Below, one piece after another: positions 1 to 64,000 of a stretch of DNA of 64,000 nt. Source of the stretch: Sagittula stellata E-37 (GTDB taxonomy: Bacteria; Pseudomonadota; Alphaproteobacteria; Rhodobacterales; Rhodobacteraceae). Both the position numbers and the translations under genes were made by a program. Positions within the stretch are counted from its first letter, which is position 1. Each line of letters begins with the position of its first letter. The stretch lies in NCBI RefSeq assembly GCF_039724765.1, contig NZ_CP155732.1, positions 1 to 64,000 on the forward strand, given 5' to 3'. Under the pieces are notes generated by a model. That model did not search any database and was not told the DNA's origin. It saw nothing but the letters and a program-made list of their open reading frames with translations.

Positions 1-14
1 AATAAGGGATTACC

Positions 15-43
15 GGCCGGGGCGGCTTGACCCAGCCCCGGCC
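15..43. terminator. Hairpin upstream of tssK
   Basis: A perfect 9-bp inverted repeat (GGCCGGGGC at 15-23, GCCCCGGCC at 35-43) encloses an 11-nt loop. A TAA lies at 3-5, so this may terminate a gene left of the window. The T-tract is weak (only TTT at 47-49), so it could also be a 5' leader hairpin of the tssK operon. Confidence 0.45.
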
Positions 44-120
44 ACGTTTCAAACTCGATTTCAAAGCGGCATCGCGGCTTTCGCGTTGCCGTATCTTTAA
101 TACAGGGACCGATTTCGCAC

Positions 121-1455
121 ATGTCGTGGTACAGCAAAGTTGCGTGGAAAGAGGGCCTGTTCCTTCAACCGCACCACCTACAGCAAGCTGATCGCTACAT
201 GGAGCATCTGCTGCGGGTGCGTACGGCGCAGATCACACCCTACCCATGGGGTGTCTCGAATCTGGTGTTCGACCGGGATCTCGCGCAGCAGGGGCGGATC
301 GGGCTGAGGTCGATCGTCGGCATCTTTCCCGACGGTCTGCCCTTCGACGCGCCCAACGCCACGCCGCTGCCGACCGCCGTGCCCGTTCCCGAGGAAGAGG
401 CCAGCGGTCTCGGCATCTGGCTGACCCTGCCAGACATCGAGGTCAACGCGCAGGACGTGGCCGCCGCCAGCGCCGACAACGCCACGCGTTACCTGCTGGG
501 GTCCGAGACGGTGGTCGACAACTCTTCGTCGGCGCGCAGCGAACAGCCGATCGAGATCGCCACTCCGCGACTGGAGCTGTCGCTGCGCAACACGCCCAAG
601 CCCGGGCACCAGAACATCTATATCGGCCGGATCGCCGACATGCGCGACGGCGTGGTGACGCTGGACGAGACGGTGCCGCCGACCGGGATGATCCTCGCGG
701 TGCATTCCGCCTACGAGGGCTATCTCAGCCGGGTGATCGGCTGGATGGAGGCGAAGCTGTCGATGCTGGCGCGCTATGCCTCGGACCCATCGTCGGGCGG
801 GGGCATGCAGGCCACGGATTACCTGATGTTGATGGTCATCAACCGCGAACTGCCGATCCTGCGGCACCTGCGCGGGCAGGGGGCGGTGCACCCCGAGCGG
901 CTGTACGAGAAACTGGTCAGCCTCGCGGGGGAGCTGACCACCTTCGACCAGGCGGACCGGAAGGCCAAGGATTACGGCGGCTACCGGCACGACAGCCCGA
1001 AGGAGAGCTTTACCCCCATCGTCTACGACATCCAGTCCCTGCTGGCGCAGGAGGTCGGCCGCGCGATCCGGCTGCCGCTGGAGGAGGTCCGGGCGAATTC
1101 CTATCTGGCGAAGGTCAACGACCGCCACCTGTTCGCCAATGCCGCTTTCGTGGTAGAAGTGTCTTCGGGGCTCCCGCTCACGCAGGTGCAGCAACAGTTC
1201 CCGCAACTGTGCAAGGTCGGTCCCTCGACGGCGATGCGGCAGATCATCAACGCGAACCTTCCGGGCATCGGGCTGGTCCACATGCCCAACCCGCCCCGGC
1301 AGATCCGGGTGATCGCCTCAAACGTCTACTTTCTACTCGACAAGTCGACCGACCTCTGGCGCGAGTTCTCTTCGGCCCCGGCCGTGGGGATGCACTTCGC
1401 CGGTAACTGGCCAGACCTGAAGCTGGAGCTTTGGGCCATTCCGGAGCAAGGGTGA
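121..1455 (+). CDS. tssK: T6SS baseplate protein TssK
   Basis: This 444-residue protein belongs to the TssK (ImpJ/VasE) family. TssK forms trimers that connect the TssEFG wedge of the T6SS baseplate to the TssLM membrane complex. The start Met-Ser-Trp-Tyr followed by a KVAWKEGLFLQPHHLQQ segment (residues about 7-23) is the family hallmark, and the length matches the usual 440-450. The protein is cytoplasmic with no signal peptide. It opens a + strand operon: its stop codon overlaps the tssL start by one base (TGATG at 1453-1457). The gene normally found before tssK, tssJ (outer-membrane lipoprotein), is not present in the 120 bases before it. Confidence 0.95.
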   Translation: MSWYSKVAWKEGLFLQPHHLQQADRYMEHLLRVRTAQITPYPWGVSNLVFDRDLAQQGRIGLRSIVGIFPDGLPFDAPNATPLPTAVPVPEEEASGLGIWLTLPDIEVNAQDVAAASADNATRYLLGSETVVDNSSSARSEQPIEIATPRLELSLRNTPKPGHQNIYIGRIADMRDGVVTLDETVPPTGMILAVHSAYEGYLSRVIGWMEAKLSMLARYASDPSSGGGMQATDYLMLMVINRELPILRHLRGQGAVHPERLYEKLVSLAGELTTFDQADRKAKDYGGYRHDSPKESFTPIVYDIQSLLAQEVGRAIRLPLEEVRANSYLAKVNDRHLFANAAFVVEVSSGLPLTQVQQQFPQLCKVGPSTAMRQIINANLPGIGLVHMPNPPRQIRVIASNVYFLLDKSTDLWREFSSAPAVGMHFAGNWPDLKLELWAIPEQG

Positions 1456-3272
1456 TGGCAAGCGACGACGACAACGAAAAGACGGTTTTCGGACAGGCGA
1501 TCCCGCAGCAGCCGCGGCCGCCGCAGGGCGGTGGGCAAAGGCCCGCGCCTCCGTCGCAGAACGTGAACCCGAGCGATCCGGAACGCACCGTCTTCGGCAC
1601 GCCGATCAGCCCGCAGAACCAGCCGCCCCGCGTTGCGCCGCAAGGCCAGCGCCCGCCGTCGTCCTTCCCGCAGTCGCCCATCCAGCAGCCGCCGCACCAG
1701 ACCTGGGTCGGCGGCGGCGCCGGTGGAGAGGACACCTGGCTGGGGGGCAAGGTGCAGGCCACACCGCCCCCGCCGCAGCAGCAGTACCACCAGCCCGCAC
1801 CGCCCCCGCCGCCGCAACCGCAGCCGCCGCGGCCCACGCCGATCCCGCAGGCGCCTCAGGCCGCACCGCGCCCGGCGCCGCAGCAACAACCGGCCTACCA
1901 GCCGCAGCCGCGCCCCATGGGCAACCCCGGCAGCAACCACTATTCCGGCCGGATCTACGATACCGACACCGGCCGTCCGCAAAGCCCTGAACTGTTCCCG
2001 GAGCTGCGGCGCCGCGAGACGGTCAACCGCTCCGTCCGGCAGAAGATCGCGCTTGAGGATGCGCTGCGCGCTACCGGCCTTGGGGCGGGTGGGCCGAACA
2101 ACCCGCTGGTCGCCGCTGCCGCGAACCTGTTGATCCTTCTGGGCCGCCTGCGCACCGGGATGGTGGACATGCAGTCCGCGCCCCTGCTGGAACACGTCGC
2201 CCACGAGATCGAGACCTTCGAGTCCAACGCGCTGGAGGCCGGTGTGCCCGCAGAGGACGTGACCGACGCGAAATATGCGCTTGCCGCAACGGCGGACGAC
2301 ATCGTGCAGAACCTGCCGGGCGCGGACCGCGGCATGTGGCTTGAGTATTCCATGGGCGCGCGTTTCTTCGGAGAGCGGAACGCCGGCGTGGGCTTCTTCC
2401 AGCGCATGGACCGGGCCATGAAGGCGCCGGGGCAGAAGTTCCACCTGCTGGACCTGTTCCTGGTCTGCCTGTCGCTGGGTTTCGAAGGCCAGTACCGGGC
2501 GATGCCCAACGGGCCGAACGAACTGGCCCGCATCCGCAAGGCGATCTACGAAACGCTGCGCAAGGTGGTGAAACGCCCGGACGACGACATCTCGGTCCGC
2601 TGGGCGCCGGTGATCGTCAATGGCAAGCGGCGCCGGGGCGGTATCCCGGTTTGGGTGGCCGCCGCCGTGGGCGGTGCCATGGTCGTGGCGCTGTTCGCGA
2701 CGCTCGCCTACCTTCTGTCGCAGCAGGCGGGCCGCACCCAGAACGGCATCGCGATGATGCACTTCAACCTGCCGGACGTGACCATCGAACGTTCTGCTCC
2801 GGTGGAACGCACACCGCCGCCGCCGCCGGTCGTGGTCGACCGTCTCGACGACATCCGCACCGCTCTGGAAGGGCAGGAAGTCGAGGTCGACGTCAAGAAC
2901 GAGTGGATCCTGATCCGGCTTGGTTCGGCGCTGCGCTTTGCCTCGGGCCGTGCCGAGCTTGAGAACGACCTGAGCGCGCTGGCCACGGCCATCGGTGTAG
3001 TGCTGAACGAACAGCCGGGTCCGATCCGGATCGTCGGACATTCCGACAGCGTGCCGCTCTCGGGGCGCGGGCGGTTCAAGACCAACGAGGAACTCAGCCA
3101 GGCAAGAGCGCAGACGGTGACGGACCTCGTGACCGCCAACCTGGACGACAAGGAACGCGTCAGCGTCGAGGGCAAGGGCCCGGTCGATCCCATTGCCGAC
3201 AACGCCACCGCCGAAGGTCGTGCCCGCAACCGACGCGTGGAAATCATGATCCGCCGCGAAGTGGAGGAGTGA
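1455..3272 (+). CDS. tssL: T6SS membrane protein TssL, DotU-OmpA fusion
   Basis: TssL is an inner-membrane anchor of the T6SS. I place the start at ATG 1455 (605 residues), because it overlaps the tssK stop; an upstream in-frame ATG at 1431 lies inside tssK. Layout: a disordered Pro/Gln-rich N-terminus (1 to about 165) with two acidic-[KR]TVFG motifs (Thr10, Thr45); a DotU domain (about 185-370); one membrane segment (about 395-421); a periplasmic OmpA-like domain (about 490-600) containing GHSDSVP. In Agrobacterium the TssL N-terminus is phosphorylated on a Thr by PpkA and then bound by Fha (established work); Thr10 and Thr45 are the obvious counterparts here (inference). The OmpA domain probably binds peptidoglycan and could compensate for a missing TssJ. 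Confidence 0.93.
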   Translation: MASDDDNEKTVFGQAIPQQPRPPQGGGQRPAPPSQNVNPSDPERTVFGTPISPQNQPPRVAPQGQRPPSSFPQSPIQQPPHQTWVGGGAGGEDTWLGGKVQATPPPPQQQYHQPAPPPPPQPQPPRPTPIPQAPQAAPRPAPQQQPAYQPQPRPMGNPGSNHYSGRIYDTDTGRPQSPELFPELRRRETVNRSVRQKIALEDALRATGLGAGGPNNPLVAAAANLLILLGRLRTGMVDMQSAPLLEHVAHEIETFESNALEAGVPAEDVTDAKYALAATADDIVQNLPGADRGMWLEYSMGARFFGERNAGVGFFQRMDRAMKAPGQKFHLLDLFLVCLSLGFEGQYRAMPNGPNELARIRKAIYETLRKVVKRPDDDISVRWAPVIVNGKRRRGGIPVWVAAAVGGAMVVALFATLAYLLSQQAGRTQNGIAMMHFNLPDVTIERSAPVERTPPPPPVVVDRLDDIRTALEGQEVEVDVKNEWILIRLGSALRFASGRAELENDLSALATAIGVVLNEQPGPIRIVGHSDSVPLSGRGRFKTNEELSQARAQTVTDLVTANLDDKERVSVEGKGPVDPIADNATAEGRARNRRVEIMIRREVEE

Positions 3273-3276
3273 AGCC

Positions 3277-6200
3277 ATGGAATACATGTTCTTCCGGTTC
3301 TTCCACGTCATCTGGAAAATCCTGACCAGCCGGGCGTTCCTGCGATTCTGGATCATCGTCGGCGTGCTCTGCATCTTCCTCGCGATCTTCTTCGGCCTGC
3401 CGATGACCGGGTCGGAGTTCTTCTCGAAAATCTGGGTTCGGGTCGCAGTGATCGTCCTGATCCTGTCGCCGATCCTGGGCTGGTATCTGTTCAAGTTCAT
3501 CCGCAGGCGCCGCAAGGCCAAGGCGCTTGAGGACAGCCTGGTCGAGGCACCGGTCGGCGATGGCGAGGTCCTGAACGAACGGTTCACCGAGGCGCTGGAC
3601 AAGCTCAAGAAAACCGGCGGCAAGAACTATCTCTACGAACTGCCGTGGTACGTCATCATCGGCCCGCCGGGCGCGGGCAAGACGACGGCATTGCGTTATT
3701 CGGGAATCGAGTTCCCCGGTCAGGACGTACTGACCGAAGGCGCGCAGGGGTTCGGCGGGACGAAAAACGTCGACTGGTGGTTCGCGGAGCAGGCGGTGTT
3801 GATCGACACCGCCGGACGCTACACCATGCAGGAAAGCGACGCGAATGCCGACAAGGCGTCATGGACCGCGTTTTTGGAACTGCTGAAGAAGGGCCGCCCG
3901 GACCAGCCCATCAACGGCGTGATCCTCGCTTTCTCGGTCGAGGACATGCTGAAGGGCACGCCGGAGTCGCTGACCCAGCACGCCGCCGTGGTGCGCGAAC
4001 GCCTGGGCGAGATCCACCAGGCGCTGCGGATCGACTTTCCGGTCTACGTGCTGTTCACCAAGGCCGATCTGATCTCGGGCTTCCGGGAGTACTTCAGTTC
4101 GTTCAGCCAGACGCGGCGCAAGATGGCCTGGGGCACGACCTTCCAGACCAAGGACCGTCGGGAGGCCACACACGCGCAGGTCGGCGAGGAATTCGACGCG
4201 CTGCTGTCGCGGTTGTCGGACGAGGTCGTCGACCGGATGGTCGAGGAACCCGACGACACCTCCCGCATTCAGATCTTCGGCTTGCCGGGCCAGATGGCGA
4301 TGCTGCGCGAGAACGTGGTGGAGTTCCTGCGCAAGGTGTTCGAGCCGACCCGATACGACAGCAACGCGATCCTGCGCGGCTTCTACTTCACCTCGGGCAC
4401 GCAGGAAGGCACGCCCATCGACCAGGTGCTGGGTGCGATGTCGCGTGACGGCGAAGGCGAGGGGTTCCAGCCTGCCTTCATGTCCGGCAAGGGCAAGAGC
4501 TACTTCCTGCACGACGTGCTGGCGAAGGTCATCTTCGAAGAACGCGACTGGGTGAACTTCGACCGCCGCGCCGTACGGCGCGTGGCGATCCTGAGGACGC
4601 TGGCGTTCAGCGTGATTGGGCTGGCGACGACAGCGGCCATGGCGGCCTTTGGATACAGCTTCTGGCAAAACGCGACACTGGTCCGGGATGCAGAGGCTCA
4701 TGCGGCGGTCTACCTCGATTCCGCACGCAACGAGCTGGACAACCCGCTGATCCAGGACCCAGATCCGACGTCGGTCATCGACCACCTCGATGCGCTTCGG
4801 AACATGCCGGCGGGCTACGGCAACCCGCACAACCCGACGTTCTGGGAAGGCTTCGGCCTGAACCGGTCGCGCGAAATCTCGAACTCCGCGAAAAAGGCCT
4901 ATTCCGACGGGCTGGAGCGGATGCTGCGCCCGCGCATGATGCTGCACCTCGAAAACGAGATCCCGCAGCTAATCATCGACGGCGACACCGAAGGCACCTA
5001 CCGCGCGCTGAAGGTCTACATGCAGCTTGGCCGCGACCTGGAGGCCAAGGGCGACGGCGACGAGGCGATCCGCAATTACTTCGACACCGAGTGGCAGATC
5101 ATGATGCCCGGTGCCACCCGCTTCGACGAGCGGGCGAAGCTGATGCAGCATCTCGACGCCATGCTTGAGCTGGACACCGACCAGGAAGTGATGGTGAAGC
5201 CCGACGACAACATCAAAAGCCGGGCGCGCGAGAGCATCGTGAACCTGCCGCTGGCCGATCAGGCCTATGCGGCGATCAAGGAGGCGGCGAGCCTTTCGGG
5301 TGTGCCAGACTTCAACCTTGTGAACCGCGTGTCGGGCAATGTGAACGAAGTGTTCCGGACCACCGACGGCTCTCCTCTCGATCAGCTTTCCGTGCCGGGG
5401 CTTTACACCTTCGAAGGCTACTGGGGCTTTTTCATCGACGAGATGGTGTCGGCCAAGGAGCGGCTGGCCGAAGAACAGTGGGTCCTGGGAGAGACCGGCG
5501 ACCGGGTGAACTTCAACTCCCAGCTTGCCAACCTGGAAAACGAGCTGTTCTCGAAGTACCGGCGGGAGTTCACGCTGGCCTGGAACGAGATGTTCGAGAA
5601 GCTGACCATCGCCAAGATGAGCGCGGACAGCCCGAATTACACGCTGCTCAGCTATGCCGCATCGCCGACCAACTCGCCCATCGCCGAACTGGCGGAGGGT
5701 GTGACCGAGGAAACCAACCTGATGCGTCTTTACGACGAGATCGGCGGGATCTCGGAAACCGATGCGGCGCGCCTGATCGCCTCGGGCGGCAGTTCGGATC
5801 TGGGCGGCGCACTGGGGAATGCGGCCTACGACCGGATCTATTCGCGGTCGGGCGTGTTCACGCGGGTGATCCTCGAAAGCCTTGGCAACCGGACCAAGAA
5901 CCAGCTTCGCGCCAATTCCGGCGGGCTGGCCGAAGACGTGGACCGCCGCCGCGTTCAGCGGATCACCGACGACTTCAAGGACTGGCACACGCTCATCAAG
6001 GGCGACCGTCCGAACCGGCCCATCGATTTCATGCTGAAGGCCTATGCCAGCGTGCAGGAAAACCGGTCCAACGCCGCTTTCGCTCCGACGCCAGCCGACG
6101 ACCAGATGCTGGGGCAGGCGCTGACCGCGCTGACCCGCACCAACGCCGGGGCGCCGGATGTGGTCGCACGGATGAACAGCGCGGTCGCGACTGAGTTCCG

Positions 6201-6921
6201 CACCGCCGCCGAAAACGCCACGCTGGCCGAGCTGAGCCGCGCGCTCAACGATGAGGTGGCGCAGTTCTGCAAGACGGAGATCGCGCCGTTCTACCCGTTC
6301 TCCGGCGGGTCGTCGCGGCACCTGTCGCCGTCGATCTTCGGCCAGTTCTTCGGGCCGGGCGGCAAGATGGACCAGTTCTACTCGCAGCACCTGGCGCCCT
6401 ACGTGATCCGTACCTCGGACGGCCTTCGCGCGGACCCCGGCACCGCTGTGGGTCAGCGTCTGTCCGGCAGCGCACTGGCGCAGTTCGACCGGGCGCAGAA
6501 GATCCAGCGCGCCTTCTTCGCGTCCGGCTCTCCGACACCCGAGGTCAACATGTCGATCAAGCATGTGACCTCTTCCCCGGGCGTCGGCCTCGCCAATCTG
6601 AACATCCACGGCAAGACAATCCCGACACAGCCGGATTCGACGCCCGCCGGCTTTTCGTGGCCGGGAGAGACGGCCGGTGTGTCGATCGAGCTGATCCCGA
6701 CGCGGATCGGCAACCAGGCCTCGTTCGAGTTCAGCCAGGGGCGGTGGGACATCGCCAAGTGGCTGGCGGACGGCGCACCGAAGGTGCAGGGCAACGTGGT
6801 CACCGTGCGCTACACGATCCGCGGCCAGTCGATCACCTACCGGATCGAGTTCGACAGCTCGACGGTGCCGTTCCTGATGCGCGAGCTGCGCGACTTCAGC
6901 TGCCCGACGTCGCTGGAGTGA
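3277..6921 (+). CDS. tssM: T6SS membrane protein TssM (IcmF)
   Basis: TssM spans the inner membrane and periplasm and forms the trans-envelope channel with TssL. The 1214-residue length is typical. Two membrane segments near residues 20-45 and 50-72 precede a cytoplasmic NTPase-like domain with an intact Walker A (GPPGAGKTT from residue 129) and a VLIDTAGRY Walker B-like element. A third membrane segment lies near residues 437-460, followed by a large periplasmic region ending in the C-terminal IcmF domain. An intact Walker A is not universal in TssM, so ATP binding is likely retained. The start at 3277 lies four bases after the tssL stop; the stop overlaps the tagF GTG start. Confidence 0.95.
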   Translation: MEYMFFRFFHVIWKILTSRAFLRFWIIVGVLCIFLAIFFGLPMTGSEFFSKIWVRVAVIVLILSPILGWYLFKFIRRRRKAKALEDSLVEAPVGDGEVLNERFTEALDKLKKTGGKNYLYELPWYVIIGPPGAGKTTALRYSGIEFPGQDVLTEGAQGFGGTKNVDWWFAEQAVLIDTAGRYTMQESDANADKASWTAFLELLKKGRPDQPINGVILAFSVEDMLKGTPESLTQHAAVVRERLGEIHQALRIDFPVYVLFTKADLISGFREYFSSFSQTRRKMAWGTTFQTKDRREATHAQVGEEFDALLSRLSDEVVDRMVEEPDDTSRIQIFGLPGQMAMLRENVVEFLRKVFEPTRYDSNAILRGFYFTSGTQEGTPIDQVLGAMSRDGEGEGFQPAFMSGKGKSYFLHDVLAKVIFEERDWVNFDRRAVRRVAILRTLAFSVIGLATTAAMAAFGYSFWQNATLVRDAEAHAAVYLDSARNELDNPLIQDPDPTSVIDHLDALRNMPAGYGNPHNPTFWEGFGLNRSREISNSAKKAYSDGLERMLRPRMMLHLENEIPQLIIDGDTEGTYRALKVYMQLGRDLEAKGDGDEAIRNYFDTEWQIMMPGATRFDERAKLMQHLDAMLELDTDQEVMVKPDDNIKSRARESIVNLPLADQAYAAIKEAASLSGVPDFNLVNRVSGNVNEVFRTTDGSPLDQLSVPGLYTFEGYWGFFIDEMVSAKERLAEEQWVLGETGDRVNFNSQLANLENELFSKYRREFTLAWNEMFEKLTIAKMSADSPNYTLLSYAASPTNSPIAELAEGVTEETNLMRLYDEIGGISETDAARLIASGGSSDLGGALGNAAYDRIYSRSGVFTRVILESLGNRTKNQLRANSGGLAEDVDRRRVQRITDDFKDWHTLIKGDRPNRPIDFMLKAYASVQENRSNAAFAPTPADDQMLGQALTALTRTNAGAPDVVARMNSAVATEFRTAAENATLAELSRALNDEVAQFCKTEIAPFYPFSGGSSRHLSPSIFGQFFGPGGKMDQFYSQHLAPYVIRTSDGLRADPGTAVGQRLSGSALAQFDRAQKIQRAFFASGSPTPEVNMSIKHVTSSPGVGLANLNIHGKTIPTQPDSTPAGFSWPGETAGVSIELIPTRIGNQASFEFSQGRWDIAKWLADGAPKVQGNVVTVRYTIRGQSITYRIEFDSSTVPFLMRELRDFSCPTSLE

Positions 6922-7613
6922 GCGCAGTGACGGGATCCGCACGCATCGGTGTCATGGGCAAACACCCCGGCTTTGGCGACTTCGTGCAGGCGGGCCTGTC
7001 GAAGGACGTGCACGACGACCTGATGCGCTGGCTGGACAAGACGCTGAGCCGTGTGCGCGAAGAGGCCGGGTCCGATTGGAAGTTCTGGTGGACACAGGCG
7101 CAGCCGCTGCGGTTCTGGATCGGGCGCAGCGTTCTCGGCGTGCCGGTGGCGGGCGTGATGCAGCCGTCGCGCGACAAGGTCGGGCGGGACTACCCGCTGA
7201 TCCTTGCCGCCGAGAACGTGTTTCTGCCGGTGCCCGGCGACGGCGGCGCGACCGACCAATCCCCATGGGAAGCGCTGGAGGCCCATGTGACGGCGATGGC
7301 GCCGGGCAAGGGCGCGGCGAGCCTGCTCGACGGTCTGACGCTGGACCTGCCCGCCGAAGGCGACGCCGAGCGCGCGCTTGGCCCGACCATCTGGGCACAT
7401 CACCCTGAAGGCGATCTTGACGCGCTTCTCAGGGCCGCGGCGGGCGCCGACCTGTCCCGCGCCGCCCTGCAGCGGTCCTACTGGTGGTCCGCAGGCGACG
7501 CAACGCGCCTGCCGGTCTGGCTGGGCTGCCATGGTCTGCCCGACGCCGGCGCGTTGGGCTGGTTGCTGGCGGGACAGCCTAAACTGGAACAGACGTCCGA
7601 ATCCGCGGATTGA
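6918..7613 (+). CDS. tagF: T6SS-associated protein TagF
   Basis: This protein is a TagF/ImpM family member (231 residues). TagF represses T6SS assembly post-translationally; in Agrobacterium and Pseudomonas it acts on the Fha branch. The family signature GKHPGFGDFVQAGLS is near the N-terminus. I chose GTG 6918 because it forms a GTGA overlap with the tssM stop; a GTG at 6927 and an ATG at 6954 are possible alternatives, and the reading frame stays open further upstream inside tssM. It lies between tssM and the phosphatase/kinase pair, so a full threonine-phosphorylation control module follows the membrane complex genes. Confidence 0.88.
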   Translation: MSAVTGSARIGVMGKHPGFGDFVQAGLSKDVHDDLMRWLDKTLSRVREEAGSDWKFWWTQAQPLRFWIGRSVLGVPVAGVMQPSRDKVGRDYPLILAAENVFLPVPGDGGATDQSPWEALEAHVTAMAPGKGAASLLDGLTLDLPAEGDAERALGPTIWAHHPEGDLDALLRAAAGADLSRAALQRSYWWSAGDATRLPVWLGCHGLPDAGALGWLLAGQPKLEQTSESAD

Positions 7614-7704
7614 TGAGTTACGATGAAACCCGGCCTGCGCCCCAATAGCGACAACGCTTAGCACGCACGGCGGCAGCGCATGATGAGGCGCTCAAAGGAT
7701 GCCC

Positions 7705-8514
7705 ATGGATTACAACGAATTCTTCACCTTCGAGACCGGGCAGGCCACGGACGTCGGACGCAAGCGGACCGTGAACGAGGACAACTTCCTGTCCCGGCCC
7801 GATTGCGGACTTTGGGTGGTGTCCGACGGGATGGGCGGCCACGCGGCCGGGGACTACGCCTCTTACACCATCGTGCAGGAACTGAACTCCATCGGCATGT
7901 CGGCCTCACCCGACGATCTTCAGGCCCGATTCATGGAGCGCATCCACCGCGCCAACACCGCGATCTTCGAACACGCGCAAGAGTTGCAACGAGGAACCAT
8001 CGGTGCCACCTTGGTTGCGCTGCTTGTCCACGGCGAGGATTATGCCTGCATCTGGTCGGGGGACAGCCGCATCTACCTTCTGCGGGACGGCAAACTGGTG
8101 CAGCAGACCCGCGACCACACCGAACTGATGATGCTGCTCGATTCCGGAACGATCACCGAGGAAGAGGCACAGAACTGGCCTCGCAAGAATGTCATCACAC
8201 GTGCCATCGGGGTGACAGAGACCCCGCAATGTGATGTGGTCAGTGGCAAGCTCGCGCTGGACGATACGTTCATCCTGTGTTCTGACGGGCTGACGGAGCA
8301 TCTGAGCGACGAGGACATCGCGGAACTGGCTGCAAAGCATCGCCCCAAGGACGCCTGTGAGGCGATGATCGAACTGACGCTGGAACGGGGCGCCAAGGAC
8401 AACGTGACCGTGATCTCGATGCGTTGCCTGCCACCGCCGGAGCTGGAAGAAGAAAACGACCTGATGGACGACGTGCTGGAACTGGACACATCTGCGGGTG
8501 AGGCCGAAGCATGA
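7705..8514 (+). CDS. pppA: PP2C-type Ser/Thr phosphatase PppA
   Basis: This PPM/PP2C-family phosphatase (269 residues) should reverse PpkA phosphorylation of T6SS proteins in the cytoplasm. Metal-binding motifs are intact: GRKRTVNEDNF near the N-terminus, VSDGMGGHAAGD, WSGDSRIYLL, and C-terminal AKDNVTVI. An ATG at 7699 directly abuts the AAAGG ribosome site, so I prefer ATG 7705, which is spaced six bases from AGG. An acidic tail ends the protein. It is separated from tagF by about 90 bases and its stop overlaps the ppkA start (ATGA), giving translational coupling of phosphatase and kinase. Confidence 0.93.
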   Translation: MDYNEFFTFETGQATDVGRKRTVNEDNFLSRPDCGLWVVSDGMGGHAAGDYASYTIVQELNSIGMSASPDDLQARFMERIHRANTAIFEHAQELQRGTIGATLVALLVHGEDYACIWSGDSRIYLLRDGKLVQQTRDHTELMMLLDSGTITEEEAQNWPRKNVITRAIGVTETPQCDVVSGKLALDDTFILCSDGLTEHLSDEDIAELAAKHRPKDACEAMIELTLERGAKDNVTVISMRCLPPPELEEENDLMDDVLELDTSAGEAEA

Positions 8515-10841
8515 ACGCTTCCGGCACCAATCCACCCGAGGATGACGACGACGACGAGCGCACGGTCTTCCGTCCACCTACGCCGCCGGGCCAGACGCGC
8601 CCGCCGGAGGACGACGACGACGAGGACGAGCGCACGCAATTCGCCGGACCGCCCGGCGGCGGCGGCGCCGCCGCGCCATGGCCGCCTCAGCCCACGGCCT
8701 ACCCGACGCAGACCCCGACGGAGTGGCCGGAGCAGCCTTATCCGAACGACCCGAACGCCGGTCAGCGGACCGATCCCGGGCACGAGCAGGGGCCGTACAC
8801 GCACAGCGGCTACCCCACATCGATGCCGCCGCAGAACACGGCCCATCCGACACAAGGGCCGTCGCCCTACGCCACCCAGGGCACCGGAACGGGGCAGGGG
8901 GGATACACGCAGGATCCGTCCTACGCGCCGCAGACCACGTCCACCGGCTATCCACCTGCACCGACCGGGGCGAACCAGGCCGCGGCAGAAGCGGCGCGCG
9001 CAACCGGCAAGCTGCCCATCGGCACGCTTATCAACAACAACTACCGGATCGAGGAGGTCCTGAAGTCCGGTGGCATGGGCGAAGTCTATCGCGGGATCGA
9101 GATCCACACCGGCGACCCGGTGGCGATCAAGGCGATCCTCCAGGAAAAGGCCGACGACGCCGAGGCGGGACTGCTCTTCAAGCGGGAGGCGCGGACGCTG
9201 CGCCGCCTGACCGACGAAACCATCGTCCGGTATTACAACTACGTCCCCGACCCCGAGCTTCAGCGCTATTTCCTCGTGATGGAGTTCATCGAAGGTGAAC
9301 CTCTCAAGGACTACATCGCCAACACCGGCCCGCTGCCGGTGGAACAGGCCAAGGCACTGCTGGCGCGTCTGGCGGGCGGTCTGGCGACAGCCCACGATGC
9401 GGAGGTCATCCACCGCGATCTGTCGCCGGACAACGTGATGCTTGAAAGCGGCCGGGTGGAAACCGCACGGCTGATCGACTTTGGCATCGCCCAGTCCTCG
9501 GTGGTGAAAGAGGCCACCATGGCCGGGCGGTTCGCGGGCAAGTTCAAGTACGTCGCGCCCGAGCAGCTTGGCCATTACGGCGGGCACATCTCGCCCGCCA
9601 CCGACATCTACGGGCTGGCGTTGCTGATCGCCGCGGCCGCCATCGGCAGGCCGCTGGACATGGGATCGTCGATCGTCGAGGCGGTGCAATCGCGCCAGTC
9701 CATCCCGGACCTGTCGCACGCCCCCGAGGAACTGCGCCCGATCCTGTCCTACATGCTGGAACCCGACCCGAAGGACCGGCCGTCGTCCATGCTCGAAGTG
9801 CGTGAGCTGGTCAACGATCCGACGCGGATTCCGGAACGCTATCTTGGCGGCTGGGTGCCTGCCGCGCCACCGCCGCTGCACACGACCCCGCCGGGCAACA
9901 CGTCGCACGGGATGACACAGGCAGGGACCATGACCTCTGGCCTGCAGATCCCCGGGGCCACGCAGAACATCACGCTGAACACCTCGCTCGGCCCGACCCC
10001 GCTCCCGGAGCCGGAGGTCGAGAAGCGCGGCGGGGGTGGACTGATCCTGATCCTGCTGGCCGTCTTCCTGGCCATTGTCGGAGGCGGCGGCTACTTCGCG
10101 TGGCAACAGGGCCTGATCGGAGGCGAGTCCCAATTGCTTGGCGCCGGAGGCGACCAACCCACTCCGCCCGAGCCGCAACCGCAACAGGCAGGCATCCCCG
10201 ATCCGCTGAGCGATACGCGCGAAGGGTTCCTGGCGGCGTTCGAGACCGGGCCGTGTACCTACGTGACGCGTGTGAATCAGGGGCCGAACGCCGGCACCAT
10301 CGAAGGCTTCTCGGCCACGCGCGAACAGTTCTCGGGCCTGCCCACGGCCTACGAGGAACGGTTCGGCGCCCGGCCCGAGGTCCAGCCGCGCGAGATCACC
10401 CGCCAGCAGTGCGAGGTGCTGAACTTCGCCAAGGCGCTGCAGGGCAGGGGCCGCAACGGGGTAGAGATGTTCCTTTCCGCCGACGAGGTGGCCAGCCAGA
10501 ACCCGGTGACGGCGCAGTTGACCGTTCCTCAGGGACAAGCCGTATGGCTGATCCTCATCAGTCCGACGGGCGGCATCTTCAACCTGTCGGACCGGCTTTC
10601 GCAACCCGTCGGCAACCAACGCAACCTGAGCTTCGCCCTGTCGCTGCGGTCCGGGCAAGAACCCGCCCCCCAGCTTCTGCTGGCGGTCGAAAGCGACGAA
10701 CCGCTGGCCCAGGCGGCGGTTGCGAAACGTGGCGATCAGGCGGCGAACATCCTGCCGAAAATCCTGGAGGAGATCGCCTCCCGAAACGGCGCGGCGAGCG
10801 CGGCAGTGTCCTACCTGAAGCTGAACCCGGCCGAAGAGTGA
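8511..10841 (+). CDS. ppkA: Membrane Ser/Thr kinase PpkA with unusual periplasmic domain
   Basis: This 776-residue kinase probably activates the T6SS by phosphorylating TssL/TagH-class proteins. The N-terminal tail holds two acidic-ERT[VQ]F motifs (Thr18, Thr42) and a Pro/Gln/Thr-rich linker. The kinase domain spans about 177-435 and has the Gly-loop KSGGMGEVYRG, VAIK lysine, HRDLSPDN catalytic loop (Ser instead of Lys, common in bacterial T6SS kinases) and DFG. One membrane segment lies near 507-530. The C-terminal region (about 563-776) is not the VWA domain of Pseudomonas PpkA. It matches the C-terminus of the TonB-like protein at 10985-13000: both share a Cys early on, RQC/QQC, EVAS-x-N, and a [LI][LI]-[AI]-x-E-P tract. 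The kinase is therefore likely controlled from the periplasm. Confidence 0.92.
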   Translation: MNASGTNPPEDDDDDERTVFRPPTPPGQTRPPEDDDDEDERTQFAGPPGGGGAAAPWPPQPTAYPTQTPTEWPEQPYPNDPNAGQRTDPGHEQGPYTHSGYPTSMPPQNTAHPTQGPSPYATQGTGTGQGGYTQDPSYAPQTTSTGYPPAPTGANQAAAEAARATGKLPIGTLINNNYRIEEVLKSGGMGEVYRGIEIHTGDPVAIKAILQEKADDAEAGLLFKREARTLRRLTDETIVRYYNYVPDPELQRYFLVMEFIEGEPLKDYIANTGPLPVEQAKALLARLAGGLATAHDAEVIHRDLSPDNVMLESGRVETARLIDFGIAQSSVVKEATMAGRFAGKFKYVAPEQLGHYGGHISPATDIYGLALLIAAAAIGRPLDMGSSIVEAVQSRQSIPDLSHAPEELRPILSYMLEPDPKDRPSSMLEVRELVNDPTRIPERYLGGWVPAAPPPLHTTPPGNTSHGMTQAGTMTSGLQIPGATQNITLNTSLGPTPLPEPEVEKRGGGGLILILLAVFLAIVGGGGYFAWQQGLIGGESQLLGAGGDQPTPPEPQPQQAGIPDPLSDTREGFLAAFETGPCTYVTRVNQGPNAGTIEGFSATREQFSGLPTAYEERFGARPEVQPREITRQQCEVLNFAKALQGRGRNGVEMFLSADEVASQNPVTAQLTVPQGQAVWLILISPTGGIFNLSDRLSQPVGNQRNLSFALSLRSGQEPAPQLLLAVESDEPLAQAAVAKRGDQAANILPKILEEIASRNGAASAAVSYLKLNPAEE

Positions 10842-10846
10842 CCGTT

Positions 10847-10871
10847 GGTGCGCCCCGTCGCGGGGCGCACC
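10847..10871 (+). terminator. Terminator after ppkA
   Basis: A perfect 11-bp stem (GGTGCGCCCCG at 10847-10857, CGGGGCGCACC at 10861-10871) with a TCG loop begins five bases after the ppkA stop. It lies between convergent genes and could stop transcription from both sides. No clear U-tract follows on the + strand. Confidence 0.7.
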
Positions 10872-10984
10872 TGCCTTCCCCAGAATCGTAACCTGCGGAT
10901 TTGCCTGAAACCCCTCGGGCAAACCTCACCGGCTTGACCCGCCAAGGCGGTCTGGCTTCGATACCTGTGAGGAAGCGGCCCTGC

Positions 10985-13000
10985 CTAACGCACGTCGAAG
11001 GCGACGATGGCCAGCGCCGCCTGTCGGCTCAGCTCTGCACTGAGATCGGCGAAGAACGCGTCCGCGCTTTGCCCGGAGCGGTCTTTCAGCGTCGACAGCG
11101 GCTCGGTCGAGGCGATGGCGATCAGCAATTGCTTGGTGTCGCGCAACGGACCGACCCGCGTGACCGGCACGTCGAAGCGAACGAATTCTCCCGACGTCGT
11201 GGTGAAGCGGTCCAGATCCTGAACCACGCCATTGTTGTCCACCAGGAAAAGCCCCAGGTTCCGGTCGCCGACACCGCGCATCACGCCCGAAACACGGTTG
11301 CCCGACGCCACCTCCGCATTGTCCAGTCGCATGCCGATGCGGGTCGCCGGATAGTCGCGGTTCTTGGCGATGAAGGTCAGGGCCGCGCATTGCCGTTCGT
11401 CCAGCAGGGTGCGGGTCTGGCGGATCTCCTCGTCCTCCGGACGCACCAGCACTTCGGATGCGAACCGACCCATGGCGCCATCCTCGGCGGCCAGAAGTGC
11501 CAGACCAATCCCGTCCTCGCCGTCGCGGCGGGGCAGGGCGATGACACAGTTGTCCTCGGTCTTCGCGCGGATGCGCTGGATCAGGTCGCCGATGGCAAGA
11601 TCGCGTTCCGAAGGCGGGGCGCGCATCCGGCGGGTCACACGCGGTGGCGCGGGATCGACCGGAGTCGCCGCGATGGCATCGGTGCCGGTGGCGTCCGGGG
11701 AGGTCGTCGTCGGGTCGAGCGTGTCGGGCGCCGGGGCAGCTGTCACCGGATCGAGCGTATCCACGCTGTCCCCGGGCGGTGCCGCGGTCACGGGCTCAAG
11801 CGGTTGCGCCGTCGGGCTCACCGTTTCCGGCCCGGTGGAGCTGTCCCCCGGGGTCGGCGGTGTCACGGGAACAAGCGCCGCAAAGTCCTCTGCCTCCACC
11901 TGCCCGGTGGGCGTCGCGGCGATCACCTCGTCATCGTTCTCCACGATGGGGGCCACGTCGCCGGAGGTGACAGGGGCCGCATCCTCGCTGGACGTGGGAT
12001 CGAGCACCGGCGCGCCGGTCACGACCTGAGCCGCGCCATCGTCGACGATCAGCGAATCCGCCTCTGTCGGACTGACCAAAGCGTCATCTTCCGGCACCAA
12101 GGCCGTCACGTCCTCCACCGGAGGGGCGACAAGCGGCGCTTCCTCGACCGGTTGCAGGTCTGCGACGTCGGGCGCTTCCGGTTCGACGGTCTCTTCTTCC
12201 GGGCCCACCGACTCAACGGTATCCAATGGCGGCTCCTCGACCGGTTCCGCCTCGACCGTGTCCAGTGCGCCCGTGTCCAATGCCGCCGGCTCCTCCACCG
12301 GAGCCGCATCCAGCGTGTCTGCCGCCTGCTCTTCTGCCAGAGCGTCGCCCGTTGTGGCATCAAGCGCGTCAGGTGTGACCCCGTCGAGGCCCTCCGCCTC
12401 TGCCGCGTCGAGCGTGTCGAGCGGTTCCGGGGACACGTCCTGCGGTTCCTCCGCTTCCAGCGCGTCAGGCTCCGCCTGGGCCGTTTCGTCAGGCTCGATG
12501 GTCTCCGGCTGCTCCGCTTCTGCGGTGTCGGCTGGTGTTTCCGGGGTCAGTTCCTCGGCATCGGCGGCGTCGAGCGTATCCGGATCCTCGGGCGTGACCT
12601 CTTCCAGCGGCGGCTCGTTCTCCGCCGTGTCGTCCGGCAGGTCAGCGTCTAGGGTGTCCAGCTCCCCTTCGTCGACCTGCTCCGCATCGGGTATCGCGGC
12701 ATCGTCGAAGGTATCGTCCGGCGCCAGTTCGCCCTCCGGATCGAGGGTTTCCATCTCTTCGGCGGCATCCAGCCCGGTGGCTTCGCCAAGGCGTTCGACC
12801 AGACCGGCCAGCGTATCGGACTCGAGCTGTTCCAGCGTGATCTGGAACTCTGGCGCCGACTGCGGCAAAGGGCGCTCCACGAACCATTTCGACACGCCGG
12901 CGGACATCAACGCGATGATACCGGCGTGCACAGCGACCGAACCGATGGTGGACAGAAGCCAGCCGCCGGGCGCGCCGCGTCCATAGGGCAGGTAGCTCAT
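10985..13000 (-). CDS. TonB-like protein with acidic repeats and PpkA-type C-terminal domain
   Basis: This 671-residue protein has one N-terminal membrane segment (about 14-38) containing Ser-x3-His (SVAVH), the motif by which TonB contacts ExbB/ExbD. Residues about 75-450 form a very acidic, Pro/Thr/Ala-rich linker with recurring DTLDA, DTLDP and EPVEEP units. The C-terminal domain (about 458-671) is not the classical TonB fold. It aligns end to end with the C-terminal domain of PpkA: DNC versus GPC, ERQCAALTF versus RQQCEVLNF, NAEVASGNRV versus ADEVASQNPV, and LLIAIASTEPLS versus LLLAVESDEPLA. It is last in exbB-exbD-exbD-this gene, with an ATGA overlap to exbD2. A role in energised signalling to the T6SS kinase is inference. 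Confidence 0.75.
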   Translation of the reverse strand: MSYLPYGRGAPGGWLLSTIGSVAVHAGIIALMSAGVSKWFVERPLPQSAPEFQITLEQLESDTLAGLVERLGEATGLDAAEEMETLDPEGELAPDDTFDDAAIPDAEQVDEGELDTLDADLPDDTAENEPPLEEVTPEDPDTLDAADAEELTPETPADTAEAEQPETIEPDETAQAEPDALEAEEPQDVSPEPLDTLDAAEAEGLDGVTPDALDATTGDALAEEQAADTLDAAPVEEPAALDTGALDTVEAEPVEEPPLDTVESVGPEEETVEPEAPDVADLQPVEEAPLVAPPVEDVTALVPEDDALVSPTEADSLIVDDGAAQVVTGAPVLDPTSSEDAAPVTSGDVAPIVENDDEVIAATPTGQVEAEDFAALVPVTPPTPGDSSTGPETVSPTAQPLEPVTAAPPGDSVDTLDPVTAAPAPDTLDPTTTSPDATGTDAIAATPVDPAPPRVTRRMRAPPSERDLAIGDLIQRIRAKTEDNCVIALPRRDGEDGIGLALLAAEDGAMGRFASEVLVRPEDEEIRQTRTLLDERQCAALTFIAKNRDYPATRIGMRLDNAEVASGNRVSGVMRGVGDRNLGLFLVDNNGVVQDLDRFTTTSGEFVRFDVPVTRVGPLRDTKQLLIAIASTEPLSTLKDRSGQSADAFFADLSAELSRQAALAIVAFDVR

Positions 13001-13404
13001 GAGCCACCTCCCTCGCCAGAGCGGTGCACGGTCACAAGCCGGATTTCGAGATGCGCGAACTCTGGCTTGCCCAGGATGTCGATCAGCGACTGCGCGCTTT
13101 CGTTGCGGTCGATCAGCAGATGCAGGACCGTCTGGTCGGCGACTCCGTTGGCGAGTTGCACGTCATCCACCAACTCCCCGTCGAGCATCATCACGCCCTC
13201 GGGCTCCAGCACGAGGATCGGTTTCGGCAGGTGATCCACGGGCAGATCGGCGGTTTCGGAGAGCTCTACGGCGAAGGTCGGCGCATTCGTCAGCCGTCCG
13301 GTCACAAGGAAGAAGAAGATCAGCAGAAGAACGATGTTGACGATGGCCAGCGAAATGTCCGGCTGCTGCTTCTTGTGGGTCCTCGGGATGTGACGAATGG
13401 CCAT
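12997..13404 (-). CDS. ExbD-family protein lacking the membrane Asp (ExbD2)
   Basis: This 135-residue ExbD/TolR-like protein has one N-terminal membrane helix and a periplasmic domain. In ExbD the helix carries an essential Asp (LIDV in E. coli) for proton use. Here the aligned stretch reads ISLAIVNIVLLLIFF, with an AAC (Asn) codon at that position. An Asp further N-terminal (PDIS) is at the membrane edge and does not substitute by position. The gene follows a second exbD with a one-base gap and overlaps the TonB-like gene. A heterodimer with the Asp-containing ExbD1 is the simplest reading (inference). Confidence 0.8.
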   Translation of the reverse strand: MAIRHIPRTHKKQQPDISLAIVNIVLLLIFFFLVTGRLTNAPTFAVELSETADLPVDHLPKPILVLEPEGVMMLDGELVDDVQLANGVADQTVLHLLIDRNESAQSLIDILGKPEFAHLEIRLVTVHRSGEGGGS

Positions 13405-13405
13405 G

Positions 13406-13855
<450 letters not shown>

Positions 13856-13868
13856 CTTCGATGCCCCG

Positions 13869-14513
13869 TCACAGTTTCTTGGTCGGGTCGAGCCGGCCGT
13901 GGATCGCCGCCGAGATGACGGTCTCGATCATGTTGCGTTCCCGCTCGATCCGGGATTCGAAGTAGTTTGCAACGAAATACGCCACCAGCGCGATGGCAAG
14001 GCCCGCCGCAGTGGTGGTCAGGGCGGTGTAGATGCCTGCGGCCAAGATGGTCGGGTCCACCGCGCCCTCGGCCACGGCGAGGGCAGAGAAGGCGTCGATC
14101 ATGCCGATCACGGTGCCGAGCAGACCCAGCATCGGCGCGGCCTGGACCACCATTTCCAGCGTGCGCATACGGTCCGTCATGGTCGCCAGCTCGATGATCG
14201 CGGTCTGGCGGCCCAGCTCTTCGGCATAGGTCGAGTCGCCCGGCTTCGCCTGCACACCAGAGAACACGGCCTGCAGGATGCGGGCGAGCACGGACTTGCG
14301 CTTTTGCGCTTGCTGCAGGGCCAGGTCGGCGCGCCCGGACAGCCAGTTGTCGAGGATCTCTTCGGCGCGTTTCCGGCGCCCGACGCCGAGCACCATGAAC
14401 TGCACCCACTTGTAGATTGCCACGGCAATCGCGAGGAGCGACAGAATCCCCAGGGCGCCAAAGACGATGAGGGACGCGATGTTAAAGGACTCGGGGAGAA
14501 AGGACTCCATCAA
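13869..14513 (-). CDS. ExbB/TolQ/MotA-family proton channel protein
   Basis: This 214-residue membrane protein has the ExbB arrangement: an N-terminal helix (about 12-38), a cytoplasmic loop, and two C-terminal helices with the MotA/TolQ/ExbB signature (AAPMLGLLGTVIGMIDAF and TALTTTAAGLAIAL). A strong AAGGAG ribosome site precedes ATG 14513. It heads the four-gene exbB-exbD1-exbD2-TonB-like operon. No TonB-dependent receptor, Tol or Mot genes are nearby, so its partner is most likely the TonB-like protein of the same operon and, through domain homology, the T6SS kinase. Confidence 0.92.
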   Translation of the reverse strand: MMESFLPESFNIASLIVFGALGILSLLAIAVAIYKWVQFMVLGVGRRKRAEEILDNWLSGRADLALQQAQKRKSVLARILQAVFSGVQAKPGDSTYAEELGRQTAIIELATMTDRMRTLEMVVQAAPMLGLLGTVIGMIDAFSALAVAEGAVDPTILAAGIYTALTTTAAGLAIALVAYFVANYFESRIERERNMIETVISAAIHGRLDPTKKL

Positions 14514-14572
14514 TCACTCCTTGAGCGGTGCGCGGGGCGGAATGTGCCCCGATCGCACGGGTCGTTCTGACG

Positions 14573-15016
14573 TTAGATACCGAATTGGATCGCGGTGCGC
14601 GAGCTTGCGCTGAGCGCCGACATGCATACGTCTGCATCATTGCCCGTTTCGGCGTCAATGCATGCCGAGCTGTCGTTGATGACGATACGCGAAATGTCCG
14701 AGCACGCGGCGCCGGGCAGTTCGAACTGGAGCACGCGGGTCTTGCCGTCGATCAGCGCGCCGAACTTCAGCACAAGCAGGCGGGTCACAACCCCTTCGCC
14801 GTCGAAAATCGCCACTTCGTACTCTGTCCTGTCGAGCGCGGTGCCGGAGTTGTTCTCGGCCACGTACGTCAGTCGGCAGTTGCCGTTACCGGTTTCCGCG
14901 GCGGCGTTCAGTTCCAGCTCAAACAGGTTGGACGTTGGCGTTTCGTCCTGGGCGGCTGCGGCCATTGGAACCGATGCCAAACCCGCAATGCACAAAGCAA
15001 AAATACGGTTCTTCAT
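14573..15016 (-). CDS. Secreted cysteine-containing hypothetical protein
   Basis: This 147-residue protein begins with a clear signal peptide (MKNRIFALCIAGLASVPMAAAA, cleavage after Ala-Ala-Ala near residue 22). The mature part has four Cys (NGNCRL, GAACSD, SSACID, DVCMS), consistent with two disulphides in the periplasm. I do not recognise the family. It lies 59 bases upstream of exbB on the same strand and could be cotranscribed with it, so it may be a periplasmic partner of the ExbBD/TonB-like system, but nothing in its sequence proves that. Confidence 0.75.
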   Translation of the reverse strand: MKNRIFALCIAGLASVPMAAAAQDETPTSNLFELELNAAAETGNGNCRLTYVAENNSGTALDRTEYEVAIFDGEGVVTRLLVLKFGALIDGKTRVLQFELPGAACSDISRIVINDSSACIDAETGNDADVCMSALSASSRTAIQFGI

Positions 15017-15043
15017 GTTTCACTCCCCCTGAAAATGCATGAA

Positions 15044-15122
15044 GCCCGGGGTAAACCACCGGGCCCGTCATACCATCATATTGGCGGGGAAGGGCGCCAT
15101 CATGTCAACCCGGTTTGCCGGG
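15044..15122 (-). terminator. Two short hairpins downstream of the 15149-15691 gene
   Basis: GCCCGG (15044-15049)/CCGGGC (15059-15064) and CCCGG (15109-15113)/CCGGG (15118-15122) form two small hairpins in the 132-base gap between two - strand genes. They could end the upstream transcript, but neither has a strong T-run. Confidence 0.35.
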
Positions 15123-15148
15123 AATTCACGATCGCGCCCGCGCGTGTG

Positions 15149-15691
15149 TCAGCGAAACACGCCGTGCATGCCCGACGCGGTGAATGCGTTGGGATCGGGG
15201 CGCGCGGAGACGCTGCTCGAACGCGGCTGGAAGATGCGCTGGATCAAGGGACGCCTCTCCGGCTCGAACGCGACGCGTGTGGTGATGCGGCGGTTGGAGG
15301 ACACGACCTGAGCGTCGCTGCGTGTGGTCACTGCAGCTTGTGCAACATTCACGAAACCGTCGTCGCGCGACACCGGACGCAGGGTCCGGTAGGGGGCAAG
15401 ACCGTCGCCCAGTTCTGCCTGCTGCGTCGACACGACCGGCTGCGACAGTCCACGTGTCTCGGCGAAACGTTCCTGGCCGGAAACGTCGGCTTCGGCGACG
15501 TTTTCCGCTTCACCCTTGAACGAAACCGCGACCGCCTGCGACGACTTAGATGCGGCGACCGCATGTGCAAGCACAATACGCTCTGGCAGACGTGGGCCCG
15601 CAGCCATTGCCGAATGGCTGGCAAAAATCGCGAGACCGGTTGCGGCGGACAGGCCTACGAGGCCGACACAGGAGAGAATGATGCGTTTCAT
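15149..15691 (-). CDS. Secreted hypothetical protein
   Basis: This 180-residue protein starts at ATG 15691 (the upstream TTG at 15700 is less likely). It has an N-terminal signal peptide (MKRIILSCVGLVGLSAATG..., cleavage probably after AMA). The rest is Ala/Val/Ser/Arg-rich without recognisable motifs and no Cys, ending in Arg/Ser-rich sequence. It is divergent from the DUF1036 gene, sharing a roughly 100-base upstream region. No function can be assigned. Confidence 0.65.
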   Translation of the reverse strand: MKRIILSCVGLVGLSAATGLAIFASHSAMAAGPRLPERIVLAHAVAASKSSQAVAVSFKGEAENVAEADVSGQERFAETRGLSQPVVSTQQAELGDGLAPYRTLRPVSRDDGFVNVAQAAVTTRSDAQVVSSNRRITTRVAFEPERRPLIQRIFQPRSSSVSARPDPNAFTASGMHGVFR

Positions 15692-15795
15692 GGCTTCCAA
15701 TATAGCGGAAAAGTCGTCAATTTCTCGTGCAAAATGTGGCGACCTTCAGGCTGAACCTCTACGTTGCGAAAAACACACAGAATTTTGGAGCGCTC

Positions 15796-16257
15796 GTGCC
15801 CCGTCTGTCTCTTAATGTAAGGCGTTTTCGTGCATTTGGAGTGCTTCCGGCACTTCTTCGGCTGTTTTCTGCCGGTTGCGCCGTCATCTTTCTGTCCTCC
15901 ACGCAGGCCGCGGCCCAGTTTGCAGTCTGCAACCAGACGCTCAACGTGCTGAATGTGGCCGTCGGGCGGTACGCGTATGAGAACTTCACAACCTCTGGCT
16001 GGTGGACCGTAGGACCGAACCGCTGCGCCAACGTGATCGACCGCGTGCTGGACGTCCGGTACGTTTACGTCTTTGCACAGGACGTCTTCGGCAAGGAGAT
16101 CATGCGCGGCGCGACCCCGATGTGTATCGACACCAAGCGCTTCGACATCGTGGGGGAAGAAGACTGCCTGTTGCGCGGCTATCTGGAAGCACGTTTCCAC
16201 GAGGTCGACACCTTCAAGAGCGAACGGTGGACGCTGTTCATCTACCCGCCATCCTGA
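15796..16257 (+). CDS. DUF1036 family secreted protein
   Basis: This protein (153 residues from GTG 15796) belongs to the DUF1036 family. After a signal peptide (basic N-terminus, hydrophobic LPALLRLFSAGCAVIFL, cleavage near AAAQ), the mature protein shows the family pattern FAVCNQT, VAVGRYAYE, TSGWWTVGPNRC and YVYVFAQD with paired Cys. GTG 15796 is supported by GGAG five bases upstream; an ATG at 15727 would put about 23 residues ahead of the signal peptide. It precedes two secreted caspase-like genes on the same strand. The biochemical role of DUF1036 is unknown. Confidence 0.82.
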   Translation: MPRLSLNVRRFRAFGVLPALLRLFSAGCAVIFLSSTQAAAQFAVCNQTLNVLNVAVGRYAYENFTTSGWWTVGPNRCANVIDRVLDVRYVYVFAQDVFGKEIMRGATPMCIDTKRFDIVGEEDCLLRGYLEARFHEVDTFKSERWTLFIYPPS

Positions 16258-16406
16258 CGAATGCTCGGCTCCCCCGCGCCTATGGAAAGTCTGACTGGCC
16301 AACGCTTCGGCAAGCCTGCAGAATATGTGTCGCGTTCGTGTCCGGGGTCGCGCCTGCGCGGATGCCGCTGACAGACTGGTTCTCGTTCCGGGAAGGGAAT
16401 TGATCC

Positions 16407-17909
16407 ATGCGCACTGCCGCTCTTGCCCTTACGCTTCTCGGCCTGTCCGCCGCGCCGCTGACCGCGCAGGACTGGCAAGCCATCGTCGTGGGCCAGCCAG
16501 GCCCGGGGACGGACGTGTCCCTGGACGACGCATTGCACGCCGGAGAAGCGCTGAAGAAGGGGGGCGTGCCGCTGCTGGATGTGATCCGCGACATGCCACG
16601 CGCACGCCTGACCGACACGCTCGCCGTGATGGGCGACGTGCCGCGTCTGGTGTTCTTCTACTCCGGCCGGATGCCTTCGGGCAGCTTGGCGATGCAGGAC
16701 GGGGCGATGCCGCTCGACACGATCCTGCAAAGCGCGGCCGGCGCAGGCACGCAAGAAATGATCCTGATGCTGGAGAATTGCTCGGACGAGTCGCCGATCC
16801 CGTCGAGGATCACCGTACCGGACGCTCCCGACGGCATGGCACTGATGGTCGTGGCCTCGGCCGGACCCGGCGCACGCTGCGAACCGGGCGAACGCCTGAG
16901 CGACGCGCTGCGCGCGATGTCCGAAGAACAGTCGCTGACCGGCGACCTGCTGGCGCGGCTCGACGGGATGTTCACGGTGGGCAGTGTGCCGTCCCCCGTC
17001 GTCATGACCGGCGCAGGTCCGCAAGACAGCGGCGATTCGCTGGTGGAATTGCTGCCCGAGGACGTCATCCTGCTGCCTGCGCTCGACGGAGACTTCTCGT
17101 TGGGCGGCGGCGAGAGCGGATTCGAGGAGACCATCGGCGTGGACGAGGTCATCGAGATCGTTCTGCCGGCGCGCGTCCCCGACATTCCGGACATGCCGGA
17201 GATCGTGGAGGACAACTCTCCCGTCATCACCTTCGCGGCCCTGCCGACCGCCCAGATCGCCGCCCTGCCAATAGTCGCCGGGCTGCCCGATCCTTCCATC
17301 CTCGTGGGTCTGATCGAGGGGGTGACGGATGCCTCTCTGGAGGTCGACCCGCAACCCGACGCTCCCTCCACTGCCCTGGCCAGTTTCTTCGACGACAACG
17401 CAGAGATCGCCACCTCGCTCGCCACGTTGCGCAACATGCGCCAGAACGACCCGGAGATGTACTCAAGCCTCCTTGCGACAGGGGCGTTCGATCCGCAGGA
17501 CGACAGGGTGCTGGCAAAGGTTATCCAGTCGGAACTCAGCAGAATGAACTGCTATCGCGGCAGGGTCGACGGCCAGTACGGGCGCAGGTCGCGCGAAGGA
17601 TCGAGCAGTTATTTCGACGAACTGAAGAAGAAGGGCTTGGCGGCGCTCGACGATCCGGCGGCCACAGTCGACCTGTTCCGACTGATCCTCGGCAACGACG
17701 ACATACGGTGCCCTGACCCTGTTGTGGCACGCCCTCGAACCAACAACCCCGCCCGCCAGCAGAACGCCACGCGGCAAACACAGTCGAGCCCGGTGCGACA
17801 GCAGCCCGCGCAAACGGTTCAACGGAACCAGCCGGTGCAGCAACAGAGTACACCGAGCAGGCAACCCAATTTCTCGGGCGCGCGGTTCGGCTCCGGCATC
17901 GGCCGCTAG
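16407..17909 (+). CDS. Secreted pseudo-caspase with peptidoglycan-binding-like C-terminus, copy 1
   Basis: This is a 500-residue secreted protein (signal peptide MRTAALALTLLGLSAAPLTA). Residues about 22-160 follow the caspase/C14 p20 pattern: AIVVGQPGPG, then a DALHAGEALKKGG helix, then LVFFYSGRMPSG where active caspases have YSGHG, then MILMLENCSDE where they have LDACR. The catalytic His is thus replaced by Arg while the Cys position is kept, so protease activity is doubtful. Near residue 375-430, a SELSRMNCYRGRVDGQYGRRSR segment resembles a peptidoglycan-binding repeat. The tail is Gln/Arg/Asn-rich. It is paralogous to the next gene. Target and partner are unknown. Confidence 0.78.
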   Translation: MRTAALALTLLGLSAAPLTAQDWQAIVVGQPGPGTDVSLDDALHAGEALKKGGVPLLDVIRDMPRARLTDTLAVMGDVPRLVFFYSGRMPSGSLAMQDGAMPLDTILQSAAGAGTQEMILMLENCSDESPIPSRITVPDAPDGMALMVVASAGPGARCEPGERLSDALRAMSEEQSLTGDLLARLDGMFTVGSVPSPVVMTGAGPQDSGDSLVELLPEDVILLPALDGDFSLGGGESGFEETIGVDEVIEIVLPARVPDIPDMPEIVEDNSPVITFAALPTAQIAALPIVAGLPDPSILVGLIEGVTDASLEVDPQPDAPSTALASFFDDNAEIATSLATLRNMRQNDPEMYSSLLATGAFDPQDDRVLAKVIQSELSRMNCYRGRVDGQYGRRSREGSSSYFDELKKKGLAALDDPAATVDLFRLILGNDDIRCPDPVVARPRTNNPARQQNATRQTQSSPVRQQPAQTVQRNQPVQQQSTPSRQPNFSGARFGSGIGR

Positions 17910-18082
17910 GCGCGCCCTCAAGACCCTTGTTGCACAATGCAGTCCAGCGCGCCGGGTTGCGATGCGGCTTCGGAGCAAGCGCCAAGGCCATGACAAAATC
18001 CTGTGTGCAGGACTCGTGTTCTGCGCCCGTTCTGCTATAAGTCGGGTTACTTCATTACGAACCGAAGCAAGGGAATTGCCCC

Positions 18083-19663
18083 ATGCGCACCGCCGCTCTT
18101 GCCCTCATGCTCGCAGGTCTATGCGCTGCGCCGCTGACCGCGCAGGAATCGACCGCGGGGGATCTGGTCACAATCGATCTGACCGGAGAGGACGTCACAG
18201 GGCAGGAGCCCATCGCGCCGGAGTGGAAAGCCATCGTCGTGGGCCAGCCCGGACCAGGCGCCAAGATGTCCTTCGCAGATGCGTTCCATGCTGGCCAGGC
18301 GATCGAGAAAGGCGGCCTGCCGCTGATCGACATGATCCGCGACATGCCCCGCACCCGGCTGACCGACACGCTCGCCGCGCTTGAAGATGCGCCGCGGCTT
18401 CTGCTGTTCTACTCCGGCCGGATACCTTCCGGCAGCGTTTCCATGCAGGACGGCACCATGCCGCTCGACACGATTCTGCGCAGCGCCTCCGTCGCCGGAA
18501 CGGAGGAGATGATCCTGATGCTTGAGAACTGCACCGACCAGACACCCGTCCCGGCGCAGGTCATCGTACCGGAGCCGCCCGAGGGCATGGCGTTGTTGGT
18601 GATGGCGTCCGCCGGCCCCGGGGAGCGCTGCGAACCGGGCGAACGCCTGAGCGACGCGCTGCGCGCGATGTCCGAAGAAGAGGACCTGACCGGCGATCTG
18701 TTGGCGCGGCTCGACGGGATGTTCACGGTGGGCAGTGTGCCGTCCCCGGTCATCATGACCGGCGCACCGGAGGAAAACGACACGCAGGAACTGGTGGAAC
18801 TTCTCCCCGAGGACGTCATCCTGCTGCCCGCACTCGACGGGGATTTCTCGCTGGGAGGTGGCGGCGACGACAACGGTTTCGAGGAGACTATCGGCGAAGA
18901 CGAGGTGATCGAGATCGTGTTGCCCGCGCGCGTGCCGGATCTGGCGCAGGACATCGTGGAGAACACACCGGTGGTCACCTTCGCCGCGTTGCCCACAGCC
19001 CAGATCGCCGCCTTGCCGCTTGCAGCGGGTCTGCCGGAGCCTTCTATCCTCGTGGGCTTGATCGAAGGCATCACCGACGCCTCCCTCGAAGTCGATCCGG
19101 AACCGGAAGCGGAGTCGACCGCCCTTGCCAGTTTCACCAATGACAACGCGGCCATTGTGGCATCGCTTGCGACGCTGCGCGAGCTGCGCAAGAACGACCC
19201 CGGTATGTACGCCAGCCTGCTTGCATCCGGAGCGTTCGACCCGCCGGCAGGCGACGTGCTTGCCAAGGTCATCCAGACCGAGCTTCGCCGGATGAATTGC
19301 TATCTCGGAGGTATCGACGGCGATTACGGCCCCCGGTCCCGCCGCGGCTCGACCAGCTACTATGGCGAGCTGGAAAAGAAAGAGATCGCCTCGCTGGACA
19401 GCCCCGACGCCTCCGTCGATCTGTTCCGCCTGATCCTCGGCAACGACGACGTGCGCTGCCCGGATCCGGTGGTGGCGAAGCCGCGCTCGTCGACGACGCG
19501 GTCCAACACGGCGCGGAACACCTCTTCGCGGTCCACAAACACCACGCGTACCACCCGGTCGGCACCGGCAGCCCAGGCCCCCAGCAGGGCGCCCACGTCT
19601 TCGCCGAGCCGGTCCTCTGGCGGCAACTTCTCTGGCGGGTCCTTCGGGGGTGTGTTCCGGTAG
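18083..19663 (+). CDS. Secreted pseudo-caspase with peptidoglycan-binding-like C-terminus, copy 2
   Basis: This tandem paralogue of the preceding gene is 526 residues long. It shares the signal peptide start (MRTAALAL), CEPGERLSDALRAMSEE, LLPEDVILLPALDGDFSLGG and the C-terminal peptidoglycan-binding-like block (RMNCYLGGIDGDYGPRSRRG). The caspase-like region again has FYSGR in place of the HG dyad and LENC at the Cys position, so the inactive-looking state is conserved after duplication. It differs by a short acidic insertion after the signal peptide and a longer Ser/Thr/Arg-rich tail. The bases just upstream (GGGAATTG before ATG) also match copy 1, so the duplication included the leader. Confidence 0.78.
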   Translation: MRTAALALMLAGLCAAPLTAQESTAGDLVTIDLTGEDVTGQEPIAPEWKAIVVGQPGPGAKMSFADAFHAGQAIEKGGLPLIDMIRDMPRTRLTDTLAALEDAPRLLLFYSGRIPSGSVSMQDGTMPLDTILRSASVAGTEEMILMLENCTDQTPVPAQVIVPEPPEGMALLVMASAGPGERCEPGERLSDALRAMSEEEDLTGDLLARLDGMFTVGSVPSPVIMTGAPEENDTQELVELLPEDVILLPALDGDFSLGGGGDDNGFEETIGEDEVIEIVLPARVPDLAQDIVENTPVVTFAALPTAQIAALPLAAGLPEPSILVGLIEGITDASLEVDPEPEAESTALASFTNDNAAIVASLATLRELRKNDPGMYASLLASGAFDPPAGDVLAKVIQTELRRMNCYLGGIDGDYGPRSRRGSTSYYGELEKKEIASLDSPDASVDLFRLILGNDDVRCPDPVVAKPRSSTTRSNTARNTSSRSTNTTRTTRSAPAAQAPSRAPTSSPSRSSGGNFSGGSFGGVFR

Positions 19664-19797
19664 AGCGAAACACCCGGCAGGTCCGCATTTCCGATTCCTG
19701 ACGGTCGCGGTGCCGGAACGCACTTCCGGCATTCGCTTCGTCTGTTACAGTACGTTCAGCCAGTTGTTTCCATCCCATTTCATGCCCCAACCCACAC

Positions 19798-22353
19798 ATG
19801 CCGATCGACGTTGACCCCTCCTTCAAAAAGACCGGCGACAAGGCACGGGAACGTCAGCTGTGGAGGCAGACCGGAGAGAATGCGCGCAGACGCCATCGCA
19901 GGCGAAAGATTCGCCGCATCGCGATCATGGGGGGCGGTGGCTTTGGCATTCTCCTGATCGCTTTCATCGGATGGATGGTCGCGCGCTCCCCCAGCGACGG
20001 AGGCGGCGGTGTCGAAGGATCCGATGTGGCGGAGTTGAGCGGTCTCGACCCCGAAGACGACGATTTCACGATGGTGCAGGCAGACGAAGCGCAGACGGAT
20101 TTCGCCTCCAGCAGCTTCACCCCGGTGCTGCCTGCGGACATCCAGGTCGATCCGATGATCCTGCGGGTTGCGCAGGAAGGTGAGGGCAACGTGCAGTACA
20201 TCGCCGGACCTCAGGACTTCCTGCCCGCGCGGGTCGGGCCGCCCGGATCTCAGCGCTTTGCCTACCTGCGTGAACCGCTTGTCGCCGCGGAGCAGACGCT
20301 GGAACTGGTGCTGCCCTCTTCGCGCGACGACTTTGCCCTTTTCCAGGCGCAGCGCAGCCAGGCCAGCCCTCCGGGTGCCCTGCCGCAGCAACCTCAGAAA
20401 CCTTCCGCCCCGGTCGAGGCCGGGGACCTCGTCACCGTCGAGGAAGACAGCAGCTGGGGTGACCTGATCACCACCGACGACGATGCCCTCCAAAGCGAGG
20501 GCCAATCCGAAAGCGCCGCCGTCTACGTGGAGACCCGGATCGAGAACACCACCTCTACCGTGCTTGCCCTGCGCGAAAGTGAGCGGCATGCGCTCTACGA
20601 GGACGTGGTGACGGCTTTGCAGACGGAACGCCCGCTGGTGCAGGTGCTGACGTCCAGCGGGTTCAGTGCAAGCGACGCCGCCGCAATCGCACGGGCCGCC
20701 GAGACGCGCCTGTTCGTTCCCGAAAAGCTGGCGGGCGGCAGCATCGTGGCGGTGCGCTATCGCCAGAACGATTTCGGGCGCGAGCTGATCCAGATGTCGG
20801 TATACGGCCCGGAGGGCTACATCGGCACGCTCGTCCGGCTTGGCGAAGGGCGCTACGATAGCGGCGCGGACCCGTGGTTCTCGGAAAACCTGACGGACCG
20901 GACCGGCGAACTGGTGGCGCAGGCGCAGGAGGCGAAAGAGGTCCGTATCATCGACGCGATCTATTCCACCGCGCTCTCCAACGGCCTGTCACAGACGCTG
21001 GTCGGCCAGCTTATCCTGATCCTGTCCAAGGACTTCGACCTCGACCGCTTCGCCAGCGACGGGGACTACTTCTCGGTGCTGTACGCCAACACGCCCGGCC
21101 CGGAGGGAGACGGCTTGGGCCGCGTGCTTTACGTGGGGATCGAGGGGCCGTCCGGCACGCTGACCTGCTACGTGACAGACGGTGAAAACGAGGGCGAATT
21201 CGCCTGCTTCGATTTCAACGCCACCACGACGGGCGGAGGCGGAGGCGCCATCGGAGGCGGCATGGTCGTGCCGGTGAAGGGGGTGAAGACGTCGGGCTTC
21301 GGCCCGCGTCACCACCCGATCCTGAAGCAGGTGCGCAATCACGACGGTGTCGACTGGGCAGCACCCACCGGCACGCCCATCGTGTCCGCCATGAACGGCA
21401 CGGTGGAATACGCCGGACCGGGCGGCGGCTATGGCAACGTGATCTACATCGACCACGGCAACGGCCAGCAGACGCGCTATGCCCACATGTCGAAGTACGG
21501 CGCGTTCAAGAAGGGCGACCGGGTGAAGGCGGGCGACGTCATCGGCTACGTCGGCACCACCGGGCGATCCACCGGACCGCACCTGCATTTCGAACTCAGG
21601 GTGAACGGCACGCCGGTCGACCCGCTCAGCTATCGCGCCTCTGTCACCGTGGCGGCTGTCTCGGACGGCGGACAGCCGGGGTCGGCGGCGGTCGAGCAAC
21701 TGGTCAACAAGATCATCAAGGTCGAAAGCGCGGGCAACGCACGCGCGAAGAATCCGCTGTCGACCGCAACGGGCCTCGGCCAGTTCATCGAAAGCACGTG
21801 GCTGCGGATGATGCGCGACTACCGGCCGGACCTTGCAAACAGCATGAGCCGCGCGGCCTTGCTGGAACTGCGCTTCGACCCGTCGCTGAGCCGCGAGATG
21901 GTGCGCAACCTTGCGCGGGAAGGGGAGGCCTACCTCAGATCGCGTGGCCATACGATCACGCCGGGGAACCTGTACCTCTGCCATTTCCTTGGTGCGGGCG
22001 GGGCGGCAAAGGCCCTGAGCGCATCGCGCGAGGCGTCCGTGCTCGACGTGATGGGCGCGGGCGTCGTGGGGGCAAACCCGTTCCTGCGCGGCAAGACCAT
22101 CGGCGAACTGATCGCTTGGTCGGATCGCAAGATGCTGGTCAGGGGACAATCCACCGCAATCTCCAGCGCGCCCGCCATACCCGCACCCCGTGCCGTTCCG
22201 GAAGAGATCAAGGCGTTCAGGGAAACCGTCGATACCTTGCTGAAAGAGGCAAAGGCCAAAGCCGAAGGCATCGCCGCCCGGGCCGCGGAGGAAGACGCTG
22301 CCGATGAGGAAACGACAGGCGAGACGGTTGAAGACGCCCCCGAAAATGACTAA
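19798..22353 (+). CDS. Bifunctional peptidoglycan hydrolase: M23 peptidase plus lytic transglycosylase
   Basis: This 851-residue protein has an Arg-rich N-terminus and one membrane segment (about 41-62), so it is anchored with its bulk in the periplasm. Residues about 498-610 form an M23/LytM endopeptidase with all zinc-ligand motifs (GPRHHP, HDGVDW, HLHFEL). Residues about 630-760 form an SLT-type transglycosylase with catalytic Glu near 643 (KVESAGN), ATGLGQFIESTW and LCHFLGAGGA. Each enzyme type is common; the fusion on one membrane-anchored chain is not. Between the two halves of the T6SS locus, it could open the cell wall for the secretion channel (inference). An acidic tail ends the protein. 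Confidence 0.85.
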   Translation: MPIDVDPSFKKTGDKARERQLWRQTGENARRRHRRRKIRRIAIMGGGGFGILLIAFIGWMVARSPSDGGGGVEGSDVAELSGLDPEDDDFTMVQADEAQTDFASSSFTPVLPADIQVDPMILRVAQEGEGNVQYIAGPQDFLPARVGPPGSQRFAYLREPLVAAEQTLELVLPSSRDDFALFQAQRSQASPPGALPQQPQKPSAPVEAGDLVTVEEDSSWGDLITTDDDALQSEGQSESAAVYVETRIENTTSTVLALRESERHALYEDVVTALQTERPLVQVLTSSGFSASDAAAIARAAETRLFVPEKLAGGSIVAVRYRQNDFGRELIQMSVYGPEGYIGTLVRLGEGRYDSGADPWFSENLTDRTGELVAQAQEAKEVRIIDAIYSTALSNGLSQTLVGQLILILSKDFDLDRFASDGDYFSVLYANTPGPEGDGLGRVLYVGIEGPSGTLTCYVTDGENEGEFACFDFNATTTGGGGGAIGGGMVVPVKGVKTSGFGPRHHPILKQVRNHDGVDWAAPTGTPIVSAMNGTVEYAGPGGGYGNVIYIDHGNGQQTRYAHMSKYGAFKKGDRVKAGDVIGYVGTTGRSTGPHLHFELRVNGTPVDPLSYRASVTVAAVSDGGQPGSAAVEQLVNKIIKVESAGNARAKNPLSTATGLGQFIESTWLRMMRDYRPDLANSMSRAALLELRFDPSLSREMVRNLAREGEAYLRSRGHTITPGNLYLCHFLGAGGAAKALSASREASVLDVMGAGVVGANPFLRGKTIGELIAWSDRKMLVRGQSTAISSAPAIPAPRAVPEEIKAFRETVDTLLKEAKAKAEGIAARAAEEDAADEETTGETVEDAPEND

Positions 22354-22382
22354 GCTATAGCCAGACCAGATACGGTGCCGCC

Positions 22383-22610
22383 ATGATGGCCTCTGTCCAC
22401 GAAGCCAAGACCAACCTGTCGAAATTGATCGACGCCGTGGAACGCGGCGAGCGGGTGGTCATCACGCGGCACGGCATACCGGCGGCGGAACTTGTGATCG
22501 CACGGAAGGCGCAGGTCCGGATCGGAGGGCTGAAAAGCCGCCTCGCTCCGCCGCCGGACAGTTTCACCGCGCCGCTCTCGGAGGAAGAGTTGCGGGACTG
22601 GGGCGCGTGA
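22383..22610 (+). CDS. Phd/YefM-type antitoxin
   Basis: This 75-residue protein shows the prevent-host-death fold: MASVHEAKTNLSKLIDAVERGERVVITRHGIPAAELV. Such antitoxins bind their own promoter and neutralise a PIN-domain toxin. ATG 22386 is an equally good start. The 3' end overlaps the toxin gene by GTGA, the usual coupled arrangement. Confidence 0.88.
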   Translation: MMASVHEAKTNLSKLIDAVERGERVVITRHGIPAAELVIARKAQVRIGGLKSRLAPPPDSFTAPLSEEELRDWGA

Positions 22611-22993
22611 GCGCACTGCTCCTCGACACCAACGCCTTTGCCATGATCCTCACGGACGACCCGCGCCTGACGGACACGGCCCGGGATGCCATTCTGGGCG
22701 CGACCCGCGTGGCGCTCTCGGTCATCAGCCTGTACGAGATCGGACAGAAGGTACGACTGGGGAAATGGCCAGAGATGGACGCCTTTGCGTCAGACCTTGC
22801 GGTGCAGGCGCAGAACGACGGGATCGACCTGCTGCCCCTGTCCCCCGCTGCGGCCTTGCAGGCGGCACTGCTCGACTGGGAACATCGCGACCCTTTCGAC
22901 CGCATGATCGCCTGCGTGGCCCGGGCCGAAGGGCTGGACCTAGTGTCGTCCGATACAGCGTTCGACGCGCTGACCCTGAGCCGGATCTGGTAG
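22607..22993 (+). CDS. PIN-domain ribonuclease toxin (VapC-like)
   Basis: This 128-residue PIN-domain protein starts at GTG 22607. Acidic active-site residues are visible: LLLDTNAFAM (Asp8), SLYEIGQK (Glu), RDPFDRMIACVAR (Asp), SSDTAFD (Asp). It should be an Mg-dependent RNase held in check by the overlapping antitoxin. It sits at the left edge of a small accessory pocket (about 22.4-24.8 kb) between the wall hydrolase and clpV. Confidence 0.9.
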   Translation: MSALLLDTNAFAMILTDDPRLTDTARDAILGATRVALSVISLYEIGQKVRLGKWPEMDAFASDLAVQAQNDGIDLLPLSPAAALQAALLDWEHRDPFDRMIACVARAEGLDLVSSDTAFDALTLSRIW

Positions 22994-23065
22994 CGCTGGC
23001 GCTGCAGCCTCCCCACCCCTGAAGGGCACCGGCGCGGCGCCAGTACCCCTGCGGGTTTCGCGAAC

Positions 23066-23638
23066 TCAGCGAGAGCGGTGGTGCCAGCGGACGCGGCCCT
23101 CCTTGCTGCCCTTCTTCAGGGGCAGAAGCGGACGGTATTGCGCGACCCAGCTTTTCGGATCGTAATCGCACACCAGACGGCCCTTCGCATCACGGATGAA
23201 ACAGAGCGCGCCGTTCTTGTGTTTCCAGACGACGCCGCCAAAGCTGGCGATGGTCATTGCCTGGATGTCGTTGTCGCTGGCCCAGAAGCTATAGTCGCCC
23301 AGCGGGAAGATACCGTCGCGGAACTCCTTCGGTTCGTCCAGTTTGGCTTCGTCGACCATCGACTGTGTGTGGTCGTCGACGGCGGCCTTGATCATGCCGG
23401 TCACGAAACCGGCACCGGCGAGGATCGCGCTGCCGGCGATGGTGGCGGCCACGCCGACGCCGTAAAGGAATCCGTCGCCTGCGTCCGGAGCGGTATCGGT
23501 GGCCAGCCAGACGACCGGCTGCACGATCAGTCCCGCGGCAGACCCCTTCGTCGCGCCGGCGACCTTGCCGACCGCCTTTGTCACCGACTGTGCCGCGACC
23601 TCAGTGCCGATGCCGGTTACAGAATTTTTGTATGTCAT
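23066..23638 (-). CDS. Hypothetical protein downstream of papain-like effector candidate
   Basis: This 190-residue protein starts at ATG 23638, with GAGG six bases upstream; a TTG at 23650 is a weaker option. I do not recognise a family. A Gly/Ala-rich hydrophobic stretch (about residues 60-100) could be one or two membrane helices; there is no classical signal peptide. The C-terminal half has a WKHKNGALCFIRDAKGRLVCDYD segment with two Cys and a basic tail. Its leader is AT-rich compared with the neighbourhood. Directly downstream of the candidate effector on the same strand, it may be its immunity protein or a second exported protein (inference). Confidence 0.65.
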   Translation of the reverse strand: MTYKNSVTGIGTEVAAQSVTKAVGKVAGATKGSAAGLIVQPVVWLATDTAPDAGDGFLYGVGVAATIAGSAILAGAGFVTGMIKAAVDDHTQSMVDEAKLDEPKEFRDGIFPLGDYSFWASDNDIQAMTIASFGGVVWKHKNGALCFIRDAKGRLVCDYDPKSWVAQYRPLLPLKKGSKEGRVRWHHRSR

Positions 23639-23705
23639 CAGAAACCTCAATCATTTCATTACAATTCAAACACATTACTCGATACGCATTCCGGAACACG
23701 GTCCG

Positions 23706-24509
23706 TCACTTGTAGAACACGCGGTACGTCCGCGCCGGGTAGTCTTGAACAAATTTCGCATAATTTTCAGTGGTTTTCGCACCCCTGCCCACCGGAAAAG
23801 GATCGTTGTAGGAAATGTCGGCCTTGTTGTCGCGCTCGCCGCTTAGGCCGGTCACGAGGATCCAGTGCCCGCTGGAGGACACGCCCTTGCTGTAGGGACC
23901 CGCGTATTCCAGCATGTCGAAGATCAGCGGCCCACGCCGCAGGTGATTGCGCAGCTTTGTCACGCTCCAGCTTTGCGGACCGATGTACTGCAAGCCGTGC
24001 GCCTTGGCGTAATCGCGGGTCGGGGTGATCCAGTCGGCCTCGCCCGAGAAGTTGTCGAGGCTGCCGTCCGGAAGAATCATCGACGCCGGTGTGCGCGCCT
24101 TGACCTGCGCTACCGTCTGCCCCAGCAGCATCGCGGTGGCCGCGGCCCAGCATGAGGTGCCGGTCGGCTGCGGGATCAGCTTTACCTTGTGATAGATCTT
24201 GGCGATGGATTCGGAGGGCTGGGGCATGGCTTTCCAGATCGCCTCCGACGTCGCGTCGTTCAGCGCCGCCAGCGTCTTGCCGTTCGGATCGACGCGGGAA
24301 TCCGGATTGTTGAACTTCAGCACGCATTTCTGGAAGTCGTAGATCGCGGCTCGGGTCAGGGTGCCGCAGATGCCGTCTTCGACCAGCGCGTCGCGCGGTG
24401 CCGACATCTGTGCGTTCAACTGACTTTGGACCGCGTAGACATCGGCAGCCTTGTTGCGACCGTTGCGACCGACGCTCGATTGCACGTAAATCGTTTGATT
24501 GATGCTCAT
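23706..24509 (-). CDS. Candidate T6SS effector: peptidoglycan-binding domain plus papain-like protease
   Basis: This is a 267-residue protein without signal peptide. Residues about 9-85 resemble the PG-binding domain seen at the front of some T6SS wall-targeting effectors: SSVGRNGRNKAADVYAVQSQLN, VEDGICGTLTRAAI, DPNGKTL. Residues about 105-267 look like a C39/C70 papain-fold protease: PTGTSCWAAATAMLLG (catalytic Cys), SGHWILVTG (His) and YNDPFP (Asp). A cytoplasmic-looking, wall-binding hydrolase next to clpV fits a T6SS effector. Alternatively it is a self-acting processing protease. Sequence around the gene is AT-richer than the region, suggesting acquisition. Confidence 0.72.
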   Translation of the reverse strand: MSINQTIYVQSSVGRNGRNKAADVYAVQSQLNAQMSAPRDALVEDGICGTLTRAAIYDFQKCVLKFNNPDSRVDPNGKTLAALNDATSEAIWKAMPQPSESIAKIYHKVKLIPQPTGTSCWAAATAMLLGQTVAQVKARTPASMILPDGSLDNFSGEADWITPTRDYAKAHGLQYIGPQSWSVTKLRNHLRRGPLIFDMLEYAGPYSKGVSSSGHWILVTGLSGERDNKADISYNDPFPVGRGAKTTENYAKFVQDYPARTYRVFYK

Positions 24510-24830
24510 TTGCTAAAATCTCGATGCCATGATCCCCGGAAGCGAAAAGCGCCTTCAAAGGGGAGCGGGTTGTGTCTGTATCAAATTCACTCGTGCCTGA
24601 ATGCGGGTGCCCCGGCATCGTAACGTGCCGGTCGCGCAATAGGTGGTGCCTATATGAACGGACACAATGGCCAAGGCAGGTATTCCATGCCCCGGGCGCG
24701 CCATTATTTTCCCGGCTCACGCAGCATGCTTTTATTGATCTCCCGTCACATGTCTTTCCGAATGGCCAACCCGTCTGAAGACTGGCGCGCGATGGCCATG
24801 CACTGAAGCCACCGCACGCCGGAATTAGGT
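24510..24830. other. Intergenic region between clpV and effector candidate
   Basis: This 321-base stretch lies downstream of clpV and upstream of the effector candidate, both on the - strand. No credible coding frame was seen. A CCGGCA (24612-24617)/TGCCGG (24626-24631) hairpin could attenuate clpV transcription, and the effector promoter must lie here or read-through occurs. Local composition is less GC-rich than the flanking clpV gene. Confidence 0.5.
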
Positions 24831-27560
24831 TCAGGCAAAGTCGTATTCGAAACCCTTCTCGCCCACCTTCACCGTCACTTCGCTCATGTCCTCTCCGGAC
24901 ACCATCCGTTGAAGCACCTGGCGGGACAGGTCCGGGAGGATGGAGTTGGTGATGATGTTGTCGATCATGCGGCCACCGCTGTCGGGGTCGCGGCACTGTT
25001 CTGTGATGTAGTCGATCACCTCGTCGCCATAGACAAGGTTCGCGCCATGCGCGCCTTTCAGGCGCTTGGCCACCGCACCGATCTTCAGTTTCGTGATACC
25101 GGCCAGCACATCCTTGCCCAGCGGGAAATAGGGGATCGAAACGATCCGGCCCAGCAGGGCAGGGGGGAAGACCTCAAGCTGGAAAGGCTTCAGCGCGGTC
25201 TCCAGTTCATCGAGGTCGGGCGTGGTGTTGCCGCCCTCCGCCATCTCCATGATGACGTCTGTGCCGACGTTGGAGGTCAGCAGGATCAGCGTGTTCTTGA
25301 AGTCGATCCGCCGCCCGTTGCCGTCCTCCATGATGCCCTTGTCGAACACCTGGAAAAACAGCTCGTGCACGTCGGGGTGGGCCTTTTCGACCTCGTCCAG
25401 AAGCACGACGCTGTAAGGCTTGCGTCGCACGGCTTCGGTCAGGCGGCCACCTTCGCCGTGGCCCACATAGCCCGGCGGTGCGCCTTTCAGCAGCGACACG
25501 GTGTGCGCCTCCTGGTACTCGGACATGTTGATGGTGATGATGTTGTCCTCACCGCCGTAGATCGCCTCGGCCAGGGCCAGCGCGGTCTCGGTCTTGCCGA
25601 CACCGGACGGACCGCACAGCATGAAGACACCGATGGGCTTGTTCGGGTTCGACAGGCCCGCGCGGTTGGTCTCGATGCGCTTGGCGATGGCCTTCAACCC
25701 GTGGTCCTGACCGATGACGCGCTCCTGCAGATGCTCGGCCAGATGCAGCACCGCCTCCAGTTCGTCCTGTACCATCCGGCCCGCCGGGATGCCGGTCCAG
25801 TCGGAGATGACAGAGGCCACGGCCTGCGCGTCGACGTGGGCATAGACCATGCGGTCGTCGGGGTTGCCCTCTTCGAGCGTCGCCATGAAGGCGTGCATTT
25901 CCTTGCGCGCCTCGTCCGGATCGATCGTGGCACCCTCGGCCTCTGCCTCCGCGTCGGAGGAGGCGTCCTCGGCGGCGGGACGGTTGTCCATCACCTCGGC
26001 GACGTCATGGCCCTGCGAGACGGCGATCTCCTTGCGCAGAAGGATGATCTTGTCGACGATTTCCTTCTCCTTGGCGTATTTCTCTTCGAGGTCGGCGAGT
26101 TCGGTTTCCAGCTTCCCCTTCTCTTCCATCGCCTCAAGGATGCGTTCCTCGTTCGACTCCCCCAGGTCGCGCTCGGACTCCTTCCCGGCGATCTCGACGT
26201 CCAGCGCGGCGATCTTCTCGCGGATGTCCTGGATACGGGCCGGGACAGAGCTTTGCGAGACGGCAACGCGGGCACAGGCGGTGTCGAGCAGCGACACGGC
26301 CTTGTCCGGCAATTGCCGCGCCGGGATGTAGCGGTGCGACAGGGACACGGCGGCGACAATGGCCTCGTCCGAGATGCGCACCCCATGGTGCTCTTCCATC
26401 GGTTCGAGGATGCCGCGCAGCATGTAGCAGCATTTCTCGACCGAGGGTTGGTCGACGTTGACCGGCTGGAAACGCCGGGTCAGCGCGGGGTCCTTTTCGA
26501 AATAGGTGCGATACTCCGACCACGTTGTCGCGGCGATGGTGCGCAGCGTGCCGCGGGCCAGCGCCGGTTTCAGCAGGTTCGCGGCATCGCCCGTGCCTGC
26601 CTGACCACCGGCACCGATCAGGGTGTGCGCCTCGTCGATGAAGAGGATGATCGGGGTGGGGGAGGACTGCACCTCGTCGATGACCGACTTCAGCCGCTGC
26701 TCGAACTCGCCCTTCATGGACGCGCCCGCCTGCATGGCCTGAATGTCGAGCATGTAGAGCTTCGTGCCCTGCAGCTTCGGCGGAACCTCCCCTGCGGCGA
26801 GTCGCTGCGCGAAGCCCTCGACCACGGCGGTCTTGCCGACGCCCGCCTCCCCGGTGAGGATCGGGTTGTTCTGGCGGCGGCGCAGAAGCACGTCGATGAC
26901 CTGCCGGATCTCGTCATCGCGGCCAACGATTTTGTCCATCTTGCCCGACGCAGCATCCGCCGTCATGTCGACGGAGAACCGGCCAAGCGCGGTGGATGCA
27001 CCGGGGCGACCGTCGTCATCCTCGCCCGGTTCGGCGGCCGACGGAGAGGACAGGCCGGAGCCGTCCATCGGGCGCATGGTCTCTTCTTCGGAATCCTTCC
27101 ATAGCCGACGGCTTTCCTTGGCGAGGATGTCGGCAGAGATATCCCCAAAAACCGAAGAATACCGCATGATGTGACGGCGAAGATGGTCGTCCTGCAGGAT
27201 GCCGGTCAGCACGTGGCCGGTGCGGATCTGGCTTTCTCCGAACAGGAGGGTCGCATAGGTCCAGGCATGCTTCAGCGAGTCGAGGAACTGCTCGGAAATA
27301 CCGGGAGCCTCGGTGACGTTCTTGTCGAGCTTGGCCAGCGTGTTCTGAAGATCCTTCAGCACCTGGCCCCGATTCAGCCCCAGCGCATTCAGCGTGACGG
27401 AAATGTCTGAGTTCTTGTTGGACACGACCGGCCACAGCCAATGGCAAAGGTCGATCTGGCGGTTGCGGTCCCCGCGCGCCTGCCGCATGCCCTGAATGAA
27501 GGCATTGTACCCGGCCTGGTTCATCTTGAGAGCATAGCTCTCGATCTCAATTCCTGACAT
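24831..27560 (-). CDS. tssH: T6SS sheath-disassembly ATPase TssH (ClpV)
   Basis: TssH/ClpV is an AAA+ unfoldase that recycles contracted TssBC sheaths. The 909-residue length is typical. It has an N-domain (1 to about 165), AAA1 with Walker [14 protein letters not shown] and Walker [15 protein letters not shown], a coiled-coil middle region, then AAA2 with [30 protein letters not shown] and a C-terminal D2-small domain. An acidic Glu/Ala-rich stretch near residues 535-550 interrupts the region before AAA2. It is the last tss gene of the - strand operon, 75 bases after tssG. Confidence 0.96.
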
Positions 27561-27635
27561 TGCAATCGTCCCTTCTGAAATGTACCGGCCCGGTTATCGC
27601 TCCGGGTCCGGATCTCCCTGTTGTGTGTCCGGCCG

Positions 27636-29378
27636 TCACGCGGCCGCCTGTTGATCTTGCCCTTTCGGGGGCAGAAGCTTGAACACCGTTACCTGCACCA
27701 TCACGTCTGGATCTCCCTTCGGCGGCGCGAGGCAGGCCATCCAGCCGAGCTGCGCGTTCACGCCCATGATCGCCGGCTGGATCTCCGTCTGCGGCAGCCA
27801 CAGCACGGCCTCGACCTCGTAGGCCTCGCCGAGATACCAGAACACCAGATCGCGGAGGTCGGGGTGATCCCCGCCCGATGGCAGCAGCTTGAAGTAATCC
27901 TTGATAGAGCGGACATAGAGATGCACGCGGATCTTCTCTCCGACCGTGCGCACCCGGGACCCGAGGTGCATGTTCATGCCGATGCTGCAGGCCTGACGGC
28001 CCATGTGCGACAGCGTGTCGGGCTCGAAATCGAGCCACGTCGGCACCAGCTCCTCGATCTCGACGTTCAGTTTCCCTTGGAAGTGCAGCTGCAGGATCTG
28101 GCGCAGGCGCACCGGGCTTTTGACGCGCCCACCGGCCAGACCCGCGTAGCGCGCCTTGACCGTGTCGGACACGTCGTCCCGGTCCCGCATGGCCGTCGTG
28201 CCATTGCCCGCCACGGCCAGAAGGTAGGACTGGAAGCGGTCGTCGGTCGGGTGGTCGAACTGCGTGATCGCATGGGCGTCGGACCAAGCCCGGAAGAACA
28301 TCTCCTGAAAGCGCTCGGTGAAGATGTCGACAAAGCGAGTAAAGCTCTTGTCGCCATGGATGAACCACTGCTGGACCTCCTCGGTCCAGTTAAGCGGGAA
28401 GGCTCCGAACGGCCCGAAGAACCCCATGAACTGCGCGCGGATCATCGGCACGCGGCGGGTGGGGTCGTAACGCGCAATGTCGGCATGCGGCACGCCGGTG
28501 AACGGGTCCTGCCCCATGCGGACAAGCTGGTCGTGCAGGCGGGTGTTGCGCCCGATGCGCGGCTTCGTCCCGGCGCGGCGCTCAAGCTCCCGCAGGAGGA
28601 AGAACAGCCCCTTGCCCATCGCGCGCCATGCCGCCTGTTCGTCCTCGTCCAGATTGGAGGGCATCTCCGGCTCGTCGTCGAGCTCGTCCATGGCGAGGTG
28701 TTCGACCCGCGAGGTGACAAGTTGCCGGAACGTGTCCAGCAACCCATCTTCGAGGAAGGCGTCCTCGGAGTGTTTCAGCCTCTGGCTGGCTCGGCGGACA
28801 AGATCCTTGCGCAGGGCGGGGGTAAGTCCCTCGGGCGCGCGGCGCGCGGTGTGGCGCAAGGCCGTGGCCAGACCGTGACCCAGCAGCGCCTGCTCGATGA
28901 CTTCGTCGGGCGTCCAGTCTGCGCGCGGGATGAACGCCTGAATCGACGTCTGCGTCCGCGGCAGACCCGGGAGTTCGGCAAAGACGGTCTTGTCTTCGTC
29001 ATCCCAACCGTCGCTGGCAGCGGGCGCCGTTTCGGTCCGGGGCGCATCGTCGAACCAGTCGAGATCGGCCATGACCGTCTTGTCGTCGCCATCCGACTTG
29101 CCGCCGATCATCGGCGGACGCACCGACGGCAGCTCTGCGGCCGGTTCCGTGCCGCGCGACTTGTTGGGCGCTATGCCCGGAAGGGGCGGGAAGGTCGGCT
29201 CCTTCACATCCTTGTCCTGCACCGGCTGTGAAAAACCGCCTTTCGGCATCGGCAGCGGTTCGATTGTCTTCGGGCCGCTGTCCTTGTCCTTGGGCGACGA
29301 CTTGTCCTCGGGTTTGCCCGGGTCCTTGTCGAGCCAGCCCATGACCGTCTTTTCGTCGTCATCCCAATCGTCGCTCAC
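27636..29378 (-). CDS. tssG: T6SS baseplate protein TssG with long N-terminal extension
   Basis: The C-terminal part (from about residue 225) is a TssG/ImpH/VasB protein: FFLLRELERRAG, PRIGRNTR, and MIRAQFMGFFGPFGAFPLNWTEE. TssG builds the baseplate wedge with TssE and TssF. Most TssG proteins are about 330-360 residues; this one is 580. The extra about 220 residues are acidic and Pro/Lys-rich with three D-[DE]-KT-V-[MF] motifs (Thr11, Thr101, Thr131), the same type found in TssL and PpkA, then a helical part (about 145-215). The start overlaps the tssF stop (ATGA). The extension may be a phosphorylation-controlled docking arm (inference). Confidence 0.9.
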   Translation of the reverse strand: MSDDWDDDEKTVMGWLDKDPGKPEDKSSPKDKDSGPKTIEPLPMPKGGFSQPVQDKDVKEPTFPPLPGIAPNKSRGTEPAAELPSVRPPMIGGKSDGDDKTVMADLDWFDDAPRTETAPAASDGWDDEDKTVFAELPGLPRTQTSIQAFIPRADWTPDEVIEQALLGHGLATALRHTARRAPEGLTPALRKDLVRRASQRLKHSEDAFLEDGLLDTFRQLVTSRVEHLAMDELDDEPEMPSNLDEDEQAAWRAMGKGLFFLLRELERRAGTKPRIGRNTRLHDQLVRMGQDPFTGVPHADIARYDPTRRVPMIRAQFMGFFGPFGAFPLNWTEEVQQWFIHGDKSFTRFVDIFTERFQEMFFRAWSDAHAITQFDHPTDDRFQSYLLAVAGNGTTAMRDRDDVSDTVKARYAGLAGGRVKSPVRLRQILQLHFQGKLNVEIEELVPTWLDFEPDTLSHMGRQACSIGMNMHLGSRVRTVGEKIRVHLYVRSIKDYFKLLPSGGDHPDLRDLVFWYLGEAYEVEAVLWLPQTEIQPAIMGVNAQLGWMACLAPPKGDPDVMVQVTVFKLLPPKGQDQQAAA

Positions 29379-31303
29379 AGCACGCGCCCTCCGCCCAGCC
29401 GGGGCGGCCAGGTCTTCAGGTGTCCGCGCTGGTGCGAGCGGATGACCGTCTTGGTGAACGAATTGACAGAGGCGTATTCGGCAAGGAACCTGTCCAGCAC
29501 CGAACCGAGCAGCATGATACCGGAGCCTTCGAAGGCCTCTTCGTCGAAGGTCAGCGTAATTTCGAGACCGCGCGCCGTATGGAAACCCTCGGGATGCGGA
29601 ATGGAGGCCGGAACCTGCCGGGTCTCGACCGACTGCAACCCATCGACCTGGCTTTCAATGAAGCTGTCGGAGAGATCGGCGAACAGACGCATCATCTCGC
29701 GCAGGGCCTCTGCCGCATCGGCCCCGGTTCGGCCCAGAACCCCGTAACTGTTCAGCGACATGTGGCTGACGAGCCGCCAGTAGACGTCGCCGGACTGGGT
29801 CCGGTGGGCCGCGCCGCCTTCCATATCGGCCAGACTGTCGCGCGGCGGAGTGGGACCGTCGATGCAAGCCAGCCGGATCGTGTTCTCGTCGCAGAAGTAG
29901 AAGTCTTCCTCGCCCTGCTTGATCGGCAACTCGCCGGCCAGGTGCCGGTTGGAGCACAGCCCCCGGATCTGGAGACGCTGCACCCGTTCGTCGTCGGGCG
30001 GCTCGTAGATCGACAGGAAGGTTTCCGTGCCGCGATAGCGCGACCGGGAAATACCCTGCTTGCGCTCCTGTGCGGTGATCCGGCGCTTCTTCTTGCGGGT
30101 CGTATAGTACAGCGCGTGCCTCGGACTGACCTTGTTCGAGGGCAGGGCATACAGCGGATAGACCCGCGTCTTGCCCTGGCTGCCCTGGTAGTGGGCGAAG
30201 ACCTCGGTCACGCGGTGGAATTCGTAGTGCGTAACGGGTGTGGACAGCGGCGTGACCACGTGTTCGTGGCTCTTGCGGTCCATGCGCAGGGGCGCGGCGG
30301 CCTCTTCGAACAGGTTGACCGCCGGGGCGCAGTGGAGGCGGATGTCTTCCGTTGACAGTTGCGCCGCCAGCTTCTGGCTCGACGTGTCGAATTCGAAGAT
30401 GATCTGAATGCGCGAACCGGGGACACGTGCCCAGACGTCGCGCAGCCCCTTCACCCGGAAGCCCAGGAACTTGCGCGGATAAACGAACACCTCGCGCAGA
30501 AGGGCAAATCCCTCGAACAGCCGGTCGTCATGCGGGAAAAGCCGTTCCGACCGGTCGAAACCAACCTGTTCGATCTGGTGCGGGGCAAGTGTCTGGTAGA
30601 CGTCGTCGCCAAGCGCGTTCTGCCAGCGCAGAGACACCTTCACGCAGTCGCAGAACACTTGTTCATACAGCGCCACGGCCTCGTCCATCGGGCCGGCCAG
30701 ATGAAACTGCAGCGTGTCGGCCTGCAGTTCGGTAAGCGGCTCGCTGTTGTCGGCCTTGCCGGTCACGCCAAGCCGCGCAACGTCGATCAGCATCCCGGCA
30801 TGAACGCCCTTCGCCGGCTCCCGCATCACCGCGCCGACCTGACCCGACCGGGAAAGATAGCGCACCTCCGCAACGTCAACCGGCCAGAGACTGAGGGGCG
30901 CAGCCAGCGCAAACCGGCAGGACACGCGCTTTTCGGTGTCAACGTAGCGCGCCTCCATGTAGTCGCCGGGCTTGAAGTGGATGCCGGTGACTGTCTTCGG
31001 ATCCTCGTAAGGGGCCGCGGCCCGCACCGTCATGACGGAGGGAGTCGGCTCCAAAACGCCGGGCAGAAGCTGGTCCAGAAGCTCCCGCGTGAAGCCACGG
31101 AATTCTTCGTCCAGTTTCAGTTGCACCCGTGCGGCAAGAAAGGCAGACCCCTCCAGAAGCGCCTGCGCGGTTGGGTCCATGTTCTCTTCGAGCAATCCGC
31201 CAAGGCGATCTGCCAGGCCCGGATACTCCTGCGCGAATTCCCGAGCCCGCTCCTTCAGCAGCGCGAGTTCCCGGTTGTAGGCGTCGCGGAAAGCCTGTTT
31301 CAC
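29375..31303 (-). CDS. tssF: T6SS baseplate protein TssF
   Basis: This 642-residue protein is TssF (ImpG/VasA), the main wedge component of the T6SS baseplate. The N-terminus carries the family pattern FRDAYNRELALLKERAREFAQEYPGLADRLGG and MDPTAQALLEGSAFLAARVQLKLDEEF. The C-terminus includes GSVLDRFLAEYASVNSFT. Length is normal. Start overlaps the tssE stop and stop overlaps the tssG start, so tssE-tssF-tssG form one translationally coupled block. Confidence 0.95.
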   Translation of the reverse strand: MKQAFRDAYNRELALLKERAREFAQEYPGLADRLGGLLEENMDPTAQALLEGSAFLAARVQLKLDEEFRGFTRELLDQLLPGVLEPTPSVMTVRAAAPYEDPKTVTGIHFKPGDYMEARYVDTEKRVSCRFALAAPLSLWPVDVAEVRYLSRSGQVGAVMREPAKGVHAGMLIDVARLGVTGKADNSEPLTELQADTLQFHLAGPMDEAVALYEQVFCDCVKVSLRWQNALGDDVYQTLAPHQIEQVGFDRSERLFPHDDRLFEGFALLREVFVYPRKFLGFRVKGLRDVWARVPGSRIQIIFEFDTSSQKLAAQLSTEDIRLHCAPAVNLFEEAAAPLRMDRKSHEHVVTPLSTPVTHYEFHRVTEVFAHYQGSQGKTRVYPLYALPSNKVSPRHALYYTTRKKKRRITAQERKQGISRSRYRGTETFLSIYEPPDDERVQRLQIRGLCSNRHLAGELPIKQGEEDFYFCDENTIRLACIDGPTPPRDSLADMEGGAAHRTQSGDVYWRLVSHMSLNSYGVLGRTGADAAEALREMMRLFADLSDSFIESQVDGLQSVETRQVPASIPHPEGFHTARGLEITLTFDEEAFEGSGIMLLGSVLDRFLAEYASVNSFTKTVIRSHQRGHLKTWPPRLGGGRVL

Positions 31304-31902
31304 ATTTGCACCCGCAGCTTGGACATCCGCATCTTGCCCGCCCCGAGGTCGAGCTCCGCGTCGAAGTCGAGCGGGATGTCGACCGGGTCGCCCATCAGGT
31401 CGGCCTGCACGAAAAGCTCCAGCCGCTGGTCGTTCTTGCTATCGCTCCGGCGCACCGACACCTCGATCGAAGAAGGCACCAGACGCGGCTCGTGGTCGAC
31501 AAGCGATTGCTTGATGGAAGCCTTGATCGATTCGCCCCCCAACTCGCGGATCGTCACGCTCGACAGGTCGCGGAAGCCGTAGTTGAGGATCGACCGCGCC
31601 ACGTGCGGCGCCTGGTCGAGCGACACGGCGGCATCGAGACGGATGGTGTTCATCAGCGCGTTCAGATCCGCCTCGATGTGGTTGCGCAGGGCACCTTCGG
31701 TGACACCTTCGCGGAAATCGATGCGGCGGGTGATCGTGGTCTCGCCGTCTTCCTTCTTGTCCTGCGTGCGCTCGGCATGGTGCTGGCGGCGGCGGTCATG
31801 GAAGCTGGAGCGGAAGATCTGCAGGATCGAGACCTTGGCGCGGTCTTCCTTGCGCCAGACGCGGGTCACCTGCGTCGTCAGATCAGGATCGTCGGAGGTC
31901 AT
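31300..31902 (-). CDS. tssE: T6SS baseplate protein TssE (gp25-like)
   Basis: This 200-residue protein contains the gp25/GPW_gp25 domain in its C-terminal two thirds (LNALMNTIRLD, ILNYGFRDLSSVTI, IRELGGESIKASIKQSLVDHEPRL). TssE nucleates sheath polymerisation on the baseplate. It is slightly longer than many TssE proteins because of an N-terminal charged segment (about 40 residues). It follows hcp after a hairpin, so its expression may be lower than that of hcp, and overlaps tssF. Confidence 0.93.
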   Translation of the reverse strand: MTSDDPDLTTQVTRVWRKEDRAKVSILQIFRSSFHDRRRQHHAERTQDKKEDGETTITRRIDFREGVTEGALRNHIEADLNALMNTIRLDAAVSLDQAPHVARSILNYGFRDLSSVTIRELGGESIKASIKQSLVDHEPRLVPSSIEVSVRRSDSKNDQRLELFVQADLMGDPVDIPLDFDAELDLGAGKMRMSKLRVQM

Positions 31903-31978
31903 GTCACGCTCTCGAAATCAAAAGGCCCGAGACAAAACGTAACGGCCATCCCCCGAGCAATCAAAGAAAAATTAATGT

Positions 31979-32005
31979 GGGAAGGGCGGGTTTGCCGCCC
32001 TTCCC
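31979..32005 (-). terminator. Attenuator/terminator between hcp and tssE
   Basis: A perfect 11-bp stem (31979-31989 with 31995-32005, loop GTTTG) lies 32 bases after the hcp stop. On the - strand it is followed by a T-rich tract (TTAATTTTTCTTTG), the layout of an intrinsic terminator. Partial termination would give more Hcp than downstream baseplate proteins. Confidence 0.78.
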
Positions 32006-32036
32006 GAAATGCAGGTCCGCGAAGGGGAAGAGTCGC

Positions 32037-32534
32037 TTACGCGCTCCATTCCTTGTCTTCTGCGATTTCCCAACCGGCAGAGAATTCGCCGTCCGGCGCA
32101 CCCTTCTGGTTCTGCTTAGTGTAGGTGACCTCGAACATGCGGAAGTTCAGGGTGAGGCTTTCCTGGATACGGTCCAGGCCGTCGTTCATCCCGCCGGTGT
32201 TGTACGACGTGATCATGACGTCCTTCATCTTGATCTTCATGTAGTCGACAGGCTTGGAGCCACCGGCCTTCAGCACGTGCAGTTCCGCTGTGTCGATGTG
32301 CTCGCCCGAGCAGCAGCGCTTGATCAGGTCGTGCGACGCCGCGTCGACGTACTTGGTGAACGCGATGTCACCCACGTCGACCTTGCCGCCGCCGCCACCG
32401 GACCCCAGGTGGGTGGTGCCCGACTGGGTCATGCCGACGCTCCAGGACAGGACGTCGATCCAGTCCTTGTGCTGGTCATTCTGGGACTCGCCCTTGATGC
32501 CGTTGCCGAGTTTCAAAAAGATATTAACAGCCAT
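32037..32534 (-). CDS. hcp: T6SS tube protein Hcp (TssD)
   Basis: Hcp forms the hexameric inner tube expelled by the T6SS. From ATG 32534 it is 165 residues; an AGAAGGAG ribosome site lies just upstream, so the in-frame extension to 32564 is rejected. Family features: VNIFLKLGNGIKGESQ at the start, WIDVLSWSVGMTQSG, DVGDIAFTKYVDAAS, EFSAGWEIAEDKEW at the end. A Gly-rich insert (five to six Gly after GSG near residue 50) is somewhat long. It sits between tssC and tssE with a terminator-like hairpin behind it. Confidence 0.96.
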   Translation of the reverse strand: MAVNIFLKLGNGIKGESQNDQHKDWIDVLSWSVGMTQSGTTHLGSGGGGGKVDVGDIAFTKYVDAASHDLIKRCCSGEHIDTAELHVLKAGGSKPVDYMKIKMKDVMITSYNTGGMNDGLDRIQESLTLNFRMFEVTYTKQNQKGAPDGEFSAGWEIAEDKEWSA

Positions 32535-32592
32535 TTTGCTTCTCCTTCTGGCTTTAAATCTCACCTACCGCTTAATTGCGGGCGGCAATCAC

Positions 32593-34095
32593 TTATTTGG
32601 CAGGCAGTTTCGACACGAGGCTCATGCCGATATCCATGCCTTCCATCTGAAAATGCGGTTTCAGGAAGAACTTGCCCGTGTAGTAACCCGGGTTGAGTTC
32701 GTCTTCGACCACTTCGACCTTTGCCCCTGCCAGCGGACGCTTCGCCTTTTCCAATTCCGTCGCGGTGTCAGGGTTACCCGTCACATACTTGTTGATCCAG
32801 GTCTGCAGCTCGATCTCCAATTGAGCCCGCGTCGGGCTCTGGCCAATCTTGTCGCGCACCATGACCTTCAAGTAATGGCTGAAACGCGACACGGCGAAGA
32901 TGTAAGGGATGCGCGACGACATGTTGTCCGATGCCGTGGCAAGATCATCCACGTATTTCTTGGGCTTGTAGAGCGACTGCGCACCGATGAAGGCCGCCTT
33001 GTCGGTGTTCTGCCGGTGGATCAGGCCGATCAGGCCCGCCTTCGACAGTTCACCCTCCCGACGGTCCGTGATGGACACTTCCGTCGGGCACTTCATCTGC
33101 TTGTCACCGTCGCCGGTGTCAAAGACGTGCGTCGGCAGGTTGGTCACCTCGCCGCCGGAGGTCACACCGCGGATGCGGACCGTCCAGCCGTGTTCCTTGA
33201 ACGCCCGGTTGATGTTCGTCGCCATCGCGTGCGCCGCGTTCATCCAGGAGTACTGCGTGCCGCCGTGACCGTCGGTCTCCTCGCGGAAGTCGAACTCCTC
33301 GACGACCGAGGTGCTGTCCGGGCCGTAGGGCTCGCGGGCCAGCGCGCGGGGCAGGGTCAGCGCGATGAAGCGGCTGATCTCGCTGTCGCGCAGCGAATTC
33401 CACTGAGCGTATTCCGCGTTCTCGAACATTTCCGACAGGTCCGGCGGAACGGCGATCTCGTTCCAGCTGTCCATGCCCAGCAGGTTCGGCGACGCGCCCG
33501 AGATGAACGGCGCCAGCGAGGCTTCGGCAATCCGGCCCATGAAGCGCAGGATGTTCACGTCGGCCGAGGAATGGTCGAAGTGGTAGTCGCCCACCAGGCA
33601 GCCGAAGGGCTTGCCGCCCAGCGTACCAAGCTGCTGTTCGTAGACCATCTGGAAGAGCGGCGATTGTTCCCACTTGTTCTTGGGATAGCGCCGGGTCATG
33701 GCCGCCAGCTCCGACTTGGAGATGTTCAGCACCTTGACCTGCAGAGACGCGTCGGTTTCCGCATTGTTGAGCGTGTACGCAAGGCCGCGCCACTGGCTCT
33801 CGAAATGCTGGAACTCCTCCTGGTGGAGGATCGCGTTCATCTGGTCGCTGAGCTTCTTGTCCAGCTTCGCCAGCATCGCGTCCAGCGTGTCGATCACGTC
33901 GTCTTCGATGATCGTCTGGTCGTCCAGCGCCTCGCGGACCAGCGCCACGAGAGCATTGTCCACCTCACGCTCTGCCACGTCGGTCCGCGGCTTGATCGTC
34001 TGTTTCAGAATGTCGGAGAATTCCGCAAGCTCGTTTACGGATTCCGCGACCGCGCCGCCTGCGCCTTCTGTATCCAGTTGTGCGTCGTTAGCCAT
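32593..34095 (-). CDS. tssC: T6SS sheath large subunit TssC
   Basis: This 500-residue protein is TssC (VipB/ImpC), which with TssB forms the contractile sheath. Recognisable parts are FESQWRGLAYTLNNAETD, LNISKSELAAM, LVGDYHFDHSSADVNILR and the C-terminal NPGYYTGKFFLKPHFQMEGM. The N-terminal about 100 residues contain the helices that pair with TssB. It starts 32 bases after the tssB stop and precedes hcp by 58 bases, keeping sheath and tube genes together. Confidence 0.96.
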   Translation of the reverse strand: MANDAQLDTEGAGGAVAESVNELAEFSDILKQTIKPRTDVAEREVDNALVALVREALDDQTIIEDDVIDTLDAMLAKLDKKLSDQMNAILHQEEFQHFESQWRGLAYTLNNAETDASLQVKVLNISKSELAAMTRRYPKNKWEQSPLFQMVYEQQLGTLGGKPFGCLVGDYHFDHSSADVNILRFMGRIAEASLAPFISGASPNLLGMDSWNEIAVPPDLSEMFENAEYAQWNSLRDSEISRFIALTLPRALAREPYGPDSTSVVEEFDFREETDGHGGTQYSWMNAAHAMATNINRAFKEHGWTVRIRGVTSGGEVTNLPTHVFDTGDGDKQMKCPTEVSITDRREGELSKAGLIGLIHRQNTDKAAFIGAQSLYKPKKYVDDLATASDNMSSRIPYIFAVSRFSHYLKVMVRDKIGQSPTRAQLEIELQTWINKYVTGNPDTATELEKAKRPLAGAKVEVVEDELNPGYYTGKFFLKPHFQMEGMDIGMSLVSKLPAK

Positions 34096-34127
34096 GGTTC
34101 ATGTCCCTGTTATCGCGTCGCCGTCGT

Positions 34128-34637
34128 TTATTCTTCGTCTTTGCCGGACTTCGCCTGCTCGCCGAGCGCGGCAAGCAGTTCCGGGTCGCTCAGCAGCTTC
34201 TTGATGTGCTCCTGGGCCTTGGGCTTCGACGACATGTAGCGCTGCAGGGAGGCAAGCTGTTCGCGGGCTTCCAGCAGCTTCGCCATCGCCGGAACCTGGC
34301 GGGCGATCTGCGTCGGCTCAAGGTCGTCCATGGAATGGAACTTCAGATCCACGCCCATCTTGCCGCCGTTCGGGTCAAGCTTGTTCTCCACCATGAAGGA
34401 CATGCCCGGTTCGATCGACGCCATGTAGTCGTCCAGGGTGTCTTTCGTGACGCCGCTGAAGGTCCGCTCGGTCACGTCCTCCTTCTCGACGCCCGGGTTG
34501 TTTCCGGACAGGTCCGAAAGCATGCCCATGACGAAGGGCAGCTCAACCATCTTCTCGCTCTCGTAGGGGTCAGCGTACTGGATCGACACCCGCGGAGGGC
34601 GATTTCTCTTGATGTAACCGGAACCTGAATCAGACAT
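34128..34637 (-). CDS. tssB: T6SS sheath small subunit TssB
   Basis: This 169-residue protein is TssB (VipA/ImpB). Family features: KRNRPPRVSIQYADPYESEKMVELPFVMGMLSDLSG near the start, FSGVTKDTLDDYMASIEPGMSF, and a helical C-terminus that contacts ClpV. A 130-base gap with an AT-rich segment and a palindrome separates it from tssA, so tssB-tssC-hcp may have an additional promoter. Confidence 0.96.
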   Translation of the reverse strand: MSDSGSGYIKRNRPPRVSIQYADPYESEKMVELPFVMGMLSDLSGNNPGVEKEDVTERTFSGVTKDTLDDYMASIEPGMSFMVENKLDPNGGKMGVDLKFHSMDDLEPTQIARQVPAMAKLLEAREQLASLQRYMSSKPKAQEHIKKLLSDPELLAALGEQAKSGKDEE

Positions 34638-34660
34638 ATGAAAATCTCCCTGAGGCTTTG

Positions 34661-34674
34661 TTGCAGTGCTGCAA
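34661..34674. promoter_or_regulatory. Palindrome upstream of tssB
   Basis: TTGCAG-TG-CTGCAA is a perfect 6-bp inverted repeat 24 bases before the tssB start. It lies in a 130-base gap that is AT-rich (for example 34706-34745) inside an otherwise compact operon. It may be an operator or mark a promoter for tssBC-hcp; no clear -10/-35 pair can be assigned. Confidence 0.35.
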
Positions 34675-34767
34675 TCTTGTGGAAAATCAAACCGCCAAGC
34701 GGACCTAAAGTCAACGATGTAGATATACCAAAAAACCGTACTTGTACACGGCGAGGGGAGTACCTAC

Positions 34768-36114
34768 TCACTCCTCTTCGCGCGGTATCAGCTCGTCGAT
34801 AATGGACTGAAAATCCCTGTCCAGATAACTTCTTGCGCGGCTCAGCAACGTCGGAATCGGGCTGGAGCGTTCGACTCGGCGGAAGTAGTCCTCGACCGAC
34901 CGGATTGCGACCGCGGCCTCCCCCGCATTGGTCACGGAGACGTCCGGACCCGGGTCCGGCTCGGGGAACGGGGTGTCGGGATCGTCGTGCATGTCCTCGG
35001 TCAGCGCCCGAATCCGCGCGATTCCAAGCGAGAACCCGGCAGCAGGGCTGAAGTTGACAAGCGCCTCCTCGACATTGTCGGGCAGCAGGGTTTCCAAGGC
35101 TTCCAACAGCGGCTTGCCGATCAGCGACCGCGCCTGCGTCACCAGGAGCAGCGTGGCCGAGGACGGCTCATAGGCCCGGTAATAGGCCTCGCAGGCCTGC
35201 AAAAGGCGCTTGGCATGCAGGTGGCTGACCACCTCCGCGCCGCCCCCCTTCGCCGCTGCCGCAGCGGCAGAGAACGATGCGACGCCGCCGCCCCCTTCGC
35301 TGTCGCCCTCGTCGTCCTCGCCGCTGTCATCGCCGGGTTCCTCGACCTGGGCAACGGAGGCAAGATCGGACCGGGAGTTGGTGATCGCTTCGATCATCTC
35401 GGTGATGATCGGGCCGACACGGCTGAAATCCGGAGAGAACTTGGCCGTGCCGCTGGACTCGCACGCCGCCTTGATGCGGTTCATCGCGTCGCGCAGTTCG
35501 ACCAGTGTTCCCAGCGTCTTCTCGACATGCTTGGCATTGCTCGCCGACGACAGCGCATCGAGGATGGGCGCCTGTTCGAGGTCCTCTTCGGACTGGAGGG
35601 CCGTCAGGTCGCCGCGCGCCACCTTCAGCCGCCGCAACGTCGCATCGCCGGTCGGCGTCAGCGCGGTGAAGTAGAGTGGCTGCACCACGCTGGTATTGTC
35701 GTTCAGGTCGTTGATCGCGCTGCGCCTGTCCCCGGAATCCGTCGGATGGACGTCCGCATCGAAGGTTTCCAGAAGCCCGGCAATCCAGGCAACGGATTCC
35801 GTGAACTTGGCCAGATTGCCGGCAAGGATCGCCCATTGCGCCCGCAGCACCACCAGCCGCAGGTCCTTCGACCGCTCCAGCACCGGGTCGATCAGCTTGA
35901 TCTCGTCGCGGAAGTTGACCGACTTCGGATCGAACATGTTGTCCGGCGTCATGCTGCCGTCGGGCTTCTCGACACCGGGCCGGTAGTAGAACTCAGGCAG
36001 TTCGCCCATCCGGTCGAAATAGGCTTCGTCGAACTGCGGGTCGCCCTCGGGTTCGAGGTCGGGACCGCAGGGGGCATCCTCCGAAATCGGCTGGAGAAGC
36101 TTTTCGAGATCCAT
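34768..36114 (-). CDS. tssA: T6SS assembly protein TssA
   Basis: This 448-residue protein has the ImpA_N domain at its start (LLQPISEDAPCGPDLEPEGDPQFDEAYFD), which identifies TssA. TssA coordinates tail-tube/sheath polymerisation from the baseplate. The middle is helical, with an acidic Asp/Glu/Gly-rich spacer (about 265-285) before the C-terminal helical domain (residues about 310-448, ending with LLSRARSYLDRDFQSIIDELIPREEE). It lies 41 bases after tagH. Confidence 0.93.
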   Translation of the reverse strand: MDLEKLLQPISEDAPCGPDLEPEGDPQFDEAYFDRMGELPEFYYRPGVEKPDGSMTPDNMFDPKSVNFRDEIKLIDPVLERSKDLRLVVLRAQWAILAGNLAKFTESVAWIAGLLETFDADVHPTDSGDRRSAINDLNDNTSVVQPLYFTALTPTGDATLRRLKVARGDLTALQSEEDLEQAPILDALSSASNAKHVEKTLGTLVELRDAMNRIKAACESSGTAKFSPDFSRVGPIITEMIEAITNSRSDLASVAQVEEPGDDSGEDDEGDSEGGGGVASFSAAAAAAKGGGAEVVSHLHAKRLLQACEAYYRAYEPSSATLLLVTQARSLIGKPLLEALETLLPDNVEEALVNFSPAAGFSLGIARIRALTEDMHDDPDTPFPEPDPGPDVSVTNAGEAAVAIRSVEDYFRRVERSSPIPTLLSRARSYLDRDFQSIIDELIPREEE

Positions 36115-36155
36115 GCAAGCGCTCCGTCAGTGGCCCGCGACAGTGCGGGAAAATA

Positions 36156-37814
36156 TCATTTTCGGTTGTTGGCCTCCGCGTAGGCCGATGCAAATGCTTG
36201 CAGGAACGCGTCCAGAATTCCGTGTTCCCCGGCTTGCGCCTTCTCGTCCCAACGCTCCACGTAGGTCGGCCACTGCTTGCCGGCCCGCTTGCCGCCCAAG
36301 AGGTTGGAGCCGGTGCTCTCGCACGCTGCCTCGATCTCTTCGGGGGACAATCCGCGGAACACCTCGGCCAGTGCTGGTTGAAGCGCGCGAAAGACCGCCT
36401 CCTGGTGTTGGCGGATGTCGCCAAGCGCATCCTTGAAGCTGTCCGGCCCCATCATGAACCCGTCGCGCGGCGCCACGAACATCAGCTCCAGCGCCTGCTG
36501 GCTGTCGGGCATGAACTTCATCGGGTTGTTGGCGTTGGCCGACAGCATGGTGCGCACGCCGCCGCGCGTGAAATTCTTCACATCGGCGCGCGCCTTGAGC
36601 ATCATCATCGTCTCTTCGGTCGCGATCCGCACACAGCGGCCCAGCATGTGCATCAACTGGACGGCGTTTTCCGACTTCACCGCTTTCGGATCGAGACCGG
36701 CGCCCTCGCAGAACGCGCGCAGGGCAGGGCCCACGTCACCGCCGCCGCCGACCGCAGAGGGGGCGGGGCCCGGCGAAGGCTCGGGCACGGGCGCCGCGGG
36801 CTGCGGCGAAGCGGGGCGCGGCTCGGGCCGTGGCTGCGCCGAGGGCGAGGGCTGTGGCGGCATCGGCCGGGGCATGGGGATCTGCGACGGCGACATGGCG
36901 CGCCGAGGCTCTTCCGGCGCGCGGTCGGGCGGGCGGAACTCGGGGCTGAAATCCTCGTGCCGGGGCATCTGACGGGCCTGCGGCGGATCGGCCGGCGGCG
37001 CGTCCTGCCCCAGGCTGGGCTGATAGGGCGGCGTGTTCGGATCCTGTTGAGGGGTGTCTTGCCCCAGCGATGGCGTATAGGGCGGCACATCGCCCGCCGG
37101 GGGCGCATGGCGCTCGGGCGCGCGGGCTTGCTCCTGCGGTGCGTCCTGCCCAAGCGTCGGCACATAGGCCGGTTGGGAGGCCGGCGGTTGCTGCGGCGGC
37201 GCGGGCTGCTGGGGCGGGGCCCATCCTGTCGGCGTCTGAAGCGACCCCTGGTTCGGCGTCACCGAAGGCGTGCCTTGCGAGGCAGGCGAATTGTGCATCG
37301 GAAGCTGCAGCGACGTCTCCGTCTTCAGTCCGGCACTGGCGCTGGGACGCTGGACCTGAATGAAACCGTCGTTCAAGGCGTCGAGGCCGGGGCCGCGACC
37401 GCCCGCGACGGGCTGCATGTTCGCCGGATCCGGCGACCCGAAGGCGCCCCAAGGATCGTCGTCCGGATCGGGTGCGGGGGCACCGGCGGCCTGATGCACC
37501 TCGACCCCGACGATGTAATGACCGACGATCAGCCGCTCTCCGCCGCGCAGGGCAAGCTTGCCCTCCAGCCGGTGCCGCTGGCCGTCGACAAACGTACCGT
37601 TCATCGACACGTCGGTGAGGTAGTAGGTGCCGCCTTCGAACGTGATGTCGAAGTGATGGCCGGAAATCATCTTGGACGGATCGGGCAAGGACCAGTCCAT
37701 GGAGGCACGCCGGCCGACGCTCGCACCATGGCCGTCGAGACGGAGAGACGTCGGCCCACCGTTCTCAAGCTGATCGAAGTTCTCGATTCGCAATACAAGT
37801 GTCATCGCACTCAA
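36156..37814 (-). CDS. tagH: T6SS FHA-domain scaffold TagH (Fha)
   Basis: This 552-residue protein has an N-terminal FHA domain (about 8-105; SVGRRASMDWSLPDPSKMISGHHF, YLTDVSMNGTFVDG), which binds phosphothreonine. A roughly 230-residue Pro/Gln-rich linker with repeated PSLGQDAP units follows. The C-terminal domain (about 360-552) is the TagH/VasC type (MHMLGRCVRIATEETMMML, DKAGKRAGKQWPTYVERWD-like sequence). With PpkA, PppA and TagF in the locus, TagH should read phosphorylated Thr on TssL and possibly TssG (inference from the Agrobacterium system). It follows the DUF6931-like gene by 47 bases. Confidence 0.94.
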   Translation of the reverse strand: MSAMTLVLRIENFDQLENGGPTSLRLDGHGASVGRRASMDWSLPDPSKMISGHHFDITFEGGTYYLTDVSMNGTFVDGQRHRLEGKLALRGGERLIVGHYIVGVEVHQAAGAPAPDPDDDPWGAFGSPDPANMQPVAGGRGPGLDALNDGFIQVQRPSASAGLKTETSLQLPMHNSPASQGTPSVTPNQGSLQTPTGWAPPQQPAPPQQPPASQPAYVPTLGQDAPQEQARAPERHAPPAGDVPPYTPSLGQDTPQQDPNTPPYQPSLGQDAPPADPPQARQMPRHEDFSPEFRPPDRAPEEPRRAMSPSQIPMPRPMPPQPSPSAQPRPEPRPASPQPAAPVPEPSPGPAPSAVGGGGDVGPALRAFCEGAGLDPKAVKSENAVQLMHMLGRCVRIATEETMMMLKARADVKNFTRGGVRTMLSANANNPMKFMPDSQQALELMFVAPRDGFMMGPDSFKDALGDIRQHQEAVFRALQPALAEVFRGLSPEEIEAACESTGSNLLGGKRAGKQWPTYVERWDEKAQAGEHGILDAFLQAFASAYAEANNRK

Positions 37815-37861
37815 TTAACCAGTTGTCCGCAGCCTAAGCCAGTGGCCACACGATCAAATTT

Positions 37862-38461
37862 TCAGAATGGACGGAACAGCGCCGACGCCTGGTCGATGAA
37901 CCTTGCCAGCCGCACGGGGCGTTGCTGCAGCTCGGCACGTGCAAGACATGACAACACGGCAGAGTTGATCGCACGCGGCGCGCGGTGCGCCGGGATGGCA
38001 GCGCTGTCGTTGGGCGCGATAGGCCCGCCAGACCAGCCGACTGCAAGGCCGAGGAAGACCGCCGGGCTGCGCACCGGGGCATAAAGCGATCTGCTCATCA
38101 CACGATAGCGGTTCTCGTTGTCGGAGTAGCTGCACCAGTTTGCCACGTGTTCCATCAGCTCGCGGTCGGCGGCGGTCATGTCGTCGCTGGCGATCCGCAG
38201 ACATTCGTAGGCCCACCAGATCGCCATGGCCGGGACCGCCGCGAAGGCCGCGAAAGTGACGGCCTCCTCGGGTGTCGTGGATCCGGCGAGACGGTTGAGA
38301 TACTCAAGGTTCTCTTCGTCGTCACGCGGTCGATGCTGGGTCATCTGCTTGACCTGAGGCATCTCGGAATAAAGTTCGAAAGGGGTCTCGTACCGCAGCG
38401 CCGACATGGGCGGCTGGGTCTTGTCCTGATCTTCCGTGATGTCCTGCACGTCGTTTGCCAT
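37862..38461 (-). CDS. T6SS-associated DUF6931-like protein
   Basis: From ATG 38461 (MANDVQDITED) this is a 199-residue cytoplasmic protein; the upstream frame to 38593 has no supporting features. The middle section EEAVTFAAFAAVPAMAIWWAYECLR and LMEHVANWC resembles the DUF6931 family, which I recall as adjacent to T6SS FHA genes in several genera. It is the first gene of the T6SS - strand operon. Its function is unknown. Confidence 0.65.
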   Translation of the reverse strand: MANDVQDITEDQDKTQPPMSALRYETPFELYSEMPQVKQMTQHRPRDDEENLEYLNRLAGSTTPEEAVTFAAFAAVPAMAIWWAYECLRIASDDMTAADRELMEHVANWCSYSDNENRYRVMSRSLYAPVRSPAVFLGLAVGWSGGPIAPNDSAAIPAHRAPRAINSAVLSCLARAELQQRPVRLARFIDQASALFRPF

Positions 38462-38610
38462 GTTTCGACTTTTTCCCGTCGCGACGTGCCGGTCAAGTAG
38501 GGTTTCACCGACTATGCGGAATATCCCCCATGTTGTGTGTCCGTCCGGCCCGGTTCCCCAACATGCTGCACCGCAGCCTTTGCGCTTTGGCACCGATAAG
38601 CGGAATTATG

Positions 38611-39204
38611 TCAACCCACATGCGTCGCGGGTTTTCCGCGCAGTTCGAGGATCCGGTCGGCAAGACGCTCGGCCTCGGCCCGGGCGTGGGTGACGAACAG
38701 CGTGGCAGGCCGGGTCTGGGCAATCAGCGCCTCTGTCAGGTTCATCATCTGGTCGGCCATCTCCGTGTCGAGCGAGACGAAGGGTTCGTCCATGATAAGG
38801 AGCTCCGGCCGACCGGCGAAGGCCCGGGCCAGAGACAGACGCCGCTGCATGCCCAGCGACAGCTCTCCCGGGAAAGCCGCGCCGCGTCCCGCCAGCCCGA
38901 CGCGGTCGAGCGCGGCCTCGGCCCCCGCGCGGTCGAGATCGGTGTGGGTCAGCAGCAGGTTGTCGACGGCAGAGCGCCATGGCAGCAAGGTCGGTTCCTG
39001 AAAGACGATAGCCATGTTTTCAGGCCGCTGGACCGTGCCTTCGAAGCGGTCGTCGATGCCCGACACGATGCGCAAGACAGTGGACTTGCCGATGCCAGAT
39101 GGCCCGACCAGCGCGACGGTCTCACCCGGCTGGATGTCGAAACGCACGGGGCCAAGAACCTGCGTGCCGCCAAAATGCTTGGATTGGATGTCGATCCGGA
39201 TCAC
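38611..39204 (-). CDS. ABC transporter ATPase, SsuB/TauB type
   Basis: This ATPase powers an SsuC/TauC-type permease encoded just upstream. I start it at GTG 39204, which forms a GTGA overlap with the permease stop (197 residues). Walker A GPSGIGKST, Q-loop FQEPTLLPW, signature LSLGMQRRLSLARA, Walker B LLIMDEPFVSLD and switch His (FVTHARAEA) are all present. It is shorter than the usual 240-270 residues, mainly at the C-terminus. The substrate is unknown; placement next to quinoprotein accessory genes suggests an alcohol-, cofactor- or metal-related ligand (inference). Confidence 0.88.
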   Translation of the reverse strand: MIRIDIQSKHFGGTQVLGPVRFDIQPGETVALVGPSGIGKSTVLRIVSGIDDRFEGTVQRPENMAIVFQEPTLLPWRSAVDNLLLTHTDLDRAGAEAALDRVGLAGRGAAFPGELSLGMQRRLSLARAFAGRPELLIMDEPFVSLDTEMADQMMNLTEALIAQTRPATLFVTHARAEAERLADRILELRGKPATHVG

Positions 39205-39953
39205 GTGCCCCTCCACCGGCGCACGCGGCGCTCCCAGGGTTGCAGGACCAACCATTCGACCACCAGCATCACGGTGATGAAGGAGAAGGCGTAGACCAGC
39301 ACCATCCGCACATCGAAAAGCTGAAAATACAGGTGGATCTGGAAACCGACGCCGGAGGACCGCCCAAGAAATTCCACCACCAGCACGATCTTCCAGATCA
39401 CCGCGATGCCGGACCGGGCGGCGGCGGCGATGAATGGCGCAAGCTGCGGCAGGGTCACGTGCCTCAGCCGCGCCCATGCCGACATGCGATAGACCTTCGC
39501 CATAGCGTCGATCTGCGGATCGAGCGCGCGCGCGCCCTCGCGGATCACGGTGGCGACGTTGGGAATCTTGTTCAGCGTGACAGCCAGGATCGCCGCCGTC
39601 TCGTTCAGTCCGATCCACAGGTAGCAAAGCACGATCAGCACGAGGGCGGGCAGGTTCAGGAAAATCACCAGCCACGGATCGAGCCAGTGGTTGACAGCCG
39701 GGTATCGCCCCATGACCAGCCCGAGCGTGACACCTATGGCCATCGCCAGCGTAAACGCCCAGACGACCCGAAGCAGCGTGGCGCCCAGGTGGTAGGGCAA
39801 TTCACCCGACACGGTTTCCCGCCAGAACGGGCGCAGCAGCGACCATGGCTGCGGCAGCACGGTCGCGTCCGCCGTCAACCATGCCGCGACGACCCACAAC
39901 ACCAGCAGCCCGAAGAGAGACAGGGCCGTCACGCCCGCGTGTGTGTCCTTCAT
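39201..39953 (-). CDS. ABC transporter permease, SsuC/TauC type
   Basis: This 250-residue membrane protein has about six helices and the binding-protein-dependent permease motif (EGARALDPQIDAMAKVYRM segment and following Gly region). It is preceded by the solute-binding protein gene and overlaps the ATPase gene, making a complete three-gene importer. This family imports sulfonates, taurine, nitrate or thiamine precursors; the ligand cannot be told from sequence. Confidence 0.9.
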   Translation of the reverse strand: MKDTHAGVTALSLFGLLVLWVVAAWLTADATVLPQPWSLLRPFWRETVSGELPYHLGATLLRVVWAFTLAMAIGVTLGLVMGRYPAVNHWLDPWLVIFLNLPALVLIVLCYLWIGLNETAAILAVTLNKIPNVATVIREGARALDPQIDAMAKVYRMSAWARLRHVTLPQLAPFIAAAARSGIAVIWKIVLVVEFLGRSSGVGFQIHLYFQLFDVRMVLVYAFSFITVMLVVEWLVLQPWERRVRRWRGT

Positions 39954-39966
39954 CGGGCTGACCGCC

Positions 39967-40941
39967 TCACTTCAGATCGGCAAAGAGCCCTGCGGGCACT
40001 TCGGTGGCCTGCCCGACCAGTTCCTCGCCGCCCAGCTCGTTCATCAGGGCCAGCATCTTGTTCGCGCCCTCGATGTCGATCGGGCCGCGCGCCGGGATGC
40101 CCGCGATCCAGTCGGCCTTGAGCTGTTCGAACTGGGCGTCGTTGCTGGCGTTCATGTCCGGGCGGATCGCCTCCCACGCCTCGTCGTTTGTGGTCAGCAG
40201 GTCCTTGGCATCGCGGCTGGCGTCGTAAAGCGCCTGCGCAAGGCCAGGGTGTTCGTCGAGGTAGCTTTCCTTGAAATAATACCCCAGCAGCGGCGTGTCT
40301 GTGTTCAGCCCGAGCGCCTTGCCCGCCGTCGCGACCGAAATCACCTCTTCCATGCCGGCGGCCTTCATCTTGGCGAGGAAGTGCCAGAAGTTGATGGCGC
40401 CCTGCGTCTCGCCGCCGAGCGCCGACTTGAAGATCAGCGGCGGCGCGCCAAAGACCTGCTCCGTCTCGGCCTTCAGGTCCATGTCGTATTCCTGCTGCGC
40501 GTAGGCACGCAGGATCAGCCACGACTTGTCGAGCGGCCCGCCCGCGATGCCGATCTTCCCACCGGCCAGGTCCTTCAGGCTTTCGATCCCGGCCTCCGGT
40601 TTTGCAACGAGACCGCCAACCGCCTTGGAATACGGCACAAAGACGTAGTCCTTGCCGTCGGCGCGCTGCCGGGCGACCCAGATCCAGTCCGCGACCGCGA
40701 TGTCGGCTTCGTCCCCCTCTACCGCGACGCGGGTCGCGCCGTTGTCGGCGTAGGGCTGCATTTCAAGGTGGAACCCGTGCTTCTCGTCAAAGCCCTGGTC
40801 GATGATGGTCTGCAATTCCCAGTTCACCGTACCGATCTTGAGCGTGGCGGCCCGGATCGTCGGCAGGTCTTGTGCCCATGCAGGCAGGGCCACGGTCAGC
40901 GCAAGCGCGGTGGCACCCGCGCGTGTCAGAATGTCGAACAT
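39967..40941 (-). CDS. ABC transporter solute-binding protein, NMT1/SsuA-like
   Basis: From ATG 40941 the protein is 324 residues with a signal peptide (MFDILTRAGATALALTVALPAWAQ). A GGGGAGGAAG ribosome site lies just upstream; the in-frame extension to 41037 is not supported. Mature sequence follows the NMT1/SsuA pattern (LKIGTVNWELQTIIDQGFDEKHGF, VAVADWIWVAR, IESLKDLAGGKIGIAGGPLDKSW). It delivers substrate to the SsuBC-like permease and ATPase. A hairpin precedes it, so it may be expressed separately from the PepSY-like gene. Confidence 0.9.
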   Translation of the reverse strand: MFDILTRAGATALALTVALPAWAQDLPTIRAATLKIGTVNWELQTIIDQGFDEKHGFHLEMQPYADNGATRVAVEGDEADIAVADWIWVARQRADGKDYVFVPYSKAVGGLVAKPEAGIESLKDLAGGKIGIAGGPLDKSWLILRAYAQQEYDMDLKAETEQVFGAPPLIFKSALGGETQGAINFWHFLAKMKAAGMEEVISVATAGKALGLNTDTPLLGYYFKESYLDEHPGLAQALYDASRDAKDLLTTNDEAWEAIRPDMNASNDAQFEQLKADWIAGIPARGPIDIEGANKMLALMNELGGEELVGQATEVPAGLFADLK

Positions 40942-40963
40942 GTCTTCCTCCCCTTGAGACAAG

Positions 40964-40985
40964 GGGGAGGCTGTCAGGCCTCCCC
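40964..40985 (-). terminator. Hairpin between PepSY-like gene and solute-binding gene
   Basis: An 8-bp perfect stem (GGGGAGGC 40964-40971, GCCTCCCC 40978-40985) lies 58 bases after the PepSY-like stop codon and just before the next gene's ribosome site. There is no T-tract; attenuation or mRNA processing is more likely than full termination. Confidence 0.5.
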
Positions 40986-41043
40986 ACTCATATTGTACGG
41001 CACGGGCAACGGTCTTCACCCGGTTCTTTGGTCGCACATCCGC

Positions 41044-41307
41044 CTATTCCGCGCGACGTCCGACCTCGTTCAGATCCGCGTCCAGTTCAATATCGAACTG
41101 GTTGCCGCCCTTGCAGATGACATCGTCCAGCTCATAGCCGCCGTCGTCCTCCATCTCGATGTCGTCGGGTGCCATCTGGCACTCCATGTCGGTCAGCATC
41201 GACATGATGGCGTCGACGGTTTCCTGCGGGATGCCGCCTTCGTGACTTTCCGCAAAGGCGGGTGTGGCAAGGGCAAGGGCCGCGCAGGTGAAGATGATAC
41301 GTTTCAT
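41044..41307 (-). CDS. Small acidic periplasmic PepSY-like protein
   Basis: This 87-residue protein has a signal peptide (MKRIIFTCAALALATPAFA) and a mature part of about 68 residues rich in Asp/Glu, with Cys in MECQMAP and DVICKGG. The arrangement of a helix, then a GGYELDDVICKGGNQFDIELDADLNEV strand pattern, resembles a single PepSY domain. PepSY proteins near xoxF genes in other methylotrophs bind lanthanides (LanPepSY, established for a two-domain protein in a methylotroph). Here that is only a suggestion, based on acidity and neighbourhood. Confidence 0.7.
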   Translation of the reverse strand: MKRIIFTCAALALATPAFAESHEGGIPQETVDAIMSMLTDMECQMAPDDIEMEDDGGYELDDVICKGGNQFDIELDADLNEVGRRAE

Positions 41308-41318
41308 TGTTGGTTACC

Positions 41319-41759
41319 TCACTGGATGGAAAACTTGATCTGCTGGGTTTCCCCGGTGGAACCGGGAATTTTCATCACGTGCGTACCGGGCTTGATCGCG
41401 ATGAAGGACATCTCGACCACGCCCGCCTTGTCGAACTCGATGGAGTCGATGGCCATCGGCCGAACCTCGATCTTGTTGATGACGATCTCGTTCATCCAGA
41501 TCGCCCGGAAAAAGGACGCGCCCTCAACCGCCAGCTCCGCCGATCCGTCGGCCTCGATCACCAGCGTGTAGTAGGCCCCGGACTGCAGCGTGACGTCCTC
41601 GCCAAGCGGCTTGCCGGAGGCCAGCGTGATGTTGATGTCCTCGCCCCGGTTGCAGGCGGCCAACAGCCCGGCAAAACCCATGTCGTCGCAAAGTGGCGCG
41701 GCCATGGCGGGTGTGGAAAGCGTGGCGGCCACGAGGGCGGCGGTCAGGCGTCGGATCAT
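41319..41759 (-). CDS. Secreted protein of the quinoprotein cluster
   Basis: This 146-residue protein starts at ATG 41759 and has a signal peptide (MIRRLTAALVAATLSTPAMA). Two Cys are near the mature N-terminus (PLCDD, AACNRG). The rest is predicted beta-rich, ending IKPGTHVMKIPGSTGETQQIKFSIQ, vaguely cupredoxin-like but without a convincing copper site. It lies 45 bases after the beta-propeller gene and 11 before the PepSY-like gene. I cannot name the family. Confidence 0.7.
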   Translation of the reverse strand: MIRRLTAALVAATLSTPAMAAPLCDDMGFAGLLAACNRGEDINITLASGKPLGEDVTLQSGAYYTLVIEADGSAELAVEGASFFRAIWMNEIVINKIEVRPMAIDSIEFDKAGVVEMSFIAIKPGTHVMKIPGSTGETQQIKFSIQ

Positions 41760-41803
41760 TTGGTCTTTCTCCCTTGTCGTGTCTGCGCCGGCGAAAAACC
41801 GGC

Positions 41804-42775
41804 TCAATCGATCACCGCCACGCCCCAGGGCTGCTGCCCAACCTGGACGGACTTGATGGCCTTTTCGGCGGCCACGTCGATCACGGTGATGTCGTTGGAA
41901 TTGCCGTTGGTGGTCAGCAGGTACTTTTCGTCCGGCGTGAAGGCGAGCTGCCAGACACGCTGGCCGGTCATGATGTAGTCGATCACCTCCAGGCTCTCGC
42001 CGTCGATCACCGCCACCCGATTGGCCGGGCCAAGCGCCACGAAGATGCGGCTGCCGTCGCCGGTGACCTTGATGCCCACGGGTTGCAGCCACTCCGGCAG
42101 AACGCCCGGCACCTCGAAACCGATCTTCTTTACGAGGTCGGGCGTGCCGTCCTCCGCGATGTCCATCACAGACACGGTGCCGCCGATCTCGGCTGAAACG
42201 AACAGCCGCTTGCCGTCGTCGGTGTACTGGGCATAGCGCGGTCGCTGGTCGACCAGCACGTTGTGCTTGATCTTGTAATCCTCGGTCGAGATGAAGTGCG
42301 CCATGTTGGTGGTCTCGGAGGTGTTCACCACCCACTTGGCATCCGGGCTCATGCCCATGCCCTCGGGCTCCACGCCCACCGGCACCTCGGCAATGATCGT
42401 ATGGGTCGTGGTGTCCGTCACCGTCACCAGGTTGTCGTCCTCGTTCGCGATGTACAGCCGCTTGCCCGACGGCTCGATGATGAACAGCTCCGGGTCGGGG
42501 CCGGACGGCAGACTTTCGAGTTCTTCGTAGGTTTCCGTATCGAACACCCTGACAAGGTTGTCGTCGGAGGCGCAGACATACAGCTTCGCGCCATCCGGCG
42601 ACACGGTGATCCCGCGCGGACGGTTGCCGCCCGGAAACTCGGCCAGCACCTCCCACGTGTCGGTGTCGACGACGGTGATCGTGTTGCCGCGCTCGTTCGA
42701 CACAAACGCCTTGCCGGCGAGCGCGGGCGCAGAGGACAGGGCGATCAGGGCGGTGGCAAGCATGAGGCGTTTCAT
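41804..42775 (-). CDS. YVTN beta-propeller protein, PQQ-catabolism associated
   Basis: This is a 323-residue secreted seven-bladed propeller starting at ATG 42775 (signal peptide MKRLMLATALIALSSAPALA). It has repeated blades of the YVTN kind (AFVSNERGNTITVVDTDTW, LYVCASDDNLVRVFDTETYEEL, LYIANEDDNLVTVTDTTT, WVVNTSETTN, LLTTNGNSNDITVIDV). A family of such propellers is tied to PQQ-dependent alcohol oxidation loci (TIGR03866-type). Role is probably structural or in periplasmic ligand/electron relay. It is co-directional with the upstream solute-binding gene. Confidence 0.88.
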   Translation of the reverse strand: MKRLMLATALIALSSAPALAGKAFVSNERGNTITVVDTDTWEVLAEFPGGNRPRGITVSPDGAKLYVCASDDNLVRVFDTETYEELESLPSGPDPELFIIEPSGKRLYIANEDDNLVTVTDTTTHTIIAEVPVGVEPEGMGMSPDAKWVVNTSETTNMAHFISTEDYKIKHNVLVDQRPRYAQYTDDGKRLFVSAEIGGTVSVMDIAEDGTPDLVKKIGFEVPGVLPEWLQPVGIKVTGDGSRIFVALGPANRVAVIDGESLEVIDYIMTGQRVWQLAFTPDEKYLLTTNGNSNDITVIDVAAEKAIKSVQVGQQPWGVAVID

Positions 42776-42786
42776 GGCGGTCTCCG

Positions 42787-43974
42787 TCAGTTGAAGGCGG
42801 TACATTGGGATTCGGGACGGTCCAGCCCCAGCGTGTCGAGGCTGGAGACCTGATGGAGGAAGCCGTCCTGAGGGCTGACACTCACGGTGATCATGCCGTC
42901 GTACAGAAGGATCGGCTGGCGCAACTGGCCGTTCCAGTCTCGGAAGGTGACCTTCTGCCCCTTGAACGCCGCCAACTCGAACTTGTCCGACAGCGCATAG
43001 GCCTTGATCTCCATCGGGTCCGCGGTGCTGGCGCGGGTCACGGCCTCGCCGATCACCCGCAGGGCCAGCCAGACGTTGTAGTCCGCCGGTTGAACGTACC
43101 GGCGTGTCAGCTCTTCGAAGCGGGTCTGGTACTGGGTGGCGCCCCAAGCCTCGTGCGCGCCGTGGAAGGTCACGGGACGCAAACCGCCGGACCCCATCAC
43201 CGGTCGCGGGTCCCAGAGGTTATAGGACAGGTAGCGCGCGAAATAATCGGTAGCATCCGCGGCGATCACCACGTCGTGCCGCGACGCGCCTTGCGTATCC
43301 AGCGGCAGTTGACGCTGCACCATTGCATGCCCGGTGTCGGTGCGCCGCGCGCCGCCGGTGTCCTCGATGGTCCGTTCGTCGACGATGCGGGCGCCGAACT
43401 TGTTGGCCGACCGCCGGTAGGATTCCGCCAGCGAAAGGTCCGCCGGGTTCGAGCCTGAGATCAGGAACCAGCGGTCCCACTTCTTCCAGATCGCGAACTG
43501 CGCGACGGCGTCGGTGGTCATCTGGTCGGAGGGCGCGATGTGCAGGAGGTTCGACCGGCACGCGCCGCTCCTGAGGACGGTGTCCGGCGCCGTGGCGTTC
43601 AGCACCAGCGCCCCCTCTTCCCCGGCGCGACGGGTCAGACGCAGAAGGTCTTCACGCTCCGCCATCACGACGATAAGCCGCCGCCCGTCCGCAAGGATTT
43701 CCTCCAGCGCCGCATCCGCCTCTTCCGGCGGTACGGCGACCGTGGTGGTGTCGTAGGTGTTGCCCAGGAAACTTCCGGTCGTGTTGTTGTCCTCGTCGGC
43801 CAGCATCGCCCCGGCAAAGCCGAGGTCCGGCGCCCTCAGATCGTAACGCGACACCGGCAGCAGGCGCGGGTAGTCGATCCGCAGCACGGCGGCCCGCACC
43901 TCCACGGCCATGGCGCGGCCCGAGGCCGAAAAGATCATCAGCGCTGCCAGAAGCAGCGTCAGCAGTCGTGCCAT
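42787..43974 (-). CDS. Branched-chain-type solute-binding protein, PQQ alcohol system
   Basis: From ATG 43974 the protein is 395 residues with signal peptide (MARLLTLLLAALMIFSASGRAMA). It resembles the TIGR03863-type binding protein that accompanies PQQ-dependent alcohol dehydrogenase systems (LRIDYPRLLPVSRYDLRAPDLGFAGAML, DEDNNTTGSFLG, LVLNATAPDTVLR). No permease of the branched-chain type lies in the window, so the protein may act as a periplasmic sensor or carrier. It heads a - strand operon running to the ABC ATPase. Confidence 0.85.
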   Translation of the reverse strand: MARLLTLLLAALMIFSASGRAMAVEVRAAVLRIDYPRLLPVSRYDLRAPDLGFAGAMLADEDNNTTGSFLGNTYDTTTVAVPPEEADAALEEILADGRRLIVVMAEREDLLRLTRRAGEEGALVLNATAPDTVLRSGACRSNLLHIAPSDQMTTDAVAQFAIWKKWDRWFLISGSNPADLSLAESYRRSANKFGARIVDERTIEDTGGARRTDTGHAMVQRQLPLDTQGASRHDVVIAADATDYFARYLSYNLWDPRPVMGSGGLRPVTFHGAHEAWGATQYQTRFEELTRRYVQPADYNVWLALRVIGEAVTRASTADPMEIKAYALSDKFELAAFKGQKVTFRDWNGQLRQPILLYDGMITVSVSPQDGFLHQVSSLDTLGLDRPESQCTAFN

Positions 43975-43989
43975 TTGATCCTCCCTTCG

Positions 43990-44044
43990 CCCGTCTTCGC
44001 TGACGGGTCTGTCGGAAAAAGACCCTTTCAAAACGGGGTCTTTT
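43990..44044. promoter_or_regulatory. Divergent control region with two hairpins
   Basis: The 156-base region between two divergent operons has two inverted repeats: CCCGTC (43990-43995)/GACGGG (44002-44007) and AAAAGACCC (44017-44025)/GGGTCTTTT (44036-44044), the latter a perfect 9 bp. Position makes them candidate operators shared by both operons; no -10/-35 boxes could be assigned with confidence. Confidence 0.45.
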
Positions 44045-44130
44045 CGCAACCGATACCTTTGGGCGTGTTGCCAGCCAAACCCTAGCCCAGCCACGATGTC
44101 TCTCGACTCTTAATTTCTAAGAAGGGGGCC

Positions 44131-44619
44131 ATGCGGCGCTTCGCGATCTTCCTGTGCCTGACATTGGCCGCTCCCTGCGCGGCCGACGAGAAGATTGCGT
44201 TCTTCGGAATCACCCTCCTCGACGGCACGCTTCAGACCGCGACGGGCGGCCACGATGCAGAAGAAGCCCGCATCGGCGCGCTGGAAACCCTCGTCGCCGA
44301 CCGCTTCCGGAAAGAGGGATACGACCTGGTCGATATCGCGCCCGTGGCAGAGAAACTGGATCGGGTGGCAAACCCGGCCAAGTGCTACGGCTGCGACGCC
44401 CGGATGGCCAGGGAACTGGGCGCCGACTACGCGCTGGTCGGAGAGGTTCAGAAGATCTCCAACCTGATCCTGACCATGAACCTGCAATTGCGCGACGCGG
44501 ACACCGGCGAGACGGTGAAGGGCCGGGTCGTCGACATTCGCGGCAACACCGACGACTCCTGGATGCGCGGCATGCGCTACATCCTGAAGACGGCATTTTT
44601 CGAAAGGGAGGAAAAATGA
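44131..44619 (+). CDS. DUF2380-type periplasmic protein of the PQQ alcohol cluster
   Basis: This 162-residue protein has a signal peptide (MRRFAIFLCLTLAAPCAA) and matches the DUF2380-type proteins found with PQQ-dependent catabolism genes: KIAFFGITLLDGT, a VAEKLDRVANPAKCYGCDARMARELGADYALVGEV block with CYGC, and LQLRDADTGETV. The pattern suggests a flavin-independent periplasmic accessory factor; biochemistry is unknown. AAGGGGG precedes the ATG. It is the first gene of a four-gene + strand operon; its stop overlaps the next start (ATGA). Confidence 0.85.
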   Translation: MRRFAIFLCLTLAAPCAADEKIAFFGITLLDGTLQTATGGHDAEEARIGALETLVADRFRKEGYDLVDIAPVAEKLDRVANPAKCYGCDARMARELGADYALVGEVQKISNLILTMNLQLRDADTGETVKGRVVDIRGNTDDSWMRGMRYILKTAFFEREEK

Positions 44620-45164
44620 AAAGACGTCATTTCCTGATGACCGCGGCAGCCGCGGGCCTCGTGCCCGGCATGGCGCTGGCGCACGGACCGACGCGCCAGA
44701 AGGTCACCGTGACGACCGAGGTTGCAGCCGACCCGGCCGAGGTCTGGGCAGCCGTCGGCGATTTCCAGGACATGTCCTGGCACCCCGCGGTCGTGTCCTC
44801 GACCGGCGAGAACGGCAACGAGATCGACGCGACACGCGACCTCTATCTGTCGGACCAGGGGGCCGACGGCCCGCTCCTGAAGGAAGTGCTCTACAAGTAC
44901 GACGCCGAAAAGATGACCTACTCCTACCGCATCCGCGAAGACAATGTGGAGGTCCTGCCGGTCACCAACTACTCGTCCCACCTGACGGTCAAGCCGCGCG
45001 ACGGCGGTGGCTCCATCGTCGAATGGCGCGGCGCGTTCTACCGCGGCTACCCCAACAACGATCCGCCGGAAGAGTTGAACGACGAGGCCGCCATCGCTGC
45101 AGTCACCGCCGTGTACCAGGCCGGGCTCGATGCCCTGGTCGAGCGGTTCGGTGCGGCGAGCTAG
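44616..45164 (+). CDS. Tat-exported SRPBCC (MxaD-like) protein
   Basis: This is a 182-residue protein from ATG 44616, with GGGAGG directly upstream. The N-terminus KRRHFLMTAAAAGLVPGMALA has a twin-arginine Tat motif. The mature part is an SRPBCC/START-like fold (TTEVAADPAEVWAAVGDFQDMSWHPAV, YRIREDNVEVLPVTNYSSHLTV, VEWRGAFYRG). MxaD-like proteins accompany methanol dehydrogenases and are thought to aid electron transfer or assembly. A Tat signal implies export in folded form. Its 3' end overlaps the start of the next gene. Confidence 0.87.
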   Translation: MKRRHFLMTAAAAGLVPGMALAHGPTRQKVTVTTEVAADPAEVWAAVGDFQDMSWHPAVVSSTGENGNEIDATRDLYLSDQGADGPLLKEVLYKYDAEKMTYSYRIREDNVEVLPVTNYSSHLTVKPRDGGGSIVEWRGAFYRGYPNNDPPEELNDEAAIAAVTAVYQAGLDALVERFGAAS

Positions 45165-46104
45165 GCGCACCCTGGCCGCGGCCCTCGCCGCTGCGGTGGT
45201 CGGAACGGGACCGCTGTCGGCGGGGGACCGCGCCTTCGTCACCTGTCAGAACGGCGACGCGCTCAGCGTCATCGACCTCGGGACGGGCGAGGAAGTGGCG
45301 CGCTGGGACGTGCCGGGCAAACCGGCCGGGGTTGCCGTGGCCTCCGACGGATCGGTCTACACCGTATCGCCCGACAGCAAGACGGTCCGCCATCTGTCGC
45401 CCGACGGCGCTCTTCTGGCCGAAACCACGCTGGACGGCGGCCCTATAGGCATCGTGCTGGACGAGGCCCGGGGAAGGCTCTTCGTCTCCGACTGGTACAA
45501 CGCCCGGATCTGGGAGTTGACAGCCGTCAACCTGTCAACGCTTTCGCAACTTTCGACCGGTGCGGCGCCCGCCGGTCTGACCCTTTCGCCCGATGGCCGC
45601 TTCCTTGCCTCTGCCGACAAGGACGCCGACCAGGTCTCCGTCTTCGACGCCGCAGCGCTAAAGGTCGCACACCGGATCAAGGTCGGCACCCGCCCCTTCG
45701 GCCTGCGTTTCGCCCCGGACGGGCGGCTGTTCGTCGGCAACGTGGGTTCGAACGATGTGACCGTGCTCGACCCAGCCAGTGGCGAAACCCTCGCCACAGT
45801 GCCGGTGGGCGAACGCCCTTACGGCGTGGCCTTTGCGCAGGGGCGCGCCTTCGTGACCAACCAGTACGCAAACACCGTCTCGGTGATCGCGCTCGGCGAT
45901 CTGTCGACCGTCGCCACGCTCGATGTGGGAGAATACCCCGAAGGCATCGACACCACGCCGGATGGCGCACATGTGGTCGTCGCCAACTGGTTCGAGAACA
46001 CGGTCGAAGTGATCGACGCAAAGAGCCTCGAAATCGTCGACGCCATCGAGACAGCCGACGGCCCCCGCGCCTTCGGCCGCTTCATCACGGGAGGAACGGA
46101 ATGA
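45130..46104 (+). CDS. Second secreted beta-propeller protein (YVTN type)
   Basis: This 324-residue protein has a signal peptide and seven propeller repeats (VTCQNGDALSVIDLGTGEE, LFVSDWYNARIWEL, LASADKDADQVSVFDA, LFVGNVGSNDVTVLD, AFVTNQYANTVSVIA, VVVANWFENTVEVIDA). ATG 45130 lies inside the preceding gene; GTG 45151 would give a more typical signal peptide and smaller overlap. It is distantly related to the propeller at 41804-42775 but on the opposite operon. Stop overlaps the SoxYZ-like start (ATGA). Confidence 0.87.
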   Translation: MPWSSGSVRRARRTLAAALAAAVVGTGPLSAGDRAFVTCQNGDALSVIDLGTGEEVARWDVPGKPAGVAVASDGSVYTVSPDSKTVRHLSPDGALLAETTLDGGPIGIVLDEARGRLFVSDWYNARIWELTAVNLSTLSQLSTGAAPAGLTLSPDGRFLASADKDADQVSVFDAAALKVAHRIKVGTRPFGLRFAPDGRLFVGNVGSNDVTVLDPASGETLATVPVGERPYGVAFAQGRAFVTNQYANTVSVIALGDLSTVATLDVGEYPEGIDTTPDGAHVVVANWFENTVEVIDAKSLEIVDAIETADGPRAFGRFITGGTE

Positions 46105-46910
46105 AAGAACTGGTTTTCGCGGTGCTGCTCGGCACCACTGCCCTGCCCGTCTCGGCCGGGGAAGCGTGGGACTCCATTGCGCTGCAACTCTACGGGGACC
46201 GCGCGCTGTTGGACGGCGGCGACATGATCGCGATCGACGCACCCTACCGGACACAGAACGACAGCCGTACACAGATTGCCGCGATGGTACGCGCACCCGA
46301 AGGCCTGAACATCGGCACCGTGACGCTGGTGCTGGACGAGAACCCGATGCCGGTCTCGGCGGTCTTCGCACTGGACACACCCCTGCCCTCCTTCTTTTTC
46401 GACGTGACCATGCGGGTGAACGGCCCAACCCCGCTGCACGTGGTCGCCGAAACCACGGACGGCCGCCTCTGGTTGGCCGAAGGCTTCGTGAAGACCTCCG
46501 GCCAGGGCGCCTGTGCCGCGCCGCCGGGGACCGACCCCAAGGAAGCGCTGGCGACGCTGGGCGAAATGGAGCTGGAACTTGCGGACCTTCTGCCCGGTGC
46601 CGACACCAGAGGCCGGCTCGAAGCGCTCGCCAACAGACAGAAGCGGCTCGACGTGGACATCTCGCACCCCTCGCACTCGGGAATGCAGATGGATCAGATA
46701 TCCTTGTTGTACATTCCCATGCGCTATGTCGAGGACGTGCAGATCGACCTCGACGGCGCGGGCTACGTGGATGTCACTGGCTCGATCTCTCTGTCGGAAA
46801 ACCCGCGCCTCGGCATGTCCGTCCCCGGCCGCACCCGGTCCGTCGATGTGACGATGACCGACACAGACGGCACGGTTGCCACGGCCCACAAGGACATCGC
46901 CGGGTTCTGA
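46101..46910 (+). CDS. Quinoprotein-associated SoxYZ-like carrier, copy 1
   Basis: This is a 269-residue protein with signal peptide (MKELVFAVLLGTTALPVSA). N-terminal half is SoxY-like (IAIDAPYRTQNDSRTQIAAM, VTLVLDENPMPVSAVF) with Cys in GFVKTSGQGACAAPP, the region equivalent to the swinging-arm Cys of SoxY; C-terminal half is SoxZ-like (ISHPSHSGMQMDQISLLYIPMRYVEDVQI). Fused SoxYZ-like proteins occur in quinoprotein dehydrogenase loci. Here no sox genes are present, so a carrier role in alcohol or formaldehyde oxidation is plausible. A second copy is at 55317-56123. Confidence 0.87.
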   Translation: MKELVFAVLLGTTALPVSAGEAWDSIALQLYGDRALLDGGDMIAIDAPYRTQNDSRTQIAAMVRAPEGLNIGTVTLVLDENPMPVSAVFALDTPLPSFFFDVTMRVNGPTPLHVVAETTDGRLWLAEGFVKTSGQGACAAPPGTDPKEALATLGEMELELADLLPGADTRGRLEALANRQKRLDVDISHPSHSGMQMDQISLLYIPMRYVEDVQIDLDGAGYVDVTGSISLSENPRLGMSVPGRTRSVDVTMTDTDGTVATAHKDIAGF

Positions 46911-46947
46911 AGACTACGTCGTATCCTGAAAGGTCGTTCGCATGCCA

Positions 46948-47082
46948 AGGGGGCTCCGCCCCCACCGCTCCGTCGGAGCGCCTCCCCCGAGGTATTTTTC
47001 GCCAAGATGAAGGGGGCAGAGACGCTGCTTCATCTTGGTCCAAATACCTCGGGGGGAGCGAAGCGGGGGGCGGAGCCCCCTA
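46948..47082. repeat. Large intergenic palindrome, Rhodobacterales-type, also bidirectional terminator
   Basis: An imperfect inverted repeat of about 135 bases lies between convergent genes. Core: CCAAGATGAAG (47002-47012) with CTTCATCTTGG (47028-47038), perfect. Further out, CCGAGGTATTT pairs with AAATACCTCGG, and AGGGGGCTCCGCCCCC (46948-46963) pairs with the right end (about 47066-47081). The stop codon of the - strand gene sits in the right arm. Sequences of this kind are, from memory, scattered in Rhodobacterales intergenic regions. It surely can end transcription from both sides. Confidence 0.8.
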
Positions 47083-47637
47083 GTCCGCCTGGGGTTGTCC
47101 TTCCATCGGGGTGACGCGTTCCACCGGGTAATCCATGAAGGTCCAGCCGTCCGTACCTTCGGGCAGCCAGTATACATCGGTGTAGCCCCATTCGTGTGCG
47201 CGCTTCGCGGCGTTCCAGCTCATCCAGCAGTCGTCGAGGCAGAAGAAGACAACCGGATAGGAAAGATCGCCAGATGTCGCCTTCTCCAGGCCGCGGCGAA
47301 AATACTGCGCCGTGACGTCGGCGATCGCGCCGTAGCCGACATTGGGCAGCCAGAGCGCGCCGGGGATCGTGTCGTGGGGTTTGTCGCGCCAGATCGTGCC
47401 TTTCGGCAGGTTCGGCGGGCGCGGGGCCTGTGGCAGCACGTCGATGAAGGCGGCTTCGCCCGCCTGCCACATCCGGTAAGCCTCTTCCGCGTCGAGCACC
47501 GTGCCGCCTGACAGCGTCTCGGGCACCGGCGCGCGGAAGTCTTCCATGCGGTAGCCGTCGGGTTCCGGCACCCCCTTGGCGCCCACCGGCGCGGCGAGGC
47601 CCGAAAGGATCAAGACCAGCGCCGCGACGGGTTTCAT
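47080..47637 (-). CDS. PQQ-catabolism CXXXCW rhodanese-like protein
   Basis: This 185-residue secreted protein (signal peptide MKPVAALVLILSGLAAPVGA) contains VVFFCLDDCWMSWNAAKRAHEW, the CXXXCW motif of a family named for its link to PQQ-dependent alcohol catabolism. The layout around the motif is rhodanese-like (DVLPQAPRPPNLP, active-site loop, DGW ending). It is the last gene of the xoxF operon; ATGA overlap with xoxJ. Likely periplasmic redox or sulfur handling, unproven. Confidence 0.9.
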   Translation of the reverse strand: MKPVAALVLILSGLAAPVGAKGVPEPDGYRMEDFRAPVPETLSGGTVLDAEEAYRMWQAGEAAFIDVLPQAPRPPNLPKGTIWRDKPHDTIPGALWLPNVGYGAIADVTAQYFRRGLEKATSGDLSYPVVFFCLDDCWMSWNAAKRAHEWGYTDVYWLPEGTDGWTFMDYPVERVTPMEGQPQAD

Positions 47638-48479
47638 TGCATCACGTCCAGGACCGCATCGCCCATGTCGTTGACCATCGGCACGCCGGCTTCGGCGAGT
47701 ATCGCGTTGATCTCGTCCTGGTGGCGGCGGATCAGGGAGTTGAGCTTGCGCTGCCAGACCTTCTCGCCCTGCCGGACGCCCATGGTGATGCGATAGTACA
47801 TCTTGGGCGGCAGCGTTTCGTGGATCAGCGGGATGACCTTCAGGTCGGGGTGATCGGACTTCACCAGCGGCCCGCCGATCGGGCCCCAGAGGATCGCCGC
47901 GTCGATCGTCCCTTCGTCGAGGTCGTTCAGCATGTTCTCAGCCGGGCTTTCATAGCGGCGGTCGACCACGAGCGCATAGGGTTTCGCCTTTCCGATCAGG
48001 CCGTTGCGGGCCATGTGGTCGGCCGGGGGCGAGCCCGCGATGATGCCGATCCGCTTGCCCTTCAAGGCCTCGTCGGAGAGTGTGGTCACATCGGCCAGAT
48101 CGCCCTCCTTCGGCACGATCAGCGCGAAGACGGAGGTCAGGTAGTGGTTGGTGTTGAGGACCAGTTCGTGCCCCTGCGCATAGCCCATGATGACATCGCA
48201 GGTCTTGGCCTTCAGCGTGTTGCGCACGAAGCCGGTGGCCATCGGATACCAGGTGTAGGTCACCGGCAGGCCCAGCTTCTCGCCGATCAGGTCGGCCAGC
48301 TTGTTCTCGTACCCGGGCTGTTCCTTGCCGGACATCGGCAGGTTGCCCGGGTCGGCGCAGACGCGCAGGCTCGACGTGGACACGAGGTCCGAGGTCTGCG
48401 CCTCTCCGCGCGCGGCCCAGCCAACGAGGCCGGACAGCGCGAGGGTGAAGCACAGGGTTATCTTAGCCCATGCACGCAT
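47634..48479 (-). CDS. xoxJ: XoxJ-type periplasmic binding protein
   Basis: From ATG 48479 this is a 281-residue secreted protein (MRAWAKITLCFTLALSGLVGWAARGEAQ). It is the quinoprotein-associated solute-binding-type protein: LRVCADPGNLPMSGKEQPGYENKLADLIGEKLGLPVTYTWYP, CDVIMGYAQG, DAAILWGPIGGPLV. XoxJ is needed for or aids XoxF activation. It overlaps xoxG by 17 bases and the CXXXCW gene by 4, so the last three genes are tightly coupled. Confidence 0.92.
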   Translation of the reverse strand: MRAWAKITLCFTLALSGLVGWAARGEAQTSDLVSTSSLRVCADPGNLPMSGKEQPGYENKLADLIGEKLGLPVTYTWYPMATGFVRNTLKAKTCDVIMGYAQGHELVLNTNHYLTSVFALIVPKEGDLADVTTLSDEALKGKRIGIIAGSPPADHMARNGLIGKAKPYALVVDRRYESPAENMLNDLDEGTIDAAILWGPIGGPLVKSDHPDLKVIPLIHETLPPKMYYRITMGVRQGEKVWQRKLNSLIRRHQDEINAILAEAGVPMVNDMGDAVLDVMQ

Positions 48480-49002
48480 CTTCCTGCTCTCTGATGAGGT
48501 CGGATTTCGCTTCCTTCTTCGGCGGGCGGCCACGCGGCACCGCGTCCATACCGCGGGCGGACAGGTAGACATAGATGTCGTTCAGGTAGCACATGACGTT
48601 CTGGTTGTCGCCGAAGTGGGGCATGACGGAGTTGCCGTTCTGCCGTCCGTTCACCACGACATCGTAGAAATCGTAGTATCCCATGTGCACGGCGGAGTTC
48701 TTGATCTTCGGTGCATAGGAAGAGCCTTCGCCATCCGGTCCGTGGCAGACATGGCATTCGGAGTGATAGCGGCGGAAACCGGAGAAGGTCAGCCAGTCGA
48801 CCGTGCCGTCCTCGGCCACGTTGTAGGTCGGGATGTCTTCCTCGTTGTAGTAGATGCCGCCGTCCTCGTAGGACACGGCAAACTCTGCCTCGTGGTCGGC
48901 CGGCTTCACCGGCTGGTCGCTCCAGCTCTGGGCAGCCGCCACGGCGGGAAGCAGCGCCGAGGCGGCCACTGCTGCAAGAATTCGGGATGCGTGGCGCATC
49001 AT
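48463..49002 (-). CDS. xoxG: Cytochrome c XoxG, electron acceptor of XoxF
   Basis: This 179-residue cytochrome has a signal peptide (MMRHASRILAAVAASALLPAVAAAQ), a single heme site CHVCH (about residues 83-87) and a VMPHF segment that may supply the Met ligand. It is of the methanol-metabolism c-type family (IYYNEEDIPTYNVAEDGTVDW; YLNDIYVYLSARGMDAV). It probably takes electrons from XoxF. Positioned between xoxF and xoxJ; a strong hairpin separates it from xoxF. Confidence 0.93.
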   Translation of the reverse strand: MMRHASRILAAVAASALLPAVAAAQSWSDQPVKPADHEAEFAVSYEDGGIYYNEEDIPTYNVAEDGTVDWLTFSGFRRYHSECHVCHGPDGEGSSYAPKIKNSAVHMGYYDFYDVVVNGRQNGNSVMPHFGDNQNVMCYLNDIYVYLSARGMDAVPRGRPPKKEAKSDLIREQEDACMG

Positions 49003-49035
49003 GTGGGATCACCTTTCGGCTGTGTCTTGGAAGGA

Positions 49036-49068
49036 GGGGCCGGCACGCGGCTTTGGCGTGCCGGCCCC
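49036..49068 (-). terminator. Strong hairpin between xoxF and xoxG
   Basis: A perfect 13-bp stem (GGGGCCGGCACGC 49036-49048, GCGTGCCGGCCCC 49056-49068, 7-nt loop) lies 18 bases after the xoxF stop. No T-run follows. It likely stabilises xoxF mRNA and reduces read-through to xoxG/xoxJ, matching the need for far more XoxF than its helpers. Confidence 0.7.
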
Positions 49069-49086
49069 AGGTGCGGAATGGTCAGA

Positions 49087-50889
49087 TCAATCCGGCAGTG
49101 CGAACACGGTCAGCTGGCCGCCGAGCGCGGTGTAGTCGCTGAGGGCCGCGTAGCCGCCCACGGCACCCAGACCGTCGTTCGGGTTCGTCAGACCGGCCGC
49201 GAGACCGATGCCGGCCCAGCCACCGATACCCGAGAGGATGCCGATGTACTGCTTGCCGCCCTGCTCGTAGGTCATCACGTTGCCGATGATGCCCGAGGGG
49301 GTCTTGAACCGGTAAAGCTCGTCACCCGTCTCGGAGTCGATGGCCTTCAGGTAGCCTTCGAGCGTGCCGTAGAAGACCACGTCCCCCGCGGTTGCCAGGG
49401 CACCGGACCACACGGAAAACTGCTCAGGCAGCGACCACTTGATCTCGCCGTTGATGTTGTCCCATGCGATGAAGTTGCCCATGCCGCCGTGGCTGTCCGG
49501 CGCCGGGTACATCGCAAGGGTCGCACCCACGTAGGGCTGACCTGCGGTGTAGGACACGCGGAACGGTTCGTAGTCCATGCAGACGTGGTTGGTGGGGACG
49601 TAGAACAGCTCGGTCTTCGGGCTGTAGGCCGCCGGCTGCTGGTCCTTGGAACCGAGCGCCGCCGGGCAGATGCCGGTGGAGTTGACGTCCTCGCCGTTCT
49701 GCTCAGTCGAGTACTGCGCCACCACGGCCGGACGGCCATAGGTGTCGGAGTCCGGGTCCATGTCGACGCCGGTGGTCCAGTTCACCGCCGGGTCGTACTT
49801 TTCGGCCACCAGCAGTTCACCGGTCACGCGGTCGAGGGTGTAGCCCAGACCGTTCCGGTCGAAGTGGGTCAGCAGCTTGCGCTGTTCGCCGTCGACTTCC
49901 TGCTCGGTCAGGATCATCTCGTTGACGCCGTCGAAGTCCCATTCGTCATGCGGGGTCATCTGGTAGACCCACTTGGCCATGCCGCTGTCGATGTCGCGGG
50001 CCATGATCGTCATGGACCAGCGGTTGTCGCCGGGACGCTGCGACGGGTTCCACGTCGACGGGTTGCCGGTGCCGTAGTAGATCAGGTTCTCTTCCATATC
50101 GACCGAGTACCAGCCCCAGGTGGTGCCGCCGCCGATCATCCACTGGTCGCCTTCCCAGGTGTTGGTGCCGGAATCGGCGCCCACGGGTTCGCCCAGGTTG
50201 GTGGTGTTTTCCGGATCCATCAGGATGTCTTCGTCCGGACCCATGGAGTAGGCGCGCCATTCCTGCTCGCCGGTTTCCATGTTGTAGGCCGTAACGGAGC
50301 CGCGGACACCGAATTCGCCGCCGGAGATGCCGACGATGACCTTGTCCTTGACCGGCAGCACGGTGGCGGTGTTGGTCTCGCCGATGGACGGGTCGCCGTT
50401 CTGCACTTCCCAGACCACTTCACCGGTGTTCGCATCGAGCGCGACAACCTTGGTGTCGGCCTGGTGCAGGAAGATCTTACCGTCGGCATAGGCCACACCG
50501 CGGTTCACGGTGTCACAGCACATCACCGGGATGACGTCCGGATTCTGCTTCGGCTCGTACTTCCAGATGATCTTGCCTTCCTGCGTCAGATCGAGCGCGT
50601 AGACAATGTTCGGGAACGGCGTGTGCACGTACATCACGTCGCCAATCACCAGCGGCGAGCCCTCGTGCCCGCGCAGAACGCCGGTTGAGAAGGTCCATGC
50701 CACCTGCAGGTCGCTGACGTTGTCCTTGTTGATCTGATCAAGTTCGGAATAGCGCTGGTTCTTGTAGTCGCCGGTCTGGATCGCCCACTGAGCGGGGTTA
50801 TCCATCTGCTCAATCAGATCGCTGTTTGCCATCGCCGTGGTGGCGCAGCAAAGGGCGATGCCCGATGTGAGAAGCTTTAACGATTTCAT
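49087..50889 (-). CDS. xoxF: Lanthanide-dependent PQQ methanol dehydrogenase XoxF
   Basis: XoxF oxidises methanol and related alcohols in the periplasm using PQQ. It is 600 residues from ATG 50889 with a signal peptide ([21 protein letters not shown]). Diagnostic features: adjacent cysteines (VMCCDT), and the active-site segment [13 protein letters not shown] with Asp two residues after the catalytic Asp. That extra Asp is the lanthanide ligand in XoxF; calcium MxaF has Ala there. Tryptophan propeller motifs (WKYEPK, WTGIP-like repeats) are present. The operon also encodes formaldehyde-removal enzymes upstream and XoxG/XoxJ downstream. No mxaF-type genes are in the window. Confidence 0.97.
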
Positions 50890-50957
50890 TGTCTTCCTCC
50901 CGATGTGGCGTGTTTCGCCGTTTTCTGGCCGGGTCTTTGGGACCCTGCCGGTTGACA

Positions 50958-50992
50958 CCGTGCCGCCGGTTCTCTCCCTCCCGGCGGCACGG
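50958..50992 (-). terminator. Hairpin between cytochrome c and xoxF
   Basis: A perfect 12-bp stem (CCGTGCCGCCGG 50958-50969, CCGGCGGCACGG 50981-50992, 11-nt loop) lies 10 bases after the cytochrome c stop in a 112-base gap before xoxF. It may partially end the upstream transcript; xoxF probably has its own promoter in the remaining sequence, though no boxes were clear. Confidence 0.6.
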
Positions 50993-51001
50993 CGAATTCT
51001 T

Positions 51002-51406
51002 TTATTCCCCCATCTTGTGGGTCATGAGGAACGCGATCACGTCGGCGCGCTCTTCTTCCTTGCGCAGGCCGGCAAAGGCCATCTTGGTGCCCTTGGCATA
51101 GTCGCGCGGCTTCTCAAGGAAAGCGGCGAGGTCTTCGGGCGTCCAGGTCTTGCCCTCCGCGCCCATCTCCTTGAGCGTGTCGGAATAGGCGAAGTCTTCG
51201 ACGCTTGCGACCGGGCGGCCAACGACCCCGTTCAGGACAGGACCGACCTTGTTCTTTGCGTCCTCGCCCACGGCATGGCAGGCTTGGCACTTGCGGAACA
51301 CGCGCTCGCCCTTCTTGGCGTCGCCGTCCATGCCGCCATGGCTTTCTGCCGCGGCAAGAACGGGAAGCAGGGTCAGTATCGATGCGCCGATGAGATGTTT
51401 GATCAT
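51002..51406 (-). CDS. Periplasmic class I cytochrome c (c2/c550-like)
   Basis: This 134-residue cytochrome has a signal peptide ([20 protein letters not shown]), heme motif CQACH (about residues 40-44), [13 protein letters not shown], a [13 protein letters not shown] segment and Met ligand in GTKMAFAG. It could pass electrons from XoxG to the oxidase, or serve XoxF directly. It sits between fghA and xoxF on the same strand. Confidence 0.92.
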
Positions 51407-51433
51407 AGTTTTTCCTTGGTGGTCTGGATTGCT

Positions 51434-52258
51434 CTAGTTGAGCCGCTCTGCATGCCACGCGATGTGGTCTCCGGCGAACGAGTTAACGAAGAAGTACGAA
51501 TGGTCGTATCCCTTCTGCATCCGGAACGTGCCGGGTTGGCGGCAGCGGGTCATCATGCCCGCCAGGGCATCGGGCTTCAACAATTCTAGAAACTGATCGG
51601 CCCCTCCCTGATCGACCAAGATATCTCCTTTCCAGCCTTTGTCTTCTAGTAACAAGGTCGCATCGTGATCCGACCAGGCCGCCTCGTCGTCACCAAGGTA
51701 AGCCGAGAGTTGTTTGCGGCCCCAATCGCTCTGCGTCGGATTGGCGATCGGAGCGAAAGCGGACAGGCTATCGAACAGGTCCGGGTTGCGCATCGCAATG
51801 GTCAGGGCGCCGTGCCCGCCCATCGAGTGTCCGGTGATCCCGTGCCGGTCGAGGACGGGAAATCCCTTGGTCACGATGTCCCGCAACTCGTTCACGACAT
51901 AATCGTACATCCTGAAATGCGGCTTCCACGGGCTGCGCGTCGCGTTCACGTAGAACCCGGCGCCCTGCCCCAGGTCATAGGCATCGTCGTCGGCAACGCC
52001 TTCGCCGCGCGGCGAGGTGTCGGGGAAGACCACCGCAAGACCGTGACGCGCGGCGTGTTCCTGAAGGCCGCCCTTGGTCATGGCATTCTCATGCGTGCAG
52101 GTCAGTCCCGACAAGTACCACAGGACCGGCACCGGCGACTCCTCGGCCTGCGGCGGCAGATAGACGGCAAACGTCATCTCGCATCCGCAGGTGTTGGAGT
52201 CGTGCTTGTAGACGCCCTGCACGCCTCCGAAGCAGCGATTTTCGGAGATGGTTTCCAT
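51434..52258 (-). CDS. fghA: S-formylglutathione hydrolase
   Basis: This 274-residue cytoplasmic esterase hydrolyses S-formylglutathione to formate and glutathione. The alpha/beta-hydrolase nucleophile elbow GHSMGGHGAL is clear, as are WYLSGLTCTHENAM and the C-terminal GYDHSYFFVNSFAGDH carrying the catalytic His. It acts right after AdhI in glutathione-linked formaldehyde removal, next to it in the operon (gap 6 bases). Confidence 0.95.
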   Translation of the reverse strand: METISENRCFGGVQGVYKHDSNTCGCEMTFAVYLPPQAEESPVPVLWYLSGLTCTHENAMTKGGLQEHAARHGLAVVFPDTSPRGEGVADDDAYDLGQGAGFYVNATRSPWKPHFRMYDYVVNELRDIVTKGFPVLDRHGITGHSMGGHGALTIAMRNPDLFDSLSAFAPIANPTQSDWGRKQLSAYLGDDEAAWSDHDATLLLEDKGWKGDILVDQGGADQFLELLKPDALAGMMTRCRQPGTFRMQKGYDHSYFFVNSFAGDHIAWHAERLN

Positions 52259-52264
52259 GACGCC

Positions 52265-53377
52265 TCAGAACTCCACGACTGCGCGGATGGACTTGCCCTC
52301 GTGCATCAGTTCGAAGCCGTGGTTGATCTCCTCCAGCTTCAGCTTGTGGGTGATCATCGGGTCGATCTCGATCTTGCCCTGCATGTACCAGTCGACGATC
52401 TTTGGGACATCCGTGCGCCCCTTGGCGCCGCCGAAGGCCGTGCCACGCCAGACGCGACCGGTGACAAGCTGGAAAGGACGGGTGGCAATCTCGGCACCCG
52501 CGGGCGCCACGCCGATGATGATCGACTCGCCCCAGCCCTTGTGCGCGCATTCCAGCGCCTGCCGCATGACCTTCACATTGCCCGTGGCGTCAAAGGTGTA
52601 GTCCGCGCCGCCTTTTGTCAGTTCGACCAGATGCGCAACCACGTCGCCGTCGATCTTCGACGGGTTCACGAAATCGGTCATGCCGAAGTGGCGGCCCATC
52701 TCTTCCTTGTCGTCGTTCAGGTCGACGCCGACGATCTGGTCCGCACCCGCCAGCCGCAGGCCCTGGATCACGTTCAGACCGATACCGCCCAGACCGAACA
52801 CCACGGCGCGGCTGCCAATTTCAACCTTGGCGGTATTTATGACGGCGCCGATGCCTGTCGTCACGCCGCAGCCGATGTAGCAGACCTTGTCGAACGGCGC
52901 GTTCTTGTCGATCTTCGCCAACGCGATTTCCGGCACGACCGTGTGGTTCGCGAAGGTCGAACAGCCCATGTAATGGTGAATCGGCGTGCCATCGAGCATC
53001 TTGAAACGGGTAGTTCCGTCCGGCAGCAGACCCTGACCCTGCGTCGACCGGATGGACTGGCAGAGGTTGGTCTTCGGATGCAGGCAGTATTCGCATTCGC
53101 GGCACTCGGGCGTGTAGAGCGGGATCACGTGGTCGCCGACCTCAAGGCTGGTCACACCCTCGCCGACTTCGATCACCACGCCCGCGCCTTCGTGGCCGAG
53201 GATCGCCGGGAAGATGCCCTCAGGATCGTCGCCCGAGCGGGTAAATTCGTCGGTGTGACAAAGACCTGTCGCCTTTATCTCGACCAGAACCTCTCCCTTC
53301 TTCGGGCCTTCCAGTTCCACTTCCATGATCTCGAGGGGTTTGCCGGCCGCAACGGCCACGGCAGCGCGTGTTCTCAT
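52265..53377 (-). CDS. adhI: Class III alcohol / S-(hydroxymethyl)glutathione dehydrogenase
   Basis: This 370-residue zinc enzyme (start ATG 53377) oxidises S-(hydroxymethyl)glutathione formed from formaldehyde, with NAD. Features: [12 protein letters not shown] and GHEGAGVV (catalytic zinc), [15 protein letters not shown] (structural zinc Cys), [14 protein letters not shown] (NAD-binding) and GVTTGIGA. It heads the formaldehyde/methanol operon adhI-fghA-cytochrome-xoxF-xoxG-xoxJ-CXXXCW gene. The 166-base divergent upstream region carries a palindrome and a leader hairpin (CCGGGCG 53397-53403/CGCCCGG 53410-53416). Confidence 0.95.
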
Positions 53378-53450
53378 CTCTGTCTTCCTCCCTGGCCCGG
53401 GCGTCAATGCGCCCGGACTGTTTGATCCGAGTATGGTGGGCTGCGGTATA

Positions 53451-53486
53451 CCGACACAATGCAGACCATCGGATGCATTCGGTCGG
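53451..53486. promoter_or_regulatory. 36-bp palindrome in the adhI divergent promoter
   Basis: The sequence has arms CCGAC-n2-AATGCA (53451-53463) and TGCATT-n2-GTCGG (53474-53486) around a 10-base centre; 13 of 18 arm positions pair. It sits 74 bases before adhI and 58 before the + strand gene, central in the divergent region. The NarL-type regulator encoded at 60766-61494 is a candidate binder (inference). Confidence 0.55.
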
Positions 53487-53543
53487 CATGGACAGCCGGG
53501 GGTGCGCTTTGGCATCCTTGTGCATCAAGGGAGGACTTCCACC

Positions 53544-54152
53544 ATGCTGACACGCAAGGCACTTTTTGCGCTGGCCTTATGTGCCGCCACACCGCTTGCC
53601 GCCGCCGACTACTCCGACCCGACCTGGCCCTGCATTCAACGAAAGGTAGAGCGCCTGTCGGAGGGCCTGATGTGGCCGCACCCGATTCCCGAAACCATGC
53701 CGGAAGACCCGGCGCTGAGACGGGAGATCGAACAGCTCGCCGCGAAACTCGCCATCCGCCGTATCGAGGTGCCCGACCTTCAGGCCGACGTCACGGCCTT
53801 TGCCGAGCGCAACGGAGGCGATCCCGCGCTTCTGGGGCTGGTCTTCGAGGAGACCTTTGCAAGTCTGAACGGCCGCCGCTCCCGGATCATCGGCGGCATC
53901 GGGGATTTCTCGCTAAGCCAGATTTCCCTGTCCGAACGCATCGAGGCCGCCCGGCAAGAGATGGACACGGAGATGGCGCTGGACGACCCGGATTTCGACA
54001 AGGTCGACGCGCTGGAGGAACAGCTGGACTGGGACCAGACGATCTACACCGACCGCCAGCAGTCCATCACCTACCTCTGCGAAACGCCGGTGCTGCTGGA
54101 AAAGCGGCTCTACGCGATTTCGCAACTGTTGCAGGGCGTGGTGTCCGGCTGA
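53544..54152 (+). CDS. Secreted helical hypothetical protein divergent from adhI
   Basis: This 202-residue protein starts at ATG 53544 after a GGGAGGA ribosome site, with signal peptide (MLTRKALFALALCAATPLAAA). Two Cys (WPCIQRK, YLCETP) flank a highly charged helical middle (SLSERIEAARQEMDTEMALDDPDFDKVDALEEQLDWDQ). No family recognised, although it lies in the quinoprotein cluster and shares its promoter region. Its stop and that of the convergent metallohydrolase gene touch with no intervening base. Confidence 0.75.
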   Translation: MLTRKALFALALCAATPLAAADYSDPTWPCIQRKVERLSEGLMWPHPIPETMPEDPALRREIEQLAAKLAIRRIEVPDLQADVTAFAERNGGDPALLGLVFEETFASLNGRRSRIIGGIGDFSLSQISLSERIEAARQEMDTEMALDDPDFDKVDALEEQLDWDQTIYTDRQQSITYLCETPVLLEKRLYAISQLLQGVVSG

Positions 54153-55193
54153 TCACTCCCATTCGAGTTCCGTAAAGGCGACGGTGGCGTTGCGGGCGTT
54201 ATAGGCATCGAACAGATCCCATGCGTCGCGCTCGCTTTGAGCGATATGCGTCACGGCCTCGCCCAGCCGGTCGCCCGCATCGATGGCCGCGCGCGTGTCG
54301 CGCGCCAGCGTGTCGAGGTAGCGCTTCAAAGGCGCGGCGCCCTCGGGCCAGAGCAGGATGGGTCCGCCATGCCCGGGCACCGCTTGCGTCCCCTGCCCTT
54401 CCAGTTCGGCAAGGACCGATTGCCAGCCGCGCAGACTGCCGTCCAGCGCGGGTGTGTGAAGGTCGAACAGCAGGTCTCCCGCCAGAAGCGTTCCGGTCGT
54501 TTCGTCGAAGACCGTCAGGTCCACGGTGGTATGCGCGGCGGGCCATGCGTGCAGCCGCAGGACGCGCCCGCCGAGGTCGATCCGGTCGGCCTCGGCAACC
54601 GTCCGCGTCACCTTTGGCGTCTCCGTCCCGAGCATGCGCTGCGCGCCCACCAACCTGTCGAGGCTGTCGAGGTAGTTCTCTTCCCGGTCCGCCAAAGCGC
54701 GCGGCAGCCCTTGATGACCGACGATCTCTGCCCCGGCCTCTGCGAAAACGGCCGCGCCAAAGACGTGATCGGGATGCACATGTGTCAGGATGACATGGCT
54801 GACCGGCAACGGGGTCTTCGCCCGGATCGCCCGCCAGAGCGATTCGCCGATCCAGCGCGCCGACCCGCTGTCGATCACGGCAACGCTGTCCCTACCGATC
54901 ACGATCGCGAGATTTGAGACATCGCCGCCGTTCTCTGCGTCCGGCTCCTCGATCAGCCCTTCGTGGACCCATACGCCCGGCGCCACCTCTTCGAGGTCCA
55001 ACACCGGCCCGGCCGGCACGCAAGTCGGGACGCCCTTCACAACGCCACGGGAAAACACCGGTCCGTCAGGCGGTTGCGCCGCGATCTTCGCCTCGCATTC
55101 CAGCTGCGTCCCGGCCTCGTATCCCGGCAACAGCACATTGCGGCAGGTGTCGCCCCCCGCTGTCAGGCACAGCATGACAACCGCTTCGAACAT
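54153..55193 (-). CDS. Quinoprotein relay zinc metallohydrolase (MBL fold)
   Basis: From ATG 55193 the protein is 346 residues. After an N-terminal segment with four Cys (LCLTAG, DTCRNV, QLECEAK, PTCVP), a metallo-beta-lactamase domain follows with HVHPDH (zinc-binding) and later ligands (WPAAHTTVD, AGDLLFD, VPGHGGP). It fits the family that accompanies quinoprotein dehydrogenases and SoxYZ-like carriers, paired here with the divergent SoxYZ copy 2. Substrate unknown; hydrolysis of a carrier-bound thioester is one idea in the family. Confidence 0.88.
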   Translation of the reverse strand: MFEAVVMLCLTAGGDTCRNVLLPGYEAGTQLECEAKIAAQPPDGPVFSRGVVKGVPTCVPAGPVLDLEEVAPGVWVHEGLIEEPDAENGGDVSNLAIVIGRDSVAVIDSGSARWIGESLWRAIRAKTPLPVSHVILTHVHPDHVFGAAVFAEAGAEIVGHQGLPRALADREENYLDSLDRLVGAQRMLGTETPKVTRTVAEADRIDLGGRVLRLHAWPAAHTTVDLTVFDETTGTLLAGDLLFDLHTPALDGSLRGWQSVLAELEGQGTQAVPGHGGPILLWPEGAAPLKRYLDTLARDTRAAIDAGDRLGEAVTHIAQSERDAWDLFDAYNARNATVAFTELEWE

Positions 55194-55316
55194 GGACCTT
55201 CCTCCCTCGGACAGCCTGCCACAGCCACGGTGGCAAACCACACAGACTTATTGCCCGCTATCGCGATGCCGGTCCGCGTGTCACGCTTCGCGACACACCA
55301 TGCAAAAGGAGGAGGT

Positions 55317-56123
55317 ATGGCACACACTTTCAGACTGGCCACCGCGCTGGCCCTGTTGATGGCCGCTCCCGCCGTGGCAGGGACGGTGGAGAACCCGCTC
55401 GTCCCGGGCCAAACCTGGGAGGATCTGCGCTTCGACGTGATCGGCGACGCCGTGATCTCCGACGCCGAGAGCCCGCTTTCCATCGACGCCCCCTATCGCG
55501 CGCACGATGCGGCGACGGTGCCGATTGTCCTTAAGCAGACCAACCTGACGGCCGAGATCGACAAGGCGACGGTGGTGATCGACGAGAACCCGGCGCCGGT
55601 GGCGGCAGAACTGACCTTCGGCGCCGCGATGGCACCGGTGGATTTCGAACTGCGTGTCAGGGTGAACCAGTATTCCAACGTTCGCGTGCTGACGGAAACG
55701 CCGGAGGGCACATTCATGTCAGGCCGGTTCGTAAAGGCGTCGGGCGGCTGCTCTGCCCCTGCCTCCCGCGATCCGTCCGAGATGATGGCCAACCTCGGCC
55801 AGATGAAGCTGCGCCTTTTCGGTGAGCCGGAGATGTCGACGGCCCGTCGCGAGGCACAGATCATGTTGCGCCATCCGAATTATTCCGGCTTGCAGCGCAA
55901 TCAGGTGACGCAACTGTTCATCCCCGCCCACTTCATCGACCACATGGAGGTCTGGCAGGGCGAGGAAATGCTGTTCACCATGGACGGCGGCATCTCGATT
56001 TCCGAAAACCCTGCGTTCCGTTTCTCCTACACCGACAACGGCGCACCCGCCCTGACGGTGAAGGCGACCGACACCGAGGGCAACGTGTTCGAACAGAGCC
56101 TGCCGAAGGACGCGCAGGGCTAG
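55317..56123 (+). CDS. Quinoprotein-associated SoxYZ-like carrier, copy 2
   Basis: This 268-residue protein starts at ATG 55317 with an excellent AAAGGAGGAGG ribosome site and has a signal peptide (MAHTFRLATALALLMAAPAVAG). Its SoxY-like half ends near GRFVKASGGCSAPASRDP, the Cys position equivalent to copy 1; the SoxZ-like half follows (LRHPNYSGLQRNQVTQLFIPAHFIDHMEV). It is divergent from the metallohydrolase gene with 123 bases between. The pair probably forms the carrier-hydrolase unit of the relay. Confidence 0.88.
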   Translation: MAHTFRLATALALLMAAPAVAGTVENPLVPGQTWEDLRFDVIGDAVISDAESPLSIDAPYRAHDAATVPIVLKQTNLTAEIDKATVVIDENPAPVAAELTFGAAMAPVDFELRVRVNQYSNVRVLTETPEGTFMSGRFVKASGGCSAPASRDPSEMMANLGQMKLRLFGEPEMSTARREAQIMLRHPNYSGLQRNQVTQLFIPAHFIDHMEVWQGEEMLFTMDGGISISENPAFRFSYTDNGAPALTVKATDTEGNVFEQSLPKDAQG

Positions 56124-56127
56124 CGGA

Positions 56128-56487
56128 TCAGAAGCAGACCACCTCGGCCTCGGCCTGCGCCCGGCGCAGGTCGGTCACGAGGTTCTGCGCCGCGACCGCA
56201 CTGTTGAACACGGCCATGCGCTCCCCCCCTGTGCGGCGCATCGACAGCACCGTTTCAGCCTGCAGGTACTTCTCGTAGGGCAGAATGGAGGCGATCTCGT
56301 CGATCGAGCAGGAGCATTTTTCGAGCGTCAGCCGGGACCGGCCATTGGTCGCCATGCAGGCAAAGACGTAGTCCGCCCGTGCTGCCGTGGGGTAATCGTT
56401 GTAGCGCTGCGCCATGTCCTGCGCCTGCACGCCGCCCGGCATGACAGTCAGCGCGACCGCACAGAGCGTGGCGCTCACCCGAACCAT
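56128..56487 (-). CDS. Small periplasmic Cys-containing protein
   Basis: From ATG 56487 this is a 119-residue protein with signal peptide (MVRVSATLCAVALTVMPGGVQAQ). The mature part has FACMATNGR, LEKCSCSIDEIASILP and a C-terminal Cys (EVVCF). Similar short proteins occur in quinoprotein clusters, though I cannot name it. An alternative start at 56655 overlaps the preceding gene's stop (ATGA) and would add 56 basic residues; the ribosome site before 56487 is poor, so the start is unsure. Confidence 0.65.
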   Translation of the reverse strand: MVRVSATLCAVALTVMPGGVQAQDMAQRYNDYPTAARADYVFACMATNGRSRLTLEKCSCSIDEIASILPYEKYLQAETVLSMRRTGGERMAVFNSAVAAQNLVTDLRRAQAEAEVVCF

Positions 56488-56651
56488 CCCCGATAGCCCG
56501 GATTGCCCGAGAACCGCCGCACGGCGGAAACCGGTTCTTAACCCTTCTGTTCCGAAGATAGGGGAGGGAAGACGGGGCAATAACCGCTTGTTTGCGACGC
56601 GGAGCGTCTGTGCACCACGGGACGGCCTTGCGTGGTCAGTTAGCGCATGGG

Positions 56652-57326
56652 TCATTCCGAACCCTCCGCCTCCAGGCTTTCGAAGTCGATCTCCGACCGG
56701 TAGACTGGCGCGCCCTCTTCGCCCGGCACCTCCGCCACGAGGCTCAGATACCAGCCCGGCACGTCCTCGGACATGGTGACCGCCAAAGCAAGGTCCCCGA
56801 AGCCCTGCATGCGGTCACGGTTCGGATCGTTCTCGAAAGGATGCAGCACCACCGTCTGCGTCGATACCGAGCGGCCATCCAGCATGGCCTCGCCCTCGAC
56901 CACTTCGCTGGGGCGGATCAGCGCCTCCTTCACGCGGTTGCGGATGTAGAACGGGCTGCCGCCCGCAGCCTCGGCCATGTCCCGCACCACGGTTTCGTAG
57001 AAGTACATGATCATCGGGTTGCCGACGCTGGCCGGGAACTTGCCCAGGCCCCGGTGTTTGCCGTTCTGGCGAAACTCCAACTCCGCCATCAGGGCTTGCT
57101 GCTGCTCGAACGACATGCGGATCGTACCGGTGTCGCGCACTGCGGCTTCCGGTTTCAGCGCGTTCACCACCTCGCGCGTGTAGCTCAGCGCCTTGTCCTT
57201 TCCCACCGGATCGAGCGTGCCCGAGCGGAACAGCAGGTCGTAGGTCTCCTGTCCGCCCAGGGTCTCTGCCGCAGCCGGTCCGGCCAGCCCGAGACAGAGC
57301 GCGGCGAAAAGCATCGTCTTGCGCAT
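56652..57326 (-). CDS. Secreted hypothetical protein of the alcohol-oxidation region
   Basis: From ATG 57326 (GGGAGGA upstream) this is a 224-residue protein with signal peptide (MRKTMLFAALCLGLAGPAAA). No recognised motif; the mature part includes RQNGKHRGLGKFPASVGNPMIMYFYETVVRDMA and a beta-rich C-terminus. It follows the hybrid kinase by 14 bases and precedes the small Cys protein, so it is part of the signalling operon by position. Function unknown. Confidence 0.7.
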   Translation of the reverse strand: MRKTMLFAALCLGLAGPAAAETLGGQETYDLLFRSGTLDPVGKDKALSYTREVVNALKPEAAVRDTGTIRMSFEQQQALMAELEFRQNGKHRGLGKFPASVGNPMIMYFYETVVRDMAEAAGGSPFYIRNRVKEALIRPSEVVEGEAMLDGRSVSTQTVVLHPFENDPNRDRMQGFGDLALAVTMSEDVPGWYLSLVAEVPGEEGAPVYRSEIDFESLEAEGSE

Positions 57327-57340
57327 GTCGAAATCCTCCC

Positions 57341-59599
57341 TCACCCGAGACTAGCTGCAGGCCCGGCCCTGTCATTGCCGACTTTCGGCTCGGTCCCTGT
57401 TGCCCCGCCCCGGATCTTCCAGTCGATCAGCGGGCGCAGGCGCGACACCTGCACCGGCTTCGTCATGACGGAAAAGTCCTGTTCGGCGCCTGCCCGCAGC
57501 AGCCGGTCGCGCCGGTCGGCGGTGATCATGATCGCGGGAACAAGCGTGCCGAATTCGGCCCTGACCCGCGCGATGGTCGACAGGCCGGTGTCGTCGCCGT
57601 CCAGCTGATAGTCCACCAGCATGATGTCGGGCGGGATGCCCATGTCGCGCAGGTGGCCGATCGCCTCCTCCGTAGAGCGCGCGCCCAGCACGCTGGCGCC
57701 CCAGGTCTCAAGTGTCTGGCACGTCGCGAACAGCACGTTCTCATCGTTCTCCACCACCAGTGCGATGAAGCCCTCAAGACTTTCTTCGCTTTGCGGCGGT
57801 ACCTTGGGAGCGGACAGCGCCGTATCGGCTTCGACCACGTCGAACTCGATACAGAACTTCGACCCGACGCCCACCTCGGACGACATCCACAGGCGATGGC
57901 CGAGGTGTCGGCAGGTGCGCTCCACGATGGACAGGCCCAGCCCGACACCCGACCCGACAGGCACGTTGCCCGCGCGGGCGAACTCCTCGAAGATGCGGCA
58001 CTGGTCCTCCGGCCCGATGCCGATGCCCGTGTCCAGCACCTGAAGCTCGATCTTGTCCCCCCGCCTGCGGCACCCCAGCACGACCTTGCCGCCCGGCTCG
58101 GTGTACTGGATCGCGTTCACCACCAGGTTCTGGATCGAGCGCAACAGGTACACCGGATCGGACCTGACCCAGCACATGCAGGGCACCATGCGAAGCGCCA
58201 CGTTCCGCTTCTGCGCCAGCGGCATCTGGTCCTCAAAGATCGTTTGCATGATCTGGCCAAGACAAAGCGTCGTCGGATGCACCGTGTCGTGGTCGGCGCT
58301 GTCCAGCCGCGAAATGTCCAGAAGCGCGTGCAGAAGCTGTTCGATAGAGGTGAACGCCCCTTTAAGCCGGTCCACCATGGGCTCGTGAACCGATCCGGCC
58401 GAGTTCGTTTGCAGGGTGGCGATCAGCAGTTTGGCGGCGTTGATCGGTTGCAGCAGGTCATGGCTGGCTGCGGCCAGGAAGCGCGTCTTGGACGAGACCG
58501 CCGCCTCGGCCCGTTCCTTGGCGACGCGCAGCTCTTCCTCGACGCGGGCCTTTTCCTCGTATTGCTGGGTGAGGCGTGCATTGGTTTCGGTCAGTTCGCG
58601 GGTGCGTTCCAGCACGCGTTTTTCCAGCGTCTCGGTGGCCCGGATCTCAAGCGTCACGTCCTTCAGTTCCACGAGGAAGCCGCCATCCGGCAAACGGTTG
58701 CCCTGCAGGTCGAACACCTGCCCGGTGCGGCTGCGCACCTGCCGCCGCAGCCGTCCCTGCCGCAAGAGCTGCCTCCGCCATTCGTCCACCTGGAGCAGCG
58801 AATGGTCCGCGATGAAGCCCCGTATCGACATGAGCTGCAGCAGCCGCGCCATGTTCATGCCCTTCCGCAACACCGTCATCGGCAGCCCGGTCAGCTTTCG
58901 GAATTGCTGGTTGTGCATCACCACGTCGCCGTTGGCCGAAAAGCTGCACACCCCGCTGGTCATGTTCTCGAACACCGCTTGCAGGTAGTCGGCCTGCCGG
59001 TCGATCAGGTGTTCCTTTTCACTCCGGTTCTGGCGGACCACGGCGGTGATGTCGCTCAGCAGCAGAACGGTGTTGTCCATCGACGTGCGCTGCGTGGAAA
59101 GCTGGTAGAAACGGTCCTCGGTCACCTCGATGACCATGGAGGCACCGGGCAGCGGTCCGTCTTTCGCGCCGATCTGGCGGTCGGTGGAGATCACGAAGCG
59201 GCTTTGCGCCAAAAGTTCGAAGTACTCCGGCAGTGGCAGCCCCGGCACGATCCGGTCCGATACGTCCGGCAGCAGATGCTGAAACAGGTCGTTGCAGATG
59301 CCAAGCTGGCCCTCTGTGAACAGGGCAAAGCCCTCGCCCATGGCGGCCAGCGCCTCGTCCAGATTGCGCCGCGTGCGTTCGCGCTCGAAACGGGTGGTCT
59401 CAAGCTCGTCGGCGGCGCGTTCCAGATCCCGGGTCTTGGCCGCCACCTGCGCCTGCAACTCGATGGCCGACTGGAAGGCGCTGTAGGCCGTCTGTCCGAC
59501 ATCGTTCTGCCGCATGGCCCGGCGCACCAGAGCCTCGATGATCCTGTCCTGCCGCAGAAGCTGGAGTTCGGGCGGTTCCAGCGGGTCGATCAGGTTCAC
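57341..59599 (-). CDS. Hybrid sensor histidine kinase (NahK/ErcS'-like)
   Basis: This 752-residue cytoplasmic hybrid kinase starts at GTG 59599, overlapping the FIST gene stop. It has an N-terminal coiled-coil region (about 40-80), PAS-like domains (about 80-330), a second coiled coil, the H-box AAASHDLLQPINAAK (His near residue 380), an ATPase domain with N-, G1- and G2-boxes (NLVVNAIQYT, LDTGIGIG, GVGLGLSI) and a C-terminal receiver (LVVENDENV, LVDYQLDGDD). This architecture and FIST-gene pairing match Pseudomonas NahK, which regulates PQQ-alcohol genes and responds to a NosP-type partner. Confidence 0.9.
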   Translation of the reverse strand: MNLIDPLEPPELQLLRQDRIIEALVRRAMRQNDVGQTAYSAFQSAIELQAQVAAKTRDLERAADELETTRFERERTRRNLDEALAAMGEGFALFTEGQLGICNDLFQHLLPDVSDRIVPGLPLPEYFELLAQSRFVISTDRQIGAKDGPLPGASMVIEVTEDRFYQLSTQRTSMDNTVLLLSDITAVVRQNRSEKEHLIDRQADYLQAVFENMTSGVCSFSANGDVVMHNQQFRKLTGLPMTVLRKGMNMARLLQLMSIRGFIADHSLLQVDEWRRQLLRQGRLRRQVRSRTGQVFDLQGNRLPDGGFLVELKDVTLEIRATETLEKRVLERTRELTETNARLTQQYEEKARVEEELRVAKERAEAAVSSKTRFLAAASHDLLQPINAAKLLIATLQTNSAGSVHEPMVDRLKGAFTSIEQLLHALLDISRLDSADHDTVHPTTLCLGQIMQTIFEDQMPLAQKRNVALRMVPCMCWVRSDPVYLLRSIQNLVVNAIQYTEPGGKVVLGCRRRGDKIELQVLDTGIGIGPEDQCRIFEEFARAGNVPVGSGVGLGLSIVERTCRHLGHRLWMSSEVGVGSKFCIEFDVVEADTALSAPKVPPQSEESLEGFIALVVENDENVLFATCQTLETWGASVLGARSTEEAIGHLRDMGIPPDIMLVDYQLDGDDTGLSTIARVRAEFGTLVPAIMITADRRDRLLRAGAEQDFSVMTKPVQVSRLRPLIDWKIRGGATGTEPKVGNDRAGPAASLG

Positions 59600-60762
59600 G
59601 GCAGAAGGCTCCCCCTCGGACCGTAGAAGGCGACGCCCACGAAGGTCTGGTTCATGTGGAGCCCGCAGTGCTGTTCGCCATAGGTATTGAACCCAAGGAC
59701 CTTGCGGCGCCGGAAGATCTCCGACACCTGTTCGTCCAGCTTCTTCTCCTCGATTTCAAGCTTCCGCAACACGCAGTCGAAGGCGAGGATGAAGTCAGGC
59801 TGCCGACCCATCGCATCGGTCAGGTTCAGTTCGGCCTCGAGCGTCTCGATGATTTCCTTGCCGCGGCCCATGACCATGATCAACCCATCGTCGATGGCGG
59901 CGAGGAAGGACAGCGTGTTGCCTTCCAGCACGTCGGCGATGGCCCGGACGTAATGCGCCTGCTTGTGGCAGACCAGCATCGGGTTCTCGGCAAAAACCTG
60001 CGGCGTCAGCTCTGCCACGGTGCAGCCGACGAGCCGGGCATATTCCTTGGCCGCCGGCGCTCCATTGATCTCCGTGACCAGCCGCTCTTCGGTGTTGGCC
60101 TCGGTGATGACCAACTCGTGGCCCTCGGGCAGGAAGTGGTCGAAGCTTACCCCCTGGAAATAAAGGTCTGTCTCGACCAGCAGGACCAGCGCGGCGTTAT
60201 CGTGGAACCGGCCCTTGTGCAGGATCTGCGTCCGCTCGAAGGCCATGCCGTCGCCGGCCGACCCGCCGAACACCGGCACACCTTCCAGCACGCTTTCCAG
60301 CACCGACGCCAGCAGATCCTCCTGCTTCGACAACCCGTCGGCAAAGACCAGCGCCAGTCGGTTCCACCCTGCGGTATGGATGAACTTGCCGTTTTGGCGA
60401 GTCATCGTCTCGAAGATATGGGCGATGGACAGCGGCTTCAGCGGCGTGATCAGCGTGGACGCACAGCGAAAGTGTTCCTTGCGGAAGCCGATCAGCAGAA
60501 GCGCGTCGTTCTCGTACCCGAAGGGCGTGATCTGCCCCGCGGTGGTGCAGCCGAAGACCGGTACGCTTTCGAGCTCCTCGGCGAAAACCTCGGCCACCAC
60601 ATCGGAATCCATCGCTGCCGGAATCAGGGCAATGACGAAACACAGCTCATGCGCGCTGACATTCCGCGCGGCCTCTCGGGCTGCGCACGCCGGGTCCGCA
60701 TTTTCGGACCGTCCAACGGTAACATAGGCCGGAAGATCCGGCCCGGTCTCATCGCGCGCCAT
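59596..60762 (-). CDS. FIST-domain sensor protein (NosP-like)
   Basis: This is a 388-residue cytoplasmic protein with FIST N (about 35-230; VPVFGCTTAGQITPFG, VPVFGGSAGDGMAF) and FIST C domains (about 250-385; GFNTYGEQHCGLHMNQTF). FIST proteins sense small molecules; NosP of Pseudomonas binds heme and nitric oxide and controls the neighbouring kinase NahK. This gene overlaps the hybrid kinase gene by 4 bases, so the two are almost certainly a sensor-kinase pair. Whether it binds heme or an alcohol oxidation product is unknown. Confidence 0.9.
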   Translation of the reverse strand: MARDETGPDLPAYVTVGRSENADPACAAREAARNVSAHELCFVIALIPAAMDSDVVAEVFAEELESVPVFGCTTAGQITPFGYENDALLLIGFRKEHFRCASTLITPLKPLSIAHIFETMTRQNGKFIHTAGWNRLALVFADGLSKQEDLLASVLESVLEGVPVFGGSAGDGMAFERTQILHKGRFHDNAALVLLVETDLYFQGVSFDHFLPEGHELVITEANTEERLVTEINGAPAAKEYARLVGCTVAELTPQVFAENPMLVCHKQAHYVRAIADVLEGNTLSFLAAIDDGLIMVMGRGKEIIETLEAELNLTDAMGRQPDFILAFDCVLRKLEIEEKKLDEQVSEIFRRRKVLGFNTYGEQHCGLHMNQTFVGVAFYGPRGSLLP

Positions 60763-60765
60763 GCT

Positions 60766-61494
60766 TCAGCGACACAGGAAGTTGCGCGCTTCCGGTTCCA
60801 CCTCGACATCGGGCGCGACGGCCTTGTTGGCAGCCTCGACCATCAGCGCCGCCTGGGTCCGGTTGTTGACCCCCAGCCGCCGCAGAAGCGCCGTGATATG
60901 GGCCTTGACCGTCGCCTCGGCCAATTGAAGCTCATAGGCGATCTGCTTGTTCGGCTTGCCCGCGCAGATCAGCTTGATGACCTTCTTCTGCTGCGGTGTC
61001 AGTGCCGCCAGCTTGGCATTCATGTCGCTGCCATCGGCCTCCGACACCTCGGCCACAGGGTTCTGGCGGTACTCCATCGGAACATGCTTGCGACCGTTGG
61101 CGATCTCCTGAAGGGCGTGCTGAAGGTCCTCCACCGGCGTGTCCTTCGTCAGGAAGCCAGAGGCGCCCTCTTCCATCAGCGCGTGTACCAGCGCCCGGGA
61201 GGTCAGTGAGGAAATCACCAGGACCGGCGTGTCCGGCAGGCGCCCGCGCAATGTCACGAAACCGGAGATGCCCTGAACGTCGGGCAGTTTCAGGTCGAAC
61301 ATGACCAGATCGGGTGCAAAGCCGTCGTCCAGAACCTTTAAAGCGTGTTTGAGAGAACGCGCTTTCTCGAAGCGGCAGAGCGGGAACACCCCCTCCAGCG
61401 CCGAGGCCAACGCGTCACTGAATAGTGGATGGTCGTCCACAATCAGCACGGACGAAATCCCTTCGTCACGCGCTGCAACCTTGAAGTGTTGCAT
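60766..61494 (-). CDS. NarL/LuxR-family response regulator
   Basis: From ATG 61494 this 242-residue protein has a receiver domain (about 15-135; VLIVDDHPLFSDAL, phosphoacceptor in LVMFDLKLPD) and a LuxR-type HTH (about 172-235; LTPQQKKVIKLICAGKPNKQIAYELQLAEATVKAHI). It is the counterpart of AgmR/ErbR and FlhR-type regulators that switch on PQQ-alcohol and formaldehyde genes (by analogy). It is just upstream of the FIST gene (gap 3 bases) with its own upstream region. Confidence 0.92.
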   Translation of the reverse strand: MQHFKVAARDEGISSVLIVDDHPLFSDALASALEGVFPLCRFEKARSLKHALKVLDDGFAPDLVMFDLKLPDVQGISGFVTLRGRLPDTPVLVISSLTSRALVHALMEEGASGFLTKDTPVEDLQHALQEIANGRKHVPMEYRQNPVAEVSEADGSDMNAKLAALTPQQKKVIKLICAGKPNKQIAYELQLAEATVKAHITALLRRLGVNNRTQAALMVEAANKAVAPDVEVEPEARNFLCR

Positions 61495-61966
61495 ATCGAA
61501 GCCTCCCTGACGAAAGGCTAGACCACGCACACCGATTTGCAACAGTTTCCGCGCGAAAGAAGTTAGGCAGAGGCAACGCCGCGCGCAACAATGTTGCGAA
61601 GGCCTTTTTTGAAAGGCGCTAACGGGCGTCGCGCCGTTAGCGGAAAAACTCCGCCGCGCCGCAGAAAACAATGACAATTTTCAGCAGCGCCCCAAGAGAC
61701 CCTCCCGAAGTGATTCGCGGACCGGTCCTTTGGGTCCCGAAAGCGCCGCACCTCGACGTCATCGCAAGGCGATACCGACAGGCGCAGGTGATCCGGGAGC
61801 ACACCACACCAAAAAGGAGAGCTACGGCGCCCCGCGGCACACGAACGGAGCCGGTATGGGAGAGACGGTCCCGGACGGGGCCGCGAGGCGTCAGGAAGAC
61901 AAGGGGCCCAAACGGACCCCGATGTCCGCACCCTGCCCCGCAGCAACCGGAAACGGAATTCTTAAT
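61495..61966. other. Intergenic region upstream of the NarL-type regulator
   Basis: This 472-base stretch lies between two - strand genes. It holds GCAACA-A-TGTTGC (about 61586-61598), a 9-bp hairpin CGCTAACGG (61617-61625)/CCGTTAGCG (61634-61642) and the probable promoter of the regulator operon. A 38-codon + strand frame from about 61857 has a GGAG site but no recognisable product. I see no convincing gene; the length leaves room for a small RNA. Confidence 0.5.
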
Positions 61967-62659
61967 TTATGAGAGGACTTGCGGCGCAATCCCTTCGATA
62001 CAGAACCCCTTGTTCCGCACCGTGCGAATGCCGAACCCGAAATCCTGCCTGGCCAGCTTCTTGCGGACATAGCCGATGTAGACGTCGACGACGTTCTCGC
62101 TCCCCGGTGCATCCGCCGCGCCGTCAGCCCCCCAGAGCGCATCGAAGATGTCGCCCCGTGCCAGTGGCTCGGACCCCTGCCCCACCAGAAGCAACAGCAG
62201 GTCCGCTTCGCGCTCTGTCAACGTGACCTCGGCAGGTCCGAGACAAAGCAGCCGGATGGATTTCCGGAAGGTGGCGGGCTGAGGACGGCGCGCCTCCGCA
62301 CGTTTCTCCTGCACGCGAAGCCGCGCCACCAGCTCGTCCAGCGAGAAGGGCTTGACGACGTAATCGTCGGCCCCGGCTTCCAGCCCTGCGGCGCGCTGCT
62401 CGACCTCGGACAGCGCGGACAGCATCAGGACCGGGACGTCCACTCCCGCGGCGCGCGCCTCCCGCACAAGGTCGATGCCGCTGTCCTCGCCCAGCATCAC
62501 GTCGACGATCGCCGCGGAGAACCCGCCGCCCAGCAAGTGCGCCAGCGCGGTATCGGCCCGCATCTCGGTCTGGGCCTCGTACCCGTGAATTGCCATTCCC
62601 CGTGCAAGGGCGGAGGCAATGCCGGGGTCGTCGTCCACGATGAGAAGGCGCAAGGTCAT
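61967..62659 (-). CDS. OmpR/PhoB-family response regulator
   Basis: This 230-residue regulator has a receiver (1 to about 118; LLIVDDDPGIA, phosphoacceptor in AAIVDVMLGED, Lys in VVKPFSL) and a winged-helix DNA-binding domain (about 135-225; LTEREADLLLLL, NVVDVYIGYVRKKL, IRTVRNKGFCI). It starts 9 bases after the sensor-kinase stop and forms a classical two-component pair with it. The regulon is not evident from sequence. Confidence 0.92.
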   Translation of the reverse strand: MTLRLLIVDDDPGIASALARGMAIHGYEAQTEMRADTALAHLLGGGFSAAIVDVMLGEDSGIDLVREARAAGVDVPVLMLSALSEVEQRAAGLEAGADDYVVKPFSLDELVARLRVQEKRAEARRPQPATFRKSIRLLCLGPAEVTLTEREADLLLLLVGQGSEPLARGDIFDALWGADGAADAPGSENVVDVYIGYVRKKLARQDFGFGIRTVRNKGFCIEGIAPQVLS

Positions 62660-62668
62660 CGCCGCACC

Positions 62669-64000
62669 CTACCCCTCTGCAACCGGCAAGCGAACCGAAA
62701 CTTTCGTCCCCGGCGCGCGACCCAGCCGCTCCCCATCCGGCACCGGGCTTGTCACGGCAATCTCTCCGCCCTGCGCTTCGATCACCCACTTCGCCAGCGC
62801 AAGGCCAAGACCGAAGCCGGCGGAATCCTTCCGACCCTGTGCGAAGCGGTCAAAGATCCGGGACTGCGCCTCTGCCGGGATGCCGGGACCGTTGTCGATC
62901 ACCGCCGCCGTGTCGCCTGCCGCCACAATCCGAACCTTGCCGCCGTCCCGCGCGTGGCGGATGGCGTTGCGCACCAGCCCGACCAGCACCTGCCGCAGCC
63001 AGTTCGGATCGGCAAGGACGGTGCCTTCCCCTGCCTCCGTTTCCAGCGTGATGCCGGCACTGCGGCACTCCGCCCCGACTTCATCGACCACCGCGCGCAG
63101 CGTTTCAGCCAAGGCGACCGGTCCCGGGTCCAGCGCCAGTTCGCCGCTGTCCGACCGCGCGACGCGCAGCAGATCGTCGATACGGCGATTGAGCCGAGCC
63201 GCCCGGCTTTCGATTGTACCGAAGATCTCCGCCCCGTCCGCAAGGGTCTGCCGCCCGATCTGTGCCTCCATCAGGATGACCGTCAACGGTGTGCGCAGCT
63301 CGTGGCTGACATCGGCAAAGAACCTGCGGCGCCGGGCATCCACGGCCTCGAGCTGGGCGTTGGCGGCGCGCAGCTCGGCGGTGCGCTGCGCGATCTCCTC
63401 CTCCAGCCGGCCCCACTCTGCCTGCACGTGGGCCTGTCGGGCAGCCAGCGCAGCGGCCATGCGGTTGGTTTCCGAAAAAAGCGCGCCGATCTCGTCGCCC
63501 CGCGTTTCCGGCAGCGCGACGTCGAAGTCCGCCTGCCCGATCCGCCGGGCGGTGCCGCGCAATTGTTCGAGCCGCCGGAACTGCGGACGGACCAGACCCA
63601 GCGTGAACCCCGCCACCATCAGAAGCGAGAGGACAACCATGGCTGCCGCCGCCCAGATCATCTGCCTTCGCAGCGTCTCGATCCCCTTGAGTGTCTCGCG
63701 GCGAAACATCGCCTCGCCATTGACCGCCTCGTTCAGGAGCGGGTCGAAACTGCTGGCGAAGGCGTCGATGTGGGCGCGCAGGACCGGCACGTCCTGACCG
63801 CCACGATCCAGCCCGGTCAACGTGGACCGAAGCTGCGCCTCCATCCGCGCCAGAGTGATCGACTGCGTCGCATGCCGCGACTGCCGGTCGATGCCGGAGG
63901 CCTCGGCTTCTCCGACCGCGCGTTCGAGATCGCTGCGGATCAGGATGAAGGTGGCGCCGATGTTCTCTGCCACCGGTTCAAGCCTTTGCATCCGCTCCTC
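62669..64000 (-). CDS. Membrane sensor histidine kinase, 5' end outside window
   Basis: The reading frame stays open to the window end, so the first membrane helix and start are missing. The visible 440 residues (from an in-frame ATG at 63991) comprise a periplasmic helical sensor part, a membrane helix (about 110-135), HAMP (about 136-190), H-box FFADVSHELRTPLTVI, and an ATPase domain with NAIRHARDG, VIDNGPGIP and GFGLGLALAKWV. It pairs with the OmpR-type regulator directly downstream. Confidence 0.9.
   Translation of the reverse strand, partial: EERMQRLEPVAENIGATFILIRSDLERAVGEAEASGIDRQSRHATQSITLARMEAQLRSTLTGLDRGGQDVPVLRAHIDAFASSFDPLLNEAVNGEAMFRRETLKGIETLRRQMIWAAAAMVVLSLLMVAGFTLGLVRPQFRRLEQLRGTARRIGQADFDVALPETRGDEIGALFSETNRMAAALAARQAHVQAEWGRLEEEIAQRTAELRAANAQLEAVDARRRRFFADVSHELRTPLTVILMEAQIGRQTLADGAEIFGTIESRAARLNRRIDDLLRVARSDSGELALDPGPVALAETLRAVVDEVGAECRSAGITLETEAGEGTVLADPNWLRQVLVGLVRNAIRHARDGGKVRIVAAGDTAAVIDNGPGIPAEAQSRIFDRFAQGRKDSAGFGLGLALAKWVIEAQGGEIAVTSPVPDGERLGRAPGTKVSVRLPVAEG

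What the first reader, a model, noticed from the sequence alone, without database searches (positions are those of the whole stretch)
8511..14513. A proton-motor-like exbB-exbD-exbD-tonB-like operon whose TonB-like protein shares its C-terminal domain with the adjacent T6SS kinase PpkA
The C-terminal 200 residues of the TonB-like protein and of PpkA align end to end (RQC versus QQC, EVASxN, LL.A...EPL), while PpkA lacks the usual VWA domain. The TonB-like protein has the Ser-x3-His membrane helix that engages ExbB/ExbD. ExbBD genes are normally tied to iron uptake; none is nearby. The reading is that a proton-motive-force module may push or pull on a periplasmic domain homologous to the kinase sensor, linking envelope energy state to T6SS phosphorylation. 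Shared domain and gene order are seen; the mechanism is inference.
Basis: partly seen in the sequence, partly recalled or inferred. Interest (0 to 1): 0.9.

Follow-up and report, generated by a model that had tools for sequence, protein, structure and literature searches.

The report
Proton-motor module wired to kinase and adhesin
Next to a bacterial toxin-injection machine sits a proton-powered motor whose pulling arm carries the same outer sensor domain as the machine's control kinase, and both travel with a giant surface protein, which suggests an energised way for a cell to feel a neighbour before it acts.

Summary
The C-terminal domains of the TonB-like protein and PpkA are homologous (hhalign 195 columns, E 3e-26; 12 control pairs under 2% probability) with the same predicted order of helices and strands. 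The operon has a fifth gene, a secreted four-cysteine protein; order holds in 76 of 76 loci with all five. ExbD1 keeps the membrane Asp in 86 of 86 sequences; ExbD2 has Asn in 81 of 83, never Asp.

The reading changes. The most constant partner is a giant autotransporter-like protein whose gene ends at window base 2, upstream of tssK on the circular contig. Its barrel was found in 50 of 50 operon genomes searched (of 80 known) and in 15 of 248 family genomes, 14 of them domain-positive. T6SS is usual (TssM in 75 of 80) but not required: two Roseivivax isolates and three MAGs show none.

Best reading: a proton-powered envelope module couples a surface adhesin to the PpkA/PppA switch, usually to control a T6SS. 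That the genes form one unit is well supported; signal path and domain ligand are inferred.

The parts
1..2 (+). Last two bases of the stop codon of the giant autotransporter-like gene (open frame C4:96551-105817, 3089 aa, on the same circular contig), directly upstream of tssK
   Evidence: TAA = base 105818 plus window bases 1-2; barrel hit C4:104870-105817
121..1455 (+). tssK
   Evidence: TIGR03353 359 bits
1431..3272 (+). tssL, long form with OmpA-like end (start codon not settled; DotU match begins at about residue 216 of the open frame)
   Evidence: TIGR03349 182 bits; TIGR03350 124 bits, below its cut-off of 139.8
3277..6921 (+). tssM
   Evidence: TIGR03348 894 bits
6921..7613 (+). tagF (start codon not settled)
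   Evidence: TagF_N 81 bits, TIGR03373 76 bits
7699..8514 (+). pppA, PP2C-type phosphatase
   Evidence: PF00481 61 bits
8511..10841 (+). ppkA: Ser/Thr kinase (residues 178-430), one membrane helix (about 511-529), C-terminal periplasmic domain
   Evidence: PF00069 140 bits; hydropathy
10188..10838 (+). PpkA residues 560-776: the shared two-cysteine domain
10985..13000 (-). TonB-like protein, 671 aa: membrane helix with Ser21-x3-His25, long acidic Pro-rich linker, shared domain at the C-terminus
   Evidence: no Pfam or NCBIfam match
10988..11638 (-). TonB-like residues 455-671: the shared two-cysteine domain
12997..13404 (-). ExbD2: ExbD-like with Asn (Asn23) in place of the membrane Asp
   Evidence: PF02472 22 bits, below its cut-off of 25.4; Asn in 81 of 83
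13406..13855 (-). ExbD1: ExbD with membrane Asp24
   Evidence: PF02472 54 bits; Asp in 86 of 86
13869..14513 (-). ExbB/TolQ-type proton channel subunit
   Evidence: PF01618 93 bits; Thr134 and Thr167 in 85 of 85; solved relatives by sequence are TolQ and ExbB
14573..15016 (-). hyp147: protein with a signal-peptide-like start (by eye) and four invariant cysteines, first gene of the operon
   Evidence: order in 76 of 76 loci; four Cys in 80 of 80; no Pfam match
36156..37814 (-). Fha, the candidate phosphorylation target of PpkA
   Evidence: FHA and T6SS_FHA_C domains

Best explanation
The unit is an energised envelope sensor. ExbB with an ExbD1/ExbD2 pair forms a proton-driven motor in the inner membrane. 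The TonB-like protein is its arm: its Ser/Ala-x3-His helix engages the motor, a long linker crosses the periplasm, and its C-terminal domain works at or near the outer membrane. PpkA carries a duplicated copy of that domain on the periplasmic side of its membrane helix. The two domains bind the same partner, or each other, probably with hyp147 and the giant autotransporter-like surface protein encoded with them. Contact or load on the surface protein changes what the arm holds and so changes PpkA occupancy or clustering; PppA reverses the phosphorylation. Where a T6SS is present, tssK-tssL-tssM-tagF usually lie between the autotransporter gene and pppA, so the output is probably T6SS assembly through Fha; in some genomes no T6SS was found and the output is another envelope function. 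Shown: gene content and order, domain homology, conserved residues, co-occurrence. Inferred: motor assembly, physical contacts, direction of signalling, T6SS as the output.
For: Domain homology with controls. The tree of 142 domains splits PpkA from TonB-like copies with none misplaced (support 0.987), so one old duplication was kept. Cys at two columns in 141 and 142 of 142 domains fits a periplasmic disulfide. PpkA has one strong membrane helix between kinase and domain. Motor residues are conserved: ExbD1 Asp 86 of 86, ExbB Thr 85 of 85 at both sites, arm His. Five-gene order in 76 of 76. 40 of 80 loci have PpkA convergent and within 400 bp. In the 36 genomes (two of them also with flush PpkA) a PpkA-type copy is encoded in 34; of 30 such loci fetched, 28 show kinase and domain in one open frame. 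In the family sample 11 of 13 TonB-like genomes have the PpkA-type copy; the two without are MAGs 71-73% complete, the same two that miss. Autotransporter barrel in 50 of 50 operon genomes given, in 12 of 13 TonB-like genera, and 3.0-3.4 kb upstream of TssM on the same strand in 19 of 22. Of 13 T6SS stretches from genera without the domain (L156-L160, L164-L171), none shows operon genes; the kinases seen in three of them (L165-L167), and in the second T6SS of G175 and G026 (L162, L163), lack the domain.
Against: No physical interaction, phosphorylation or PMF dependence is shown. PpkA with the domain exists without a TonB-like copy in G004, G121, G131 and G247 (and in the incomplete G028); G004, G247 and G028 also lack the barrel at the threshold used. 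G233 has the barrel without the domain or TssM. G159 has a TssM that scores like the module type (1810 bits) but no domain or barrel was found; that genome is 89% complete in about 690 contigs. No TssM was found in 5 of 80 genomes. In half of the loci the operon is not flush with ppkA; it can lie 9 to 248 kb from TssM. In G004 the domain sits on a murein endopeptidase, which suggests a cell-wall ligand rather than an adhesin. The autotransporter label rests on sequence character and database names, not on a barrel profile. Its barrel shows no periplasmic extension, as far as I can read it, for the arm to grip.
Confidence: 0.5

Rival explanations
1. Cell-wall sensor. The shared domain binds peptidoglycan or its fragments; the motor-arm and PpkA both read the state of the wall, and the T6SS or the large surface protein is adjusted to it. 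The association with the autotransporter is only of operon ancestry.
For: A penicillin-insensitive murein endopeptidase (Peptidase_M74, 319 bits) carries the domain in G004. A gene with a caspase domain and a weak, below-cut-off peptidoglycan-binding match stands next to hyp147 in L031, with relatives in L033, L034 and L177. TssL here ends in an OmpA-like domain.
Against: Only one M74 fusion was seen among the 18 domain-positive of 248 family genomes (not every open frame was annotated). The predicted fold is a small alpha/beta part plus an Ig-like sandwich with only generic matches for the sandwich. It does not explain the barrel in 50 of 50 genomes.
Confidence: 0.2
2. Adhesin motor. The ExbB/ExbD/TonB-like machine moves, presents or releases the giant surface protein, as Agl or Gld motors move adhesins, and PpkA/PppA switch this motor on and off; the T6SS is a neighbour that profits from contact.
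For: One ExbB with two ExbD subunits, as in AglR-AglQ-AglS (PMC3169522, passages). The barrel is the most constant partner, also where no TssM was found.
Against: Type V proteins are normally thought to be exported and displayed without PMF (recalled). It does not explain why the arm and the kinase share a domain. No adaptor known from Agl or Gld was looked for.
Confidence: 0.17
3. T6SS-only version: the module is a T6SS accessory that links PMF to PpkA and so to firing.
For: 13 of 13 TonB-like genera have TssM (p 2.6e-9); 75 of 80 named genomes have TssM; a Paracoccus MAG with two TssM has two PpkA-type and two TonB-like copies (G263).
Against: No TssM found in Roseivivax marinus, R. sediminis and three MAGs; in G026 and G175 the unit stands apart from a T6SS whose kinase lacks the domain.
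Confidence: 0.08
4. Hitch-hiking: the genes are kept together only because they travel on the same plasmids or islands.
For: The window lies on a 105.8 kb circular contig; a 98% identical relative of the TonB-like domain is named as a plasmid protein of Sagittula sp. P11.
Against: The association holds where the parts lie on different contigs or far apart, and between loci whose TonB-like domains are only 27-59% identical to the window's; unlinked but co-present genes argue for function.
Confidence: 0.03
5. A nutrient-uptake TonB system that happens to lie next to a T6SS.
For: ExbB/ExbD genes and the Ser-x3-His helix.
Against: The arm has no TonB_C match; no TonB-dependent receptor nearby, the only one found in the genome lies by another ExbD; ExbD2 lacks the Asp.
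Confidence: 0.02

Closest known systems
Threonine phosphorylation pathway of T6SS (PpkA-PppA-Fha) with its periplasmic inputs TagQRST (Pseudomonas) and RtkS (Serratia)
   Same: Membrane kinase with a periplasmic domain, PP2C phosphatase, TagF and Fha in the cluster; a periplasmic input acting on PpkA is the known theme (PMC6082577, passages).
   Different: The likely input here is a proton-motor arm carrying a copy of the kinase's own domain. The PpkA unit also occurs where no TssM was found. Homologues of TagQRST or RtkS were not searched for.
ExbB-ExbD-TonB and TolQ-TolR-TolA energisers
   Same: ExbB/TolQ channel, ExbD with membrane Asp, arm with S-x3-H helix and long linker.
   Different: Two unlike ExbD proteins, one with Asn in place of Asp; arm end is a two-cysteine domain with no TonB_C match; no TonB-dependent receptor in the cluster.
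AglR-AglQ-AglS gliding motor of Myxococcus
   Same: One ExbB-type and two ExbD-type genes together (PMC3169522, passages).
   Different: In the passages seen the motor cluster holds only aglRQS; here a TonB-like arm, a kinase/phosphatase pair and an autotransporter are tied in. Whether AglQ and AglS both keep the Asp was not checked here.
TasL, T6SS-associated adhesion lipoprotein of Vibrio
   Same: Large surface protein associated with a T6SS that mediates contact with chosen targets (PMC9040878, abstract and headings).
   Different: TasL is a putative lipoprotein, not an autotransporter, and no energiser or kinase is described with it in the abstract.
TssW-PpkA-Fha axis of Acidovorax citrulli
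   Same: An outer-membrane factor and PpkA together decide where a T6SS assembles (PMC12607579, abstract).
   Different: No ExbBD-type motor and no shared periplasmic domain in the abstract.

Membership tests
PpkA-type T6SS kinase (TPP pathway) | Ser/Thr kinase domain, then a single membrane helix and a periplasmic C-terminal domain | tested here: met
   PF00069 140 bits at 178-430; strongest helix at about 511-529; C-terminal domain modelled at pLDDT 94; the periplasmic side is inferred from topology and cysteines
PpkA-type T6SS kinase (TPP pathway) | Encoded with PppA and Fha in a T6SS cluster | tested here: met
   PppA 7699-8514, Fha 36156-37814, TssA/B/C/E/F/G/H/K/L/M
PpkA-type T6SS kinase (TPP pathway) | VWA domain at the C-terminus (recalled as usual in Pseudomonas) | tested here: not met
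   No VWA match; the region is the shared domain
PpkA-type T6SS kinase (TPP pathway) | Phosphorylates Fha or TssL and so switches T6SS | not testable with these tools
   Needs experiment
ExbB-ExbD-TonB energiser | ExbB/TolQ family channel subunit with conserved Thr | tested here: met
   PF01618 93 bits; Thr134 and Thr167 in 85 of 85
ExbB-ExbD-TonB energiser | ExbD with membrane Asp | tested here: met
   ExbD1 86 of 86 Asp; but ExbD2 Asn 81 of 83, Ser 1, gap 1
ExbB-ExbD-TonB energiser | TonB-like arm with S-x3-H membrane helix | tested here: met
   His by script in 66 of 80 (57 Ser, 9 Ala at -4); with the printed misses read by eye 79 of 80
ExbB-ExbD-TonB energiser | TonB C-terminal domain (TonB_C) | tested here: not met
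   No TonB_C match in Pfam for the window protein or for 39 members; the domain is homologous to the PpkA end
ExbB-ExbD-TonB energiser | TonB-dependent receptor as partner | tested here: not met
   The one receptor found in the genome is C2:9846-11231, near an ExbD at C2:12939
T6SS accessory module | Present only with T6SS | tested here: not met
   TssM not found in 5 of 80 operon genomes, two of them isolates
Autotransporter (type V) for the partner protein | Long repetitive passenger and C-terminal outer-membrane barrel | tested here: inconclusive
   330-aa C-terminal family ending in Phe; among 87 relatives some are named autotransporter and some carry PF12951 or PF18883; PATR in L177 below cut-off; no Pfam or NCBIfam match in the window strain's own protein
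AglRQS-like motor | One ExbB-type with two ExbD-type subunits | tested here: met
AglRQS-like motor | Moves an adhesion complex using PMF | not testable with these tools
   Needs experiment

The most novel reading that the evidence does not exclude
A new class of energised contact receptor: a PMF-driven arm and a transmembrane kinase that use sister domains to read the load on a giant autotransporter, so that the cell spends proton motive force to test surface contacts and fires a T6SS, or another response, only where an adhesin is engaged. The one-Asp ExbD1/ExbD2 pair would make it an asymmetric motor.
Probability: 0.3. Interest if true: 0.93.

Novelty: new variant of a known kind. Interest (0 to 1): 0.82.

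Why it matters
How a T6SS knows that a neighbour is in contact is an open question outside Pseudomonas; the paper on RtkS says that TagQRST is restricted to Pseudomonas (PMC6082577, passage). Here many Rhodobacteraceae carry a conserved, testable set: adhesin-like surface protein, proton motor, kinase and phosphatase, with one domain shared by motor arm and kinase. It would be the first ExbBD-type energiser known to me that is wired to a protein kinase. The natural versions without TssM allow the sensor to be studied without the weapon. The ExbD pair with only one proton-carrying Asp is a natural experiment on how such motors work.

Tried and rejected

Spread outside the family: the domain was found in 2 of 385 class genomes, both in the same family; only up to 8 first-look candidates per genome were scored there, so distant members may be missed.

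Search of one giant protein (L179) against the window and L040/L041 found nothing, and for a while I took the window strain to lack it; the profile search found it at the contig end, beyond the part of the contig that those stretches covered at its barrel end.

Literature: searches gave no listing whose title or abstract start describes ExbB/ExbD with PpkA, T6SS and an autotransporter; the three papers holding both PpkA and ExbB were seen as listings only. Subscription papers and preprints are not in that library. The Leisingera sp. JC1 genome paper (PMC5014874, passages) reports a T6SS; the passages seen do not mention this operon.

Selection notes: the 80 named loci are the best 80 of 86 found by two peptide patterns. 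They overlap the 248-genome sample: by equal contig lengths L044/G163, L056/G147, L057/G056, L072/G240, L095/G166 and L108/G081 are the same genomes, so the two samples are not independent. The 50 genomes are 50 of the 80, chosen by me, mainly isolates and contigs with long flanks; the other 30 were not searched, though the barrel was seen in several of their loci. Alignments A5-A8 were built from module loci, so they favour close relatives. The 248-genome sample is one genome per genus; up to 12 (A7) or 8 (A8) first-look candidates were scored. PpkA-type and TonB-like hits were told apart by score, open-frame length and place; 28 of 30 fetched loci were then confirmed as kinases in one frame.

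Full report
What is there. The window opens inside a T6SS cluster: tssK, tssL, tssM, tagF, pppA, ppkA on the plus strand, and tssH, tssG, tssF, tssE, tssC, tssB, an ImpA_N protein (tssA) and fha on the minus strand further on. Convergent to ppkA lies the operon of the finding, read from its promoter side: hyp147 (14573-15016), exbB, exbD1, exbD2, tonB-like (10985-13000).

The shared domain is real. A two-sequence comparison is only suggestive (E 5e-5). With families it is strong: 195 columns, probability 99.7, E 3.2e-26, while 12 control pairs against hyp147, ExbD1, ExbD2, TagF, PppA and ExbB stay below 2%. A tree of 142 domains (86 TonB-like, 54 PpkA, 2 others) separates the two kinds with no misplaced member, support 0.987: one duplication, then long joint inheritance. 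One Cys is present in 141 of 142 (the exception is a gap in a truncated sequence, L118), the other in 142 of 142. Models reach pLDDT 94.5 and 94.1 with the same order of elements: a small alpha/beta part, then an Ig-like sandwich. In PpkA the strongest membrane helix lies between kinase and domain, which puts the domain in the periplasm.

The motor parts look competent. ExbB keeps both Thr sites (85 of 85), ExbD1 its Asp (86 of 86). ExbD2 has Asn there in 81 of 83, Ser in one, a gap in one, and never Asp. The TonB-like arm keeps the membrane His (66 of 80 by script, 79 of 80 when the printed misses are read), mostly with Ser four residues before it.

Conservation. A scan of one genome per species found 86 relatives, of which the best 80 loci were returned; their titles name, as far as I know these genera, only Rhodobacteraceae in the wide sense. 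ExbB, ExbD1, ExbD2 and TonB-like stand together in 79 of 80 (in L118 the contig begins inside the domain), with hyp147 in 76, and the order is the same in 76 of 76. PpkA is convergent within 400 bp in 40; TssM is inside the fetched stretch in 45. For the 35 loci without TssM in the stretch plus L062, whole genomes were searched: TssM in 31 of 36 (30 over the family cut-off) and a PpkA-type domain copy in 34 of 36, the two misses being MAGs. So 75 of 80 genomes have TssM. Of 30 PpkA-type loci fetched, 28 show kinase and domain in one open frame; of the other two, one has the kinase in neighbouring frames and one stretch of 2.3 kb shows no kinase.

A second sample, which overlaps the first in at least six genomes, is one genome per genus, 248 genera of the family. 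TssM is in 59, the domain in 18; all 18 are among the 59 (p 6e-13). The TonB-like gene is in 13, all with TssM (p 2.6e-9). In the 11 of these over 90% complete the PpkA-type copy is present; G147 and G166, 73% and 71% complete, show only the TonB-like copy, and they are the same two MAGs as above. The reverse is not strict: the PpkA-type domain occurs without a TonB-like copy in G004, G121, G131 and G247, and in the incomplete G028.

Against a pure T6SS role. In Roseivivax marinus (L051/L177), R. sediminis (L058/L178) and three MAGs (L088, L094, L120), no TssM was found at E 1e-30; MAGs may be incomplete. In G026 and G175 the unit stands apart from a T6SS whose own kinase lacks the domain. In the stand-alone units the gene before pppA is not tagF but a giant open frame; this was read in L031, L034, L177, L178, L179 and L182. 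The frames of L177 and L179 are 1923 and 2209 aa; the other four are cut by the end of the stretch, and G175 and G026 have open frames of 3227 and 4004 aa there.

The hidden partner. That giant protein has, in the copies read, a signal-like start, a repetitive passenger and a 330-residue C-terminal region ending in Phe; the six stand-alone copies and the one of L161 are alike there at 34-69% identity. Of 87 relatives some are named autotransporter by a source and some carry PATR or related Pfam entries, many have neither; the window strain's own copy has no Pfam or NCBIfam match. The barrel family (A8) is in 15 of 248 genera, 14 of them domain-positive (p 1.7e-18) and 12 of the 13 with TonB-like; among the 41 T6SS genera without the domain it was found in none. 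In 50 of 50 named operon genomes given to the search it is present, best E at most 3.1e-81. In the 22 of these genomes with TssM coordinates, it lies 3.0-3.4 kb upstream of TssM on the same strand in 19; in the other three the contigs differ. In the window strain the gene runs to base 105817 of the contig, and its TAA stop is made of base 105818 and window bases 1-2: the contig is circular and the cluster reads autotransporter - tssK - tssL - tssM - tagF - pppA - ppkA > < tonB-like - exbD2 - exbD1 - exbB - hyp147.

Cases that do not fit neatly. G004, G247 and G028 have the PpkA-type domain but no barrel at the threshold; G233 has the barrel alone. G159 has a TssM of the module type by score but no domain or barrel was found in an assembly 89% complete. 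In G081 the barrel gene lies near tssK but on the other strand, and in G240 it lies elsewhere on the contig.

How it most likely works. The constant set is surface protein, phosphatase, kinase, motor and arm; the T6SS base genes look like an insert between surface protein and phosphatase. In the known pathway, periplasmic proteins act on the periplasmic part of PpkA: TagR in Pseudomonas, RtkS in Serratia (PMC6082577, passages). Here the natural candidate is the arm, because it carries a sister of the kinase's own domain: they could pair with each other or compete for one partner. The motor would then load or reset this contact with PMF, and the surface protein would be the thing felt. Contact proteins for T6SS are known in another form: TasL in Vibrio (PMC9040878, abstract); an outer-membrane factor that positions the T6SS through PpkA and Fha is known in Acidovorax (PMC12607579, abstract); and H1-T6SS of Pseudomonas responds to force that breaches the outer membrane (PMC11881912, abstract). 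None of these has an ExbBD motor in what I read. The gene facts are shown; every physical step is inference.

Rivals. The domain on a murein endopeptidase in G004 makes peptidoglycan a serious candidate ligand. The two-ExbD make-up recalls AglRQS (PMC3169522, passages) and so a motor that moves the adhesin. Both rivals keep the same gene set and differ in what the domain binds; the proposed tests separate them.

Verdict. The components belong to known kinds; the combination does not match any system that I found in print with the searches listed. I file it as a new variant of a known kind, with a real chance that it is a new class of receptor.

Noticed in passing
G000 C4:96551-105817 and C1:2136374 region (L210, L211): The genome holds two giant autotransporter-like genes that share 6490 bp at 99.9% identity at the 3' side but have different N-terminal parts, as if the distal tip had been exchanged.
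   Followed up: partly
L037:7342-9489 (genome G004): A penicillin-insensitive murein endopeptidase (Peptidase_M74) is fused to the shared two-cysteine domain; in the tree it falls in the PpkA clade.
   Followed up: partly
L031:14299-16767; relatives in L033, L034, L177: A caspase-domain gene with a weak peptidoglycan-binding match stands beside hyp147 (domains read in L031; relatives by BLAST).
   Followed up: no
window 19798-22353 (+): A protein with an M23 peptidase domain and a weak, below-cut-off SLT transglycosylase match lies in the T6SS cluster next to two open frames without Pfam match at about 16328 and 18083.
   Followed up: no
P0014, P0022, P0040 and others: Databases name several TonB-like homologues 'serine/threonine kinase' or 'protein kinase' although the aligned ones start with the arm helix, probably because of the domain shared with PpkA.
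   Followed up: no
genomes G263 and G277 (loci L083, L117): G263 has two TssM, and both MAGs show four domain copies, as if each system had its own PpkA-type and TonB-like copy.
   Followed up: no
L212 (G131): Autotransporter barrel, pppA and a kinase domain stand next to a T6SS on the opposite strand whose matched parts are only 30-39% identical to the window's; no motor operon genes were found in the stretch.
   Followed up: no
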